Shown here piece by piece: positions 1 through 64,000 of a DNA stretch of 64,000 nucleotides (the stretch's first letter is position 1; each line of letters starts with the position of its first letter). The notes below the pieces were generated by a model. The model did no database searches, was not told the origin of the DNA, and saw only the letters and a program-made list of their open reading frames with translations. Source of the DNA: Amycolatopsis thermophila (GTDB lineage: Bacteria; Actinomycetota; Actinomycetes; Mycobacteriales; Pseudonocardiaceae); assembly GCF_030814215.1 (NCBI RefSeq), contig NZ_JAUSUT010000001.1:5704001-5768000 (forward strand), read 5' to 3'. A program made the position numbers and the translations under genes.

Positions 1-415
1 CGGCGAGCGCTTCGGGCACCCGGGAGATCCGGCGCGCGAGGACGGCCCAGTCCTCGTCCGAGTCCGTGGGCATCATCAGGAACACGTTCCGCAGGTTCTG
101 CAGCGGCCCGAGGATGTTGCGGACCGAACGCAGGTGCTCGCCGGACGCGCTGACCGCCAGGCCGGTCTCCAGCCGCTCCCGCAGCAGCCGGGCGCAGCGG
201 CGCTCGTCGTCGCCCTCCGGGGTCAGCGCGTCGAGCCGGGCCAGGGTCGCGGTGGCCAGCTCGTCGCGGGCGAGCTGGCCGTCGGGGGAGAGGTCGGTGA
301 GGCGGTCCTCCCCGGGCGCGATGCCGAGCATGGTGCCCAGCTGGGGGTCGGCGGCACAGGCCTGGGCGACGTGGGAGTCCGCGAGATCACGCACGGCGGC
401 GGTGGGGTCCGGCAC
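1..415 (-). CDS. DUF885 family protein, N-terminal part (runs off left edge)
   Basis: The reverse strand reads open from a GTG at 415 to the window edge (138 codons); an in-frame TAG at 425-427 lies just before the GTG. The protein begins [16 protein letters not shown] and continues with a segment ending [19 protein letters not shown]. That resembles the N-terminus of DUF885 proteins, large helical proteins thought to be metal-dependent carboxypeptidase-like hydrolases. The catalytic HExxH region would lie beyond the edge, so activity cannot be judged. The gene is divergent from nadE, with 60 bp between the two starts. The family call rests on the N-terminal pattern only. Confidence 0.6.
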
Positions 416-475
416 GGTCGGAGTCTAGATCTAGGCTCGGAGGGGCAAGGCAACGCACGCGGAAACGGGGACAGT

Positions 476-2539
476 GTGACAGCAGCGCAGGGCCACGACT
501 TCACCTCGCTCTACCGGCACGGCTTCGTGCGGGTGGCCTCCGCGGTCCCGGAGGTCCGCGTGGCCGACCCGGAGTTCAACGCGGACGCGACGCTGGCGAT
601 GGCCCGCCGCGCGGCCGACGACGGCGTGGCGCTGACCGTGTTCCCCGAGCTGGGCTTTTCCGCCTACACCGCGGACGACCTGTTCCACCAGGACGCGCTG
701 CAGGGCGCGGTCGACGACGCCGTGGCCCGGTTCGTCCAGGAGTCGGCGGACCTGCCCGGGGTGTTCGCGATCGGCGCGCCGCAGCGGATCGACGGGCGGC
801 TGTTCAACTGCGGCATCGTCGTCCACCGTGGACAGGTGCTGGGCGCGGTGTCGAAGAGCTACCTGCCCAGCTACCGCGAGTTCTACGAGAAGCGGCAGTT
901 CGTGGCGGCCCGCGACGCGGTGTCCGAACGGGCCCGCATCGCCGGGCAGGACGTGCCCTTCGGCAGCGACCTGCTCTTCGCCGCGCCGAACGTGCCCGGC
1001 CTGGTGTTCCACGTCGAGATCTGCGAGGACGGCTGGGTGCCGGTGACCCCGAGCGGGTTCGGCGCGCTGGCCGGGGCGACGGTGCTGCTCAACCTGTCGG
1101 CGAGCAACATCGTGATCGGCAAGGCCGGGTACCGGCGCACGCTGTGCACCGGCCACTCCGCGCGGTTCGTCGCGGCCTACGTGTACTCGGCGGCCGGGCC
1201 GGGGGAGTCCACGACGGACCTGGCCTGGGACGGTCAGGCGGTGATCGCGGAGAACGGGTCGTTGCTGGCCGAGGGCGAGCGGTTCGTGGCGGACCAGCTG
1301 GTCACCGCGGACGTCGACCTGGAGCGGCTGGCCGCGGACCGGTTGCGGATGACCAGTTTCAGCGACAACGCCCACGACCACCGGGAGCGGCTCAAGCGGT
1401 TCCGGCGGGTGGAGTTCGACCTTCAGCTGCCGCCGGGGCCGGTGCGGCTGCGGCGCGAGATCCAGCGTTTCCCGTACGTGCCGGCGAACACGGCCGACCG
1501 CAACGAGCGCTGCCGCGAGGTCCACCACATCCAGGTGCAGGGGCTGACGCAGCGGCTGGCGGCGACCGGGATCGAGAAGGTCGTCATCGGCGTGTCCGGC
1601 GGGCTCGACTCGACCCAGGCGCTGATCATCGCCGCGCAGAGCATGGACAAGCTCGGCCTGCCGCGGGAGAACGTGCTGGCCTACACGATGCCCGGGTTCG
1701 CCACCAGCGACCACACCCTGGCCAACGCGCACAAGCTGATGAAGGCGCTGGGGGCGTCGGCGCACGAGATCGACATCCGGCCCTCGGCGAAGCAGATGCT
1801 GGCCGACCTCGGGCACCCGGCCGCCGACGGGGCGCCGGTGTACGACGTGACGTTCGAGAACGTGCAGGCGGGGGAGCGGACCTCGCACCTGTTCCGGCTG
1901 GCCAACCACCACGGCGCACTCGTGGTGGGCACCGGCGACCTCAGCGAGCAGGCGCTGGGCTGGGCGACCTACGGGGTGGGCGACCAGATGTCGCACTACA
2001 ACGTCAACGCCTCGGTGCCCAAGACGCTGATCCGCTACCTGATCGCGTGGGAGGTGGCGACCGAGCGGCTCGGCGAGGGCGCGGACGAGGTGCTGCGCTC
2101 GATCCTGGCCACCGAGATCTCGCCCGAGCTGGTGCCGGGGGAGGGCCCGGGCTCGGGGCCGGCGCAGAGCTCGGAGGCGAAGGTCGGCCCGTACGAGCTG
2201 CAGGACTTCCACCTGTACTACCTGCTGCGGTTCGGCTACCGGCCCAGCCGGATCGCCTACCTGGCTCAGCACGCGTGGGGTGACGTCGACACCGGCCAGT
2301 GGCCGGACCTGGTGCCCGAGGACGAGCGCAACAGCTACGACCTGCCCACGATCAAGAAGTGGCTGCGCGAATTCCTGTGGCGCTTCATCCAGACGAGCCA
2401 GTTCAAGCGCTCCGCGATGCCCAACGCGCCGAAGGTCGGATCGGGCGGATCGCTGTCCCCCCGCGGCGACTGGCGCGCGCCCAGCGACGCGAGCGCGCGG
2501 GCGTGGCTGGACGAGCTGGAGGCGAACGTCCCCGGCTGA
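476..2539 (+). CDS. nadE: Glutamine-dependent NAD(+) synthetase
   Basis: Makes NAD+ from nicotinate adenine dinucleotide using ATP and ammonia released from glutamine; cytosolic last step of NAD synthesis. The N-terminal nitrilase-type glutaminase carries its triad: Glu58 in VFPELGFS, Lys127 in SKSYLP and Cys183 in EICEDGW. The C-terminal synthetase has the ATP-pyrophosphatase loop SGGLDST near residue 374 and the motif [16 protein letters not shown]. The 687-aa length fits the mycobacterial two-domain enzyme (about 680 aa). The reading frame stays open upstream to 134, but similarity begins at the GTG at 476 ([17 protein letters not shown]), so I start there. Confidence 0.97.
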
Positions 2540-2550
2540 CGCCGCAACGG

Positions 2551-2564
2551 GCGGGCGTGCCCGC
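2551..2564. terminator. Small GC hairpin between convergent nadE and DUF1876 gene
   Basis: GCGGGC and GCCCGC face each other across two bases, in the 49-bp gap between the convergent stops. There is no T-run and the loop is very tight, so this is only a possible terminator. Confidence 0.3.
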
Positions 2565-2588
2565 GCCGGCGAGGGGAACCCCGCCGGG

Positions 2589-2858
2589 TCAGGTGACGCG
2601 TTGCCCGGGGAAGGTGAACTGCGTGTCGATGTCGGAGGCGACGGCTTCGAGCAGTTCCTCGGTCAGGTCGCTCAGGGCCCGCGCCAGGGCGAGTTCGGCC
2701 GCGATCGGCGGCAGGTGCTGGCCGCGCGGTCCGTTCTGGACCAGTCCGATGCCGGTGAAGCGGGTACCGTCGGTGCCGCCGAGCCGGATTTCCGCGCGCG
2801 TGACACCCCCGATCTCGTCCAGGCCGATGTCCATCTTCCAGTGGCAGGGTTGCCGCAT
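2589..2858 (-). CDS. DUF1876 (dsRBD-like fold) protein
   Basis: An 89-aa protein opening MRQPCHWKMDIGLDEIGG, with the family features TRAEIRLGG, a central GIGLVQNGP segment and a helical end LALARALSDLTEELLEAVASDI. DUF1876 proteins are small actinobacterial proteins with a double-stranded-RNA-binding-like fold and no defined biochemical role. The ATG at 2856-2858 follows GAGGAG on the reverse strand. In mycobacteria a DUF1876 protein (Rv1738) belongs to the DosR regulon, so its place beside a DosR/DosS island may not be chance. I see no clear DosR box directly upstream. Confidence 0.8.
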   Translation of the reverse strand: MRQPCHWKMDIGLDEIGGVTRAEIRLGGTDGTRFTGIGLVQNGPRGQHLPPIAAELALARALSDLTEELLEAVASDIDTQFTFPGQRVT

Positions 2859-2927
2859 GCACGCTCCTCGTCCGATCTGGCCTCACTGTCCCTGTTCGCG
2901 CCGTCCCGGCCCAAGAGTCGGAAGTCC

Positions 2928-3650
2928 CTAACTCCCGCGCTGCACGGCCCAGGCGAGCACCAGCCCGCCCGAGTTGAGCGCCAGGTGCACCAGCGCGGGG
3001 GCCAGGATTCCGCGGCCGCCGTAGCGCAGCGCGCACAACGCGACCCCGGCGGCCGCCGCCCCGGCCATCGCCAGCACCGACAGCACCGGCAAGGGGATCT
3101 GCCCCGCCGCGGCGTCGACGGCGGCGTTGCGGCGCAACGCCAGTGACGGCAACAGGTGCCACAACCCGAACAACGCCGAGGCCCCCAGCACGGGACGCCA
3201 GCGCCACCGGTCGCCGCCGCCGAGCAGCGCGGGCAGGACGCCGCGGAAGGCGACCTCCTCCACGAGCACGGTGCCCAGCGGGATGCGCACCAGCGCCAGC
3301 CACACCACCTCGCCCACCGGCGGCCGCCCGACGCGGCCGTCGTGGAACAGGGTCCGCAGCGCGGGCACGGCCAGCGCGACCGCGAACCCGGCCACGACCA
3401 CCAGACAGGCGATCCCGCCGGTGCGCGCCGACCGTCCCCCGTGCCGCGCGGACAGCCCCATCTCGGCCCAGCCCAGGCCGGCCAGCCGCCCCAGTCCGAT
3501 GAGGACACCCGCCGTCGCCGCCCCGCACACCGGGTAGGCCCAGCCGGGCAGGACCCGGTTGGCCAACGTGGTCGCCGCGGCCAGCGCCGCGACGGCACCG
3601 GCGACGGCGATCCGGCCCGGCAGCCGGGGCAGGGCGTCGATCTCACGCAT
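2928..3650 (-). CDS. CPBP-family intramembrane glutamic endopeptidase
   Basis: A 240-aa membrane protein of the CaaX-protease/bacteriocin-processing (Abi) family. The conserved active-site motifs are present in order: VEEVAFRGVLPALL (EExxxR), FGLWHLLPS and LVHLALNSGG. About seven hydrophobic stretches surround them. These enzymes cleave substrates within the membrane; actinobacterial substrates are mostly unknown. The gene starts with ATG at 3650. A weak GGGAC-CAAC-GGCCC dyad lies just upstream at 3672-3691, so membership of the dormancy island is possible but unproven. Confidence 0.85.
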   Translation of the reverse strand: MREIDALPRLPGRIAVAGAVAALAAATTLANRVLPGWAYPVCGAATAGVLIGLGRLAGLGWAEMGLSARHGGRSARTGGIACLVVVAGFAVALAVPALRTLFHDGRVGRPPVGEVVWLALVRIPLGTVLVEEVAFRGVLPALLGGGDRWRWRPVLGASALFGLWHLLPSLALRRNAAVDAAAGQIPLPVLSVLAMAGAAAAGVALCALRYGGRGILAPALVHLALNSGGLVLAWAVQRGS

Positions 3651-3671
3651 CCACCCCAGTGTGCCCGCCGG

Positions 3672-3691
3672 GCAGGGACCAACGGCCCTTC
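3672..3691. promoter_or_regulatory. Weak DosR-like dyad
   Basis: The 20-mer centred on GGGACCAACGGCCC matches the mycobacterial DosR consensus TTSGGGACTWWAGTCCCSAA at 11 of 20 positions by hand alignment, with the GGGAC and CCC cores kept. It lies between the CPBP gene and the Rv1733c-like gene, about 140 bp before the latter. On its own it is weak evidence. Confidence 0.25.
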
Positions 3692-3830
3692 ACCTCCGGC
3701 CCCCTCGCCGGTCACGCTGGACACCGGAGCACCCGACGTGGAGGACGGAGATGACCGGCGCAGCACTGGTCCGGACGGGCGGCCGTGAGTGGATCCCCGT
3801 GCCGGCGCGCGGGTTGAACTGAGGTGCGCG

Positions 3831-4409
3831 ATGACGGCCCCCGTCTCCCCGCTCCTCCGGTTCTGGCGACTGCTGCGCCCGGGCGGGCCGCTCGCGCGTC
3901 CGTGGGACCGCTGGGAGGCGCGCCTGCTGATCGCCGCGATCCTGCTGGCCCTTCTCGCCGTGCCGGTCTCGGGCGCGCTGGCGTCGGACGTCTACGGGCG
4001 GCAGGCGGAGGTCGCGCGGGAGCAGCAGGCCGACCGGACCCGGGCGAGCGCACTGCTGCTGGCCGACGCGGACCCGTTCGTGACCGGCGGACCGGCCGCC
4101 CAGGTGGACGAGGTCCCGGCGCGCTGGCTCCTGCCGGACGGCACCGACCGCACCGGATCGCTGCAGGTCCCGGCGGGCACGCACCGGGGTGCGCGGGTGC
4201 CGATCTGGATCGACCGGACGGGGGAGCCGGTCCCGCCGCCGCTGTCGACGTTCAACGCGCTGAGCATCGCGCTCAGCATCGCCCTGCTCGTGTGGCTCGG
4301 CGTGGTACTGGCCCTGGCGTTCGTCGTGTTCGTGGTGCACTTCGCGCTCGACCGTCTGCGCGCGGCGGCCTGGGCCCGGGAATGGGAGACCCTCGGCAGC
4401 GACCGATGA
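3831..4409 (+). CDS. Rv1733c-like membrane protein
   Basis: A 192-aa protein with one membrane segment near residues 33-52 (LLIAAILLALLAVPVSGALA) and a second near 145-170 (IALSIALLVWLGVVLALAFVVF), flanking an extracytoplasmic part of about 90 residues. The layout and the segment APVSPLLRFWRLLRPGGPL resemble Rv1733c-type proteins, whose mycobacterial members belong to the DosR dormancy regulon; function unknown. I start at the ATG at 3831, seven bases after GAGG; an upstream in-frame start at 3789 lacks a ribosome site. The gene converges with dosR. Confidence 0.75.
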   Translation: MTAPVSPLLRFWRLLRPGGPLARPWDRWEARLLIAAILLALLAVPVSGALASDVYGRQAEVAREQQADRTRASALLLADADPFVTGGPAAQVDEVPARWLLPDGTDRTGSLQVPAGTHRGARVPIWIDRTGEPVPPPLSTFNALSIALSIALLVWLGVVLALAFVVFVVHFALDRLRAAAWAREWETLGSDR

Positions 4410-4464
4410 CCGCTCCCGGGAACACCTCCACGGTGTATAACGCCCTATACGGCGCGGCTTTGTC

Positions 4465-4482
4465 GCGACCTATTCAGGTCGC
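4465..4482. terminator. Hairpin over the end of dosR
   Basis: GCGACCT and AGGTCGC pair across ATTC, a 7-bp stem that includes the dosR stop codon. It lies between two convergent genes. No U-tract follows, as is usual in such GC-rich DNA. Confidence 0.35.
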
Positions 4483-5123
4483 TGCAGCTTCCCCGCCGGG
4501 CGCAACTTCGTCGCAAGGACGGCGGCCTGGGTCCGGCGCTCGAGCCCGAGTTTGGTGAGCAGCCGGGAGACGTAGTTCTTCACGGTCTTCTCCGCCAGGA
4601 ACATCCGCTCGGCGATCTGGCGGTTGGTCAGGCCTTCGCCGATGAGCTCCAGCAGGGTCCGTTCGCGGTTGCTGAGGGCGGCCAGCGGGCCGGTCTCAGC
4701 GGCGTCGGCGCGCAGCTTCGCCATCAGGGTGGCCGCTGCGCGCGTGTCGAGCAGCGACCGTCCCGATCCGACCTCACGCACGGCGGACACCAGCTGGAGC
4801 CCCTGGATGTCCTTGATGACGTAGCCGCCGGCGCCGGCGAGGATCGCGTTGAGCATGGCCTCCTCGTCGGTGTAGGAGGTCAGGATCAGCACGTTCAGCT
4901 CGGGCAGCCGGGACCGCAGCTCGCGGCACAGCTCGATGCCGTTGCCGTCGGGCAGCCGCACGTCGAGCACGGCCACGTCGGGCCGCAGCGCCAAGATCCG
5001 GGAGAGGGCCTGGGCCGCGGTCGACGCTTCGCCGACGACGGTCAGCCCGGGGTCGGTCTCGAGGAGGTCGCCGACCCCGCGTCGCACGACCTCGTGGTCG
5101 TCGACGAGAAAGACCTTGATCAC
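4470..5123 (-). CDS. dosR: DosR/DevR-type response regulator (NarL/LuxR family)
   Basis: A 217-aa two-component regulator, the same length as M. tuberculosis DosR. The receiver domain has the acidic pair D8-D9 and the phospho-acceptor D54 in [15 protein letters not shown]. The C-terminal LuxR-type helix-turn-helix reads [25 protein letters not shown] without gaps relative to DosR. In mycobacteria this protein is phosphorylated by haem kinases under hypoxia, NO or CO and switches on dormancy genes. The GTG at 5123 follows AAGGGA. A strong DosR box at 5204-5223 sits about 80 bp upstream, suggesting autoregulation. Its probable partner kinase is encoded at 6318-8042, separated from it by an alcohol dehydrogenase gene. 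Confidence 0.95.
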
Positions 5124-5203
5124 GCCGTCATCCCTTCCGACCGACGGAACCCACCCAGGGTACGGGCGGCCGCACCCCGGGCAGGCGGCCTTGGTCCCGA
5201 ATC

Positions 5204-5223
5204 GTGGGGACCAAGGTCCCCAA
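5204..5223. promoter_or_regulatory. DosR box upstream of dosR
   Basis: GTGGGGACCAAGGTCCCCAA matches the mycobacterial DosR consensus TTSGGGACTWWAGTCCCSAA at 17 of 20 positions (mismatches at 1, 9 and 12). An overlapping inverted repeat, TTGGTCCC at 5191-5198 with GGGACCAA at 5207-5214, may form a second half-site arrangement. It lies about 80 bp before the dosR start and just past the end of the alcohol dehydrogenase gene. Confidence 0.75.
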
Positions 5224-5249
5224 CCGAGTGGTTCGCCTCGCCCGCCCGT

Positions 5250-6248
5250 TCAGGGCCGGAGAACCGCCGCGCCGCGGACCCGGCCCGCGGCGAGGTCGGC
5301 CAGCGCCTGGTCGGCCTGGTCGAGCGCGTACTCCGTGGTCACGACGCGCAGCGGGTGCTCGGCGGCAAAGCCGAGGAACTCACGCGCGTCACGGCGGGTG
5401 GCGGAGGTGACGCTGCGCAGCGTGCGCTCCTGGAACAGGTGCCGCTGGTAGTGCAGGGCCGGGACGTCGGTGAGGTGGATGCCGGCCACGGCGAGTGTGC
5501 CGCCGCGATCGAGGGCCGCCAGTGCGGGCGGCACGAGGTCTCCGGACGGGGCGAACAGGATCGCCGCGTCGAGCGGTTCCGGTGCCGGGTCCTCGGCGTC
5601 GCCCGCGGAGGTGGCGCCGAGGTCGAGCGCGAGCTGCCGGGCGCGGTTGCTGCGGGTCATGACGTGCACGGTGGCACCTTCGGCCAGGGCGACCTGGGCG
5701 GCCAGGTGTGCGCTGGCGCCGAAGCCGTAGATCCCGAGCCGCCCGCCGCGGGGCAGTTCGCTGCGGCGCAGGGCGCGGTAGCCGATGATCCCGGCGCACA
5801 GCAGGGGCGCCAGCTCGGTGACGGAATAGCCGCCGGGCAGCCGGTGCGCGTAGGCGGCCGGGACGGTCGTGAAGCGGGCGTAGCCGCCGTCGTCGTCCCA
5901 GCCGGTGTAGCGCGAGTCCGGGCAGAGGTTCTCGGCGCCGCGGCGGCAGTACCGGCACTCGCCGCAGGTGCCGCGCAACCAGGCGGCGCCGACGCGGTCG
6001 CCGGGGGTGAACCCGGTGACGTGCGGGCCGAGGGCGGCGACCTCGCCGACCACCTCGTGGCCCGGGACCACACCGCCGCGGTGTACCGGCAGGTCGCCTT
6101 CGACGACGTGCAGGTCGGTGCGGCAGACCCCGCACGCGAGGACGCGCAGGAGCAGGTCCCCGCCGGCGACGTCGGGGACCGGTTCGTTGCGCAGTTCGAA
6201 CTTGCGGGTGCCCGGAGGGCCGGGCCGGAACACTCGCCAGGCGTGCAC
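5250..6248 (-). CDS. Zinc-dependent alcohol dehydrogenase (AdhA type)
   Basis: A 332-aa medium-chain dehydrogenase. Catalytic zinc ligands are seen in [10 protein letters not shown] and PGHEVVG, and structural-zinc cysteines in [18 protein letters not shown]. The coenzyme site shows the glycine motif GIYGFGAS. It resembles the zinc-binding alcohol dehydrogenase family that includes mycobacterial AdhA (Rv1862), which interconverts alcohols and aldehydes with NAD(P)H. The start is a GTG at 6248. A DosR-like dyad 33 bp upstream (6281-6300) and its place between dosR and the sensor kinase suggest hypoxic induction, perhaps for NADH reoxidation. Physiological substrate unknown. Confidence 0.88.
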
Positions 6249-6280
6249 GGTTCCAGCGTGGCCGAGCCCGGCGCCCGCGG

Positions 6281-6300
6281 TTAGGGCCGAAGGGCCCGAG
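6281..6300. promoter_or_regulatory. DosR-like box upstream of alcohol dehydrogenase
   Basis: TTAGGGCCGAAGGGCCCGAG matches the DosR consensus TTSGGGACTWWAGTCCCSAA at 14 of 20 positions, including both GGG/CCC cores and the central AA. It lies 33 bp upstream of the GTG of the alcohol dehydrogenase gene, where an activator could contact RNA polymerase. Confidence 0.5.
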
Positions 6301-6317
6301 CGCTGGTGCGGGCCAGG

Positions 6318-8078
<1,761 letters not shown>

Positions 8079-8220
8079 TCAAAAGCGTCCACGCGGTGGG
8101 CGATCGTGGTCGTGGAAAGGGCACAAAGACCCCGGGCGCGGTGACGCCGGGCCCTCGTGCGGGGTGGGGTGCGGGGGGACAGTGGGGTGATCCTGGTCCC
8201 TTCGTGGCCTGGAGGTCCGG

Positions 8221-9138
8221 ATGTCTCTCGCGAGCCAGGACCCGGTCAGGGCCGCACTCGACGCGGCGATCCGTGCGCCGTCGCCCCACAACAGCCAGCC
8301 GTGGCGGTTCCGGGTGTGCGGTGACCGGATCGACGTGGTGCTCGACGGCGACCGGATCCTGAAGGTCGCCGATCCGGAGGGGCGGGAGGCGCGGCTGGCC
8401 TGTGGGGCGGCGATCCTGAACGTGCGGCTGGCGTTGCGCGCCGCGGGGCGGGTGCCGGTGGAGGAGCTGATGCCGCGGCGGGACGCTCCGGAGCACCTGG
8501 CGACGGTGCGGCTCGGCGGGTGGCGGCCGGCGACGACGGACGATCTGGCGCTGGCGCGGGCGATCGGGTACCGGCGCAGCAACCGGCGCGCGTTCACGTC
8601 GCGGGAGGTGCCGGTGTGGGTGCGGCAGGCGCTGGTGCGGGCGGCGGCCGAGGAGGGCGCGGACCTGGTGGTCGTCCACGACGCCGGGCGGCTGGCGGAG
8701 CTGGAGGTGCTGGTGCGGGAGGCCGAGCGGTTGCAGGCGGAGGATCCGGCGTTCCAGGAGGAGGTGCGGCGGTGGACGGCGACGGACCCGTCGCGCGAGG
8801 ACGGGGTGCCCGCCGCGGTGGTGGGGCGGGGGCCGGAGTGGCCGTACGACCGCAGGCCGCTGGTTGCGGTGCTGGTCTCCGGTGCGGACACGCGGCTGGA
8901 GCAGGTGCGGGCCGGGCAGGCGTTGCAGCGGGTGTTGCTGCGGGCGACCACGGCCGGGGTCAGTGTGTCGTTCGTGTCGGAGCCGGTGGAGATCCCGTTG
9001 TTGCGGGCGGCGGTGGGCCGGCTGGCCGCGGTGCCGGGGTCGCCGCAGGTGGTGCTGCGGTTCGGGTACGGGTTCGCGGCTCCGGCGACGCGGCGGCGCC
9101 CGGTGTCGGCCGTGACGCGTTACACCGGTGGGGGTTAG
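8221..9138 (+). CDS. Acg-family nitroreductase-fold protein
   Basis: A 305-aa protein with the Acg/Rv3131 signature PSPHNSQPWRF near the N-terminus, YRRSNRRAFTSREVP in the middle and a second nitroreductase-like half. Acg (Rv2032), Rv3127 and Rv3131 are DosR-regulon proteins of M. tuberculosis. Acg binds FMN but has a lid over the active site and is thought to sequester flavin rather than reduce nitro compounds. The ATG at 8221 follows GGAGGT at 8211. Upstream there is only a partial DosR half-site (GGTCCC at 8195-8200). The gene diverges from the kinase gene across 178 bp. Confidence 0.9.
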   Translation: MSLASQDPVRAALDAAIRAPSPHNSQPWRFRVCGDRIDVVLDGDRILKVADPEGREARLACGAAILNVRLALRAAGRVPVEELMPRRDAPEHLATVRLGGWRPATTDDLALARAIGYRRSNRRAFTSREVPVWVRQALVRAAAEEGADLVVVHDAGRLAELEVLVREAERLQAEDPAFQEEVRRWTATDPSREDGVPAAVVGRGPEWPYDRRPLVAVLVSGADTRLEQVRAGQALQRVLLRATTAGVSVSFVSEPVEIPLLRAAVGRLAAVPGSPQVVLRFGYGFAAPATRRRPVSAVTRYTGGG

Positions 9139-9167
9139 CGGGGGCCGCGGCGGGGCATCTGTGCGGC

Positions 9168-9596
9168 ATGTCCGTTGACGATTCTCTGCCGACGCTGCGC
9201 CGGCTGGCCGACCTGGCGGAGCTGCTGATCCCCGGCGTGGTGGTCTACGTGCGGTATTCGCCGGGCCCGGAGTCCGATGCCGGGCACCCGAGCACCGACC
9301 ACGAGAGCGGGCTGGAGATGCCGGGGGTGTCGGTCAACCCGCTGAACGCGCCGGGCTGGTGGTCGTTGCCGGTGGAGGACTGGCTGGCGCGGCGGATCTG
9401 CCAGTACCTGCACCAGCAGCGGGAGGGGGCGCGGCCGTGGGTGCTGACCGGCAAGGAGGTGGACTTCGGGCCGGACAACGAGCCGCTGCTGGTGGACGTC
9501 GAGCCGATCGCGTGGATCGCCGACGAGCTGGTGGAGGAGGCGCGGGATCGGTACCACTCCCGGCTGGACGCGGGGCGCTCGACGCACGAAGATTGA
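9168..9596 (+). CDS. DUF6098-like conserved protein
   Basis: A 142-aa soluble protein beginning MSVDDSLPTLRRLADLAELL. It contains VVVYVRYSPGPESD, ESGLEMPGVSVNPLNAPGWW and VEDWLARRICQYLHQ, the pattern I associate with the actinobacterial DUF6098 family. Its function is unknown. The reading frame is open far upstream, but the ATG at 9168 lies just after the Acg-like stop and fits the family start. It sits between the Acg-like gene and the formate dehydrogenase operon on the same strand, so co-expression is likely. Confidence 0.7.
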   Translation: MSVDDSLPTLRRLADLAELLIPGVVVYVRYSPGPESDAGHPSTDHESGLEMPGVSVNPLNAPGWWSLPVEDWLARRICQYLHQQREGARPWVLTGKEVDFGPDNEPLLVDVEPIAWIADELVEEARDRYHSRLDAGRSTHED

Positions 9597-9650
9597 TCGT
9601 AGGTGTTTCGCGCGCCGGGTGATCGGGAATGCGGGGCCGGGAGGTGAGCG

Positions 9651-12600
9651 ATGGGCGTGGGTGACTGGCTGCGGCGGTGGCCGGTGTACCGGCAGCTGAC
9701 CGGGGACGACCGGCTGGGCCGGGGCGCGGCGGCGCAGTCGGCGCGGTCGCACTCCCTGATGCCGCGGACGGCTTCGGCGGACCGGGTGGTGCATTCGGTG
9801 TGCCCGTACTGCGCGGTGGGGTGCGCGCAGAACGTGTACGTGAAGGACGAGCGGGTCGTCCAGATCGAGGGCAACCCGGATTCGCCGATCTCCCGGGGCC
9901 GGTTGTGCCCGAAGGGGTCGGCGAGCAAGCAACTGGTGACCGGGCCGCAGCGGGTGGAGAAGGTGCTCTACCGCGCGCCGTACGGCACGCAGTGGCAGGA
10001 GCTGGACCTGTCCACGGCGATGGACATGGTGGCCGACCGGGTGCTGGACGCGCGGCGCAAGGGCTGGCAGGAGACCGACGAGCGGGGCAACCGGCTGCGG
10101 CGGACGATGGGTCTGGCGAGCCTGGGCGGCGCGACGCTGGACAACGAAGAGAACTTCCTGATCAAGAAGTTGTTCACGGCGCTGGGCGCGATCCAGATCG
10201 AGAACCAGGCCCGTATTTGACACTCCGCCACGGTTCCCGGTCTGGGAGCCTCCTTCGGTCGCGGTGGTGCGACGGACTACCAGCAGGACCTGGTCAACGC
10301 CGACTGCGTGTTCATCATGGGCTCGAACATGGCCGAGGCCCATCCGGTGGGGTTCCAGTGGGTGATGGAGGCCAAGGCGCGGGGCGCGAAGGTGTTCCAC
10401 ATCGACCCGCGGTTCACGCGCACGAGTGCGCTGGCGGACCGGCACGTGCCGTTGCGGGCGGGGTCGGACATCGCGTTCCTGGGCGGGGTGATCAACTACA
10501 TCCTGTCGAACGGGCTGGAGTTCCGGGAGTACGTCACGGCGTACACGAACGCGCCGTTCCTGGTGAGTGAGGAGTTCCGGGACACCGAGGACCTGGACGG
10601 GTTGTTCAGCGGGTACGACCCCGAGACGGCGTCGTACGAGACGGCGAGCTGGCACTACGAGAGCGCGCGGCCGCGGGAGGGCCGGGGCGCGCGGGCGAAG
10701 GAGCAGTCGGCGCCGGACCAGCACGGGTCGGGCGGGCCGTCGGTGGAGGGTGCCGCGGACGAGATCGCCGCGGATCCGACGCTGGAGCACCCGCGGTGCG
10801 TGTTCCAGATCCTCAAGCGGCACTTCGCGCGGTACACGCCGGAGATGGTGGAGCGGACCTGCGGGGTGCCGGCCGAGGTGTTCCTCGAGGTGTGCCGGGC
10901 GTGGACGGAGAACTCGGGGCGGGACCGCACGGCGGCGCTGGTGTACAGCGTGGGCTGGACGCAGCACTCGATGGGTGCGCAGTACATCCGGGCGGGGTCG
11001 ATCATCCAGTTGCTGCTGGGCAACATCGGGCGGCCGGGTGGCGGGGTGTTCGCGTTGCGCGGGCACGCCTCGATCCAGGGATCGACCGACATCCCGACGT
11101 TGTTCAACCTGCTGCCGGGTTATCTGCCGATGCCGGACACCGGTCACGGCGACATCGGCGAGTACCTGCACCTGGTGCGCGGTGACCGGCAGAAGGGGTT
11201 CTGGCGCAACGCCGACGCGTACCTGGTGTCGTTGCTGAAGGAGTACTGGGGCGACCACGCGACGGCCGAGAACGACTGGTGCTTCGACTACCTGCCGCGG
11301 ATCAACGGCGATCACGGCACCTACCGGACCGTGATGGACATGATCGACGGGAAGGTGTTCGGGTACTTCCTGCTCGGGCAGAACCCGGCGGTGGGGTCGG
11401 CGAACGGGCGGTTGCAGCGGCTGGGCATGGCGAACCTGGACTGGCTGGTGGTGCGGGACCTGGCGATGATCGAGAGCGCCACGTTCTGGAAGGACTCGCC
11501 GGAGATCGAGTCCGGGGAGATCGTGCCGGAGCGGTGCCGCACCGAGGTGTTCTTCTTCCCGGCGGCCTCCCACGTGGAGAAGTCCGGTACGTTCACCCAG
11601 ACGCAGCGGATGCTGCAGTGGCGGGACAAGGCCGTCGACCCGGCGGGTGACCAGCGCAGTGAGCTGTGGTTCTTCTACCACCTGGGCCGGATCCTGAAGG
11701 AGAAGCTGGCGGGGTCCACCGACGAGCGGGATCGTCCGCTGCTGGACCTGTGGTGGGACTACCGGATGGAGGACGGTGACGAGCCCTCGGCCGAGGACGT
11801 GCTGCGCCGCATCAACGGGGTGGACCTGGAGACCGGGCGTGCGCTGAACGGGTACCTGGAGCTGAAGGCCGACGGCAGCACCCTGTGCGGATGCTGGATC
11901 TACAGCGGCGTGTACGCCGATGAGGTGAACCAGGCGGCGCGCCGCAAGCCGCACGACGAGCAGGGCCCGTACGAGTCGGAGTGGGGCTGGACGTGGCCGT
12001 TGAACCGGCGCGTGCTCTACAACCGGGCGTCGGCCGATCCGCAGGGCCGCCCGTGGAGCGAGCGGAAGAAGCTCGTGTGGTGGGACGCGGAGAAGGGCGA
12101 GTGGACCGGGCACGACGTGCCGGACTTCGAGAAGACCAAGCCGCCGGGCTTCCGGCCGGAGCCGGGGGCGGTGGGACCGGACGCGCTGCACGGTGACGAC
12201 CCGTTCGTGATGCAGTCCGACGGCAAGGGCTGGTTGTTCGCGCCGAACGGGGTGCTGGACGGGCCGCTGCCCACGCACTACGAGCCGCACGAGTCGCCGG
12301 TGCGCAACCCGTTGTACGGGCAGCAGGGCAACCCGGCGCGGAAGGTGTACCCGCGGGTGGACAACCCGTCGAACCCGGCGCCGCCGGAGCGGCTCGGCGA
12401 GGTGTTCCCGTACGTGTTCACCGCGTCGCGGCTGACCGAGCACCACACCGCGGGTGGGATGAGCCGTCAGTTGCCGTACCTGGCGGAGTTGCAGCCGGCG
12501 TTGTTCGTGGAGGTCTCGCCGGAGCTGGCGGCCGAGCGCGGTCTGGTGCACCTGGGCTGGGCGCACGTGGTGACGAGCCGGTCGGCGGTGGATGCGCGGG

Positions 12601-12911
12601 TGTTCGTCACCGAGCGGATGCGGCCGCTGCGGATCGAGGACCGGGTGGTGCACCAGATCTGGATGCCCTACCACTGGGGGCAGACCGGCCTGGTCGACGG
12701 TGACGTGGTGAACGACCTGCTCGGGGTGGTGGCGGATCCGAACGTGTTCATCCAGGAGAGCAAGGTGGCCACCTGCGACATCCGGCCCGGCCGCCGCCCG
12801 CGCGGCCCCGGCCTGCTGGCCTACCTGGAGGAGTACCGGACGCGGGCGGGGATCACGGTGGCGACGGGGACGCACCTCGACACGGCAGGCGGCGCGGAGG
12901 GGCGGTCATGA
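9651..12911 (+). CDS. fdhA: Selenocysteine-containing formate dehydrogenase, catalytic subunit
   Basis: A 1086-residue molybdopterin oxidoreductase read through the in-frame TGA at 10218-10220 as selenocysteine 190. The N-terminal 4Fe-4S cysteines are C51, C54, C58 and C86. TGA falls in NQARI-U-HSATV, exactly where respiratory formate dehydrogenases have Sec or Cys in NQARV-U-H, and the frame continues without another stop to 12911. A SECIS-like hairpin follows at once. The enzyme oxidises formate to CO2 at a Mo/W-bis-MGD centre and passes electrons to FdhB. I see no twin-arginine signal, so a cytoplasmic-side active site is likely. The ATG at 9651 follows GGGAGGTGA. Reading the TGA as stop would give two useless fragments. 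Confidence 0.93.
10218..10258 (+). promoter_or_regulatory. Selenocysteine insertion element (TGA plus SECIS hairpin)
   Basis: TGA at 10218-10220 is followed 11 bases later by a 7-bp stem, GGTTCCC (10232-10238) with GGGAGCC (10244-10250), closed by the pentaloop GGTCT. CCG at 10225-10227 and CGG at 10256-10258 can extend the stem below. E. coli fdhF has a closely similar layout (UGACAC, then a GGU-bearing hairpin with a GGUCU loop that SelB reads). Confidence 0.85.
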
Positions 12912-13810
12912 CGAACAGCTTCTACGGCCCGCTGGAGGACCCGGCGGGCGAGGCCGGGTACCGGGAGCACCCGCCGCGGATGGGCTTTTTCACCGACACG
13001 TCGGTGTGCATCGGCTGCAAGGCGTGCGAGGTGGCGTGCAAGGAGTGGAACGGGGTGCCCGACGACGGGTTCGACCTGCTGGGCATGTCGTTCGACAACA
13101 CCGGGATGCTGGGCGCGAACTCGTGGCGGCACGTGGCGTTCGTCGAGCAGGAGCGGCCGGGCGCGCGCTCGCCGGAGCCGGTGGACCTGGGGTTGCCGTC
13201 GTTCGACCTGCCGGGCGCCGGCAGCGGAGCGGAGACCCGCACCGACTTCCGGTGGCTGATGAGTTCGGACGTGTGCAAGCACTGCACGCACGCCGGGTGT
13301 CTGGACGTGTGCCCGACTGGCGCGTTGTTCCGCACCGAGTTCGGGTCGGTGGTGGTGCAGCCGGACATCTGCAACGGCTGCGGGTACTGCGTGTCCGGTT
13401 GCCCGTACGGGGTGATCGACCGGCGCGAGGTCGACGGCCGGGCGTGGAAGTGCACGCTGTGCTACGACCGCCTGCGGGACGGGCTGGAACCGGCGTGCGC
13501 CAAGGCGTGCCCGACCGATTCGATCCAGTTCGGACCGCTGGAGGAGCTGCGGGAGCGGGCCGCGCGCCGGGTGGACGCCCTGCACGAGGCCGGGGTGGGC
13601 GAGGCGCGGTTGTACGGCGAGAGCCCGGACGACGGCGTGGGTGGTGACGGCGCGTTCTTCCTGCTGCTGGACGAGCCCGAGGTGTACGGTCTGCCGCCGG
13701 ACCCGGTGGTGCCGACGAAGGACTCGGGGTCGATGTGGAAGTTCGCGGGCGTAGCCGCCTCGGCGCTGGTGGCCGCCGCGGTGTCGGTCTTCTTCGGACG
13801 GGGCGGATGA
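12908..13810 (+). CDS. fdhB: Formate dehydrogenase iron-sulfur (beta) subunit
   Basis: A 300-aa ferredoxin-type electron-transfer subunit with four cysteine clusters: VCIGCKACEVACKEWNGV, VCKHCTHAGCLDVCP, ICNGCGYCVSGCP and WKCTLCYDRL followed by ACAKACPT, enough for four 4Fe-4S centres. A single hydrophobic helix near the C-terminus (FAGVAASALVAAAVSVFF) can anchor it in the membrane next to the NrfD-like subunit. The ATG overlaps the fdhA stop by four bases (ATGA), indicating translational coupling. It carries electrons from FdhA toward the quinone pool. Confidence 0.95.
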   Translation: MTNSFYGPLEDPAGEAGYREHPPRMGFFTDTSVCIGCKACEVACKEWNGVPDDGFDLLGMSFDNTGMLGANSWRHVAFVEQERPGARSPEPVDLGLPSFDLPGAGSGAETRTDFRWLMSSDVCKHCTHAGCLDVCPTGALFRTEFGSVVVQPDICNGCGYCVSGCPYGVIDRREVDGRAWKCTLCYDRLRDGLEPACAKACPTDSIQFGPLEELRERAARRVDALHEAGVGEARLYGESPDDGVGGDGAFFLLLDEPEVYGLPPDPVVPTKDSGSMWKFAGVAASALVAAAVSVFFGRGG

Positions 13811-14751
13811 TGAAGGAACAGGTCGCGGTGCCGCGGGCGGAGTTCCGGTCCTACTACGGGCGGCCGGTGCTCAAGCCGCCGGTGTGGGAGTGGAAGATCC
13901 CGGCCTACCTGTTCACCGGCGGGTTGTCCGCGGGGTCGGCGATGCTCGGCGCCGGGGCGGACCTGACCGGGCGCCCGGTGTTGCGCCGGGCGAGCCGTCT
14001 GGGCGCGCTGGGCGCGCTCGCGGCGAGCCTGTACCTGCTGGTGGCCGATCTGGGGCGGCCGGAGCGGTTCCTGCACATGCTGCGGGTGGCCAAGCCCAGT
14101 TCGCCGATGAGCGTGGGCACCTGGATCCTGGTCGCCTACGGCCCGGGTGCCGGGGTGGCGGCGGTGGCCGAGCTGGTGCCGGCGCGGTGGCGGGGCACGA
14201 TGCCCGGGCGGTTGCTGCGGTGGCTGGCGCGGCCGGCCGGGTTGTCGGCAGCGGCGATCGCGCCCGGCGTGGCGTCCTACACGTCGGTGTTGTTGTCGCA
14301 GACGGCGGTGCCGGGCTGGCACGAGGCCTACCGGCAGCTGCCGTTCGTGTTCACCGGGTCGGCGGCGGCCAGTGGCGCGGGGTGGGGTCTGGTGTTCGCC
14401 CCGGTCGGGGAGGCCGGGCCGGCGCGGCGCCTGGCGGTGGTCGGGGCGGCGGCGGAGGTGGTCGCGTCGAAGGTGATCGACCAGCGTCTCGGGCTGACCT
14501 CCCAGGCCTACACCACCGGGAAGGCACACCGGCTGCGGAAGTGGTCGGAGTACCTGACGCTGGGCGGCGCGGTGGGCGCGCTGGCGGGCCGTCGCAGCCG
14601 GGCCGTGTCGGTCGCGTCGGGGCTGGCGTTGCTGGCGGGCAGCGCGTTGCAGCGGTTCGGGGTGTTCGAAGCCGGTGTGGAGTCCACGAGGGACCCGAAG
14701 TACGTGGTGGTGCCGCAGCGGGATCGGGTCAGCCGGGGGAGCGAGCGCTGA
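13807..14751 (+). CDS. NrfD/PsrC-type membrane subunit of formate dehydrogenase
   Basis: A 314-aa integral membrane protein with about eight hydrophobic segments and the family start WEWKIPAYLFTGGLSAGSAML. VADLGRPERFLHMLRV and SPMSVGTWILVAYG are typical of the NrfD/PsrC family, quinone-interacting subunits without haem. Here it replaces the haem-b gamma subunit of the E. coli enzyme and should link FdhAB to menaquinone. The start is the ATG at 13807, overlapping the fdhB stop; a second in-frame ATG lies at 13810. Its 3' end overlaps the convergent MBL gene by 23 bp. Confidence 0.88.
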   Translation: MMKEQVAVPRAEFRSYYGRPVLKPPVWEWKIPAYLFTGGLSAGSAMLGAGADLTGRPVLRRASRLGALGALAASLYLLVADLGRPERFLHMLRVAKPSSPMSVGTWILVAYGPGAGVAAVAELVPARWRGTMPGRLLRWLARPAGLSAAAIAPGVASYTSVLLSQTAVPGWHEAYRQLPFVFTGSAAASGAGWGLVFAPVGEAGPARRLAVVGAAAEVVASKVIDQRLGLTSQAYTTGKAHRLRKWSEYLTLGGAVGALAGRRSRAVSVASGLALLAGSALQRFGVFEAGVESTRDPKYVVVPQRDRVSRGSER

Positions 14752-15568
14752 GCAGGTTCGCCAGCGAGAAGCTCTCCCCGCGCGCGAGCAGGCGGACGTC
14801 GGTGGCCGGGTGACGTCGCGCGGCCTCGTGCAGGAAGTTCGACACCGGTGAGGTGAACTTGCCGTAGTCGTCGAAGTGCACGGGCACCACGTGGGTGGGG
14901 TTCATCAGCTCCAGCATGCGCCCGCCCTGGTGGTCGTCCATGGTGACCAGGACGCCGAGCACGCGGGTGCCGCCGAGGTGCAGCACGGCGAGGTCGATCT
15001 CGGGGTAGCGGCGGCGGATCTCGGTGAGTTCGTCGTGGATGATGGTGTCGCCGCTGACGTAGATGCGCAGCGTGGCCGCGCCCGGCCGGGCGGTGTACTC
15101 CCAGATGCTGCCCATCACCGGCGGCAGGATCCGGTTCAGCGGGCCGCGGGAGTGGCGGGCCGGGACCGCGGTGACGGTCAGCTGGGCGTCCCCGTCGGTG
15201 AGGGTCTCCCCGCGCCACGTGGGTAGCGCGACGGTGGCCCGGAAGCCGCGCTTGGCCAGGCGGATCGCGGCGTGGCGGGTGGTCAGGATCGGCACGTCCG
15301 GCGGCAGGTCGCGGCGGGCGACGCGGTCGAAGTGGTCGCCGTGCAGGTGGGACAGCACCACCCCGGACAGTTCGGGCAGGTCGGCGATCTGGGCCGCGGG
15401 TTCGGTGCGGCGCCGGGAGACGAGCCCCTGCCCGAAGTAGGACCACTGCCCGCGGTGCAGGAAGTTCGGGTCCGTCAGGACCCGGAACGGCCCCAGCCGC
15501 ACCAGGGTGGTGGCGGTGCCGATGAACGTGAGCGAGTCCGGGGGGAACACACAACCCGGGCTACCCAC
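14729..15568 (-). CDS. MBL-fold metal-dependent hydrolase
   Basis: A 279-aa metallo-beta-lactamase-fold protein of the L-ascorbate-6-phosphate lactonase/NAPE-PLD-like group. It shows the metal motif LSHLHGDHFD, further ligand regions around YVSGDTIIHDE and a late histidine in VVPVHFDDYG. The substrate cannot be read from sequence. The start at GTG 15568 is uncertain; GTG at 15550 is an alternative because homology begins at LTFIGTATTLVRLG. Confidence 0.85.
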   Translation of the reverse strand: MGSPGCVFPPDSLTFIGTATTLVRLGPFRVLTDPNFLHRGQWSYFGQGLVSRRRTEPAAQIADLPELSGVVLSHLHGDHFDRVARRDLPPDVPILTTRHAAIRLAKRGFRATVALPTWRGETLTDGDAQLTVTAVPARHSRGPLNRILPPVMGSIWEYTARPGAATLRIYVSGDTIIHDELTEIRRRYPEIDLAVLHLGGTRVLGVLVTMDDHQGGRMLELMNPTHVVPVHFDDYGKFTSPVSNFLHEAARRHPATDVRLLARGESFSLANLLSARSPG

Positions 15569-15667
15569 CAGCGTGCGGATGATTCACCGCGCGGGGCGGG
15601 GGAACCCGGCCGCGGTCGGGATCCGCAGCGCCGGGCCGGACTGGTTGCCGTGCCTGCGCGAGTCCGC

Positions 15668-16447
15668 CTACCAGGGCAGCCGGGTCGCCGTGACCGCCAG
15701 CGTGGTCAGCGGCACGGTGAACCTCCCGCCGAGGCGGTCGATCGCGGCGCCGACGTGGTCGAGCACCTCGGCGCGCTGCCCGGGCGCGAGCGGGGTGAGG
15801 CCGCCGGTGGTGGCGAGCTGGTCCAGCCACGCATCGCGGGTGTAGGTGCGCTCGGCGTCGAAGCGCCACCGCTCCGGCTCGTCGAAGGTCGCCGCCTCCC
15901 GCATGCCGTCGGCGATCTTGGCGAATCCGGCCTGGTAGAGGTCGGCCGGCGCGGCCTGGAGGGTGAACGGCGAGCCGGGCACGACCCGCCGGTAGACCTC
16001 GGCGAAGGCGTCGACGACCTCGGGCGGGGCTGCGAAGGCGTGCGCGAACACCGCGAACCGGCCACCGGGGCGCAGCACGCGCGCGACCTTGACCAGGCCC
16101 GCGACCGGGTCGACCCAGTGCCAGGACTGGGCCGCCACGACCGCGTCGAAGGTGCGGCCGGCCGGGTCCCACGCCTCGAAGGTGGCGACTTCGGTGGCGA
16201 CGCCGTTGTCCCGGGCGAACCCGGCCATCCGCGGGTCCGGGTCGACGCCGAGCACGCGGCAGCCGGCCGCTCGGAGCTGGCGCGCGGCGATCCCGGTGCC
16301 GCAGCCGACGTCCAGGACGTCGGCGCCGGCGGCCGCGATCCGCTCGATCAGGGCGGCGGGATAGGGGGGCCTGGACCGGTCGTAGCGGGCGGCGTCGACG
16401 CCGAACGACTCGGCCGTGGCCCGGGCCTCGTGCGGTAAAGTGGGCAT
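15668..16447 (-). CDS. Class I SAM-dependent methyltransferase
   Basis: A 259-aa methyltransferase with the SAM-binding motif VLDVGCGTGIAARQLR, acidic loop VLGVDPDP, and AQSWHWVDP followed by VLRPGGRFAVF, as in the methyltransferase-11 group. The substrate is unknown. The ATG at 16447 lies inside one of two palindromes shared with the divergent tetR-type gene, so the regulator probably represses this gene. Confidence 0.88.
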   Translation of the reverse strand: MPTLPHEARATAESFGVDAARYDRSRPPYPAALIERIAAAGADVLDVGCGTGIAARQLRAAGCRVLGVDPDPRMAGFARDNGVATEVATFEAWDPAGRTFDAVVAAQSWHWVDPVAGLVKVARVLRPGGRFAVFAHAFAAPPEVVDAFAEVYRRVVPGSPFTLQAAPADLYQAGFAKIADGMREAATFDEPERWRFDAERTYTRDAWLDQLATTGGLTPLAPGQRAEVLDHVGAAIDRLGGRFTVPLTTLAVTATRLPW

Positions 16448-16478
16448 GCGCCCACCCTAGTGGGCGGGCGCCCACTAG
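16440..16478. promoter_or_regulatory. Tandem palindromic operator between methyltransferase and TetR genes
   Basis: CTAGTGGGCG and CGCCCACTAG form a perfect 10-bp inverted repeat across GG at 16457-16478. A second, shorter dyad GTGGGC-ATGC-GCCCAC lies at 16440-16455. The shared half-site is GTGGGC. The position between divergent starts, one of them a TetR regulator, fits an autoregulatory operator. Confidence 0.65.
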
Positions 16479-16497
16479 GACCAGGGAGGAGCACGCG

Positions 16498-17094
16498 GTG
16501 CCCACCGGGGTGCACATCCAGGACCCGCGACGCCAGCTGCTCGACGCCGCCGAACGGGTTCTGCTCCGGGACGGGCCGAGCGGGCTGACCAGCCGCGCGG
16601 TGACCGCGGAGGCGGACTGCGCGAAGGGCGTGCTGCACCGGCATTTCGCCGATTTCGACGACTTCCTCGCCGAGCTGGTGCGGGAACGCATCGCCCGGCT
16701 CGAGGACCAGGCGGTCAGCCTGCGCGGGGCGGCCGGGACGGGCACCGTCGCGGGCAACCTCGTCACCGCGCTGACCGGCCTGTTCGACCCGGTCGCGATC
16801 GGTGTGGTCGGGCTCGTGGTGTTCCGGGACGAGCTGCGCGCCCGCCTGCGCCGGGCGTGGCCGGGGATCCCGGTGCTGACGGAGGCGGCCGCCCTGATCG
16901 CCGCCTACCTCACCGACGAGTGCGACATGGGCCGCATCGCCGCCGACGCCGACGTCGATTCGCTCGCCCTGTCCCTGATCGGAGCGGGCCACCTGCTCTT
17001 CGCCGGCCGCGACGGCAGCCCACCCGAACCCGGCGAGGTGGAGCAGGTGGTGACCGCCGTGACCGCCGACGTCGTCCAACGCAGACTGCTGTGA
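16498..17094 (+). CDS. TetR/AcrR family regulator
   Basis: A 198-aa repressor with an N-terminal helix-turn-helix (QLLDAAERVLLRDG through GVLHRHFADFDDFLAEL) and a helical ligand domain. The GTG at 16498 follows GGAGGA. Twenty bases upstream is a perfect 22-bp palindrome at 16457-16478, its probable binding site, which also covers the start region of the divergent methyltransferase gene. The inducing ligand is unknown. Confidence 0.9.
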   Translation: MPTGVHIQDPRRQLLDAAERVLLRDGPSGLTSRAVTAEADCAKGVLHRHFADFDDFLAELVRERIARLEDQAVSLRGAAGTGTVAGNLVTALTGLFDPVAIGVVGLVVFRDELRARLRRAWPGIPVLTEAAALIAAYLTDECDMGRIAADADVDSLALSLIGAGHLLFAGRDGSPPEPGEVEQVVTAVTADVVQRRLL

Positions 17095-17348
17095 AACCCG
17101 TGCGGCACAAGGGGAAATGCCGGTTCCGGGCGCGCCGCCGACGGCGCGTCCAGCCGCGCAGTCCGGTGGTCCGTCGCCCATGAACCTCCGCGTACGGCGT
17201 CTCGCCGGCCACGGCGACCGCGGGGTCGTAGCTGCTGCCGTCCCGGTTGAAGGTGCCTTGTCGCGGATGCCTTGCAGGATCGCTTACGCCCGGCGCAAAG
17301 GTCCAGACCTCTGTTCGGCCCCTGCCGATCGCCGGTAGGTTGGCGGAC
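17095..17348. other. Intergenic region with possible coding remnant on the minus strand
   Basis: No complete gene is visible in these 254 bp. On the minus strand, around 17330 to 17170, one frame reads with ordinary actinobacterial codon use (including GTFNRDGSSYDPAVAVAG) but has no credible start or family match. It may be a gene remnant or chance. Confidence 0.25.
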
Positions 17349-17879
17349 ATGGCAAGGCCGAACAGCACCGTCGTCGTGCTCGCCGGCCCCGGCGCGGACG
17401 AGGTCCTGGCCGGGCTCGACGGGCTGGCCAACGTCCGCGTCACGCGATCCGGCGAGCCGGCCGGGCTGGTGGGGCAGTCACACGCCGCGTACGTGGTGCA
17501 CGACCGCGACCCGCTGGCGGCGGTGGCCGCCGCGTGGGCCGGGTTCTTCGACCGGCAGGCCGAGCCCGGCGCGCTCGAGGTCGCCATCGAGGCCGCGGTG
17601 GCCGACCTGCGCCGCGGCACGACCCTGCTGCCCGACTACTACCTGGTGCTCGACCCGGAATCCCTGCCCGAAACGGGCAAACACTGGTGGCTGGGCGTGC
17701 TCGCCGGTGCCGCGCCCAGCCGCGTGGTGCCGGTCGCGCCGGACGTCGCGGCGGTGCGGGAAGCGCTGTCCCGGCTGCCGTCGGGCCGCTGGTGGCCCGA
17801 CGACGTGCCGGCGTGGCTGCGCGGCCTGGTCCGCGTCGTCCCGGACCAGGCCGGCCTGCCGCGCCTGGCTCAGCTCTGA
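17349..17879 (+). CDS. Hypothetical protein
   Basis: A 176-aa protein beginning MARPNSTVVVLAGPGADEVL, with a central YVVHDRDPLAAVAAAWAGFF segment and a tryptophan-rich part GKHWWLGVL followed later by SGRWWPDDVPAW. I recognise no family or catalytic motif; there is no signal peptide or membrane helix. Codon use is normal for the window, so it is probably a real gene. I use the ATG at 17349; the frame is open to 17247 but that upstream part looks non-coding. Its end overlaps the convergent oxidoreductase gene by 10 bp. Confidence 0.7.
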   Translation: MARPNSTVVVLAGPGADEVLAGLDGLANVRVTRSGEPAGLVGQSHAAYVVHDRDPLAAVAAAWAGFFDRQAEPGALEVAIEAAVADLRRGTTLLPDYYLVLDPESLPETGKHWWLGVLAGAAPSRVVPVAPDVAAVREALSRLPSGRWWPDDVPAWLRGLVRVVPDQAGLPRLAQL

Positions 17880-18298
17880 GTGACCGGCTCCAGGACCACC
17901 ACCGGGATCTCCCGGCTGGTCTTCTTCTGGTACTCGTCGTAGTCGGGCCAGACCTCGGTCATCTTCGCCCACATCGCGGGCTTCTCCGCCGCCGTGGCGA
18001 CGCGGGCGGTCGCCGGGAAGCGATCGCCCTTGATCTGCACCTCGACGTGCGGATCGGCCTGCAGGTTGAGAAACCACGCCGGCGGGGTGTCCGTGCCGCC
18101 CTTGGAGGCGACGACCAGGTAGGCGCCCTCGTGCTCGCGGAAGATCAGCGCGTGCGTGCGCTGCTCACCGGACTTGCGGCCCTTCGTGAACAGGATCAGG
18201 ATCGTCGTCCCGTTGCGCCAGTGGAAACCGTCCTCGCCGTCGGTTTCGAGGTACCGGTCGACGTGCGGCTGCCCGTGGAGGTCGATCGCGGAACTCAT
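17870..18298 (-). CDS. Deazaflavin (F420)-dependent nitroreductase-family protein
   Basis: A 142-aa protein of the split beta-barrel Ddn/FDOR-B family: RNGTTILILFTKGRKSGEQRTHALIF, YLVVASKGG and PAWFLNLQADPHVEV are the usual signature, ending with WPDYDEYQKKTSREIPVVVLEP. These proteins use F420 (some FMN) to reduce varied substrates; the natural substrate is unknown. I start at the ATG at 18298; an upstream ATG at 18316 would add six residues. Confidence 0.87.
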   Translation of the reverse strand: MSSAIDLHGQPHVDRYLETDGEDGFHWRNGTTILILFTKGRKSGEQRTHALIFREHEGAYLVVASKGGTDTPPAWFLNLQADPHVEVQIKGDRFPATARVATAAEKPAMWAKMTEVWPDYDEYQKKTSREIPVVVLEPVTQS

Positions 18299-18308
18299 GG
18301 TCCCGACC

Positions 18309-19409
18309 CTACCCATCCAGGCCCCAGTCCCTGATCACCTGATCGGTGTCCGCGCCCGGCGCGGTGGGCGGCTTCGGGTCGGCGGCGGGCGTGCGGGAGA
18401 ACCGGGGCGCGGGCGCGGCCTGAACCGCGCCGTTGACCTCGCGCAGCGACCCGCGCGCGGTCAGGTGCTCGTCACGGGTCGCCTCGGCCAGCGACAGCAC
18501 CGGCGTCACGCACGCGTCCGTCCCGGCGAACACCGCCGCCCACTCGTCGCGCGTCCGCGAGGCGATCACCTCGGTGAACCGTGCGCGCAAGCGGGGCCAG
18601 CCCGACCGGTCGCCCTGCGCGGGCAGGTCCTCGCCGTCCAGGCCCAGCCCCTTGAGCAGCTCGGCGTAGAACTGCGGCTCCAGCGCGCCCACCGCGATGT
18701 ACTCGCCGTCGGCGCAGCGGTAGGTGTCGTAGTAGGGGCAGCCGGTGTCGAGCAGGTTCGTGCCGGGCTCGTCGGCCCACGCGCCCTGCGCGCGCAGCGC
18801 CCACACCATCTGCATCAGCACGCTCGCGCCGTCGACCATCGCCGCGTCGACCACCTGGCCGCGGCCGGAGCGGTCCCGCTCCACCAGCGCGGCGAGCACG
18901 CCGGTGACCAGGAACATCGAGCCGCCGCCGAAATCGCCCACCAGGTTCAGCGGCGGCACCGGCTTGCCCGCGGTGTCCCGCACCGCGTGCAGGGCGCCGG
19001 TCAGGGAGATGTAGTTGATGTCGTGCCCGGCCTGGTTCGCCCTCGGACCCTGCTGGCCCCAGCCGGTCATGCGGCCGTAGACCAGGCGCGGGTTGCGGGC
19101 GAAACAGTCCTCGGGCCCGACGCCCAGCCGCTCGGCCACACCGGGCCGGAAGCCCTCCAGCAGCACGTCGGCCTTCTCCACCAGCCGTCCGACCAGGTCC
19201 TTGCCCTCGGCGGTCTTCAGGTCCGCCGCGATCGAGCGCCGTCCGCGCAGCAGGTGGTCCCGCGCCTGCGGCGGCAGCACCTGCAGGCCCCCGGCGGGCC
19301 GCTCGACGCGCACCACGTCGGCGCCGAGGTCCGCGAGGACCATCGCCGCGTGCGGGCCCGGGCCGATCCCCGCCAGCTCCAGCACCCTGATCCCGGCCAG
19401 CGGCCCCAT
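18309..19409 (-). CDS. mcr: Alpha-methylacyl-CoA racemase (CaiB/BaiF family III CoA-transferase fold)
   Basis: A 366-aa protein that aligns without gaps in key regions with the M. tuberculosis racemase MCR. Its catalytic residues are present at H129 ([13 protein letters not shown]), D159 ([11 protein letters not shown]) and E244 (VGALEPQFY), matching MCR H126/D156/E241. It inverts the 2-methyl centre of branched acyl-CoAs so that beta-oxidation can proceed. The family-conserved start is [12 protein letters not shown] (ATG 19409); the frame is open to 19511. The adjacent Ddn-like gene follows on the same strand. Confidence 0.9.
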
Positions 19410-19580
19410 CGGCACCCGCCCTCTCCCTCGTTCGCCCGTGCAGTGCCCCGGATTGTGCCAGCCCGGCCGGACGGGCGGGTGTGACCCGGTCCACGGCGCT
19501 ACACGGACCACTCACGGATCGAGGCGCATCATGGAGTTCAGGGCACCCGCCGGGGCGCCCGCCGTGGTGAGGGAGCTGAC

Positions 19581-20258
19581 ATGCCCTACCAAGACCTCGG
19601 AGCGTTCGTCTGGCCCATCATGGTGCTGATCTGGGTCCTGGCCGCGTCCTACTCCCGCGCGGCCATGCACCGCCGGTGGCAGGCCCGCGCACACCCCGCA
19701 CCGCCGCGCCCGCCGTCACGACCGGTGGACGCGCCGGAGGCCGCCGAGTCCCTGCGCGCCCTGTGGGAGCAGGCCCGCGAGCGCTACGCGCGGATAGCGG
19801 GGGAGTACGGCTCCTACGAGTCCGACCCCATTCAGGTGCTTCGCCGGCCCGCGCTGGCCGACCCCGCGGTGCCCTCGACCAGCCGGTTCATCGACGCCTT
19901 CCACGAGGCGATGGCGCTGCACACCGAGTCCTACCCGCCCACCGACCTGGCGAAGACCTACGTCGAGGCCACCGAGAACGCCGAGAAGGCCTGGACCGCG
20001 GCCTGCGAGGCGGCCGACAAGCTGCGCGCGTCCCGCTTCACCGCCGATGAGCGCGCCCTGATCAACCAGGGCATCAAACTGCTCGAGCTGGCCGAGGGCG
20101 CCACCACCCCCGCCGAGCAGGAGGCCGCCCTCGCCGCGGCCCGTCAGGTGCTCGGCAAGCTCGAACGCAGCACGGGCACCCGGCTCGACTGGCGGGTCCC
20201 GCGCCCGGCCCGGCAGGCCATCGACCGGCTCGGCAAGCCGCCCCTGCCCCCGGCATGA
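19581..20258 (+). CDS. Membrane-anchored hypothetical protein
   Basis: A 225-aa protein with one N-terminal membrane helix (residues about 8-26, FVWPIMVLIWVLAASYSRA). A cytoplasm-type basic stretch and a proline-rich linker follow, then an all-helical domain rich in alanine and glutamate (LWEQARERYARIAGEYG through TYVEATENAEKAWTAACEAA). I recognise no catalytic motif or named family. A strong hairpin follows its stop. Confidence 0.7.
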   Translation: MPYQDLGAFVWPIMVLIWVLAASYSRAAMHRRWQARAHPAPPRPPSRPVDAPEAAESLRALWEQARERYARIAGEYGSYESDPIQVLRRPALADPAVPSTSRFIDAFHEAMALHTESYPPTDLAKTYVEATENAEKAWTAACEAADKLRASRFTADERALINQGIKLLELAEGATTPAEQEAALAAARQVLGKLERSTGTRLDWRVPRPARQAIDRLGKPPLPPA

Positions 20259-20261
20259 CGA

Positions 20262-20285
20262 GGGGCCCGGCACGCGCCGGGCCCC
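20262..20285. terminator. Bidirectional terminator hairpin
   Basis: GGGGCCCGGC and GCCGGGCCCC form a perfect 10-bp stem with the loop ACGC, between the convergent hypothetical gene and the ChaB gene. A short TT follows on the plus strand and AA precedes on the minus side. Confidence 0.75.
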
Positions 20286-20303
20286 TTCGGCACCAGTACC
20301 CGG

Positions 20304-20702
20304 CTAGCTGCGGGCCTGGGCTGTCTTGCGGTTGTTGGCCTTCTGGATCGCGTCGACCAGTTCGTTCTTGTTCATCGACGAACGGCCCTTGATGTCCAGT
20401 TTCTTGGCCACGTCGTACAGGTGCTGCTTGCTGGCCTTGGCGTCCACGCCCCCGGCGGTCGCGGCCGGTTTGCGGCCCGCGCCGCGGCTGGCCTGCTTGT
20501 CCGACGGGCCCTTGCGGCCCTTCTCCTCCCAGTGGTCGCCGACCTTCTCGAACGAGTGCTTCAGCGACGCGTACGCCGTCTGGTGCGCGCGCCGGCCCTC
20601 GCCGTAGGTCTCGACCGCGGAGTCGTGGGTCTTCACCCACGTGTCCTGCGCCTTCTTCGAAGACCGCTTCAGCGTGCTGGGCAGGGCTTCACGTCCAGGC
20701 AT
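20304..20702 (-). CDS. ChaB-domain protein with Rho_N-like C-terminus
   Basis: A 132-aa basic protein. Residues 1-60 match the ChaB fold (LPSTLKRSSKKAQDTWVKTHDSA, then YASLKHSFEKVGDHWEEKG). The C-terminal 35 residues look like a Rho N-terminal/SAP-type helical motif (KQHLYDVAKKLDIKGRSSMNKNELVDAIQ), joined by a lysine-rich linker. ChaB was named from a calcium/proton antiporter locus, but its role is unclear; the two-domain form is common in actinobacteria and may bind nucleic acid. It is probably co-transcribed after the acidic-protein and SDR genes. Confidence 0.83.
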   Translation of the reverse strand: MPGREALPSTLKRSSKKAQDTWVKTHDSAVETYGEGRRAHQTAYASLKHSFEKVGDHWEEKGRKGPSDKQASRGAGRKPAATAGGVDAKASKQHLYDVAKKLDIKGRSSMNKNELVDAIQKANNRKTAQARS

Positions 20703-20760
20703 CGGAGCACCTCCTGTCTCCTCTCGTGCCTGGTGAAAGGCTTCCCGGCACGGTTCGACG

Positions 20761-21036
20761 TCAAACTTCGCCGTCCTCGACCCGCATCGCCTGCTGCTCG
20801 GCGCCCGCGGCCGGCCGCTCCCGCCCGCGGTCCTCGCCGATCTCGGTGGCCTCGGCGTCGACCATGTCGTTCGCGCGGTCGGGGGCGGAGAACTGCCCGG
20901 CGGGCGCCTCGGAGTCCGGCTCGCGCGCCCGGTCCGGGTCGCTCACCCGCCAGCTCACCGGGTTTTCCAGCGGCTGGGGCTCGGCGTCGAGTTCCAGGTT
21001 CTCCTGCTGTTCGGATCGCACCGGGTCCTGACTCAT
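20761..21036 (-). CDS. Small acidic hypothetical protein
   Basis: A 91-aa, strongly acidic and probably disordered protein starting MSQDPVRSEQQENLELDAEP, with no membrane segment and no recognisable domain. The ATG at 21036 is preceded by AAAGGAG, a good ribosome site. It lies 11 bp after the SDR gene and 58 bp before the ChaB gene, so the three form a likely operon. Small acidic proteins beside stress-type SDR and ChaB genes suggest an osmotic or desiccation role, but that is an inference from context only. Confidence 0.7.
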   Translation of the reverse strand: MSQDPVRSEQQENLELDAEPQPLENPVSWRVSDPDRAREPDSEAPAGQFSAPDRANDMVDAEATEIGEDRGRERPAAGAEQQAMRVEDGEV

Positions 21037-21047
21037 GTCGGCTCCTT

Positions 21048-21893
21048 TCAGCCCGGCAGCGTCTCGCCGCCGAGCGCGGCGAGCACCTCGCCGGTGTAGT
21101 ACGAGGACAGCTGGTTCGCGGCGAAGAACACATAGGACGGTGCCAGCTCGTCCGGCTGCGCCGCGCGGCCCATCGGCACCTGCTGCCCGAACTTCTCCAC
21201 GTGCCCCGGCGACATGGTGGCCGGGATCAGCGGTGTCCACACCGGACCCGGCGCGACCGCGTTGATACGGACACCGCGGTCGGCCAGTGCCTGGGCCATC
21301 GCGTAGGTCCAGGCGATCACCGCGCCCTTGGTGGCCGAGTAGTCGATCAGCGACTTGTTGCCGCGCAGCCCGTTCACCGACGCGGTGTTGATGATCGACG
21401 AACCCTCCCGCAGGTGCGGCAGCGCGGCGTGCGTCACCCGGAAGTAGCTGTGGATGTTCACGTCGAACGTGCGCATCCACTGCTCCTCGGTCAGGTCCTC
21501 CGGCGCGTCCAGCTCCTGCTGGGTGGCCACGTTGTTGACCAGCACGTCCAGCCCGCCGAACTCCCGCACCGTGTCGTCGACGACCTTGCGGCACTGCTCG
21601 CGCGAGGCCAGGTCACCGGGCAGGAGCAGGCACTGGCGGCCCTCCTTGCGCACCAGCTCCGCGGTCTCCTCGGCGTCGGAACGCTCCTCCAGGTAGGCGA
21701 TCGCGACGTCGGCGCCCTCCTTGGCGAACGCGATCGCGACCGACCGCCCGATGCCCGAGTCCCCGCCGGTGACCAGCGTGCGCTTGTCGCGCAGCAACCC
21801 GCGCCCGGTGTAGCCCTCCATGCGGTCCTTCGGCCCGGGCTCCATCTCGTGCGTCACGCCCGGCGGTTCCTGCTGCTGGGGTGGCTGTCCCAT
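21048..21893 (-). CDS. SDR-family oxidoreductase (YghA/YdaD-like)
   Basis: A 281-aa short-chain dehydrogenase with the long N-terminal arm of the YghA/YdaD general-stress subfamily (MEPGPKDRMEGYTGRGLL). It has the cofactor motif TLVTGGDSGIGRSVA, NNVA, the active-site serine in INTASVNGL, and YSATKGA with the Tyr-x3-Lys pair. It should reduce an aldehyde or ketone with NAD(P)H; the substrate is unknown. First gene of the probable SDR-acidic protein-ChaB operon. Confidence 0.9.
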   Translation of the reverse strand: MGQPPQQQEPPGVTHEMEPGPKDRMEGYTGRGLLRDKRTLVTGGDSGIGRSVAIAFAKEGADVAIAYLEERSDAEETAELVRKEGRQCLLLPGDLASREQCRKVVDDTVREFGGLDVLVNNVATQQELDAPEDLTEEQWMRTFDVNIHSYFRVTHAALPHLREGSSIINTASVNGLRGNKSLIDYSATKGAVIAWTYAMAQALADRGVRINAVAPGPVWTPLIPATMSPGHVEKFGQQVPMGRAAQPDELAPSYVFFAANQLSSYYTGEVLAALGGETLPG

Positions 21894-21990
21894 GCGCGCA
21901 CTCCTTCCTCACCTGCCACCGGGTGTCCCCGCTCGCGCCCGGGCCAAACGCGACGGTTGGTGGCCGCCGGCACCGGGTATCCGCCTGCCC

Positions 21991-23061
21991 ATGAACTCGC
22001 CAGCGAGCACCGGCCTGCGCGTGGTGGTCACCGGGGCCAGCGGCAACATCGGCACCAGCACCGTGCAGGCCCTCGGCCGCGACCCCGGGGTCGCCTCGAT
22101 CGTCGGGGTGGTCCGCCGCGAACCGGAGCGGACACCGCCGAAGGTGCGGTGGCACACCGCCGACCTGGCCGAGGACCAGGTCAACCACGTGGTGCGCGGC
22201 GCCGACGTGGTCATCCACCTGGCCTGGCTGTTCCAGCCCTCCCACGACCCCGCGCTGACCTGGCGATCCAATGTGCTGGGCGCGATCCGGGTCTTCGAGG
22301 CCGCCGCCCGCGAGCAGGTGCCCGCCCTGGTGTACTCGTCCTCGGTCGGCGCGTACTCGCCCGGCCCGAAGGACCGGCCGGTGCCCGAGTCCTGGCCCAC
22401 CCACGGCTGGCCCGGCGCGGCCTACCCGCGCGAGAAGGCCTACCTGGAGCGTTACCTGGACGGCTTCGAGAGGGCCAACCCGGACATGCGGGTGGTGCGG
22501 CTGCGGCCGGGGTTCGTCTTCAAACGCGAAGCCGCCTCCGAGCAGCGGCGCCTGTTCGCCGGGCCGTTCATCCCCGGCAGCCTGGTCCGGCCCGCGCTGA
22601 TCCCGGTCATCCCGGACGTGCCGGGGCTGCGCCTGCAGGCGGTGCACTCCGCCGACATCGGCGAGGCGTTCCGGCTGGCCGCCCTCAAGGACGTGCACGG
22701 CGCGTTCAACGTCGCCGCCGACCCGGTGGTCGACGCACCCGCGCTGGCCCGCCTGCTCGGTGCCCGCACCGTCCCCGTGCCCGCGTGGGCGCTACGGGCC
22801 GCGGTCGCCGCCGGCTGGTACGCCCACCTGCTGCCCGCCTCGCCGGGCCTGCTCGACACCGTGCTGCGGCTGCCGATCATGGACACCACCCGCGCCCGTG
22901 ACGAGCTCGGCTGGATCCCGCGCCACGACAGCCTCCAGGCGATCGGCGAGTTCCTCAGCGGGCTCCGCCGCGGCGTCGGCATGGACACCCCGCCCCTGGC
23001 GCCCGACGACGCGGGCCGGCGTCTGCACGAGGTGAACACCGGGATCGGCTCCCGGCCCTGA
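21991..23061 (+). CDS. NAD-dependent epimerase/dehydratase family protein
   Basis: A 356-aa extended SDR with the Rossmann motif VVVTGASGNIGTSTVQAL, LVYSSSVGAYSPG and YPREKAYLERYL with the Tyr-x3-Lys pair. The C-terminal half ends with ARDELGWIPRHDS, common in sugar-nucleotide-like epimerases that act on other substrates. The substrate cannot be named. I start at the ATG at 21991, just before the Rossmann strand; the open frame extends to 21820 but overlaps the divergent SDR gene. Confidence 0.87.
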   Translation: MNSPASTGLRVVVTGASGNIGTSTVQALGRDPGVASIVGVVRREPERTPPKVRWHTADLAEDQVNHVVRGADVVIHLAWLFQPSHDPALTWRSNVLGAIRVFEAAAREQVPALVYSSSVGAYSPGPKDRPVPESWPTHGWPGAAYPREKAYLERYLDGFERANPDMRVVRLRPGFVFKREAASEQRRLFAGPFIPGSLVRPALIPVIPDVPGLRLQAVHSADIGEAFRLAALKDVHGAFNVAADPVVDAPALARLLGARTVPVPAWALRAAVAAGWYAHLLPASPGLLDTVLRLPIMDTTRARDELGWIPRHDSLQAIGEFLSGLRRGVGMDTPPLAPDDAGRRLHEVNTGIGSRP

Positions 23062-23095
23062 GCCGCACGCGCGCCGTGATGATAGGAATGGCGGC

Positions 23096-24406
23096 GTGAG
23101 CATCGAGACCGCGGCCGACGAGGCCGTCACGCTGACCAGCGAACTGATCCGCATCGACACCACCAACACCGGTGATCCGGACACGCTGGTGGGGGAGAAG
23201 GCGGCCGCGGAGTTCGTCGCGGAGAAGCTCACCGAGGTCGGCTACGAGATCGAGTACGTGGAGTCCGGCGGGCGGAACCGGCACAACGTGTTCGCCCGCC
23301 TCACCGGTGCCGACCCCGGCCGCGGCGCGCTGCTCGTGCACGGCCACCTCGACGTCGTGCCCGCCGACCCCTCCGAGTGGTCGGTGCACCCGTTCTCCGG
23401 CGCGGTGCAGGACGGTTACGTGTGGGGCCGCGGCGCCGTGGACATGAAGGACATGCTCGGCATCATGCTGGCGCTGGCCCGCCACTACAAGCGCGAGAAC
23501 GTCGTGCCGCCGCGCGACATCATCTTCGCCTTCCTGGCCGACGAGGAGGCCGGCGGCAAGTTCGGCGCCCAGTGGCTGGTGGAGAACCGGCGCGACCTGT
23601 TCGAGGGGGCGACCGAGGCGATCAGCGAGGTCGGCGGCTTCTCGATCAACCTCAAGGACGACGTGCGCACCTACGTCGTGGAGACCGCCGAGAAGGGCAT
23701 CCGGTGGATGAAGCTGCGCGTGCGCGGCACCGCCGGCCACGGCTCGATGATCCACCGCGACAACGCGGTCACGAAGCTGTCGGCCGCCGTCGCCCGCCTC
23801 GGGCAGCACCGGTTCCCGCTCGTGCTCACCGACTCGGTGCGCGAGTTCCTCGCCGGGGTCACCGAGATCACCGGCTGGGACTTCCCCGAGGACGACATCG
23901 ACGGGGCCGTGGCCAAGCTGGGCAACATCTCGCGCATGATCGGGGCGACCCTGCGCGACACCGCCAACCCGACGATGCTCACCGCCGGCTACAAGTCGAA
24001 CGTGATCCCCTCGGTCGCCGAGGCCGCGGTGGACTGCCGCATCCTGCCCGGGCGCGAGGAGGCGTTCAACCGCGAGCTCGACGAGATCCTCGGCCCGGAC
24101 ATCGAGAAGGAGTGGATGGAGCTCCCCCCGGTCGAAACGACGTTCGACGGTGCGCTGGTGGACGCGATGACCGCGTCGCTCGTGGCGGAGGACCCGGGCG
24201 CGAAGGTGCTGCCCTACATGCTCTCCGGCGGCACCGACGCCAAGTCGTTCCAGACCCTGGGCATCCGCAACTTCGGGTTCGTGCCGCTGCAGCTGCCCGC
24301 GGACCTCGACTTCTCCGGCCTGTTCCACGGCGTGGACGAGCGGGTGCCGGTCGAGGCGCTGAAGTTCGGGACGCGCGTGCTGGACCGCTTCTTCCGCGCC
24401 TCGTGA
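23096..24406 (+). CDS. M20/M25/M40 family metallopeptidase
   Basis: A 436-aa di-zinc peptidase/deacylase: LLVHGHLDVVPAD supplies the first ligand and following Asp, GRGAVDMKD the bridging Asp, and FLADEEAGG the catalytic Glu and next ligand. A dimerisation domain and a late SGGTDAKSF with histidine FHGVDERVP follow. It resembles the actinobacterial DapE/ArgE-like protein Rv2141c, whose substrate is undefined. The start is GTG 23096. A paralogue lies at 45947-47236. Confidence 0.92.
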   Translation: MSIETAADEAVTLTSELIRIDTTNTGDPDTLVGEKAAAEFVAEKLTEVGYEIEYVESGGRNRHNVFARLTGADPGRGALLVHGHLDVVPADPSEWSVHPFSGAVQDGYVWGRGAVDMKDMLGIMLALARHYKRENVVPPRDIIFAFLADEEAGGKFGAQWLVENRRDLFEGATEAISEVGGFSINLKDDVRTYVVETAEKGIRWMKLRVRGTAGHGSMIHRDNAVTKLSAAVARLGQHRFPLVLTDSVREFLAGVTEITGWDFPEDDIDGAVAKLGNISRMIGATLRDTANPTMLTAGYKSNVIPSVAEAAVDCRILPGREEAFNRELDEILGPDIEKEWMELPPVETTFDGALVDAMTASLVAEDPGAKVLPYMLSGGTDAKSFQTLGIRNFGFVPLQLPADLDFSGLFHGVDERVPVEALKFGTRVLDRFFRAS

Positions 24407-24433
24407 CCGGTTCCTGAGGCGCGGAAGAAGCGG
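24385..24433. terminator. Strong terminator overlapping the M20 stop codon
   Basis: CCGCTTCTTCCGCGCCTC at 24385-24402 pairs perfectly with GAGGCGCGGAAGAAGCGG at 24416-24433: 18 bp, 13-base loop. The left arm encodes the last residues of the peptidase, and the stop codon lies in the loop. Confidence 0.75.
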
Positions 24434-24508
24434 GTGTGCGTACTCGCGTGCGGAACGTGCCGGTGAGGGTGACCGTGCTCGGGGCCGCCCACCTCGCGGT
24501 CGCTTCGA

Positions 24509-25028
24509 GCTGAGGGCGACGGCACCACGGACGAGCAGCTGCGCGCCGTCTCCAATCTCACGCGCCACCGGATCGTGGCCGTGCTCCGCTTCGAGCCGGC
24601 GACGATCACGCAGATCGCCGAGCGGGTCGGCCTCGCGAAGGGGAGTTCCAGCTACCACGTGCGGCTGCTGGAGCGGGTCGGCCTGGTGAAGGTGGTGCGG
24701 ACGCGGAAGGTGCGGGGGGGTCATCGAGCGGTATTACGCGATGGCCGCGCGGTCGATCGTGTTGCCGGATCCGGGCGAGGGCGGGCCGGATGTGCTGATG
24801 CGGCACGCGGTGGCGGATCTGGAGGCAGCGCCCGCGGACGGCGAGCGGCACGTGCGGGTGGCGCATCTGCGGCTCACCGACGAGCAGTTCGCGCAGCTGG
24901 GGGCGCGGCTGCAGGCACTGGCGGATGAGTACCGGGAGCTGTCCGATCCGTCGCTGCCGGACGCGTCACTTGTCTTCGCACTGTTCCACCCGGCACCGCG
25001 CCAGCACGCCGACGGGGGCGCCCGATGA
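24509..25028 (+). pseudogene. ArsR-family (winged-helix) regulator, frameshifted remnant
   Basis: The winged-helix portion reads SNLTRHRIVAVLRFEPATIT and then QIAERVGLAKGSSSYHVRLL in one frame up to about 24713. After a run of seven G (24714-24720) the coding continues one frame over as VIERYYAMAARSIVLPD and runs to the stop at 25028. Six G would restore a single frame. In addition, no ATG, GTG or TTG lies between the last upstream stop (24470-24472) and the homology, so the start seems lost. It overlaps the downstream MFS gene by ATGA and was presumably its repressor. A sequencing slip in the G-run is possible, but would not explain the missing start. Confidence 0.72.
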
Positions 25029-26133
25029 CCTCAGACGTTCGGACGTTGCCGACCGGGTTCGGACGGCTGTGGACCGCGCAGACGATCTCCTCGCTCGGTG
25101 ACGGGGTAACGCACGCCGCGCTGCCGCTGCTCGCGTTGACGTTGACACGAGAGCCGATGCCGCTCGCCGTCGTCACAGCCGCGGGGACACTCCCGTGGCT
25201 GCTCTTCGGGGTGCTCGGCGGTGCGCTGGTGGACCGCTGGGACCGCCGGCGCACGACGTGGGTGGCGGACGCAGCAAGGGCGGTGCTGCTCGCGATACCC
25301 GCGGCAGCGGCCGTGCTCGACGTACCGTCCATTCCGCTGCTCGCGGGCGGGCGGGCTGTCCCGCTGCTGGCCGACGCGGTGTCGTTCATGCTCTCCGCAC
25401 TGCTCGTCCGTACGCTGCCCGTGATGCCCCGGCCCGTGCCGGAGGTCCGCGAGTCGCTGCTCCGGCAGGCGCGGGCCGGGGCCTCCTACGTCTTCCGGAA
25501 CCGGGTGCTGCTCGGGCTCGCGCTCCGTCCGGCGGTCGGGAACGTCGCCTTCCTCGCCGTGGAGACCGTCCTCGCCCTCTTCGCGCGCGACCGCCTCGGC
25601 ATCGACACCTACGGCTTCGGCCTGCTCCTCACCGCGGAGGCCACCGGCGGCCTGCTCGGTGCGGGCGTCGCCTCCTACCTCGGCCGACGACTCGGCACCG
25701 GCACCGCACTGACCTGCACGGCCGCCGTCGAGGGGCTTGCCATCCTGGGCCTGGCCGCTTCCCCGAACCCGTACGCGGCCGGGCTGGCGCTCGCCGTCTG
25801 CGGGGCCGGCATGGGCGCCACGATGGTGCTGGGCCCTCCCTCCGCCAGGCGATCGTCCCGGCCCACCTCATGGGCCGGGACGCCGCCACCTCCCGCATGC
25901 TGGCCATGTGCGCCGCCCCCGTCGGCGCCGTCCTCGGCGGCCGGCTGGCCGGCACCTTCGACATCCGCACGCCGCTCTACGCCGCCGCGGTCCTCCTCCT
26001 GGCGATGACGGCCGTCACGGCATCCATGACCAGCAACCGCCTGGTCGACGCGGCGCTGCGTGCCGCCGCCCCGGCCGGCGGTCCGGATCACCCGGCGACC
26101 ACGGTTCCCGAGACCGCCCCCGACCTGTTGTGA
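25025..26133 (+). pseudogene. MFS transporter, degraded
   Basis: The gene starts as a normal drug-export-type MFS protein (FGRLWTAQTISSLGDGVTHA, LVDRWDRRRTTWVADAARAVL). Two defects follow. After SIPLLA the frame joins directly to GRAVPLLADAVSFML, where relatives usually have roughly 50-60 more residues spanning helices 3-4. Near 25831-25848 one base is missing: the intact sequence continues as SLRQAIVPAHLMGRDAATS in the next frame to 26133, whereas the original frame ends at 26008. With the frame corrected it gives about 369 residues, against some 420 in the family. It was once co-transcribed with the broken ArsR gene upstream. Confidence 0.72.
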
Positions 26134-26156
26134 CGCGGGTGTGCCGGCGGCGCGCA

Positions 26157-26182
26157 TCCTCCGCGAGACCCCTCGCGGAGGA
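26157..26182. terminator. Hairpin between MFS pseudogene and DUF5703 gene
   Basis: TCCTCCGCGAG and CTCGCGGAGGA form a perfect 11-bp stem around ACCC, between convergent ends. Confidence 0.7.
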
Positions 26183-26199
26183 CACCCCGGTGGTGCGGG

Positions 26200-26421
26200 T
26201 CAGACGAGGACTTCGGGCAGGCCGGTCGCCGGCTGGCGTTTGCGGCGCAGCCACACCCGTCGCGTGCCGTCGGAGTACAGGCGGACCGTCGACAGCTCCC
26301 ACCCGCCGTACTCGGCGTTGATCGACAACTGGGTGGCCGCGGCCCGCCGGGAGACGCCGGGCGGCAACTGCAGCCGGCGGTACTCCCAGTCCTCGTCGAC
26401 CACCGCCTCCTGATGCTTCAT
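26200..26421 (-). CDS. DUF5703 family protein
   Basis: A 73-aa protein: DEDWEYRRLQLPPGVSR, then AEYGGWELSTVRLYSDGTRRVWLRRK, the conserved DUF5703 core found across actinobacteria; function unknown. The ATG at 26421 overlaps the stop of the upstream lipoprotein gene as ATGA, so the two are translationally coupled. It is shorter than the usual minimum for automated gene calling. Confidence 0.82.
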   Translation of the reverse strand: MKHQEAVVDEDWEYRRLQLPPGVSRRAAATQLSINAEYGGWELSTVRLYSDGTRRVWLRRKRQPATGLPEVLV

Positions 26422-27446
26422 GGCTGGATCACCTGGACCCCTTCTCCCGCCGCGGAGCCGACGACCACCCGCCCGCTCCGCTCCTCGACGGTAACCGAAT
26501 CCGGCTGCCGGACCGTCGGGAAACGGTACTTCTCGACCGGCTCGCCGCCGCGCACGTCGAACCCGACGACCTCGTTGCGCTCGGTGAGCGTCACCCACGC
26601 CAGCGCGCGCTGCGCGTCATAGGCGAGACCGTACGCCCCGCCGGGCACCGGGTACCGCTGCCGCAGCAACAACGGACCGGTGGAAAACGCCAGAAGGGCA
26701 CCGGCGCGGGTGTCGACCACCAGCACCCGCCCGAAGGAGTCGGCGACCGCGTTGGTGGCGCCGTCCCCGGCGCGCAGGCCCTCGGCCATCGTGCCGCCGT
26801 CGACGTCGACCGAGAACAGCGCGGTCCGCAACCGGTCCAGCACCACGGTGTTGCCGTCGGCCTGGACCACGTCGTCGGCGCTGTAGAGCTGGCCCTGGAT
26901 CGTCCTGGTGAGCCGGTCGCCGGTGAACACGTCCACCGCCTTGCGGTCCCGCACCGCGACCAGCGTCCGGTCGCCCTCGGCCAGGGCGCCGGCCGGCTCG
27001 CCCGCGACCGCCAGCGTGCTCACCTGCCCGCCGGGCAGGGAGATCCGCGCGACCTGCCCCGCCGCCGGCAGGGTCGCCAGCAGGACCCCGCCGGACACCC
27101 GCAGCCGCTCGGGCCGCGCGGCCACCGGCACCCGCACGGGCGCGGCGGCGGGGTCGTCGGCCCGGTACAGCAGCACCGCGTCCGGGACGGCCACGGCGAG
27201 CGTGCCGGTGGCCGGGTCGGCGGCGACCGCCGTGACCTCGCCCTGGGTGGCGAAGACGGTGCCCGCCGGGGCGGCCGCGGGCTGCGGCGACACCGGCGCG
27301 GTGGCGGCGACCGGGTTCGCGACGACCTGCAGCGTGTCGCTCGAGTCGCCCGGTTTCGCCGAGCAGCCGCCGAGCACCAGGGCGCAAGCCAGCACCGCAC
27401 CGGTGCCCACCGTGGCCGACCTGCGCACTAGACCTCCGGATCGCAT
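26418..27446 (-). CDS. Beta-propeller-like lipoprotein
   Basis: A 342-aa secreted lipoprotein: basic start MRSGGLVRRS, hydrophobic stretch, lipobox LVLGGC with Cys28. After a proline/alanine linker come repeated beta-strand blades with NHL/PQQ-like character (LAVAVPDAVLLYRADD, TLVAVRDRKAVDVFTGDRL, GAYGLAYDAQRALAWVTL and VVVGSAAGEGVQVIQP). It resembles the mycobacterial LppL group of the uppP neighbourhood; function unknown. The frame is open well upstream, but only the ATG at 27446 gives a proper signal peptide. Confidence 0.82.
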   Translation of the reverse strand: MRSGGLVRRSATVGTGAVLACALVLGGCSAKPGDSSDTLQVVANPVAATAPVSPQPAAAPAGTVFATQGEVTAVAADPATGTLAVAVPDAVLLYRADDPAAAPVRVPVAARPERLRVSGGVLLATLPAAGQVARISLPGGQVSTLAVAGEPAGALAEGDRTLVAVRDRKAVDVFTGDRLTRTIQGQLYSADDVVQADGNTVVLDRLRTALFSVDVDGGTMAEGLRAGDGATNAVADSFGRVLVVDTRAGALLAFSTGPLLLRQRYPVPGGAYGLAYDAQRALAWVTLTERNEVVGFDVRGGEPVEKYRFPTVRQPDSVTVEERSGRVVVGSAAGEGVQVIQP

Positions 27447-27508
27447 ACCGCCATTGCCTCCAGCATCCCTGGAAAACGCCGCCGCGTCACGTGCCATCCA
27501 CCTCGCGG

Positions 27509-28471
27509 TCACTTCGTGCCCCGCTCGGGGTAACCGAACTCGACCGCGCTGACGTCGTCCAGCGCCGAGGAGATCGCGATCGGCAGCACGATCTCCTCCG
27601 CCGCCAGCGACCCGGTCAGCTGGCCGGTGTCGCGCGCCCCGACCACCGGCGCGACCACACCCGGCCGGTCCCGCACCCACGCCAGCGCCACCACCAGCGG
27701 CGACACCCCCAGCCCGTCGGCCGCGGTGGTGACGGCCTCCACGATCCGCGCCGCCCGCTCGGTGCGGTGCTGCTCGACGTACCCGGCGTACTCCGCGGAC
27801 GCGCCCCGCGAATCCGCCGGGGTGCCCTTGCGGTACTTGCCCGTCAGCACACCCCGCCCCAGCGGCGCCCACGGCAGCACGCCGAGCCCGTGGTAGCGCG
27901 CGGCCGGGACCAGCTCCCGCTCCACGCCCCGCTCCACCAGCGAGTACTCCACCTGCGTCGCCACCAGGCCCGCCGGCCCGCTCGCCGCCGCGGTGGCCAG
28001 CTGCCAGCCGGAGTAGTTGCAGGCCCCGGTGTAGCGGACCTTGCCCGAGTGCACCGCGTGGTCCAGCGCCGACAGGGTCTCCTCCAGCGGCACCGACTCG
28101 TCCCACGCGTGCAGCTGCCACAGGTCCAGGTGGTCCACGCCGAGCCGCCGCAGCGAACCGTCCAGCGCGGACAGCAACGCGCCGCGCGAGGCGCCGCCGC
28201 CGAACGGGCCGTCGGTGCGCCGGGCCACGGCCTTGGTCGCGACCACGATCTCGTCGCGCGGCACCAGGTCGCCCAACAGGCCGCCGAGGATGCGCTCGGC
28301 CTCGCCGCCGGAGTAGATGTCGGCCGTGTCGACCAGCGTCCCGCCCGCCTCGACGAACGCGACGAGCTGGCTGGCCGCCTCGTCCGCGTCGGTCTCCGCG
28401 CCCCAGGACATCGTGCCGAGCGCCATCCGGGAGACCCGCAACCCCGACCTGCCCAGCTGTCGCTTCTGCAT
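27509..28471 (-). CDS. Aldo/keto reductase
   Basis: A 320-aa NADPH-dependent oxidoreductase of the AKR TIM-barrel family. It has the catalytic region [20 protein letters not shown] with Asp and Tyr, the Lys in VVATKAV, the His in [10 protein letters not shown], and the cofactor-end motif [14 protein letters not shown]. The substrate is unknown. I start at the ATG at 28471 ([16 protein letters not shown]), the standard family start; the frame extends to 28612. Confidence 0.9.
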
Positions 28472-28593
28472 GCACGAAGAGTAACCAAAGTAGCGGCGCG
28501 GACTTGACGAAGGCGGCTCATGGGGTGACGTGCGCCGCCGATAGCCTTGCCCACCGTGCGAACGCGACTGATCTCCCGCAAGGCCCGGTGAGC

Positions 28594-29430
28594 ATGGGCT
28601 GGTTCGAAGCACTCGTCCTCGGCCTGGTCCAGGGCCTGACCGAGTTCCTCCCGATCTCCTCCAGCGCCCACCTGCGCATCACCGCCGCGCTGGCCGGCTG
28701 GGGCGACCCCGGTGCGGCGTTCACCGCGGTCACCCAGATCGGCACCGAGCTGGCGGTGATCCTGTACTTCTCGAAGAAGATCGGCAAGATCCTCACCGCC
28801 TGGTGGCGTTCGCTCCACCGGCGCGAAGCGCGCCACGAACCGGACGCCCGGCTCGGCTGGCTGATCATCGTCGGGTCGATCCCGATCGTGGTGCTCGGCC
28901 TGCTGTTCCAGGACGCCATCGACCACGCCTTCCGCGACCTGCGGCTGACCGCCACCATGCTGATCGGGTTCGGCATCCTGCTGCTCATCGCCGACCGCGT
29001 CGGCCGCCAGTACCGGACGCTGGACCACCTCACCGTGCCGCACGGCCTGGGTTACGGCCTGGCCCAGGCGATGGCCCTGATCCCCGGCGTGTCCCGGTCC
29101 GGCGGCACCGTCACCGCCGGCCTGTTCCTCGGCTACACCCGCGCCGAGGCCACCGAGTACGCCTTCCTGCTCGCGCTGCCCGCCGTGTTCGGGTCGGGCC
29201 TGTACAAGCTGACCGACATCGGCGGCGGCGACAGCCCGCAGTGGGGACCCACGATCCTGGCGACCCTGGTGGCGTTCGGCGTCGGCTACGCGGTCATCGC
29301 GTGGCTGATGAACTTCATCAAGACCAAGAGCTACGTGCCGTTCGTGGTGTACCGGATCGTCCTCGGCGTGCTGCTCATCGTGCTGGTCGCCACCGGCGTC
29401 CTTGATCCGGACGCGGGTCCGGCCATGTAG
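28594..29430 (+). CDS. uppP: Undecaprenyl-diphosphate phosphatase
   Basis: A 278-aa membrane enzyme that recycles undecaprenyl pyrophosphate to the monophosphate carrier for cell-wall synthesis; also linked to bacitracin resistance (BacA). Both signature motifs are present: [13 protein letters not shown] with the catalytic Glu/Ser region and [20 protein letters not shown] with the Arg. About eight hydrophobic helices. I use the ATG at 28594; a GTG two codons upstream is possible. The phosphatase gene follows nine bases after its stop, as in mycobacteria. Confidence 0.95.
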
Positions 29431-29439
29431 GTTGGCGGC

Positions 29440-30159
29440 GTGGCTACCGTGATCCTGCTCCGGCACGGCCGCTCGACCGCCAACGGGTCGGGCGTGCTGG
29501 CCGGGCGGACCCCCAAGGTCGGGCTCGACGACACCGGCCGCGCCCAGGCGCGGGCGCTCGTCGAACGGCTGGCCGGCGTCCCGCTGGCCGAGGTCGTGGT
29601 CTCGCCGATGCTGCGCTGCAAGAACACCGTGGCCCCGCTCGTCGCCGAGCGGGGCCTGACCCGCACCGTCGACCCCCGCCTGTCCGAAGTGGACTACGGC
29701 GAGTGGACCGGCCGCGAGCTGAAGACCCTGGTCAAGGAGCCGCTGTGGCGGGTCGTGCAGGCCCACCCGTCGGCCGCGGTGTTCCCCGGCGGCGAGGGCC
29801 TGGCCGGCATGCAGGCCCGCGCCGTCACCGCCGTGCGCGAGCACGACGCGCGCATCAGCGCCGAGCACGGCGACCACGCGGTCTGGCTGCTGTGCAGCCA
29901 CGGTGACGTGCTCAAGTCCATCCTGGCCGACGCGCTGGGCCAGCACCTGGACTCGTTCCAGCGGATCGTGGTCGACCCCGCGTCGGTGTCGGTCGTCCGC
30001 TACACCGAGGTGCGCCCGTTCGTGGTGCGGATCAACGACCACAGCTCGGACCTGACCGGGGTGGTGCCACCGGCACCGAAGCGCGGTAGGAAGAAGAAGA
30101 CGACGTCCTCCGACGCGGAGATCGGGGGGTCGACAGGACAGAAGGGCCGCGCTGGATGA
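29440..30159 (+). CDS. Histidine phosphatase (MSMEG_4193/Rv2135c family)
   Basis: A 239-aa phosphoglycerate-mutase-like phosphatase: RHG in VILLRHGRSTANG, second basic motif SPMLRCKNTV, acidic EVDYGEWTG and catalytic LCSHGDVLKSILA. The C-terminal tail is basic (KRGRKKKTTSSD). M. tuberculosis Rv2135c shows acid phosphatase activity; the physiological substrate is uncertain. GTG start at 29440. In relatives the next genes are DUF3090 and SCO1664 proteins, found here only at 58.4 kb. The stop overlaps the next ATG by four bases. Confidence 0.92.
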   Translation: MATVILLRHGRSTANGSGVLAGRTPKVGLDDTGRAQARALVERLAGVPLAEVVVSPMLRCKNTVAPLVAERGLTRTVDPRLSEVDYGEWTGRELKTLVKEPLWRVVQAHPSAAVFPGGEGLAGMQARAVTAVREHDARISAEHGDHAVWLLCSHGDVLKSILADALGQHLDSFQRIVVDPASVSVVRYTEVRPFVVRINDHSSDLTGVVPPAPKRGRKKKTTSSDAEIGGSTGQKGRAG

Positions 30160-32201
30160 CACCGGACAACCCGTTCTCGCAGGCGAGCGACCTGCCCCAC
30201 GGTCTGCCCCCGTTCGACCGGATCACCGACGAGCACTTCGGCCCCGCGTTCGAGGCCGGGCTGGCCGAGCACGCCGCCGAGATCGAGGCGATCGCCGCCA
30301 ACCCGGAGCCGGCGACCTTCGAGAACACGATCGTCGCGCTGGACACCTCCGGCCGCCTCCTGCAGCGCGTGTCGTCGGTGTTCTTCAACCTGACCTCCTC
30401 CGACACCAACCCCGCGCGGCAGGAGCTGCAGGCCGAGATCGCGCCCAAGCTCGCCGCGCACTCCGATGCCATCCACCTCAACCCGGCGCTGTTCGCCCGC
30501 GTCCGCGACCTCTACGAGCGGCGCGACCAGCTGGGCCTGGACGAGGAGTCGGCCTGGCTGCTGGAGCGCACCTACACCGACTTCCAGCGCGCCGGCGCCG
30601 GCCTCGACCCCGCCCAGCAGGACAAGCTGCGCGCGCTGAACGAGGAACTGTCCACGCTGAGCACCCGGTTCCAGGAGAACCTGCTGCGCGACACCAACGA
30701 CCTCGCGGTGCTGGTCGAGGACCGGGCCGAGCTGGCCGGGCTGTCCGAGGGCACCATCGCCGCCGCGCGGGAGGCGGCCGCCTCCCGCGGCGCGGAGGGC
30801 TACCTGCTCACCCTGAACCTGCCCACCTCCCAGCCGCTGCTGTCGTCGCTGGAGAACCGTGCGCTGCGGGAGAGGCTGTTCACCGCCTCGATCTCGCGCG
30901 GCAACCGCGGCAACGACAACGACAACACCGCCGTGCTGGCGCGGATCGTGCAGCTGCGCGCCCAGCGGGCCGCGCTCCTGGGCCACCCGAACCACGCCGC
31001 GTACGTGATCTCCGACGAGACCGCCCGCACCGCCGAGGCCGCGGTCGGCCTGCTCGAGCGGCTCGCGCCGGTGGCCGTGGCCAACGCCCGCCGGGACGCC
31101 GAAGAGCTGCAGAGCTACCTGGAGAAGGACCACCCGGGCGCCGAGCTCGAGCCGTGGGACTGGGCCTTCTACGCCGAGCGCGTCCGCAAGGCGCGCTTCG
31201 ACCTCGACGACGCCACCCTGCGGCCCTACTTCGAACTGGACCGCGTGGTGCGCGACGGTGTGCTGTTCGCCGCCAACCAGCTGTACGGGCTGACCTTCAC
31301 CGAGCGGCACGACCTGCCCGTCTACCACCCCGACGTGCGCGTGTTCGAGGTCTTCGACGCCGACGGCAGCCCCCTGGGCCTGTTCCTCGGCGACTACTAC
31401 ACGCGCGACTCCAAGCGCGGCGGCGCGTGGATGAACACGTTCGTCGACCAGTCCGGGCTGCTGGGCGAGCGGCCGGTGGTGGTGAACAACCTCAACATCG
31501 CCAAGCCCCCGGCGGGCGAGCCGACGCTGTGCACGTTCGACGAGGTCACCACCCTGTTCCACGAGTTCGGGCACGCGCTGCACGCGCTGCTGTCCGACGT
31601 GCGGTACCCGAAGTTCTCCGGCACCAACGTGCCGCGCGACTTCGTCGAGTACCCGTCGCAGGTCAACGAGATGTGGATGCTGTGGCCGGAGGTGCTGGCC
31701 CACTACGCCAAGCACGTCGAGACCGGCGAGCCGCTGCCGGAGCGCCTGGTGCGGCGGCTGGAGGAGTCCGCGCAGTACGGGCAGCCCTTCGCCACCACCG
31801 AGTACCTCGCGGCGTCCCTGCTCGACCAGGCCTGGCACGGGCTGGGCACCGAGGACGCGGTCGGCGACGTCGCCTCGTTCGAGGCCGCGGCGCTGGAGAA
31901 GGCCGGGGTGGCGGTCCCGGCGATCCCGCCGCGCTACCGCAGCACCTACTTCGCGCACGTCTTCAGCGGCGGCTACTCGGCCGGGTACTACTCCTACATC
32001 TGGAGCGAGGTGCTCGACGCCGACACCGTGGAGTGGTTCCGGGAGAACGGCGGCCTGACCCGCGCCAACGGTGACCACTTCCGGCGCACCCTGCTCTCGC
32101 GCGGCGGCAGCGGCGACCCGATGGCGTTCTTCCGCGCCTTCCGCGGCCGCGACCCGGAGATCGCGCCGCTGCTGGCCCGGCGCGGCCTGACCGGCGCCTG
32201 A
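30156..32201 (+). CDS. dcp: M3 family peptidyl-dipeptidase/oligopeptidase
   Basis: A 681-aa cytosolic zinc peptidase that trims short peptides. The active site FHEFGHALHALL begins with His469, and the third-ligand glutamate region is VEYPSQVNEMW. The C-terminal FSGGYSAGYYSYIWSEVLDAD is typical of the M3A Dcp/OpdA group. The length is normal. Its ATG overlaps the phosphatase stop (ATGA), so the two are coupled even though this is not the usual neighbour of that phosphatase. Confidence 0.93.
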   Translation: MTPDNPFSQASDLPHGLPPFDRITDEHFGPAFEAGLAEHAAEIEAIAANPEPATFENTIVALDTSGRLLQRVSSVFFNLTSSDTNPARQELQAEIAPKLAAHSDAIHLNPALFARVRDLYERRDQLGLDEESAWLLERTYTDFQRAGAGLDPAQQDKLRALNEELSTLSTRFQENLLRDTNDLAVLVEDRAELAGLSEGTIAAAREAAASRGAEGYLLTLNLPTSQPLLSSLENRALRERLFTASISRGNRGNDNDNTAVLARIVQLRAQRAALLGHPNHAAYVISDETARTAEAAVGLLERLAPVAVANARRDAEELQSYLEKDHPGAELEPWDWAFYAERVRKARFDLDDATLRPYFELDRVVRDGVLFAANQLYGLTFTERHDLPVYHPDVRVFEVFDADGSPLGLFLGDYYTRDSKRGGAWMNTFVDQSGLLGERPVVVNNLNIAKPPAGEPTLCTFDEVTTLFHEFGHALHALLSDVRYPKFSGTNVPRDFVEYPSQVNEMWMLWPEVLAHYAKHVETGEPLPERLVRRLEESAQYGQPFATTEYLAASLLDQAWHGLGTEDAVGDVASFEAAALEKAGVAVPAIPPRYRSTYFAHVFSGGYSAGYYSYIWSEVLDADTVEWFRENGGLTRANGDHFRRTLLSRGGSGDPMAFFRAFRGRDPEIAPLLARRGLTGA

Positions 32202-32205
32202 CGCT

Positions 32206-32237
32206 CACCCCCGGCGGGGCCCGCCTCGCCGGGGGTG
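32206..32237. terminator. Bidirectional terminator hairpin
   Basis: CACCCCCGGCG and CGCCGGGGGTG pair over 11 bp with a 10-base loop, between the convergent M3 peptidase and MFS genes. Confidence 0.75.
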
Positions 32238-32242
32238 CGGAC

Positions 32243-33358
32243 CTACCGGTGGCCGCGGTGCGGGATCAGGGCGACCAACGCCCCGGCGGCGCACAGCACC
32301 GCGGTCCAGGCCACGGTCGCGGCGGGGGTCGTGCGGTCGGCGACCACGCCGGCCAGCCACGGGCCCGCGGTCTGCCCGGCCGCGAACACGGTGGTGAACG
32401 CCCCCAGGGTGGCGGTCCAGTCGGCGGGCGGGGTGTGGTCCTTGATGAGCGTCGTGACGGCGGCGGGCACCCCGATGAACGTCGCCCCGTAGACGACGGC
32501 GGAGGTCAGCACGACCGGCAGCGCGGCGGAGACCAGCGCGAGCGCGGAGCCCGCGGCGAGCACCGCGAGCAGGGTCGCCAGCCCCCGGCCGCCGCTCCAC
32601 ATCGCGGACGCCACCACGACCGCCACACCCAGCGCCGTCCACACCAGCGTCACCTGGGCGACCGTCGCGTCGTGGGCGGCGAGCACGGCGGACAGGAACG
32701 TGATGTAGGTGATGTAGCCGAGGGCGAACAGCAGGTAGGCCACCGCGACCGGCCACAACCGCGTCACCCGGGCCCGGCCGGTGCTGGCGGCGGGGCCGTC
32801 CCCGGCGACCCGGGCCGCCGGCCAGCTCACCAGCGCGGCCACCGCCGCCACGGCGCCGAGTCCCAGCCAGGCCAGGCGCCAGTGCGGTCCCAGCGCGGGG
32901 ATCGCCGCTCCACTGAGGACGATCCCGAGCCCGCTGCCGGCGAAGTAGACGGTGATGGGTGTCCCGGACACGGCGCGGGCGGCGATCCGCGACGCCAGCA
33001 CGCCGCCGACGATGAACACGACCGCGCCGGTCAACCCGGCGACCGCGCGCACGACCAGCAGCACCGCGAAGTTCCCGCTGACCGCGGTGGCCGCGAGCGC
33101 CAGCGCGGTCAGCACCATGCCCCAGCGGAACGCGGCCGCGGTGCCCATCCGGCCGGCGACGGCGGCGGTGACCAGCGCACCGAGGAGGTAGCCGAGCCCG
33201 TTGGCGGTGCTCATCACGCCCGCGTCGGCGAGGCTCCACCCCAGATCGCGGCCCATGGCCGGGACGGTGAGCCCGTAGGCGAACCGCGCGAAACCCAGGG
33301 CCGAGGCGGTGCCCAGCGACAGCCGCGCGGCCTGCCACACCGGCTCACCGGGCATCAC
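32243..33358 (-). CDS. MFS transporter (YbfB/YjiJ-like)
   Basis: A 371-aa, roughly 12-helix transporter. The start WQAARLSLGTASALGFARFAYGLTVPAMGRDLGW resembles the YbfB/YjiJ-type MFS family, followed by ANGLGYLLGALV and VVFIVGGVLASRIA. Substrate unknown. ATG at 33358. It stands alone on the minus strand downstream of mdh, separated from it by a strong hairpin. Confidence 0.85.
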   Translation of the reverse strand: MMPGEPVWQAARLSLGTASALGFARFAYGLTVPAMGRDLGWSLADAGVMSTANGLGYLLGALVTAAVAGRMGTAAAFRWGMVLTALALAATAVSGNFAVLLVVRAVAGLTGAVVFIVGGVLASRIAARAVSGTPITVYFAGSGLGIVLSGAAIPALGPHWRLAWLGLGAVAAVAALVSWPAARVAGDGPAASTGRARVTRLWPVAVAYLLFALGYITYITFLSAVLAAHDATVAQVTLVWTALGVAVVVASAMWSGGRGLATLLAVLAAGSALALVSAALPVVLTSAVVYGATFIGVPAAVTTLIKDHTPPADWTATLGAFTTVFAAGQTAGPWLAGVVADRTTPAATVAWTAVLCAAGALVALIPHRGHR

Positions 33359-33395
33359 ACCACCCTCCCCGGCCGGCCGAGTGGTGTGCCAACGC

Positions 33396-33430
33396 GGCGG
33401 GCCGGCCCCCGCCAGGGGAACCGGCCCGCC
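33396..33430. terminator. Terminator after malate dehydrogenase
   Basis: GGCGGGCCGG and CCGGCCCGCC form a perfect 10-bp outer stem, and CCCC with GGGG extends it inside. It sits just downstream of the mdh stop on the minus strand and upstream of the MFS gene. Confidence 0.75.
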
Positions 33431-33445
33431 ACGTCACGACGGAAC

Positions 33446-36590
<3,145 letters not shown>

Positions 36591-36594
<4 letters not shown>

Positions 36595-39500
36595 GCGCGG
36601 CTCCCGAGCAGTTCCCACTCGGTCAGCGCGGTGCGCCGCCCGGTCGCCGCGGTGATCCGCAGCCGGTAGGCGCGGTAGGCGCCGGGCTCGGCGATGGTGA
36701 ACGGGCGGGTCTGGCGGCGCCACCGGAACCGCTCGCCGCGCCGCTCGTCCAGCCGCACCCAGGACTGCCCGTCGTCACCCTCCAGCACCCAGTCGCTCGG
36801 GTCGCCACCCCGCGCGGCCGAGGTCAGGGTGTACATCTCGACCCGCGCGGGCTCGCGCACCGCGCACTCGAGGACCGGGGTGCGGGACCGGAAGGTGACC
36901 TGGGTGGCGGCGGTGTCGGCGAACAGCTGCGTGAGGTCGGTGCCGTCGTCGCTGGTGCCGGTGCCGGTCACGTCGGCCAGCGGCGCCCCGCCCAGGGACG
37001 GTGGCGGGTCGCCCCAGTCGGTGGGGGTGTCCGTCACGTCGAACTCCAGGCGTGCGGCGGCGACGAGGTCGGCGTGGGACAGCCAGGTCGAGCCGTGCGG
37101 CTTGCCGTCGATCGTCACGCCCCGCACGTAGGGACCGGTGCCGGGTGCGCTGATCTCCACTGTCCTCCCGTTCTCCAGACGCAGGGTGGCCCGCTCGAAC
37201 AGCGGCGCGGTGAGCACGTAGCCGGGGTTGCCGGGGGCCAGCGGGTACAGGCCGAGCGCGGCGAGCACGTACCAGGCCGACATCTCACCGTTGTCCTCGT
37301 CGCCCGGATAGCCCTGGCCGATCTCACCGCCGGTGTAGCAGCGGGTCAGCACCTCGCGCACGATCGCCTGCGTCTTGGCCGCCGCCCCGGCGTGGCAGTA
37401 CATCCACGGGATGTGGTGGCTGGGCTGGTTGGAGTGGCCGTACTGGCCCATCCGCACGTCGCGCGCCTCGGTCATCTCGTGGATGATCCCGCCGTAGGAG
37501 CCGGGCGCGCGGCCCGTCTCCGGCGTGGCGAAGAACGTGTCCAGTGTGGACTCCAGCGCCGCGCGGCCACCGAGCAGGTCCGCCAGGCCGGCGCCGTCGT
37601 GCGGCACTGAGAACGCGGTGTTCCAGCCGTTGGTCTCGGTGTAGTCGAAACCCCACAGGGCCGGGTCGTAGTGCTCCGGCGCCCAGCGCCACCGGCCGTC
37701 GCGGTGGCGGCCCTGGAAGAACCCGGTGCGCGCGTCGAAGTGGTTGACGTACTGTGCCGCCCGCTGCCGGAAGTAGCGCGCGTTGTCCAGGTACTCGGCC
37801 TTGCCGGTGCGGGCGTGCAGGGCCTCGGAGAGGGCGGCGAGGCCGAAGTCGTTGACACACCCCTCCAGCGCCCACGACAGGCCCTCGTGGGTGGTCAGCG
37901 GGGTGAACCCGAGGAAGATCGACTCGCGCAGCCCCTGCCGCCCCACACTGCGGTTCGGCGGCGTGACGGTGGCGTTGCGGACCGCCGCGTCGTAGGCCGC
38001 GCGCACGTCGAACGTGCGCACACCGCGCAGGTACGCGTCGGCGAACGCGACGTCGGAGCTGGTGCCGGTCATCAGGTTCGCGTAGCCGGGGGAGGACCAG
38101 CGCGAGATCCAGCCACCCTCCCGGAACTGCTGCACGAACCCCTCGATCAGCTCCCCGCACCGGCGTGGTGCGAGCAGCGCCAGCGCGGGCCACACGGTGC
38201 GGTAGGTGTCCCAGAAGCCGTGGTTGACCGACATCGGCCCGTCCACGACCTTCGCCCCGGTCCGGGTGCGCGTGCTCGGCCACCAGCGGCGCCGCACCGG
38301 GCTAGCGTGCCGGAGCCCGCGCCGCGTGCGTTCGTGCCCCGAGTTCGGGTACAGGAACAGCCGGTAGAGGCCGGAGTAGAAGGTGGTCAGCTGATCCGGC
38401 GTGGCGCCTTCGATCACCACCCGGCCGAGCAGGTCCTGCCACTGCGCCCTGGCCCGTTCGCGAACCTGGTCGAAGGTCGTGCCCGCCGGGATCTCCTCGT
38501 CGAGGTTGCGGCGGGCCTGGTCCAGGCTGATCAGCGAGGTGGCGATGCGCAGCTCGACCACCGGCGCGTCGAAGGACAGGTAGCCGGCGCCGGGCCACCG
38601 CAGCCGTTTCCCGCCGGTCGCCGGCCGGTCGAACGTGCCGTGGACGAACATCCGCCGCGCCCCCACCGACAGGCGGCTGCGTGCCCAGGTGTGGCCGGTG
38701 ACCACCCCGCGCGCCGGGTCCACACGCAGCCCGCCGCGCCGGTTGACGTTGTCGAACAGCACCCAGCCGCCATCGCCGGGGAAGGCGAACCGGACGAGGG
38801 CGGCGTGGTCGGCCGGTGCGAGATCGACGGCGATGCCGTTGTCGAAGCGCACCCCGTAGTGGTGCGGCCGGTCGGTCTCGTGGTCGTGTGAGAACGGCAG
38901 CGCCCGCGCCGTCCGGTCCACGGTCACCGGACCGATTCCCGGCAGGAATTGGAACGGGTGCCGGTCGCCCATCCACGGGCTCGGTTCGTGGCTGACGGCG
39001 AAGGCCTGCAGCTCGGGGCGGTTGTCCGCGTTGTTGCGCCGGTGGTACTCGTACAGCCAGCTCAGCGACCCCGCGTCCGTGACCGGCGTCCAGAAGTTGA
39101 ACCCGTGCGGCACCGCGGTGGCCGGGAAGGTGTTGCCGCGGGAGAACTCGTTGCTCGAGTGGGTGCCGCGGGTGGTGCGCACCCAGTCGACCGCGTCCCG
39201 CGGACCGGGCGGCGGCACGTCGGCGATGCGGACGTCGTCGATCCAGCCGGTCACCGGCTCGCCCGGCGGCGGTTCGAGCAGCAGCACGATCGCGCGCGCG
39301 GTGCGCCCCGCGGCCTCGCCGAGGGAGTGCCGCACCAGGTTCCATTGATCGAGGTACAACGTCTTCGACGCGCCGGCCGCCGCCGCCGAGCCGCCGATCA
39401 GGCTGCCGTCGTCCAGTTCGACCGCCAGCGCCACGAACGTGCTGCGCCACGACGGCCCCGCGTCGGACTCCGGGAACACCACATAGGACAGTGCGGTGTC

Positions 39501-39704
39501 CGCACCGATCGGCGCGTCCACTTCGAACAGCACTTGACGTGCGCCTTCGCCGGCGGCGTACCGGGCGGCCCGCAGCCCGGTGAACCCGGCACCGGCCCGG
39601 GCGGCCGGCGCGCGCTCCGGTCCCGCGGCGACGGTGACGACCGGGCCGGTGCGGGGCCGCGGATCACCGTCCTCGAACGAGGAGAAGAAGTGGGTCCGGC
39701 TCAC
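36591..39704 (-). CDS. GH92-family glycosidase without signal peptide
   Basis: A 1037-aa protein of the calcium-dependent exo-alpha-mannosidase family. Conserved blocks: SRGNTFPATAVPHGFNFWTP, NHGFWDTYRTVWPALAL, SSDVAFADAYLRGV, IHEMTEARDVRMGQYGHSN (region of the general acid) and GYPGDEDNGEMSAWYVL (catalytic acidic base region). The C-terminal 120 residues form an F5/8C-like sandwich. It lacks a signal peptide: the N-terminus is MSRTHFFSSFEDGDPRPRT and only 27 bp separate it from the gene upstream, leaving no room for one. It is a close paralogue of the secreted GH92 at 39732. It may act inside the cell or leave by a non-classical route. Confidence 0.9.
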
Positions 39705-39731
39705 GCCGCCTACCGTAACCGGCCACCCCGG

Positions 39732-42700
39732 TCACTTCCCGCCGAGCAGCTCCACCTCCGACAAACCGGGCGCGCCGCCGGTGCTGTCGGTGATCCGCAG
39801 CCGGTAGTGCGCGTAGGCGCCCGGCGTGGCGATCTTGAACGCCCGGGTCTGCCGGCGCCAGGGGAACGTCTCCCCGGACCGGGTGTCCAGCGTCGTCCAG
39901 GACTGCCCGTCGGCCGAGCCCTCCAGTACCCAGCCCCGCGGGTCACCGGCCGCCGCGCCGGAGGTGAGCGTGTAGAAGGTCGCCGCCACCGTCCCGCCCA
40001 CCGGGCAGTCGACCGTGGTGAGCGGGCGGGCATCGGTCGCGGAGGTGTTGTCGAACAGCGGCCCGCCGGGCGTGGTGAGGTCGGCCGGCGGCTGCGGGAC
40101 CTCGTCGCCGTGGGTCAGCGACGGCGGCACGTCGGCGGCGCCGGTGCCCCAGTTGGAGGGGTTCGGGCCCATCGCGAAGTCGAGGGTGGCGCCCCGGGCC
40201 AGCAGGTCGTGCGGCAGCGACGTCGACGACCAGGGCTTGCCGTTCACCCGCAGGCCCTGCACGTAGACGTTGCGGGCGCTGTTCTTCGGCGCGTTGACCA
40301 CCAGGTCCCGGCCGCCCGGCAGGTGCACGGTCGCCTTGGTGAACAGCGGCGACCCGACCGCGTACTCGGGGCTGCCCATCCGCAGCGGGTAGAACCCGAG
40401 CGCGCCGAAGACGTACCACGCCGACATCTCGCCGTTGTCCTCGTCGCCGGCGTACCCCTGGCCCAGTTCGCTGCCCAGGTAGAGCCGGGACAGCGCTTCC
40501 CGCACCCCGGCCTGCGTCTTGGCCGGCTGCCCGGCGTAGTCGTACATGTAGAGGATGTGGTGGCTGGGCTGGTTGGAGTGCCCGTACTGGCCCATCCGCA
40601 CGTCACGGGCCTCGCGCATCTCGTGGATCTGCCCGCCGTAGGCGCCGGGGAACCCGGCGGTCTCCGGGGTGGCGAAGAACTGGTCGAGCTTGCGGCCCAG
40701 CGCCTCGCGCCCGCCGTAGAGGTTCGCCAGGCCCTGCCCGTCCTGCGGCACGGTGAAGGCCATGTTCCAGCCGTCGGTCTCGGTGTAGTCGTAGCCCCAC
40801 GCGCGCGGGTCGTACTGGCCGGCGGGGACGCGGAACCGGCCCGAGGAGTCGCGGCCCTGGAAGAACCCGGCGGCCGGGTCGAACATGTGCACGTAGTTCT
40901 GGGCGCGATCGCTGAAGTACTCGGCGTTCTCCGCGTATTCGCGGCGGCGCGGGTCGTCCGGGGCGGCCTCGTCGGCCAGCTTTCGGGCGAGCATCGCGAT
41001 GCCGAAGTCGTTGAGGTAGCCCTCGAGCGCCCACGACATGCCCTCACCCGTCGAGGCCGGGGTGTAGCCGAGGAAGATCGACTGCTCCAGGCCCTTGCGG
41101 CCGACGTTCTCGTCCGGCGGCGCCACCGTGGCGTTCTTGATCGCCGCGTCGTAGGCGGCCTGCACGTCGAAGCCGCGCACGCCCTTGAGGTAGGCGTCGG
41201 CGAAGGCCACGTCGGAACTGGTGCCGGTCATCAGGTTCGCGTAACCGGGGGAGGACCAGCGGGCGATCCACCCGCCGTCGCGGTACTGCTGCACGAACCC
41301 GTCGATCATCTTCCCGGCCATGTCCGGTGACAGCAGCGAGTAGGCGGGCCAGGTGGTGCGGTAGGTGTCCCAGAACCCGTTGTTGACGTAGATCTCGCCG
41401 TCCACCACCTTCGAGCCGGTCCGGGTCGGCGTGTCCGGCCCCGCCTTCGGCGCGACGGGGCTGGCGTAGGCGTGGCGCGGGCCGCCCGTGGTGCCGACGT
41501 TCTCGAACCCGGAGTTGGGGTAGAGGAACAGCCGGTACAGGTTGGAGTAGAGGGTGGTCAGCTGGTCCTGGCTCGCGCCCTCGACCTCGATCACGCCGAG
41601 CGTCCGGTCCCAGGCGGCCTGCGCGGCGGAGCGGACGGTGTCGAACGCGGTGCCGGCCGGGATCTCCTGCTCCAGGTTCCGCTTGGCCTGGTCGAGGCTG
41701 ATCAGCGAGGTCGCGATCCGCATCGTCACGGTGCCCGAGCGGGCCGGGTCGAACCGCAGGTAGCCGCGCACGTGGTCACGGCCGTCGCCGGGCAGCATCG
41801 ATCCGCCGGTGACCGGCCGGTCGAAGCTCGCGTAGACGAACATGCGGCCCGCGCCGGCGGAGTTGCCGCTGCGCACGTCGGTGAACCCGGACAGCGTGCC
41901 GCTCGCCGGGTCGAGGGTCAGGCCGCCGGCGTCGTTGATGTTGTCGAAGACCAGGTTCGCGTCCGGGCCGGGGAAGGTGAACCGGAACATCGCGGCGTGG
42001 TCGGCCGGGGTCAGCTCGGCCCGGATGCCGTTGTCGAAGGTGACGCCGTAGAAGTAGGGCCGGGCGGTCTCGTTCTCGTGGCGGAACGGGAGTGCGCGGG
42101 CCGCCCGGCCGGCGTCGGGTACGCCGCCGGCGGCCGAGGGCATGACCTGGAAGGTCTGCCGGTCGCCCATCCACGGGCTCGGTTCGTGGCTGAGCGCCAG
42201 CGCCTGCATCGTGGGCAGGTTCTGCGCGTTGTTGCCCTCGTGGTAGCGGTAGAGCCAGTTCATCGACCCGGCGTCGGTCACCGGGGTCCAGAAGTTGAAG
42301 CCGTGCGGCACGGCGGTGGCGGGGAAGTTGTTGCCGCGGGAGAACGTGCTGTTGGCGTTGGTGCCGCGGGTGGTGAGCACGTGGTCGGACAGGTGGTCCA
42401 CCCGCGCCCGCGGTGCGGCCGGGGCGAGCTGGATGTCGTCGAACCAGCCGTTGAACGCGCCCGGCCCGTCCGGGTTGTCGTAGGCGACGAGGACGCGCGC
42501 GACGGTCTTGCCGCGGGCGACGGTGCCGATCGCGCTGCGGACGAGGTTCCACTGGTTGGCGTAGAGCGACTTCGCCGCGCCCTGCCCGCGTGGGGTGAGC
42601 GGGAAGCCGTACTGGTCGAGCGCGCCGAGGTCGGACAGGTAGGTGCCGTCGGTGAACGCGAGGTCCACCGCGACGTTCGTGCTCGGGTACTTCAGGTCGT

Positions 42701-43553
42701 CGCCGGTGAGTTCGGGGAAGACCTTGTAGGACAGCTCGGTGTCCGGGCGCACCGGGACGCGCACGTCGAACACCTTGTTCCAGGAGTAGCCGTGCCGCGC
42801 GGTCTGGGTGCCGCCGTAGTGGAAGGCGCGCAGACCGGTGAACCCGGCGCGTGGTTTGCTCGTGTAGCCGCCGGGCGGGCCACTGTCCGGGTAGGACCGC
42901 ATGGCGGGCAGCGGCGGCGGCGCGGGCTGGTCGTCGGCGAGCAGGAGTTCGGCCAGTTGCACGATGTCGGCGCCGTGGTTGGCGCTGATGTCGAGCCGGT
43001 AGAAGCGGTGGGTGGCGGGGGTGGCGAGGCGGAACTGCCTGGCCTCGAACCGGGCGCCGAACGTCTGCCCGGACTGCGTGTCGAGGGTGGTCCAGGTGGT
43101 GCCGTCGTCGGAGCCCTGCAGCGTCCAGTCCCGCGGGTCGCGCTCGGGGGCGTCGTTGGCCGAGGTCAGGCCGTAGCGGGTGATCGCGACGGGCTCGGCG
43201 AACTCGGCCTGCACCCACCCCGACGAGGCGAACGCGAGCCACTTCGACTCGGGCCGCCCGTCGAGCACGTTGACCGCGACCTCACCGGCGCCGGTGTTCT
43301 CCGCGCTCGCGGTCGCGCCGGTGGCTTTGCCGCGCACGTCACCGGGGATGGCCGAACCGTTGGCGCCGTTGACCCCGGCGGCCCGGGGGGCGCCGTCCGG
43401 CCCGGTCTCCACGGTGTCGGCCCAGTCGGGCGCGGGTTCCCCGGCTTCGAACGACGACGAGAACCGGGCGGGCTGCTGCGCTCCGGCGGGCGGCACGGTG
43501 ACCATCCCGGTGATCAGCAGGGCGGCGACCAGCACGCGAATGGTTCGGACCAT
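39732..43553 (-). CDS. Secreted GH92-family glycosidase with F5/8C domains
   Basis: A 1273-aa exo-alpha-mannosidase-type enzyme. A signal peptide (VLVAALLITGMVTVPPAGA, likely cut before QQP) is followed by an F5/8 type C-like carbohydrate-binding region near residues 75-200 (ESKWLAFASSGWVQAEF). The two-part GH92 catalytic core contains NNGFWDTYRTTWPAYSLL, IHEMREARDVRMGQYGHSN and GYAGDEDNGEMSAWYVF. A second F5/8C-like domain forms the C-terminus. It should release mannose from outside glycans such as fungal mannoprotein or its own mannosylated polymers. ATG at 43553; a GTG at 43583 is possible. It heads the GH92-GH92-FUSC-mdh run. Confidence 0.92.
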   Translation of the reverse strand: MVRTIRVLVAALLITGMVTVPPAGAQQPARFSSSFEAGEPAPDWADTVETGPDGAPRAAGVNGANGSAIPGDVRGKATGATASAENTGAGEVAVNVLDGRPESKWLAFASSGWVQAEFAEPVAITRYGLTSANDAPERDPRDWTLQGSDDGTTWTTLDTQSGQTFGARFEARQFRLATPATHRFYRLDISANHGADIVQLAELLLADDQPAPPPLPAMRSYPDSGPPGGYTSKPRAGFTGLRAFHYGGTQTARHGYSWNKVFDVRVPVRPDTELSYKVFPELTGDDLKYPSTNVAVDLAFTDGTYLSDLGALDQYGFPLTPRGQGAAKSLYANQWNLVRSAIGTVARGKTVARVLVAYDNPDGPGAFNGWFDDIQLAPAAPRARVDHLSDHVLTTRGTNANSTFSRGNNFPATAVPHGFNFWTPVTDAGSMNWLYRYHEGNNAQNLPTMQALALSHEPSPWMGDRQTFQVMPSAAGGVPDAGRAARALPFRHENETARPYFYGVTFDNGIRAELTPADHAAMFRFTFPGPDANLVFDNINDAGGLTLDPASGTLSGFTDVRSGNSAGAGRMFVYASFDRPVTGGSMLPGDGRDHVRGYLRFDPARSGTVTMRIATSLISLDQAKRNLEQEIPAGTAFDTVRSAAQAAWDRTLGVIEVEGASQDQLTTLYSNLYRLFLYPNSGFENVGTTGGPRHAYASPVAPKAGPDTPTRTGSKVVDGEIYVNNGFWDTYRTTWPAYSLLSPDMAGKMIDGFVQQYRDGGWIARWSSPGYANLMTGTSSDVAFADAYLKGVRGFDVQAAYDAAIKNATVAPPDENVGRKGLEQSIFLGYTPASTGEGMSWALEGYLNDFGIAMLARKLADEAAPDDPRRREYAENAEYFSDRAQNYVHMFDPAAGFFQGRDSSGRFRVPAGQYDPRAWGYDYTETDGWNMAFTVPQDGQGLANLYGGREALGRKLDQFFATPETAGFPGAYGGQIHEMREARDVRMGQYGHSNQPSHHILYMYDYAGQPAKTQAGVREALSRLYLGSELGQGYAGDEDNGEMSAWYVFGALGFYPLRMGSPEYAVGSPLFTKATVHLPGGRDLVVNAPKNSARNVYVQGLRVNGKPWSSTSLPHDLLARGATLDFAMGPNPSNWGTGAADVPPSLTHGDEVPQPPADLTTPGGPLFDNTSATDARPLTTVDCPVGGTVAATFYTLTSGAAAGDPRGWVLEGSADGQSWTTLDTRSGETFPWRRQTRAFKIATPGAYAHYRLRITDSTGGAPGLSEVELLGGK

Positions 43554-44797
43554 GGATCGCAGCGAAACGCGCGGCTCCACCACCCGTCAAGCAGGCACGC
43601 CAAACCTGGCGCGAACCGGACAAGGAAGGGTGAATCCCCGGGCGCGATCAGCCGTACCGGGTTTAGGAAGCCGGACACGCGTCGCGGACCGGTACCTCCG
43701 CACGGCGGCTCGCCGCCCAGACCCGTGAACGCGCACGCGGCGAACACGGTCGTCGTGGTGGTCGCGCCGAGCGCGGAGCCGAGCGCGTAGAAGATCATGT
43801 AGCCGCCGATCACGCTGCTGGTGCGCTCCGGGTGGGCCGCGGTGAGCAGGTGCTGGTTGCTCACGTGCACGGCCTGCACGGCGAAATCGAGCACGACCAC
43901 GCCGAGGGCGACGAGCCACAGCGACCGGGACGCCTGACCGGTGGCGAGCCACGAGGCGGCGAGGAGCGCGAGGGCCCCGCCGGTGACCGCGCTCGCGAAC
44001 CCGCCGTCGGCCCAGCGCCCCGCGCGGGCGGCGCCGAGCGCACCGGCCAGGCCGGCGAGCCCGAACAGTCCGATCCGGGCCGCGCTGAGGTGCCACGGCT
44101 CCGCCGCGAGCGGCAGCGCCAGTCCGCTCCACAGCGTCCCGAACGAAGCGAACAGGAAGAACGTGATCAGCCCGCGCGAGAGGAACAGGCGCTCGCGGAC
44201 GAGCCCGCCCATCGACGCCAGCACCTCCCGGTAGGCCGGGCGCGCGGTGCGCGGGTCGGGCGGCAGCGTGACCCGCACCAGCGCCGCGAGCAGAACCAGG
44301 AGCACGGCGAGCACGACGTAAACACCGCGCCACCCCCATGCGGTGGCCAGGGCACCGGCGGCGACGCGGGAACCGAGGACGCCGAGGACCACGCCCGAGG
44401 TCACCACGCCGAGGTCACGGCCGCGTTCCCCGGGCCGGGACAGGGTCGCGGCGTAGGCGACCGTCGTCTGCACGACCACCGCGAACAGCCCGGCGAGCGC
44501 GAGACCGGCGAACACCATCCCGGCGTGGGTGGCTGTCGCGGCGAGCGCCGCACCCAGCGCCGTCAGCAGGAGGTGTCCCGCGATGAGGGTGCGCCCGTCG
44601 GCGACATCGCCCAGGGGCACGAGCACAGCGAGCCCGGCCAGGTACCCCAGCTGACCGGCGGCGACCAGCCAGCCCAGGCGTGCTTCCGGCAGCCCCAGGT
44701 CGGCGCCCGCCTGGGCGAGAACGGGCTGCACGGCGTAGAGCGCGGCGACGGCGACCGCGCAGACCGCGGCGAACAGGGTGCGCCGGCCGAGTCCCAT
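43514..44797 (-). CDS. MFS transporter with aberrant C-terminus
   Basis: A 427-aa frame. Residues 1-355 form a clear DHA1-type MFS carrier (LFAAVCAVAVAALYAVQPVLA, LVPLGDVADGRTLI and the late SVIGGYMIFYALGSALGATT), with about eleven helices. After AFTGLG the sequence becomes a hydrophilic, cysteine- and proline-rich tail (GEPPCGGTGPRRVSGFLNP onward) that runs over the start of the GH92 gene. The expected twelfth helix is absent. The 3' end has therefore probably been deleted and replaced by GH92 upstream DNA. It is divergent from an HxlR regulator, which likely controlled it. Function after the truncation is doubtful. Confidence 0.75.
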   Translation of the reverse strand: MGLGRRTLFAAVCAVAVAALYAVQPVLAQAGADLGLPEARLGWLVAAGQLGYLAGLAVLVPLGDVADGRTLIAGHLLLTALGAALAATATHAGMVFAGLALAGLFAVVVQTTVAYAATLSRPGERGRDLGVVTSGVVLGVLGSRVAAGALATAWGWRGVYVVLAVLLVLLAALVRVTLPPDPRTARPAYREVLASMGGLVRERLFLSRGLITFFLFASFGTLWSGLALPLAAEPWHLSAARIGLFGLAGLAGALGAARAGRWADGGFASAVTGGALALLAASWLATGQASRSLWLVALGVVVLDFAVQAVHVSNQHLLTAAHPERTSSVIGGYMIFYALGSALGATTTTTVFAACAFTGLGGEPPCGGTGPRRVSGFLNPVRLIAPGDSPFLVRFAPGLACLLDGWWSRAFRCDPWSEPFACWSPPC

Positions 44798-44879
44798 GGG
44801 GTCTCCAATCGGTAGCAATTTGCAACTGATCGGAGCGTAGGGCAGAATAGTTTCAAACAGCAACTCTTCAGGAGGTGTG
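44798..44879. promoter_or_regulatory. Divergent promoter region, MFS and HxlR genes
   Basis: An 82-bp gap, unusually AT-rich for this window, with small dyads GCAA-T-TTGC and GTTT-C-AAAC. AGGAGG at 44870-44875 is the ribosome site of the HxlR gene. The dyads are candidates for the HxlR operator. Confidence 0.45.
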
Positions 44880-45344
44880 GTGACGGGAACCGCGATCAGC
44901 GGCGGGGACGTGGCCTGGACCGACCCGGCCTGCCCGGTGGCGCGCACGGCCGACCTGATCGGGGACCGCTGGAGCCTGCTCATCGTCCGCGACGCCATGG
45001 ACGGCGCGCGGGCGTTCACCGATTTCCAGCAGCGCACCGGGATCGCCCGCAACATCCTCACCGACCGGCTCCGCCGCCTGGTCGACCGCGGCATCCTCGA
45101 CCGGTGGACCGCGCCGTCGGGCAAACGGCAGCTCTACACCCTCACCGAGGCGGGCCGCGACCTCTTCACGGTCATCGTCGCCCTGCGCCAATGGGGCGAA
45201 CGGCACGCCTTCGCCCCCGGCGAACCCCACTCCACCCTCGTCGACGACCACGGCCGCCAACTGGCCCCGCTGCGGCCCGCCGACGCGGACGGCAATCCCG
45301 CCGACGTCGACACGACCTCGGTGCGCAAGGTGCCCACACCCTGA
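44880..45344 (+). CDS. HxlR-family transcriptional regulator
   Basis: A 154-aa winged-helix regulator: ACPVARTADLIGDRWSLLIVRDAMDGARAFTDF and GIARNILTDRLRRLVDRGILD are the HxlR signature, with the N-terminal Cys found in redox- or quinone-sensing members. I choose the GTG at 44880 because AGGAGG ends four bases earlier; the GTG at 44877 is too close. It is divergent from the MFS gene and probably regulates it. Confidence 0.9.
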   Translation: MTGTAISGGDVAWTDPACPVARTADLIGDRWSLLIVRDAMDGARAFTDFQQRTGIARNILTDRLRRLVDRGILDRWTAPSGKRQLYTLTEAGRDLFTVIVALRQWGERHAFAPGEPHSTLVDDHGRQLAPLRPADADGNPADVDTTSVRKVPTP

Positions 45345-45369
45345 GCCGGACTCAGAACCCGACCGCGTC

Positions 45370-45945
45370 GTCCGTGGTGACCGTCGGTGTCAGCGAACGC
45401 CTCCGCCAGCGGGGTCTCCAGCGTGCGCTCTGCGGCCTCGGGGTACATCTCCGGCACGTGATCGGCCGTGTGCGTGACCGCCAGCGGCCGGTGGTCACGC
45501 TCGATGTAGAGCGGTTCCAGCGCCTGCATCCGCAGCAGCAGCCGGGACAGCGCCGCGGTCAGCGCGTCCTGCTCGGCCGTGGGCAGCTCCGCCCACTTCG
45601 GCGCCGCCGAGGCCGCCCGACGTGCCCGCGAACCCGTCGGAGATCGCCAGCGCGCGGTCCACCAGCGGCGCGACGGCCCGATCGACCTCCGCCAGGTACC
45701 CGGCCACCGGTTCCAGCGCCGGTCGCAGCGACCCGCCCGCGAACGGAATGTCGAGCCCGGCGAACCGCAAGGGCGCGCGCCGGTGTTGTACTCGCGCAGC
45801 CACCGCACGAGGCCCTGGTTCGCCCCGGCCGTGATGGTGCCGCTCAGCCCGGACAGGCCCCCGGCGTCCCCGGCCAGCCATTCGCCGAGCGCGACCAGGC
45901 CACGACCTTCGACGGCCTCGATCCCGCCCGGGCCCCCTGGAGTTG
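45370..45945 (-). pseudogene. Erythromycin-esterase-family remnant
   Basis: The minus strand carries family-like sequence in shifting frames: ANQGLVRWLREYNTGARP, then after a shift near 45780 RFAGLDIPFAGGSLRPALEPV, then after a shift near 45630 APKWAELPTAEQDALTAALSRL and RMQALEPLYIERD. It jumps directly to a C-terminal-like TADHVPEMYPEAAERTLETP. Compared with the family (about 400-450 aa), the N-terminus, a large middle part and both shifted joints are damaged, and no start exists because the M20 gene abuts. Intact members hydrolyse macrolide lactones or act as related hydrolases. The family call is from memory of its pattern. Confidence 0.65.
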
Positions 45946-45946
45946 A

Positions 45947-47236
45947 TCAACAGTGCGTGAGGAAATGCTCCAGGACCCGCTTGCCGAAGTGCAAACCATC
46001 AAGGGGCACCCGCTCGTCCACGCCGTGTGCCATCGCCCGGTACGGGAAGCCCTCGGGCAGCCACAGGGGAGCGAAGCCGTAACAGGCGATGCCCAGCGGG
46101 CTGAACGCCTTCGCGTCGGTACCCCCGCCCATGCAGTACGGCACCACCACCGCGTCCGGGTCCTGCGAGCGCAGCGCGGCGGCCATCGCCTCGAACCACG
46201 GCGAGTCCACCGGAGCCTGCACGGCGGGCTGGTGCGCGACGAACTCGCGGGTCACGTCGGGGCCGAGCAGCTCGTCGATCTGCGCGAGCAGCCCGTCCTC
46301 GGTGCCCGGCAGCGTCCGGGTGTCCACCTGCGCCTGCGCCAGGCTCGGGATCACGTTCACCTTGTACCCGGCGTCCAGCATCGTCGGCGTGGTGCTGTTG
46401 CGGATCGTCGGCTCCACAAGGGACGCCGCGGGGCCGAGCCGGGCCATCGTCCCCTCCACATCGGACAGATGGACCGCCACGCCGAGCGCCTCCCCGGTGC
46501 GCACCAGGAACGCCTCCACCGTCGGCGTCAGCGCGACCGGCCACTCGTGCGCCGCGATCCGCTGCAGAGCCGCGATCAACCGCACCACGGCGTTCTCGTG
46601 GTTGGGCCGGGAGGCGTGCCCGGCGCGCCCGCGCGCGGTGAGCCGCAGGTGCGCGGTGCCGCGCTCGGCCGTCCCGACCGGGTAGAGCCGCTTGACCGAC
46701 CCGTCCGCGGCGGGCACGTGGTAGGTGTAGCCGCCGGACTCGCTGATCGCGGCCACGCACCCGTCGAACAGTTCGCGGTGCTCGGCCGCCAGCCAGTGCG
46801 CCCCGTACTCGCCGCGGTCCTCCTCGTCGGCCACGAAGGCCAGCACCAGGTCCCGCCGCGGCTTCAGGCCGTCCGCCAGCGCGCACAGCACCATCGCGAT
46901 GAAGTCCTTCATGTCGACCGCGCCCCGGCCCCACAGGAACCCGTCGCGCACCTCGCCGGCGAACGGCGGCACCGTCCAGTCGGCGGCGTCGGCGGGCACC
47001 ACGTCGAGGTGGCCCTGCACGAGCAGCGCCGGCAGCATCGGGTCCGCGCCCGGGACACGGGCGACCACGTTGGTCCGCCGCGGGGCCGACTCGAGGATCA
47101 CCGGTTCGATCCCGGCGCCGGCGAGCACACCCGCGACGAACTCGGCCGCGTCCCGCTCGCCCTCGGCGTCGCCGTGGCCGCGGTTGGTGGTGTCGAACCG
47201 CAGCAGCTGCGCGCACAGACTTTCGACGTTAGCCAT
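45947..47236 (-). CDS. M20/M25/M40 family metallopeptidase (paralogue)
   Basis: A 429-aa di-zinc hydrolase: LLVQGHLDVVPAD, WGRGAVDMKD, FVADEEDRGEYGAHW, the dimerisation domain and GGGTDAKAF with HGVDERVP. It is clearly a paralogue of the protein at 23096-24406 but diverged, and here overlaps the M55 D-aminopeptidase gene by 8 bp. With the divergent dipeptide transporter, a role in hydrolysing imported peptides or acylated amino acids is likely. Exact substrate unknown. Confidence 0.92.
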   Translation of the reverse strand: MANVESLCAQLLRFDTTNRGHGDAEGERDAAEFVAGVLAGAGIEPVILESAPRRTNVVARVPGADPMLPALLVQGHLDVVPADAADWTVPPFAGEVRDGFLWGRGAVDMKDFIAMVLCALADGLKPRRDLVLAFVADEEDRGEYGAHWLAAEHRELFDGCVAAISESGGYTYHVPAADGSVKRLYPVGTAERGTAHLRLTARGRAGHASRPNHENAVVRLIAALQRIAAHEWPVALTPTVEAFLVRTGEALGVAVHLSDVEGTMARLGPAASLVEPTIRNSTTPTMLDAGYKVNVIPSLAQAQVDTRTLPGTEDGLLAQIDELLGPDVTREFVAHQPAVQAPVDSPWFEAMAAALRSQDPDAVVVPYCMGGGTDAKAFSPLGIACYGFAPLWLPEGFPYRAMAHGVDERVPLDGLHFGKRVLEHFLTHC

Positions 47237-48056
47237 ACTTCCCCTGCACCGCGCCCGCGGCGATCGCCGTGACCACCTTGAACGCCTTCATCGCGTCGGT
47301 CATCGTGGCCGCGTCGAAGCCGACCCGGCGCACGCCGGTCTGCTCGACGGTCGGCACCACCGCGGCGGCCTGCGCCAGGTGGCTCGCGTCGAACTCGACC
47401 TCGATGCGGTGCGTGGCGGCCGTGCCCGGTGTCCGCACCGCTCGGTCCATGCTCGCCCGTGCGGCCGCGCTCAGCATCTCGGCGGTCCTGGACGGGGGAA
47501 GGCAGATCGCGGCGTAGCGGCTCACGCACTCCTTCACCGCGACCCGTTCGGCGCCCGGCGCGTAGCCCGCGGCGTCGTCACACGCCTTGTCGTCCCCCGA
47601 CACCAGCAGCACGGGCACGCCGTACTCGGCGGCGAGCGCGGCGTTGAGCCTGCCCTCGCTCGCGGGCTCGCCGTCCAGCCACACGCCGGTGATCTGGTTC
47701 TCCAGGTAGGTGTGCGCGAGCACCCCGTCGGCACCGGCGCCGGCGTGGTAGCCCAGGAACACGACACCGTCGACGCCGGAGTCGATGCCCTGCATCATCG
47801 ACAGCGGCTTGTGCCGCCCGGTGAGCATGCGGGCGCGCTCGTCGAGGTCCTCCAGCAGCAGGTTGCGCTGCGCCGAGTGCGCCTCGTTGACCAGCACGTC
47901 GGTGGCACCGCCGTCGAACAGGCCGCCGATCACGGCGTTGACGTCGCCGGTGAACAGCCGCCGGAAGCGCTGCCACTGCTCGGTGCCCGGCACCACGTCG
48001 TCGGTCCAGGTGACGCCGGTGGCGCCCTCCATGTCCGCCGAGATCATGATCCGCAT
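47229..48056 (-). CDS. dppA: M55-family D-aminopeptidase (DppA type)
   Basis: A 275-aa zinc aminopeptidase. The DppA metal ligands are at expected places: D8 and E10 in ISADMEG, H60 in VNEAHSA, H104 in LGYHAGAG and E134 in ASEGRLN. B. subtilis DppA removes D-Ala from D-Ala-D-Ala and related peptides. The family often lies beside dipeptide transporters, as here: the divergent ABC operon begins at 48168. It is followed by the overlapping M20 peptidase gene. ATG start at 48056. Confidence 0.93.
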   Translation of the reverse strand: MRIMISADMEGATGVTWTDDVVPGTEQWQRFRRLFTGDVNAVIGGLFDGGATDVLVNEAHSAQRNLLLEDLDERARMLTGRHKPLSMMQGIDSGVDGVVFLGYHAGAGADGVLAHTYLENQITGVWLDGEPASEGRLNAALAAEYGVPVLLVSGDDKACDDAAGYAPGAERVAVKECVSRYAAICLPPSRTAEMLSAAARASMDRAVRTPGTAATHRIEVEFDASHLAQAAAVVPTVEQTGVRRVGFDAATMTDAMKAFKVVTAIAAGAVQGKYG

Positions 48057-48101
48057 GGTCCAGACCTTACGTCACGGCTCGGCAACGTCGCCGGTGAGTC
48101 G

Positions 48102-48132
48102 TTGACTCCACGTGCTTGGAAGTGGTTACTTT
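48102..48132 (+). promoter_or_regulatory. Possible promoter of the dipeptide transporter operon
   Basis: TTGACT at 48102-48107 and TACTTT at 48127-48132 resemble -35 and -10 boxes, but the 19-bp spacing is long. It lies in the divergent gap between dppA and the binding-protein gene. Confidence 0.3.
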
Positions 48133-48167
48133 CCGGTTCGCAGAAATCGCAGGAGAGGTGGGGACCC

Positions 48168-49979
48168 GTGGGGATGCGTTTCCCGAGACGAACGCGCGTG
48201 GCCGCGGCGGTCGGCGCAGCGGTGCTGGTGACCGGTCCGTTCGTGCCGGCCGCCCAGGCCCAGAACCAGGGCGGCACCGTGCTGCGCGTGGCGCTGGTCC
48301 AGGAGATCGACCACCTCAACCCGTTCCTCGCCTCCTTCGCCTCCAGCACCATGGTGGGCCGGATGACGTGGGAGTTCCTCACCCTGCCCTCGGCGCAGGA
48401 CAACACCCCCGCGCCCGGCCTGGCCGAGTCGTGGACCACCTCGCCGGACAAGCTGACCTGGACCTACCACATCCGCGACGGCGTGAAGTGGTCCGACGGG
48501 CAGCCGGTCACCGCGAAGGACGCCGCCTACACGTTCACCCGGATCATGACCGACGAGAACGCCCAGGAGGCCAACGGCACCTACGTCGAGAACTTCGAGT
48601 CCGTCACCGCGACCGACGACCACACCCTGGTCATCCGGACCAAGACGCCGCAGGCCAGCATGACCGCGCTGGACGTGCCGATCGTGCCCGAGCACATCTG
48701 GGCGAACCAGCCGGACATGACCAACCCGGCCACCGACGGCGTGCCCGTCGTGGGCGTCGGCGACGGGCCGTTCCTCATCACCGAGTACCGCCCGAACGAA
48801 CTGGTGCGCCTGAAGGCCAACCCGGACTACTGGCGCGGCAAGGCCAAGATCGACGAGCTGCAGTTCATCACCTACAAGAACTCCGAGGCCGCGGTCAGCG
48901 CGCTGCGCAACAACGAGGTCGACTTCGTCAACCGGCTCACCTCGACCCAGTTCGACACGCTCAAAAGCGCCGGCGGCATCGCCACCAACCAGGCCACCGG
49001 CCGCCGCTACCGCGAGCTGATCCTCAACCACGGCGCCCAGACCCTGTCGCGCCAGCCGATCGGCGACGGCAACCCGGTGCTCAAGGACGTCCGCGTGCGG
49101 CAGGCCATCGCCCGCGCCCTCGACCCGCAGACCCTGGTGGACAAGGTGCTCGGCGGCTACGGCCAGACCGGCGGTGGCATCGTGCCCGCCTCGTTCCCCA
49201 CCTACCACTGGGAACCGCCGGCCGGCCAGAAGTACACCTTCGACGCCGCGGCCGCCAACGCCCAGCTCGACCAGGCCGGCTACCCGCGCGGCGCCGACGG
49301 CACCCGCGTCGGCCCGGACGGCAAGCCCATCGAACTGCGGCTGCTCGGCCGCGCCAGCGAGGACTTCGCCCAGCGCGCCTCCGACTACGTCGTCAGCTGG
49401 CTCGGCGACATCGGCATCCGCGTCACCAAGCAGCTGGTGTCGGACAACGAGGTCGACGAGCGCACCAACAACGGCAACTACGACCTGGCGTTCTCCGGCT
49501 GGGGCACCAGCCCCGACCCGGACTACATCCTGTCGAAGCAGACCTGCGCGGCCCTGCCCGCCGTCGCCGGCAGCAGCAGTAGCACCTCGTTCTTCTGCGA
49601 CCCCGAGTTCGACCGCCTCTACGCCGCCGAGAGCACCGAGTTCGACCCGGCCCAGCGCGCCGACCTGGTCAAGCAGGCCCAGGCCCGCTACTACAGCCAG
49701 GTGCCCAGCATCGTGCTGGACTACGACAACGTCCTGGAGGCCTACCGCTCCGACAACTTCGCGAGCTTCACCAAGCAGCCCGCCGACACCGGCCAGATCA
49801 TGGAGCAGAGCGGCTACTGGGGCTTCTACGGCGCCACCCCGGCCGAGGGCGGCTCGGGCGGAGGCGGCGGCCTGTCCACCGGCGCGTGGATCGGCATCGG
49901 CGCCGGGATCGTCGTCGTGCTGGTGATCGCCGGCACCGCCGCGGGCCGGCGCCGCAAGTCCGCCGACGACACGGAGTAG
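48168..49979 (+). CDS. Peptide ABC transporter substrate-binding protein, C-terminally anchored
   Basis: A 603-aa family 5 solute-binding protein. A signal peptide (VAAAVGAAVLVTGPFVPAAQA) precedes VLRVALVQEIDHLNPF, WTYHIRDGVKWSDGQPVTA and further SBP_bac_5 blocks. Most relatives in Gram-positives are lipoproteins; this one has no lipobox. Instead a glycine-rich linker, a C-terminal helix (GAWIGIGAGIVVVLVIAGTAA) and a basic tail RRRK anchor it. I choose the GTG at 48168, nine bases after GAGG; an ATG lies at 48174. It delivers peptides to the downstream permeases. Confidence 0.92.
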   Translation: MGMRFPRRTRVAAAVGAAVLVTGPFVPAAQAQNQGGTVLRVALVQEIDHLNPFLASFASSTMVGRMTWEFLTLPSAQDNTPAPGLAESWTTSPDKLTWTYHIRDGVKWSDGQPVTAKDAAYTFTRIMTDENAQEANGTYVENFESVTATDDHTLVIRTKTPQASMTALDVPIVPEHIWANQPDMTNPATDGVPVVGVGDGPFLITEYRPNELVRLKANPDYWRGKAKIDELQFITYKNSEAAVSALRNNEVDFVNRLTSTQFDTLKSAGGIATNQATGRRYRELILNHGAQTLSRQPIGDGNPVLKDVRVRQAIARALDPQTLVDKVLGGYGQTGGGIVPASFPTYHWEPPAGQKYTFDAAAANAQLDQAGYPRGADGTRVGPDGKPIELRLLGRASEDFAQRASDYVVSWLGDIGIRVTKQLVSDNEVDERTNNGNYDLAFSGWGTSPDPDYILSKQTCAALPAVAGSSSSTSFFCDPEFDRLYAAESTEFDPAQRADLVKQAQARYYSQVPSIVLDYDNVLEAYRSDNFASFTKQPADTGQIMEQSGYWGFYGATPAEGGSGGGGGLSTGAWIGIGAGIVVVLVIAGTAAGRRRKSADDTE

Positions 49980-49983
49980 CGGC

Positions 49984-51000
49984 GTGACGAACGCGGTCTC
50001 CACCGCCGCGGCGGAGCTCGACGAGCCCCGCCGCGGCACCGGTACGGCCCGGTTCCTCCTCGGCAAGCTCGGCGGCGCGGTCGCGAGCCTGCTGCTCGTG
50101 GTCGCACTGGGGTTCCTGCTGTTCCGCATGATCCCCGGCGACCCGGTCACCACCCTGACCCGGGACCGGCCGACCAGCCCGGACCAGCTGGCGCTCCTGC
50201 GCGAGCGGCTCGGCGTGGACAAGCCGCTGTACCAGCAGTTCCTCGACTACGCCGGTGGCCTGTTCCGCGGCGACCTGGGCACCTCCTACGGCTACAACCG
50301 GCCGGTGGCCACGCTCATCGGGGAACGGCTGGGCCCGACCCTGCTGCTGGTCGGCACCGCGACGGTGCTGGCCGTGGCGCTCGGGCTGTGGCTCGGGGTG
50401 CGAGCCGCGTGGCGGCGCGGCAGCCTGTTCGACCGCACCCAGACCGGCATCGCGCTGACCCTGTGGTCAATGCCGCAGTTCTGGCTGGGCCTGCTGCTGC
50501 TCATCGCCACCCAGGGCGTGTTCCCCAGCGGCGGCATGCGCTCCCCGGACACGCCGCCGGAGTTCTTCCCGCAGCTGCTCGACGTCGCCCACCACCTCGT
50601 ACTGCCGTGCGTGACGCTGCTCGCGGTCATCTACGCCCAGTACATGCTCGTCATGCGCTCGTCGCTGCTGGGCGAGATGAACGCCGAATACCTCACCACC
50701 GCCCGCGCCAAGGGCCTGCGCGAGGACCTGGTGCGCCGCCGCCACGCCGTGCCCAACGCGCTGCTGCCCACGGTGACCCTGGTGTTCCTGCAGTTCGGCC
50801 TGGTGGTGTCCGGCACCGTCACGGTCGAGACCGTGTTCTCCTGGCCCGGGCTGGGACTGCTCACCTACGAGGCGCTGCGGGTGCCGGACCTGCCGCTGCT
50901 GCAAGGAGTGTTCGTGGTCATGGCCGGCTCGGTCATCGTGATGAACCTGATCGCCGAGGTGCTCTACCGCGTGCTCGACCCCCGGGTGCGGGCCCGATGA
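49984..51000 (+). CDS. dppB: Peptide ABC transporter permease (DppB type)
   Basis: A 338-aa inner-membrane permease with about six helices and the DppB/OppB features FRMIPGDPVTTL after the first helix and the EAA-type loop YLTTARAKGLREDLVRRRHAVPNAL near residue 240. Begins four bases after the binding-protein stop and ends in an ATGA overlap with dppC. Confidence 0.94.
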   Translation: MTNAVSTAAAELDEPRRGTGTARFLLGKLGGAVASLLLVVALGFLLFRMIPGDPVTTLTRDRPTSPDQLALLRERLGVDKPLYQQFLDYAGGLFRGDLGTSYGYNRPVATLIGERLGPTLLLVGTATVLAVALGLWLGVRAAWRRGSLFDRTQTGIALTLWSMPQFWLGLLLLIATQGVFPSGGMRSPDTPPEFFPQLLDVAHHLVLPCVTLLAVIYAQYMLVMRSSLLGEMNAEYLTTARAKGLREDLVRRRHAVPNALLPTVTLVFLQFGLVVSGTVTVETVFSWPGLGLLTYEALRVPDLPLLQGVFVVMAGSVIVMNLIAEVLYRVLDPRVRAR

Positions 51001-51893
51001 CCGCCCCCGCGTCGATCGCCTGGCAGCGCCGCCGCGCCGCGGCCGCCGGGGTCTGGCGCGAGTTCGCCACCGACCGCGGCGGGCTGGCCGGTCTCGGCGT
51101 GCTCGTGCTCGTCGTGCTGCTGGCCGTGCTGGCGCCGGTGATCACCGACTCCGCCGGCCTGGACGTGGTCAACGCGCCCGGCCGCCCGCTGCAGCCACCG
51201 ACCGGGGAGTTCCTGCTCGGCACCGACATCGACGGCCGCTCGGTCCTGCTGCTCACCCTGTGGGGCGCGCGGGTGTCGCTGCTCGTGGGGTTCGCGGCGA
51301 CGATCCTGTCGGTGTTCATCGGCACGCTGGTGGGCATCCTGGCCGCGCACTTCGGCGGCTGGGTGTCCGCGGTGCTGATGCGGTTCACCGACTTCTTCCT
51401 GGTGCTGCCCTCGCTGGTGCTGGCGATCGCGCTGTCCACGGTCCTGCCGCACGGCGTGCCGACGATCATCGTCGCCGTCGGCGTCACGTCGTGGCCGACC
51501 ACGGCCCGGCTCGTGCGGGCCCAGACCCTGACCATCGAGTCGCGCCCCTACATCGAGCGCGCGCGGGCACTCGGTGGCGGGCACCTGCACGTCATCGGCA
51601 AGCACGTGCTGCCCGGGGTGCTGCCGTTGGTGCTGGCCAACACCACGCTCGTGGTGGGCAACTCGATCATCGCCGAGTCCACGCTGTCCTTCCTCGGCCT
51701 CGGCGACCCGACCGCACCGTCGTGGGGCCAGATGCTGCAACGCGCCCTGTCCTCGGGTGCGGTCACCGGGGGAGCGTGGTGGTACCTGGTCCCGCCGGGC
51801 CTGGCGATCGTGGTGATCGTGCTGTCGTTCACCCTCGCCGGACGCGCGCTGGAAACGGTGCTCAACCCGCGGCTGAAGGGGGAGCACGCGTGA
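50997..51893 (+). CDS. dppC: Peptide ABC transporter permease (DppC type)
   Basis: A 298-aa permease with the OppC N-terminal region, FLLGTDIDGRSVLLLTLWGARVSL, and the EAA loop IERARALGGGHLHVIGKHVLPG. STLSFLGLGDPTAPSWGQML is diagnostic. The ATG overlaps the dppB stop (ATGA) and its own stop overlaps the next GTG. Confidence 0.94.
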   Translation: MTAPASIAWQRRRAAAAGVWREFATDRGGLAGLGVLVLVVLLAVLAPVITDSAGLDVVNAPGRPLQPPTGEFLLGTDIDGRSVLLLTLWGARVSLLVGFAATILSVFIGTLVGILAAHFGGWVSAVLMRFTDFFLVLPSLVLAIALSTVLPHGVPTIIVAVGVTSWPTTARLVRAQTLTIESRPYIERARALGGGHLHVIGKHVLPGVLPLVLANTTLVVGNSIIAESTLSFLGLGDPTAPSWGQMLQRALSSGAVTGGAWWYLVPPGLAIVVIVLSFTLAGRALETVLNPRLKGEHA

Positions 51894-53509
51894 GCCCGCT
51901 GCTGGAAGTCAAGGACCTCAACGTCTCCTACCGCGACGTGCATGCCGTGCGGGGCGTCGGGCTGACGCTGGAGCCGGGGGAGACGCTGGGCATCGCCGGC
52001 GAGTCCGGCTCGGGCAAGTCCACCGTCGCGATGAGCGTGCTGCGGCTGCTGCCCAGGTCCGCCGCCGTGACCGGCGAGATCCTGCTCGACGGCGAGGACG
52101 TGACCACCATGCGCTGGGGCCGGCTGCGCGCGGTGCGGTGGGCCGAGGCGTCGGTGGTGTTCCAGGGCGCCATGCACGCGCTCAACCCGGTCCGCCCCAT
52201 CGGCGAGCAGATCGCCGAACCGATCCGGCTGCACGACCCGTCCGCCGACGACGTCCGCGCGAGGGTCGCCGAACTGCTGGACTCGGTGGACCTCCCGCCG
52301 TCGCGCGCCGGGGCGTACCCGCACGAGCTGTCCGGCGGGCAGAAGCAGCGCGTGATGATCGCGATGGCCCTGGCCTGCCGGCCCCGGCTGATCATCGCCG
52401 ACGAGCCGACCACCGCGCTCGACGTCATCGTGCAGGCCCAGGTGCTCGACCTGCTCAGCAGGCTGGTCGCCGACCGCGGCCTCGGCCTGGTCATGATCAG
52501 CCACGACCTCTCGGTGCTCGCCGCGACCTGCTCCCGGATCGCCGTGATGTACCGCGGCGAGATCGTCGAGCAGGGCCCGTCGGCCGCGGTGATGCGATCG
52601 CCGGAACACGCGCACACCCGCGCGCTGGCCGCCGCGTTCCCGACCGTCGGCGATCCGGTCTCGCGGTTCGCCCCGGCGACCAGCACACCGCTGCCGCCGG
52701 AGCCGGACACCCCACCCGACCCGGACGTGCTGCTGGCCGCCGAAGACCTGCGGGTCAGCTTCCGCGACCGCCGCGGCGCCCCCATCCACGCGGTCGCCGG
52801 GGTGAACCTCGAGGTGCGGCGCAACGAGATCGTCGCGCTCGTCGGCCAGTCCGGCTCGGGCAAGACGACGCTGGCGCGCACGCTGCTGGGCCTGCAGAAG
52901 CCCACCTCCGGCGTGGTCCGCTTCGACGGTGAGCCGGTGCCCGCCTCCGGTGCCGCGCTCAAGGCGTACCGGCGGCACGTCCAGCTCGTCCTGCAGGACC
53001 CGGCCAGCGCGCTCAACCCGCGCCACACCGTCTACGAGGCGGTCGCCGAGGGGCCGCGCATCCACCGCCTGCCCGGCGACGAACGGCAGATCGTGGTGGA
53101 GGCGCTGGAGGCCGCCGAACTCCGCCCCGCGGAGCGGTTCCTGCACCGGCTGCCGCACGAACTGTCCGGCGGGCAACGGCAGCGGGTCGTGATCGCCGGG
53201 GCGCTCGCACTGCGGCCCGGCGTGCTCGTCGCGGACGAACCGGTGGCGTCCCTGGACGCCTCCGTGCGCGGCGAGATCCTCGGGCTGCTGCTGCGGCTGC
53301 GCCGCGAACTCGGCCTGGCCGGGCTGGTGATCACCCACGACCTCGGGCTGGCGTGGAACATCGCCGACCGGGTCGCCGTGATGTACCGCGGCGAACTCGT
53401 CGAGGTGGGCACGGTGGAGGAAGTCCTGCTCGAACCGCGGCACGACTACACCCGGTCCCTGCTCGCCGCGCTGCCCGGTGGGACCGCGCGCACTTCACTA
53501 CAGTCCTGA
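51890..53509 (+). CDS. Fused peptide ABC transporter ATP-binding protein (DppD-DppF)
   Basis: A 539-aa protein with two complete ABC domains. The first has Walker A GESGSGKST, signature LSGGQKQRV, Walker B LIIADEPTTALD and switch His MISHDLSV. The second has GQSGSGKTT, LSGGQRQRV, LVADEPVASLD and VITHDLGL. A proline-rich linker near residue 265 joins them. One protein thus replaces the usual DppD/DppF pair. The GTG at 51890 overlaps the dppC stop. Confidence 0.95.
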   Translation: MSPLLEVKDLNVSYRDVHAVRGVGLTLEPGETLGIAGESGSGKSTVAMSVLRLLPRSAAVTGEILLDGEDVTTMRWGRLRAVRWAEASVVFQGAMHALNPVRPIGEQIAEPIRLHDPSADDVRARVAELLDSVDLPPSRAGAYPHELSGGQKQRVMIAMALACRPRLIIADEPTTALDVIVQAQVLDLLSRLVADRGLGLVMISHDLSVLAATCSRIAVMYRGEIVEQGPSAAVMRSPEHAHTRALAAAFPTVGDPVSRFAPATSTPLPPEPDTPPDPDVLLAAEDLRVSFRDRRGAPIHAVAGVNLEVRRNEIVALVGQSGSGKTTLARTLLGLQKPTSGVVRFDGEPVPASGAALKAYRRHVQLVLQDPASALNPRHTVYEAVAEGPRIHRLPGDERQIVVEALEAAELRPAERFLHRLPHELSGGQRQRVVIAGALALRPGVLVADEPVASLDASVRGEILGLLLRLRRELGLAGLVITHDLGLAWNIADRVAVMYRGELVEVGTVEEVLLEPRHDYTRSLLAALPGGTARTSLQS

Positions 53510-53522
53510 ATGCCCGCGAGTC

Positions 53523-53562
53523 AAAAAAAACTTCGTTCCCGCCGGGAACCCGCAGGGGAACG
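53523..53562 (+). promoter_or_regulatory. Leader with A8 tract and alternative hairpins
   Basis: Eight A (53523-53530) precede two mutually exclusive hairpins: GTTCCC (53535-53540) can pair with GGGAAC (53544-53549), or CGTTCCC (53534-53540) with GGGAACG (53556-53562). The element lies between the ABC transporter stop and the mannosyltransferase start. It may be a promoter/leader or transcript boundary; function untested. Confidence 0.3.
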
Positions 53563-53584
53563 GTGTGTAATCTCCGTGGACGAA

Positions 53585-55138
53585 ATGGCGACCACTACTG
53601 ACCCCGCCCCCGGGGCGCCCGCGCCGGCGCACCCGGCGGCCCGCGTGCGCGTGCCCTCACGGTTCCCGTACCGCACCGTCGCGATGGGCACCCTCGGCAG
53701 CACCCTGCTCCTGCTCGGCGCACTCGGGGCCGGCGGCATCCTCATCCGGGACCCGGTCCTCGGGCACGGCCCGCTGTCCTGGGTCCGCTACGGGCACGGC
53801 CGGATGCTGGCCAACGCGGTCGTCTACGGCGGGTTCGCGCTCGTCGTGTGGGCGTGGGTGCGGCTCGGCCGCTACATGCTCGCCGGGCGCGTGGGCAGCC
53901 GCCCGATCCTGGTCGCCGCCGCGTGCTGGATGGCGCCGCTGCTGATCTCGCCGCCGCTGTTCACCCGCGACGTGTTCTCCTACCTCGGCCAGGGCGCCCA
54001 GCTGCTGCACGGGCTCGACCCGTACGCGCACGGCCCCGCCGAGCTCGAGGTGCTGCCGAACGTGGTGCAGAACGTGCACCCCGTCTGGCAGACCACCCCC
54101 GCGCCGTACGGGCCGCTGTTCCTGCTGATCGCCAAGGGTGTCGTCGCGCTGACCGGTGACAACGTCATCGCCGGGGTCATCGTCACGCGCCTGGTGCTGC
54201 TGCTGGGCCTGGCGATGATGCTGTGGGCGCTGCCGCGGCTGGTGCGGCACCTGGGCGGCAAGCTGCCGATCACGGTGTGGCTCGCGGTCGCCAGCCCCAT
54301 GACGGTCATCCACCTCGTCGGCGGCCCGCACAACGACCTGCTGATGCTCGGCTTCCTGACCATCGGTGTGCTGGCCGCGCTGGAACGCCGGCACGCGGTG
54401 GCGATCGTGCTGGTCACCGTCGGCATGCTGATCAAGCCCACCGCGGCGGTCGCCCTGCCGTTCCTGGTGTGGGTGTGGGCCAACCACCTGCCCCACCCCA
54501 GCCGCGTCCGCAACTTCTTCCAGGCCGGCGCGATCTCGGTGGGGCTGTTCGGCGTCGTGTTCGTGCTGGGCACGTGGGTGTCGCTGGGGTCGTTCAACCT
54601 GGGCTGGGTCACCGGCCTGCAGGCGCCGACGCTGGTGACGAACTGGCTGAACTTCCCGACCGGGCTCGGGCAGCTGGTGCACACGCTGGTGAACCTCGTG
54701 ATCACCGTGCCGGAGTCGCCGTTCGTCACCGTCGCCCGCGCACTGGCGATGCTCACGCTGGCGGTGTTCGGCGTGCGGCAGTGGTGGAAGGCCCGCCGCG
54801 GCGGCAACGAGGCGATCTTCCGGATGGCCATGACGCTGCTGGCCACCGCGGTCCTCGCCCCGCCGACCCTGCCGTGGTACCTGACCTGGGGTTTCGTGAT
54901 CGCCTCGGCGTTCCCCTGGCGGCGCAGGCACCTGGCCATCGTGGTCGCCGTGGCGTCGTTCCTGGTGCTGGCCTACTACCCGACGGGCGAGCAGGCCCTC
55001 TACGACTGGTGGTTCGTCGTGGTGGTCACCGCGCTGTCGGTCTACGCGGCGGCGTCCCTGCTGCGTCCCGACCCCCTCGGGCTGGTCGGCGCGTGGCGGC
55101 GGCAGCGCGAGGTGCCCGACTTCGTCGGCACGGAGTGA
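53585..55138 (+). CDS. Polyprenol-phosphomannose alpha-1,6-mannosyltransferase (MptA/MptB-like, GT-C)
   Basis: A 517-aa integral membrane glycosyltransferase with about twelve helices. The first outer loop region SPPLFTRDVFSYLGQGAQLLHGLDPYAHGP carries the conserved GT-C acidic residue, and ASPMTVIHLVGGPHNDLLMLG is typical of MptA/MptB. These enzymes extend the alpha-1,6-mannan core of lipomannan from polyprenyl-phosphomannose outside the membrane. I start at the ATG at 53585; the frame opens at 53510, but the lysine-rich part before it overlaps leader elements. Whether it is MptA or MptB needs a tree. Confidence 0.85.
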   Translation: MATTTDPAPGAPAPAHPAARVRVPSRFPYRTVAMGTLGSTLLLLGALGAGGILIRDPVLGHGPLSWVRYGHGRMLANAVVYGGFALVVWAWVRLGRYMLAGRVGSRPILVAAACWMAPLLISPPLFTRDVFSYLGQGAQLLHGLDPYAHGPAELEVLPNVVQNVHPVWQTTPAPYGPLFLLIAKGVVALTGDNVIAGVIVTRLVLLLGLAMMLWALPRLVRHLGGKLPITVWLAVASPMTVIHLVGGPHNDLLMLGFLTIGVLAALERRHAVAIVLVTVGMLIKPTAAVALPFLVWVWANHLPHPSRVRNFFQAGAISVGLFGVVFVLGTWVSLGSFNLGWVTGLQAPTLVTNWLNFPTGLGQLVHTLVNLVITVPESPFVTVARALAMLTLAVFGVRQWWKARRGGNEAIFRMAMTLLATAVLAPPTLPWYLTWGFVIASAFPWRRRHLAIVVAVASFLVLAYYPTGEQALYDWWFVVVVTALSVYAAASLLRPDPLGLVGAWRRQREVPDFVGTE

Positions 55139-55156
55139 TCGCGCCCGGTCACTCCG
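55131..55156. terminator. Hairpin spanning two convergent stop codons
   Basis: CGGAGTGA (55131-55138) and TCACTCCG (55149-55156) are perfect inverted copies around a 10-base loop. Each arm contains the stop of one of the convergent genes, so it probably ends both transcripts. Confidence 0.6.
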
Positions 55157-55562
55157 CCCGGCCGGCCCAGCCGCTCCACCGCGTCACCCGCGTCCGCACC
55201 ACCGGGCCCTCCGGCGGGCGCCGCGCGTACTGCTCGTACTTGCCGCGCAACAGGGCGATCGCGTCCGGAGCCGAGGCCCCGATCGTCGCCGTGCCGTCGG
55301 CGCGGCACCACCACAACCGGGTCCAGTCCTCGTCGTAGGCATCGGCCAGGAAGCTCACCGCCGGGTTCGCCGCGATGTTGCGCAGCCGCCGCAGGTCGGT
55401 CGTCGACTTCGGTTTGTGGTCGACCGCGAACACGATCTCGTCGCCGGACACCGCGAACGTCACCGGCACCAGGTGCGGCCGCCCGTCCGCGGACACCGTC
55501 GCCAGCCGCGCGACCCGCGCCGCGGCGAACCGCTCCCTGGCCTCCCGCGGATCAAGTCGCAT
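55149..55562 (-). CDS. TIGR03668-family PPOX-class F420-dependent oxidoreductase
   Basis: A 137-aa split beta-barrel protein: REARERFAAARVARLATVSADGRPHLVPVTF, then FAVDHKPKSTTDLRRLRNI, DEDWTRLWWCRADG and LRGKYEQYARRPP match the TIGR03668 subfamily of the pyridoxamine-phosphate-oxidase-like FDOR superfamily. Such proteins usually bind F420; the reaction is unknown. The start overlaps the end of the LD-carboxypeptidase gene by 11 bp, so it is the last gene of a three-gene unit. Confidence 0.88.
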   Translation of the reverse strand: MRLDPREARERFAAARVARLATVSADGRPHLVPVTFAVSGDEIVFAVDHKPKSTTDLRRLRNIAANPAVSFLADAYDEDWTRLWWCRADGTATIGASAPDAIALLRGKYEQYARRPPEGPVVRTRVTRWSGWAGRAE

Positions 55563-56409
55563 CGGTCACCACGGTCAGCGCTGCCGTGTCCAGTACGGCC
55601 TCGACCCCGAGCGGCACGGTCAGCGACCCCTCGACGTGCCCGAACGGCACCCCGGCCAGGATCGGCACGTCCAGGGGCCCGAGCCGGTCCAGCATCAACG
55701 CCCGCACGTCGGTCGCCTCGCCGCACCCGGTCCACGTGCCCAGCACGATCCCCGCGACCCCGTCGAACCATCCCGACCGCAGCAGCTGCGTGAGCATCCG
55801 GTCCAGCCTGTACACCGGCTCCGTCACGTCCTCCAGCACCACGATCCGGTCGCGCGCGCCGCCCTGCTCGGGGGTGCCGACGCCGGCGGCGAGCAGGCTC
55901 AGGTTCCCGCCCGTGAGCCGGCCACGAGCCGTGCCCGCGACGAGCGCCTCCGTGCCGGGCAGCGTGACCGGACCCGGCGAGAACAGCGCGCGCCGCAGGT
56001 GCTCGCCGCCCACGTCGTCCCAGAAGTCGCCGGCGGGCATGGGCGAGAACAGCGTCGGCAGGCCGAGGTGCCGGTGGATCGCCGCGTGCAGGGCCGTCAC
56101 ATCACTCGACCCGGCGAACACCGTGGCACCGGCCCCGCGCAGGGCCGGCCAGTCGAGCAGGTCGAGCATCCGCTGGGTGCCGTAACCACCGCGGGCGGCC
56201 AGCACGATGCCGACCTCCGGGTCGAGCCACGCCTCGGTGAACAGCTTCGCCCGCACCGCGTCGCTGTCGGCCAGGTAGGGCGCGTGCCGCGCGCCGGGCG
56301 TGACGAGGTTGCGCACCCCCACACCCCAGCCGTCGAGCACCGCCAGCGCCCGCTCCAGCCGCTCGGGTGCCACCGGCCCGGCGGGCGCGACCAGGGCGAC
56401 CGTGGTCAT
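55552..56409 (-). CDS. S66-family LD-carboxypeptidase
   Basis: A 285-aa serine peptidase like LdcA, which removes D-Ala from murein tetrapeptides. The nucleophile Ser102 lies in FAGSSDVTALH, the Glu region is VLEDVTEPVYRLDRML and the late His is in GVPFGHVEGSLTVPLG. AARGGYGTQRML is also diagnostic. No signal peptide, so cytoplasmic recycling is likely. The ATG at 56409 overlaps the S9 peptidase stop (ATGA); although the frame is open to 57930, that part is a shadow of the S9 gene. Confidence 0.92.
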   Translation of the reverse strand: MTTVALVAPAGPVAPERLERALAVLDGWGVGVRNLVTPGARHAPYLADSDAVRAKLFTEAWLDPEVGIVLAARGGYGTQRMLDLLDWPALRGAGATVFAGSSDVTALHAAIHRHLGLPTLFSPMPAGDFWDDVGGEHLRRALFSPGPVTLPGTEALVAGTARGRLTGGNLSLLAAGVGTPEQGGARDRIVVLEDVTEPVYRLDRMLTQLLRSGWFDGVAGIVLGTWTGCGEATDVRALMLDRLGPLDVPILAGVPFGHVEGSLTVPLGVEAVLDTAALTVVTDAT

Positions 56410-58331
56410 GAGCGCAGCTCCAGCTCCGGCACGCCCGGCGTGGCGAAGCCGAACACCTGGCCGTAGAACGACAGTTCGGCCTCCAGCGCCGCGATCATCG
56501 TCTCCGCCCTGCGGAAGCCGTGCTGCTCGCCCTCGAAGGTCAGGTAGGCGTGCGGGATGCCGCTGCCGGCCAGGGCCCGCACGAACCGGTCGGCCTGCTC
56601 GGGCGGGCAGATCTGGTCGTCGAGCCCCTGCAGGAGCAGCACCGGCCCGGCCAGGCGGTCCGCGTGCCGCAGCGGGGAGCGCTCGACGTACCGCTGCCGG
56701 GCCTCGGGCAGCGGGCCGACGAGCCCGGCCACGTACTGCGACTCGAAGTCGTGGGTCTCGCCGCCGTCGCCGGTCCACTCGGCCAGGTCGAGGATCGGGT
56801 ACTTGATCGTCGCCGCGCGGTAGGTCGTCACGCTCGTCATCGACGCCGCCGAGGTGTAGCCGCCCGCGCTGCCGCCGCGGACCGCGAGCCGCGCCGGATC
56901 CGCGGTGCCCTCGGCCGCGAGCGCCTCGGCGACGGCCGCGCAGTCGTGGACGTCGACCACGCCCCACTGCTCGCGCAGCCGCTCCCGGTAGGCGCGGCCG
57001 TAGCCGACCGACCCGCCGTAGTTGACCGCGACGATCCCGATGCCCCGGCTGGTGAAGTAGGCGAAGTCCAGGTCCAGGTCGCCGAACACCCGCCCGGTCG
57101 GCCCGCCGTGGACGTGCACCAGGTACGGCGGCAGCTCGCCCTCGGGACCGGTGAAGTCCGGGTTGGCCGGCCGGTAGACGAAGGCCGGGATCGCCACACC
57201 GTCCGGGCCGGTGAAGGTCCGTTCCTCGGGCACCGGCAGGTACTCGGCCGGCGGCAGCGCGTGTTCGGCGTCGGCCAGTTCGGTGACCGCCCCGCCGGCG
57301 AGGTCCACGCGCACGACGGCGGTTTCGTGCCGGGGCCCGGCGGCGATCCCGGCCACGCCGTCCGCGGTCCGGGCCAGCGTGGGCGCCCAGCTGGTCAGGT
57401 GCTCGGCGACGGGGGTGAGGGTCCCGGTGTTCTCGTCGAGCACGGCCAGGCGCCCGGAGTCCAGGACCGCGTGCCGCCCGCCGCCCAGCGGCACGAACCA
57501 GTTCGAGCCGATCTTCCACAGCGGCCCGCCCAGTTCGCGCTCCACCGGCACGATCGCGCGGGCGGTCCCGTCGAGGGCCACGCGGTGCAGGTTCCACCAC
57601 CCGTCCGGGTCGAGCAGCGCCAGGAGGGTGTCCGCGTCCTCCCACTCCAGCTGGCAGACCGAGACGCCGGGCCCGCCGGCGAGCACCCGGTGCGGGCCGA
57701 ACCCGCCGTCGGCCCGCACCTCGGCCACGCACAGCTCGGTGGAGTCCCACGGCATGTCGGGGTGCTCCCACCCCAGCCACGCGGCGTGGCGGCCGTCCGG
57801 GGACAGCTGCGGTGCGGTGAGGAAGTGGTGGCTCGCGGCCAGCGGAACGACCTCGCCGCCGGTCAGGGACACCAGGTCGCGGCGGATGTCGGTGCGCCGC
57901 GGCCCGGTGCTCGTCTCCCGCACCGCCCACACCGCGTCGCCGGGACCCGGACGAAGGTCGCCGTACCGGACACCCTGCGGGGTGGGCGGCTCGGGTGTGA
58001 CCGGAACCACCTCACCGCTGTCCAGGTCGCGGCGGTGGACGCGCTGGTCGTCCCAGTGGGTGAAGTACAGGACGCGGCCGGCCACCAGCCACGGCCGCCC
58101 GCCGTATTCGTGCACCCGGTTCCGGGCGTTCCACGGTGCGGGCAGCATCTCCTCGGCACCGTCCTGACCTGCGCGGAGGAGGGTCAGCCTGCCGCCCTCG
58201 GCGGGGCGGGCCTCGGCCCACCAGACGGTGCCGTCGACGACGTCGAGCCATTGCGCGCCCCCGCCCGCCGCGGCGACGTCCGCGGCGGGGATGGGCGAGG
58301 TCCAGGTGCCGTACGGCGCGGTTTCAGCCAC
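56406..58331 (-). CDS. S9-family prolyl-oligopeptidase-like peptidase
   Basis: A 641-aa acylaminoacyl-peptidase-type enzyme: a seven-blade-like beta-propeller (about residues 20-370) that filters small peptides, then an alpha/beta-hydrolase domain. The catalytic Ser is in VRGGSAGGYTSA, the Asp in LLQGLDDQICPP and the His in FEGEQHGFR. It should cleave short, possibly N-blocked peptides in the cytosol. First gene of the S9-S66-oxidoreductase unit. Confidence 0.93.
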   Translation of the reverse strand: MAETAPYGTWTSPIPAADVAAAGGGAQWLDVVDGTVWWAEARPAEGGRLTLLRAGQDGAEEMLPAPWNARNRVHEYGGRPWLVAGRVLYFTHWDDQRVHRRDLDSGEVVPVTPEPPTPQGVRYGDLRPGPGDAVWAVRETSTGPRRTDIRRDLVSLTGGEVVPLAASHHFLTAPQLSPDGRHAAWLGWEHPDMPWDSTELCVAEVRADGGFGPHRVLAGGPGVSVCQLEWEDADTLLALLDPDGWWNLHRVALDGTARAIVPVERELGGPLWKIGSNWFVPLGGGRHAVLDSGRLAVLDENTGTLTPVAEHLTSWAPTLARTADGVAGIAAGPRHETAVVRVDLAGGAVTELADAEHALPPAEYLPVPEERTFTGPDGVAIPAFVYRPANPDFTGPEGELPPYLVHVHGGPTGRVFGDLDLDFAYFTSRGIGIVAVNYGGSVGYGRAYRERLREQWGVVDVHDCAAVAEALAAEGTADPARLAVRGGSAGGYTSAASMTSVTTYRAATIKYPILDLAEWTGDGGETHDFESQYVAGLVGPLPEARQRYVERSPLRHADRLAGPVLLLQGLDDQICPPEQADRFVRALAGSGIPHAYLTFEGEQHGFRRAETMIAALEAELSFYGQVFGFATPGVPELELRS

Positions 58332-58407
58332 TGCCGCACTCTAACTAAGATGCAAGCAGGGGCGGCGGATGCCGATCATGAAACGGTGGCATAGGGTCGG
58401 GGGTGCC

Positions 58408-58986
58408 ATGGCTCGTGTAATCCACGTCTTTCGCCAGCCCGACCGGTTCGTCGCAGGGACCGTCGGGGAACCGGGCGACCGCACTTTCTACCTGCAGGCC
58501 ACCGAGGACGTCCGGACCGTCAGCGTGACCATCGAGAAGCAGCAGGTCCAGGTCCTCGCCGAGCGCCTGTCGTCGCTGCTGGAGGAGATCGTCGCGCGGT
58601 TCGGCGCCGAGGTGCCCGAGACCGTGCCGGACGACCTCGTCGACGTCGACCCGCTCGAGGTGCCGGTCGAGGAGGAGTTCCGCGTCGGCACGATGGGCCT
58701 GGGCTGGGACGCGGAGACCAGCGCGGTCGTGATCGAGTTGCTCGCCATGACCGAGGGTGAGGTCGACGAGACCGTCGTGCTGGACGACACCGAGGAGGGC
58801 CCGGACGCGGTGCGCGTGTTCCTCAGCCCGGTCGCGGCGCGGGCGTTCGCCGAGCGCGCGGACCGCGTGGTGCGAGCCGGCCGCAAGCCGTGCCCGCTGT
58901 GCGGGGAGCCGCTCGACCCGGAGGGGCACATCTGCCCCCGGCAGAACGGCTACCGGCGCAACACCGACCTGACCGACGAGAGCTAG
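58408..58986 (+). CDS. DUF3090 family protein
   Basis: A 192-aa protein starting MARVIHVFRQPDRFVAGTVG, with TFYLQATEDVRTVSVTIEKQQVQVLAERL and a C-terminal zinc-ribbon-like CPLCGEPLDPEGHICPRQNG. This is the actinobacterial DUF3090 family (Rv2134c-like), normally found between a histidine phosphatase and an SCO1664 protein. Its role is unknown. I use the ATG at 58408; the frame opens at 58369. Confidence 0.92.
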   Translation: MARVIHVFRQPDRFVAGTVGEPGDRTFYLQATEDVRTVSVTIEKQQVQVLAERLSSLLEEIVARFGAEVPETVPDDLVDVDPLEVPVEEEFRVGTMGLGWDAETSAVVIELLAMTEGEVDETVVLDDTEEGPDAVRVFLSPVAARAFAERADRVVRAGRKPCPLCGEPLDPEGHICPRQNGYRRNTDLTDES

Positions 58987-58989
58987 ACG

Positions 58990-59793
58990 GTGGCCCCACC
59001 GGTCGGCCCGGCCGATCCTCGCGCCCGGGAGCTGCTCACCCGCGGTCGGCTGACCGTCGAAGGCCGGCTGGTCGACGCCTCCAACGTGACGCTGTTCTGC
59101 CGCGTCGAACTGGACGGGCTGTCCGCGCAGGCGGTGTACAAGCCGGTGTCCGGGGAGCGACCGTTGTGGGACTTCCCGGACGGCACGCTCGCCGGCCGCG
59201 AGGTGGCCACCGCCCTGCTCTCGGAGGCGTCCGGGCTGGGCAAGGTGCCGCCGACCGTGCTGCGCGACGGGCCGTTCGGCGAGGGCATGGTGCAGCTGTG
59301 GGTGGAGACCGGCGACGACGAGCTGATCGACGTGCGCTCGCCGGAGGACGTGCCCGACGACTGGCGGATCGTGCTGCACGCCCACGACCGGCTCGGTGAG
59401 CCCGCGGTGCTCGCGCACGCCGACCACCCGGGCATGCGCGACCTGGCGGTGCTGGACATCATCGCGAACAACACCGACCGCAAGGGCGGGCACATCCTGG
59501 CCGGCACGGACGGCACGGTGTACGGCGTGGACCACGGCATCTGCCTGCACGCCGAGCCGAAGTTGCGCACGGTGCTGTGGGGATGGGTGGGCGACCCGCT
59601 GCCGGCGGACACGCTGGACAAGCTGCGCGCCCTGCCGGGCCGGATCGAGGGTGAACTGGGCGAGCAGCTGGCCCCGCACCTGACGAAGCTCGAGATCAGC
59701 GCCATCGCCGAGCGGGCGGAAATGCTCGTGGCGACCGGAGTGTTCCCCGAGCCGGGCGACGACTGGCGCGCCATCCCCTGGCCGCTGTTCTGA
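58990..59793 (+). CDS. SCO1664 family protein (PI3/4-kinase-like fold)
   Basis: A 267-aa protein: AVYKPVSGERPLWDFPDGTLAGREVA, MRDLAVLDIIANNTDRKGGHIL and YGVDHGICLH form the SCO1664 signature. The last two resemble the catalytic and metal-binding motifs of phosphatidylinositol-kinase-like enzymes, though no activity is established. It starts four bases after the DUF3090 stop, as in other actinobacteria, where mshC often follows; here an HxlR gene follows instead. Confidence 0.92.
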   Translation: MAPPVGPADPRARELLTRGRLTVEGRLVDASNVTLFCRVELDGLSAQAVYKPVSGERPLWDFPDGTLAGREVATALLSEASGLGKVPPTVLRDGPFGEGMVQLWVETGDDELIDVRSPEDVPDDWRIVLHAHDRLGEPAVLAHADHPGMRDLAVLDIIANNTDRKGGHILAGTDGTVYGVDHGICLHAEPKLRTVLWGWVGDPLPADTLDKLRALPGRIEGELGEQLAPHLTKLEISAIAERAEMLVATGVFPEPGDDWRAIPWPLF

Positions 59794-59807
59794 CCCGTGA
59801 CGGGGTC
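59792..59807. terminator. Weak hairpin after SCO1664 gene
   Basis: GACCC and GGGTC pair around a short GC loop directly at the stop, before the convergent HxlR gene. Confidence 0.35.
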
Positions 59808-59879
59808 GCGGCCCGGATCCGTGTCCACCTGAGACCGGTCTGGTGTCGTTCCGGAGGAGACGCGGACGCGTGCGCCCGG

Positions 59880-60257
59880 TCAGACCCCCGCGGGGGTTCG
59901 CTGCGTGTCGTAGGCGCGGCGGGCGGCGGCGATGGTGCCGCGGTGCTTCTCCGCCCACGAGGTCAGCCCGACGAGCGTCTGGACCAGCTCGCGGGCGATG
60001 CCGGTCAGCGTGTACTCCACGCGCGGCGGCACCGTCGGGTACACGGTGCGCACCAGCAGCCCGTCCCGTTCCAGCTTGCGCAGGGTCAGGGTCAGCATGC
60101 GGCGGCTGATGCCCTCGACCTCGCGCTCCAGCTCGGTGAACCGGACCGGCCCGTGGGCGGCGGCGACCAGGATCCCGATGCTCCACTTGCCCGCGACGTG
60201 GTCGAGCACCTCGACGATCGGGCACGCCTCGGTGATCGGGGAAACGGTGTCTGCCAT
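59880..60257 (-). CDS. HxlR-family transcriptional regulator
   Basis: A 125-aa winged-helix regulator: ACPIVEVLDHVAGKWSIGILVAAAHGPVRF and GISRRMLTLTLRKLERDGLLVRTVYPTVPPRVEYTLT are classic HxlR. I start at the ATG at 60257; the upstream frame to 60326 is not conserved. It is divergent from the DHA2 exporter and likely controls it through the direct repeats at 60351-60379. Confidence 0.92.
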   Translation of the reverse strand: MADTVSPITEACPIVEVLDHVAGKWSIGILVAAAHGPVRFTELEREVEGISRRMLTLTLRKLERDGLLVRTVYPTVPPRVEYTLTGIARELVQTLVGLTSWAEKHRGTIAAARRAYDTQRTPAGV

Positions 60258-60350
60258 GCCGCCATGGTTCCAGTTCGTGCCCCCGGTCACCAGTCGTTCC
60301 CCATGGCGCTTCGTGGCATGTGTCACACGGGCACTGCCGGGACCAGGAGG

Positions 60351-60379
60351 GGTACACGGATGTGCCTCTGGTACACGGA
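60351..60379. promoter_or_regulatory. Direct repeat operator candidate
   Basis: GGTACACGGA occurs twice, at 60351-60360 and 60370-60379, 19 bp apart (about two helical turns), between the HxlR and exporter starts. This spacing suits a dimeric regulator. Inference only. Confidence 0.5.
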
Positions 60380-60457
60380 ATTGCCTTCTTCCCGGCGCGG
60401 TTAGGGGCTCACAGGATGACCCCAGTTACAAATCGTGCCCCTTTGGAGGTCAAGGCC

Positions 60458-61915
60458 ATGTCCGACGATCAGCCGGCAGCACGCTCGCGGTGGCTCGCGC
60501 TCGCCGTGCTGTCCGCGCAGACGCTCATGATCGTGCTCGACCAGACCATCGTGAACGTCGCCCTGCCCGCGATCCGCGACGACCTCGGCTTCAGCCCGTC
60601 GAGCCTGTCCTGGGTCGTCAACGCCTACGCGATCTCGTTCGGCGGGCTGCTGCTGCTCGCCGGGCGCCTCGGTGACCTGGCCGGGCGCCGCCGGGTCTTC
60701 CTCGCCGGGATGGCCGTGTTCACGCTCGCCTCGCTGCTCGCCGGCTTCGCCTGGGACGCCGGAACCCTGATGGCCGCGCGGTTCCTGCAGGGCGCCGGCG
60801 GCGCCGCCTCGACCGCGGTCGCGCTGGGGATGGTCGTCCGGCTGTTCCCGGAACCGGCCGGGCGCGCCAAGGCGCTCGGCACGTTCAGCTTCGTGCAGGC
60901 CGCGGGCGGGTCCATCGGCAGCACGGCCGGTGGTGTGCTGACGCAGGCGCTGAGCTGGCACTGGATCTTCCTGATCAACCTGCCGATCGGCGTGGTCGCC
61001 GGCCTGGTGGCGCTGCGGGTGCTGGAGAACGACCGCGGTCTCGGGTTCGGCGCCGGCGCGGACTGGCTCGGCGCGGCACTCGTCACGGCGGCGTTGATGC
61101 TCGGCGTCTACACGATCGTCGGCCTCGACACGCACAGCCTCGCGCCGACGCTGGGAACCGGTGCGGTGTCGCTGGTGCTGCTCGCCGCGTTCCTGGTGCG
61201 CCAGCGGCGGGCGCGTGACCCGCTGCTGCCGCTGCGGATCTTCGCCTCGCGCGGGCTGTCCGGGGCGAACCTGACGATGGCGCTGCTGGTGTCGGCGATG
61301 TTCGGCTTCCAGTTCCTGGTCGTGCTGTACCTGCGGCAGGTGCTGGGGCTGTCCGCCCAGGCGACCGGCCTGGCGATGGTGCCGATCGCGGCGACGATCG
61401 CGGTGGTGTCGCTGGCCGTGTCGCCACGGGTGGCCACCCGCTTCGGCGATTTCCGGGTGCTGCTGGCCGGTCTGCTGCTGATCGGTGGCGGGCTCGCGTG
61501 GCTGGCGCGGGTCCCCGCCGATGGCGGATACGCCGCCGACGTCCTCGGCCCGACCCTGGCGATGGGCATCGGGTTCGGCCTGGCGATGCCGGCGCTGATG
61601 TCCCTGGGGATGGGTGACGCGCGGCCCGAGGACACCGGCCTGGCGTCGGGGCTGTTCAACACGACGCAACAGGTCGCGGGCGCGCTGGGCCTGTCGGTGC
61701 TGGCCGTGCTCGCCGCGACCCGCACCGAGTCGCTCACCCGCGTACCCGCCGGGGAAGCACTCACCTCCGGTTACCGCCTCGCGTTCTGGGTGGGCACCGG
61801 GCTGGTCGCCGCCGCGTTCGTGGTCACCGTGCTGGTGCTGCGGCCCGGCGTGGCGGCGCGACGAACCGGGGAACCCGGCGCTACCGTGCCGGATCGTGCG
61901 CTCCCACAGCTATGA
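60458..61915 (+). CDS. DHA2-family MFS drug exporter (EmrB/QacA type)
   Basis: A 485-aa, about 14-helix proton-driven exporter: VLDQTIVNVALPAIRDDLGF, GRLGDLAGRRRVFLAGMAVF (MFS motif A) and the motif-C-like FVQAAGGSIGSTAGGVLTQ. The substrate is unknown. The ATG at 60458 lies eight bases after GGAGG (60445-60449); the frame extends to 60320 but has no better start. Confidence 0.92.
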   Translation: MSDDQPAARSRWLALAVLSAQTLMIVLDQTIVNVALPAIRDDLGFSPSSLSWVVNAYAISFGGLLLLAGRLGDLAGRRRVFLAGMAVFTLASLLAGFAWDAGTLMAARFLQGAGGAASTAVALGMVVRLFPEPAGRAKALGTFSFVQAAGGSIGSTAGGVLTQALSWHWIFLINLPIGVVAGLVALRVLENDRGLGFGAGADWLGAALVTAALMLGVYTIVGLDTHSLAPTLGTGAVSLVLLAAFLVRQRRARDPLLPLRIFASRGLSGANLTMALLVSAMFGFQFLVVLYLRQVLGLSAQATGLAMVPIAATIAVVSLAVSPRVATRFGDFRVLLAGLLLIGGGLAWLARVPADGGYAADVLGPTLAMGIGFGLAMPALMSLGMGDARPEDTGLASGLFNTTQQVAGALGLSVLAVLAATRTESLTRVPAGEALTSGYRLAFWVGTGLVAAAFVVTVLVLRPGVAARRTGEPGATVPDRALPQL

Positions 61916-62705
61916 CGACATCCTCGCCGGCCCGCGCAGACGCAAGATCCCCGAGGTCGTGGCGGAGCGCGGGCTGGTGGTCGAGGAACCGGGAAGCGGT
62001 TTCTGCGGTGCGGTGGTCCGGTTCGAGCACGGCAACGTGGTCCTGGAGGACCGCCGCGGCAGGCACCGGGTGTTCCCGCTCGAACCCGCCGGGTTCCTGC
62101 TCGAGGGCAAGCCGGTGACGCTGGTCCGGCCGAAGGCCGCGCCACCGTCACCGGCTTCGGCGCGGTCGGCCTCCGGATCGGTGAAGGTCGCGGGCCTGCG
62201 GGCCCGCACCGCGCGCGACTCGCGCATCTGGGTCGAGGGCAAGCACGACGCCGAACTGGTCGAACGCGTGTGGGGGCACGACCTGCGCGTCGAGGGCGTC
62301 GTGGTGGAGCCGCTGGACGGCGTCGACGTGCTGGCCGAGCGCATCGACGAGTTCGGCACCGGCCCGGGGCGGCGGCTGGGCGTGCTGGTCGACCACCTGG
62401 TGCCGGGCAGCAAGGAGTCCCGCCTCGTCGAGGCGATCCGCGACGAGCACGTGCTGATCACCGGCCACCCCTACGTCGATGTGTGGCAGGCGGTGAAACC
62501 GGCGGCGGTGGGCATCCGCGAGTGGCCGTCGGTGCCGCGCGGCACGCCGTGGAAGGAAGGGATCTGCGCGGCGCTGGGCTGGGGCGAGACCTACGAGGGC
62601 TGGCAGCGGGTGCTGTCGGCGGTGAGCAGCTTCCGCGACCTGGAAACACCCCTGATCGGCGCGGTCGAGCGGCTGATCGACTTCGTGACCGACCCGGAAG
62701 GCTGA
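61896..62705 (+). CDS. DUF3097 family protein
   Basis: A 269-aa protein: YDDILAGPRRRKIPEVVAERGLVVE and FEHGNVVLEDRRGRHRVFPLEPAGFLLEG, then DSRIWVEGKHDAELVERVWG, GVLVDHLVPGSKESR and GHPYVDVWQAVKP. This matches DUF3097, widespread in actinobacteria. The second half recalls a TOPRIM-like fold (Glu in VEGKHDAE, Asp in LVDHLVPGSKE), so nucleic-acid action is possible but untested. The GTG at 61896 overlaps the exporter stop by 20 bp. Confidence 0.88.
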   Translation: MRSHSYDDILAGPRRRKIPEVVAERGLVVEEPGSGFCGAVVRFEHGNVVLEDRRGRHRVFPLEPAGFLLEGKPVTLVRPKAAPPSPASARSASGSVKVAGLRARTARDSRIWVEGKHDAELVERVWGHDLRVEGVVVEPLDGVDVLAERIDEFGTGPGRRLGVLVDHLVPGSKESRLVEAIRDEHVLITGHPYVDVWQAVKPAAVGIREWPSVPRGTPWKEGICAALGWGETYEGWQRVLSAVSSFRDLETPLIGAVERLIDFVTDPEG

Positions 62706-62780
62706 ATCCGGCAGGTCACGCTGGGATGACATCGGGTCGTACGCTGGTCGCGACCGGTCACTTTCTGCCACGATGGACAC

Positions 62781-63212
62781 ATGACACCGGCGCTCGTCTG
62801 GCTGATCGTCGCCATCGTCCTGATGGCCGCCGAAGTGCTGTCCGGCGACTTCTTCCTGCTGATGCTCGGCCTCGGCGCTCTCGTCGGCGCCGGGGCGGCG
62901 CTGATCACCGGCAACATCGTCGTCGACGCGATCGTGTTCGCCGTCGCCTCCGGCGCGCTGATCTTCCTCGCCCGGCCCGCGCTCAAGCGCCGGTTCCTGT
63001 CCGGGACGGGTCACCGCACCAACACCGAGGCGCTCATCGGCGCCAGGGCCGTGGTCCTGTCCGTTGTGGACGGCCACTCCGGGCGTGTCAAGCTGGCCGG
63101 CGACGTGTGGTCGGCACGGTCCATCACCGACGGTCAGCGAATCGAACCCGGCACGGCCGTGACCGTGGTAGAGATAGCGGGCGCCACGGCCGTGGTGGCG
63201 CCCGAGCCGTAA
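62781..63212 (+). CDS. NfeD-family membrane protein
   Basis: A 143-aa protein with two or three N-terminal helices (LVWLIVAIVLMAAEVLSGDFFLLMLG; DAIVFAVASGALIFLARP) and a C-terminal OB-fold domain (ALIGARAVVLSVVDGHSGRVKLAGDVWSARS). NfeD proteins pair with SPFH/stomatin proteins in membrane microdomains, and an SPFH gene follows directly. Confidence 0.92.
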   Translation: MTPALVWLIVAIVLMAAEVLSGDFFLLMLGLGALVGAGAALITGNIVVDAIVFAVASGALIFLARPALKRRFLSGTGHRTNTEALIGARAVVLSVVDGHSGRVKLAGDVWSARSITDGQRIEPGTAVTVVEIAGATAVVAPEP

Positions 63213-63239
63213 CCGGACCTCAATACGAGGAGATCGATC

Positions 63240-64000
63240 TTGGGAACCGCAGCGATCATTGTTGTCGCGGTCATCGCCCTGTTCGTGATCGTGACGATCG
63301 CGAAGGCGATCATGGTGGTCCCGCAGGCCCAGGCCGCGGTGATCGAGCGGCTGGGCAGATTCAAGTCGGTCGCCTCGCCCGGCCTGAACTTCCTGGTGCC
63401 GTTCCTGGACAAGGTGCGGGCCCGCATCGACCTGCGCGAGCAGGTCGTGTCGTTCCCGCCGCAGCCGGTGATCACCGAGGACAACCTGACGGTGTCGATC
63501 GACACCGTCGTCTACTTCCAGGTCACCGATGCGCGGGCGGCGGTGTACGAGATCTCCAACTACATCGTCGGTGTCGAGCAGCTGACCACCACGACCCTGC
63601 GCAACGTGGTCGGTGGCATGACGCTGGAGCAGGCGCTGACCTCCCGCGACCAGATCAACAACCAGCTGCGCGGCGTGCTCGACGACGCCACCGGCCGGTG
63701 GGGCATCCGCGTGGCGCGGGTCGAGCTCAAGGCGATCGACCCGCCGCCGTCCATCCAGGACTCGATGGAGAAGCAGATGCGCGCCGACCGGGAGAAGCGC
63801 GCGATGATCCTCAACGCCGAAGGTCAGCGGGAAGCGCAGATCAAGACGGCCGAGGGCCAGAAGCAGTCGCAGATCCTGGCCGCGGAGGGCGCCAAGCAGG
63901 CCACCATCATGGCGGCCGAGGCGGAGCGGCAGTCGCGCATCCTGCGGGCGCAGGGTGAGCGCGCGGCCCGCTACCTGCAGGCGCAGGGGCAGGCCAAGGC
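63240..64000 (+). CDS. SPFH-domain (stomatin/QmcA-like) protein, runs off right edge
   Basis: The visible 253 codons start at a TTG (63240) seven bases after GAGGAG; no ATG or GTG fits as well before the membrane segment. An N-terminal helix (AAIIVVAVIALFVIVTIAKA) is followed by the SPFH domain (VVPQAQAAVIERLGRFKSV, GLNFLVPFLDKVRARIDLRE, YFQVTDARAAVYEISNY and WGIRVARVELKAIDPP). It ends in a glutamine/alanine-rich coiled coil (AEGQREAQIKTAEGQKQSQ). Such proteins form ring-like scaffolds on the membrane and work with NfeD. No stop is reached. Confidence 0.93.
   Translation, partial: MGTAAIIVVAVIALFVIVTIAKAIMVVPQAQAAVIERLGRFKSVASPGLNFLVPFLDKVRARIDLREQVVSFPPQPVITEDNLTVSIDTVVYFQVTDARAAVYEISNYIVGVEQLTTTTLRNVVGGMTLEQALTSRDQINNQLRGVLDDATGRWGIRVARVELKAIDPPPSIQDSMEKQMRADREKRAMILNAEGQREAQIKTAEGQKQSQILAAEGAKQATIMAAEAERQSRILRAQGERAARYLQAQGQAK

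Follow-up and report, generated by a model that had tools for sequence, protein, structure and literature searches.

Formate dehydrogenase locus

The window, by which we mean the whole 64-kb stretch of DNA analysed, spans positions 5704001–5768000 of a 7.315-Mb single-contig genome and contains a formate dehydrogenase locus. The first gene, fdhA (9651–12911, + strand), encodes a molybdopterin formate dehydrogenase alpha subunit of 1086 aa with a predicted selenocysteine (Sec) at residue 190. As the earlier note had claimed, its frame is continuous save for one TGA, at codon 190 (10218–10220, + strand; context NQARI-U-HS), and the terminal TGA is the sole other stop. FdhA matches the NCBIfam model NF041513 (formate_DH_Act) over its full length (residues 6–1064; 1943.2 bits, cut-off 1400) and carries three molybdopterin-oxidoreductase domains in Pfam, Molybdop_Fe4S4, Molybdopterin and Molydop_binding. 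Nothing notable sets it apart from this family, and fdhA typifies a family of selenoproteins that is already known, being ordinary in kind; that the model has the type 'exception' may, at a guess, reflect the Sec residue. The closest named relative by FdhA, among the 80 listed of 593 confirmed loci, is Amycolatopsis tucumanensis (92%).

Downstream lie fdhB (12908–13810, + strand), encoding the iron-sulphur electron transfer subunit, and fdhC (13735–14751, + strand), encoding an NrfD-type membrane subunit. FdhB contains Fer4_11 and has TIGR01582 (FDH-beta) as its best NCBIfam match at 184 bits, below the cut-off of 334.7, while FdhC matches Pfam NrfD with 57 bits; the mechanical ORF start of fdhC overlaps fdhB, and its true start may be further downstream. 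fdhB stands beside fdhA in 77 of these 80 named loci and fdhC in 70, with some of the loci cut short.

Upstream of fdhA, the interval 3789–9596 encodes a Rv1733c-family protein, a NarL/MadR-type response regulator, a zinc alcohol dehydrogenase, a GAF histidine kinase, an Acg-family (Rv3131) FMN oxidoreductase and a DUF6098 protein, and looks like a dormancy or hypoxia locus. A perfect palindrome, GGGACCAAGGTCCC (5207–5220), lying between the genes for the regulator and the dehydrogenase, resembles DosR/DevR-type sites, and a scan for DosR-like palindromes gave fewer matches than shuffled sequence. A dormancy regulon around fdhA was rejected, the upstream genes being beside fdhA only in A. tucumanensis, one of the 80 named loci listed, several of which end early on the left. 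Elsewhere in the window, 36591–43583 on the − strand encodes a pair of large neighbouring glycosyl hydrolases of family 92, of which one carries an F5/8 type C domain.

The in-frame TGA and its hairpin

In the alignment of the 111 loci first compared, codon 190 falls on the family's Sec/Cys position, occupied by TGA in 95 loci, TAG in seven and a Cys codon (TGC/TGT) in nine. A stop codon at this site in 102 of 111 loci argues that TGA190 is no sequencing error, and thus counts against a misread TGC or TGT at 10218, one of the two possibilities by which the earlier note had allowed its reading to fall.

Behind an 11-nt spacer (10221–10231) lies the putative SECIS hairpin (10232–10250, + strand), with a 7-bp stem formed by 10232–10238 and 10244–10250 (GGTTCCC/GGGAGCC, seven pairs including one G-U) and the loop GGTCT at 10239–10243. 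This layout is as first described in the earlier note, and it is conserved in relatives. Prediction from the single sequence lent the hairpin little. Its folding z-scores against shuffles were −0.02, −0.51 and +0.14 for 45, 51 and 71 nt, meaning that it is not stabler than shuffled sequence, and in 93- and 153-nt contexts it is not predicted, with a mean pair probability in the stem of 0.00–0.01. The Rfam model SECIS_3 (RF01989) aligned end to end at 10215–10273, but its 33 bits (E 4.7e-6 for 201 nt searched) fall short of the gathering score of 63, so that the hairpin is not filed under this Rfam family, and an Rfam search of the 64-kb window gave no match at gathering score. Of the checks that the earlier note had proposed, folding therefore failed to set the hairpin apart and the covariance model matched it below threshold; what bore it out was the further comparison with the loops and stems of relatives. 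Thermodynamic folding was dropped as SECIS evidence, since it equals shuffles and vanishes in long context, and comparison was used instead.

The comparison set of 173 loci combined loci from the bacterial order (30 of the best 150 places, with 60 of the other 120 picked by eye for breadth), named loci and actinobacterial plasmid loci (12 of 148 records), and comprised 164 Sec and nine Cys loci; four of the Sec loci duplicate part of another one, leaving 160 distinct. A loop of the form [AG]GU[CU]U occurs at the same distance in 164/164 Sec loci (160 distinct) versus 0/9 Cys loci, and the inner four stem pairs are intact in 163/164 versus 0/9. Over 111 unique Sec sequences, pairing is seen in 94.3% of stem cells; the best of 500 shuffles reached 89.7%, and slid versions of the stem gave 33–66%. 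Covariation in the stem falls on third positions where changes are synonymous, as at the pair 10235–10247 (third positions of V195 and G199), which is CG in 45 sequences, TA in 33, TG in 16, GT in 10, GC in six and CA in one. In a wider sample of the phylum the hairpin is looser, with the inner four pairs intact in 47/58 and the loops GGTCT (36), AGTTT, AGTCT or GGTTT (16) or others without GU (six). The hairpin was accepted as a SECIS because within the NF041513 family the loop is kept in Sec loci and absent from Cys loci, and because the stem covaries. By loop conservation and covariation, then, the element directly downstream of UGA190 is a bacterial SECIS as predicted by comparative sequence analysis.

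Selenocysteine machinery and its co-occurrence with fdhA

All four genes for Sec incorporation, which the earlier note expected elsewhere in the genome, were found there. In genome coordinates, selD (2838164–2839078, − strand; 391.5 bits, cut-off 125), selA (2839161–2840411, + strand; 431.2 bits, cut-off 267.9) and selB (from 2840420, + strand) lie side by side about 2.87 Mb from fdhA, and the tRNA-Sec gene selC (4497542–4497632, − strand; 73.6 bits, gathering score 47; anticodon UCA by ARAGORN) lies about 1.2 Mb from it. SelB comprises an EF-Tu GTPase and second domain, a SelB beta-barrel and a C-terminal SelB winged helix (PF09107), and was accepted despite scoring 235.6 bits against a cut-off of 242.25 because of this winged helix and the location of its gene next to selA. 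SelD has Cys in its GGGCACK motif, presumably the active-site residue.

In a sample of 90 genomes of the bacterial family, 48 carry the formate dehydrogenase gene over cut-off, 43 with an internal TGA and five without. A selA gene over cut-off is present in all 43 genomes with a TGA copy versus 12 of the 47 others (Fisher p 7e-15, kinship not corrected). Four of the five genomes with a TGA-less copy have no selA over cut-off (one, G219, has a weak match only) and the fifth, G385, has selA. The 12 genomes with selA over cut-off and no TGA copy over cut-off, among them G410 with TGA-containing pieces and G385 with a TGC copy, may carry other selenoproteins.

These observations allow other readings of TGA190 to be weighed. 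If it were a real stop or a sequencing error, fdhA would be a pseudogene or two separate proteins, as mechanical ORF calling suggests by yielding 9651–10220 and 10308–12911; with the stop recurring at the same residue in the relatives, each time together with the hairpin loop, an 1086-codon frame free of any other internal stop, and the Sec machinery present, we regard this as very improbable. Near-cognate readthrough inserting Cys or Trp at UGA190 would fit the existence of homologues with Cys at this site (9/173 actinobacterial loci), and it is just as improbable given that the loop of this family is kept only in stop-codon loci, that selA accompanies every TGA copy in the family sample, and that in G257, the genome checked among those with a TAG copy, a CUA tRNA fits the tRNA-Sec model. 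We are thus highly confident that fdhA encodes a selenoprotein, a conclusion drawn from the reading frame, the site, the hairpin with its covariation, the machinery in the genome and the co-occurrence with selA, all of them features of sequence.

Distribution and annotation

Selenoproteins had been thought rare in mycelial actinobacteria in the earlier note. The NF041513 match is over cut-off in 259 of 397 genomes of the order, and the Sec formate dehydrogenase gene is therefore not rare in this order. Among the best 150 places in the order, counted by eye, 117 have one TGA, 23 one TAG (all in family f16), one has both and nine have neither. More broadly, FdhA has the largest count, 103, among the rows shown of a published table (PMC1794560), and FdhA and SelD are named in an excerpt of a further study as the most widespread bacterial selenoproteins (PMC5029168).

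Nor was the expectation upheld that automatic annotation would probably split such a gene. In RefSeq-derived tables a single CDS spans each of three plasmid homologues with the TGA (L188, L189 and L190), and eight further TGA-bearing plasmid loci, whose gene tables are incomplete, show one CDS (L195) or no feature. Current annotation can thus read through the Sec codon; a 2026 review, in the part available, describes pipelines as still error-prone for selenoproteins (PMC13188914).

Comparison with known systems

FdhA resembles FdnG and FdhF of Escherichia coli in the use of UGA, an 11-nt spacer and a GGUCU-type loop, to which type the SECIS loop of E. coli FdhF presumably belongs. An E. coli formate dehydrogenase gene in our comparison (L193) has the loop AGTCT. 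FdhA differs from FdnG and FdhF in that no twin-arginine signal is visible by eye at its N-terminus.

The Sec formate dehydrogenases of Geodermatophilaceae that use UAG have reportedly been described in an original report. The 19 TAG loci that we took for comparison (family f16) belong to the same formate dehydrogenase family as fdhA and share its hairpin; in G257, the only TAG genome checked, a CUA tRNA scores 66.9 bits against the tRNA-Sec model and is labelled Pyl by ARAGORN. Geodermatophilaceae use UAG for Sec with a CUA tRNA, whereas the present genome uses UGA with a UCA tRNA-Sec; the CUA anticodon of their tRNA-Sec is given in the portion consulted of PMC5330540.

A further system for comparison is that of Actinomycetospora chiangmaiensis, which we take to belong to the same bacterial family as the organism of the window. 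In the sections available of its description, three Sec formate dehydrogenase systems are predicted, and formate builds up to a molar ratio of about 0.6 when selenium is lacking but scarcely at all with selenite, which is needed for full formate removal; formate dehydrogenase, SelD, SelA and SelB were detected at low levels in the proteome (PMC7176365). Its alpha subunits of 1078 (from a clipped table row) and 1089 aa are alike in length to FdhA with 1086 aa, while its table, as far as shown, groups SelA and SelB with the FDH1 cluster (PMC7176365) and the sel genes here are remote from fdhA. Selenium dependence is reported for this relative (PMC7176365); FdhA of the window is known from sequence.

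The codon preceding selenocysteine

Directly before Sec, fdhA has the Ile codon ATT (10215–10217, + strand), the third base of which has a putative role in recoding. Among the 164 actinobacterial Sec loci this −1 codon is ATT in 132, ATA in 30, and GTT and ATC in one each, so that its third base is A or T in 163/164 (159/160 distinct), while the nine Cys loci have GTG or GTC (A/T-ending 0/9). Ile is otherwise encoded by ATC at 97.5% in the first 95 TGA genes. Only two of 1049 codon columns, the Sec codon aside, exceed 70% A/T at the third base, namely the loop codon (100%) and the −1 codon (99.4%); within the order, the A/U at −1 is kept almost as strictly as the U of the SelB loop, in two formate dehydrogenase families and before both UGA and UAG. 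Milder T-endings, still beyond most codon columns of these GC-rich genes, are seen at Arg codon 188 (10212–10214), two before Sec, with CGT in 81/145 TGA loci, and at Gly203 (10257–10259), with GGT in 102/164 loci.

The wider phylum sample, drawn from 60 of the places listed with L273 left out as its site was not resolved, has an A/T-ending −1 codon in 53/58 (ATA 41, GTT 8, ATT 4), the exceptions being ATC (two), ATG, GTC and TTG; in five of these genes third-position GC is just 0.49–0.58, making an A/T ending less telling there. One Thermomicrobium gene has ATA. Proteobacterial Sec loci differ, with GTC in 8/8 and an A/U ending in 0/8 against ATT in fdhA. In a second, shorter formate dehydrogenase family all six Sec genes have ACT, while among nine Cys relatives (~70% identity) eight have ACC or ACG and one, L210, has ACT. 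The GGTCT loop in this family occurs in 6/6 Sec genes and 2/9 Cys genes (L210 and L211), and the inner four pairs are intact in 6/6 and 7/9, respectively, so that the stem does not separate the groups. L210 (genome G079), a Cys (TGC) copy of the short enzyme, still has the GGTCT loop and all seven stem pairs besides the ACT codon, as though Sec had recently given way to Cys and the SECIS had stayed behind as a relict. Recoding of its TGC was considered and set aside, as the UCA anticodon of the G079 tRNA-Sec makes a recent Sec-to-Cys change likelier.

As the A/U ending precedes both UGA and UAG, the pattern is not specific to one release factor, and as it stays while the amino acid varies (Ile, Val, Thr), the constraint looks nucleotide-level. 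The recoding signal may extend upstream to the third base of the −1 codon. Shared ancestry or RNA structure could instead have produced the pattern as a by-product: the sequences share descent and only one tree corrects the counts for phylogeny, a G at this base would partly pair in the predicted fold of the window and lowers the accessibility of UGA, and the rule is broken by 5/58 Sec genes of the phylum sample and 1/164 of the actinobacterial set. A C at the same base, by comparison, leaves UGA accessibility in the window fold unchanged, for which reason RNA folding was rejected as the cause; across 46 Ile columns, the −1 codon included, the median non-ATC share is 1.9% and the next highest 18%; and on a tree of 239 genes (of 242 loci after a length filter, repeated loci included) one parsimony reconstruction with midpoint root gives about 12 switches between ATT and ATA versus four changes to ATC. 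With ACT in every Sec gene of the second family as well, we consider a by-product possible but rather unlikely. A reading of ATT-TGA-CAC as a TTGACA promoter element was also discarded, there being no promoter-like site at 9400–15000 and the hexamer not being kept in the TAG loci.

On balance we lean, by a modest degree, towards a Sec signal in Actinomycetota that has an upstream part, a P-site codon with A/U as third base (AUU, AUA, GUU, ACU), which probably adjusts how Sec-tRNA competes with release factors or how long the ribosome dwells. P-site codons can be decoded by wobble or by lysidine-containing tRNA, and the pattern may stem from weaker termination beside a P-site codon read in this way, from a slow rare codon, or from P-site geometry favouring Sec-tRNA. 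We found no mention of the pattern in open-licence PMC literature, including the available parts of PMC4513850, PMC3834832, PMC12013277 and PMC13188914; subscription papers on stop-codon context in E. coli may bear on it.

Proposed mechanism and implications

We posit that during translation SelB with Sec-tRNA(UCA) would bind the GGUCU-loop hairpin 11 nt behind UGA190, as expected from its family, and that selenocysteine would be delivered there instead of release-factor termination. By analogy with related enzymes, Sec190 would ligate the molybdenum or tungsten of the pterin cofactor, and formate would be oxidised, with electrons passing via the Fe-S clusters of FdhB to the NrfD-type membrane subunit and then to the quinone pool. 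The base before UGA would act as a further cis-element, perhaps weakening release-factor competition or slowing the ribosome, a step to which our high confidence in the selenoprotein does not extend.

The Sec formate dehydrogenase is known biology and a common trait of this actinobacterial order, and the possible new element is the −1 codon preference. Should the A/U third base prove necessary, an upstream cue would escape any SECIS model that begins with the stop codon or later, and a reporter could measure the part that P-site wobble pairing plays in recoding versus termination.
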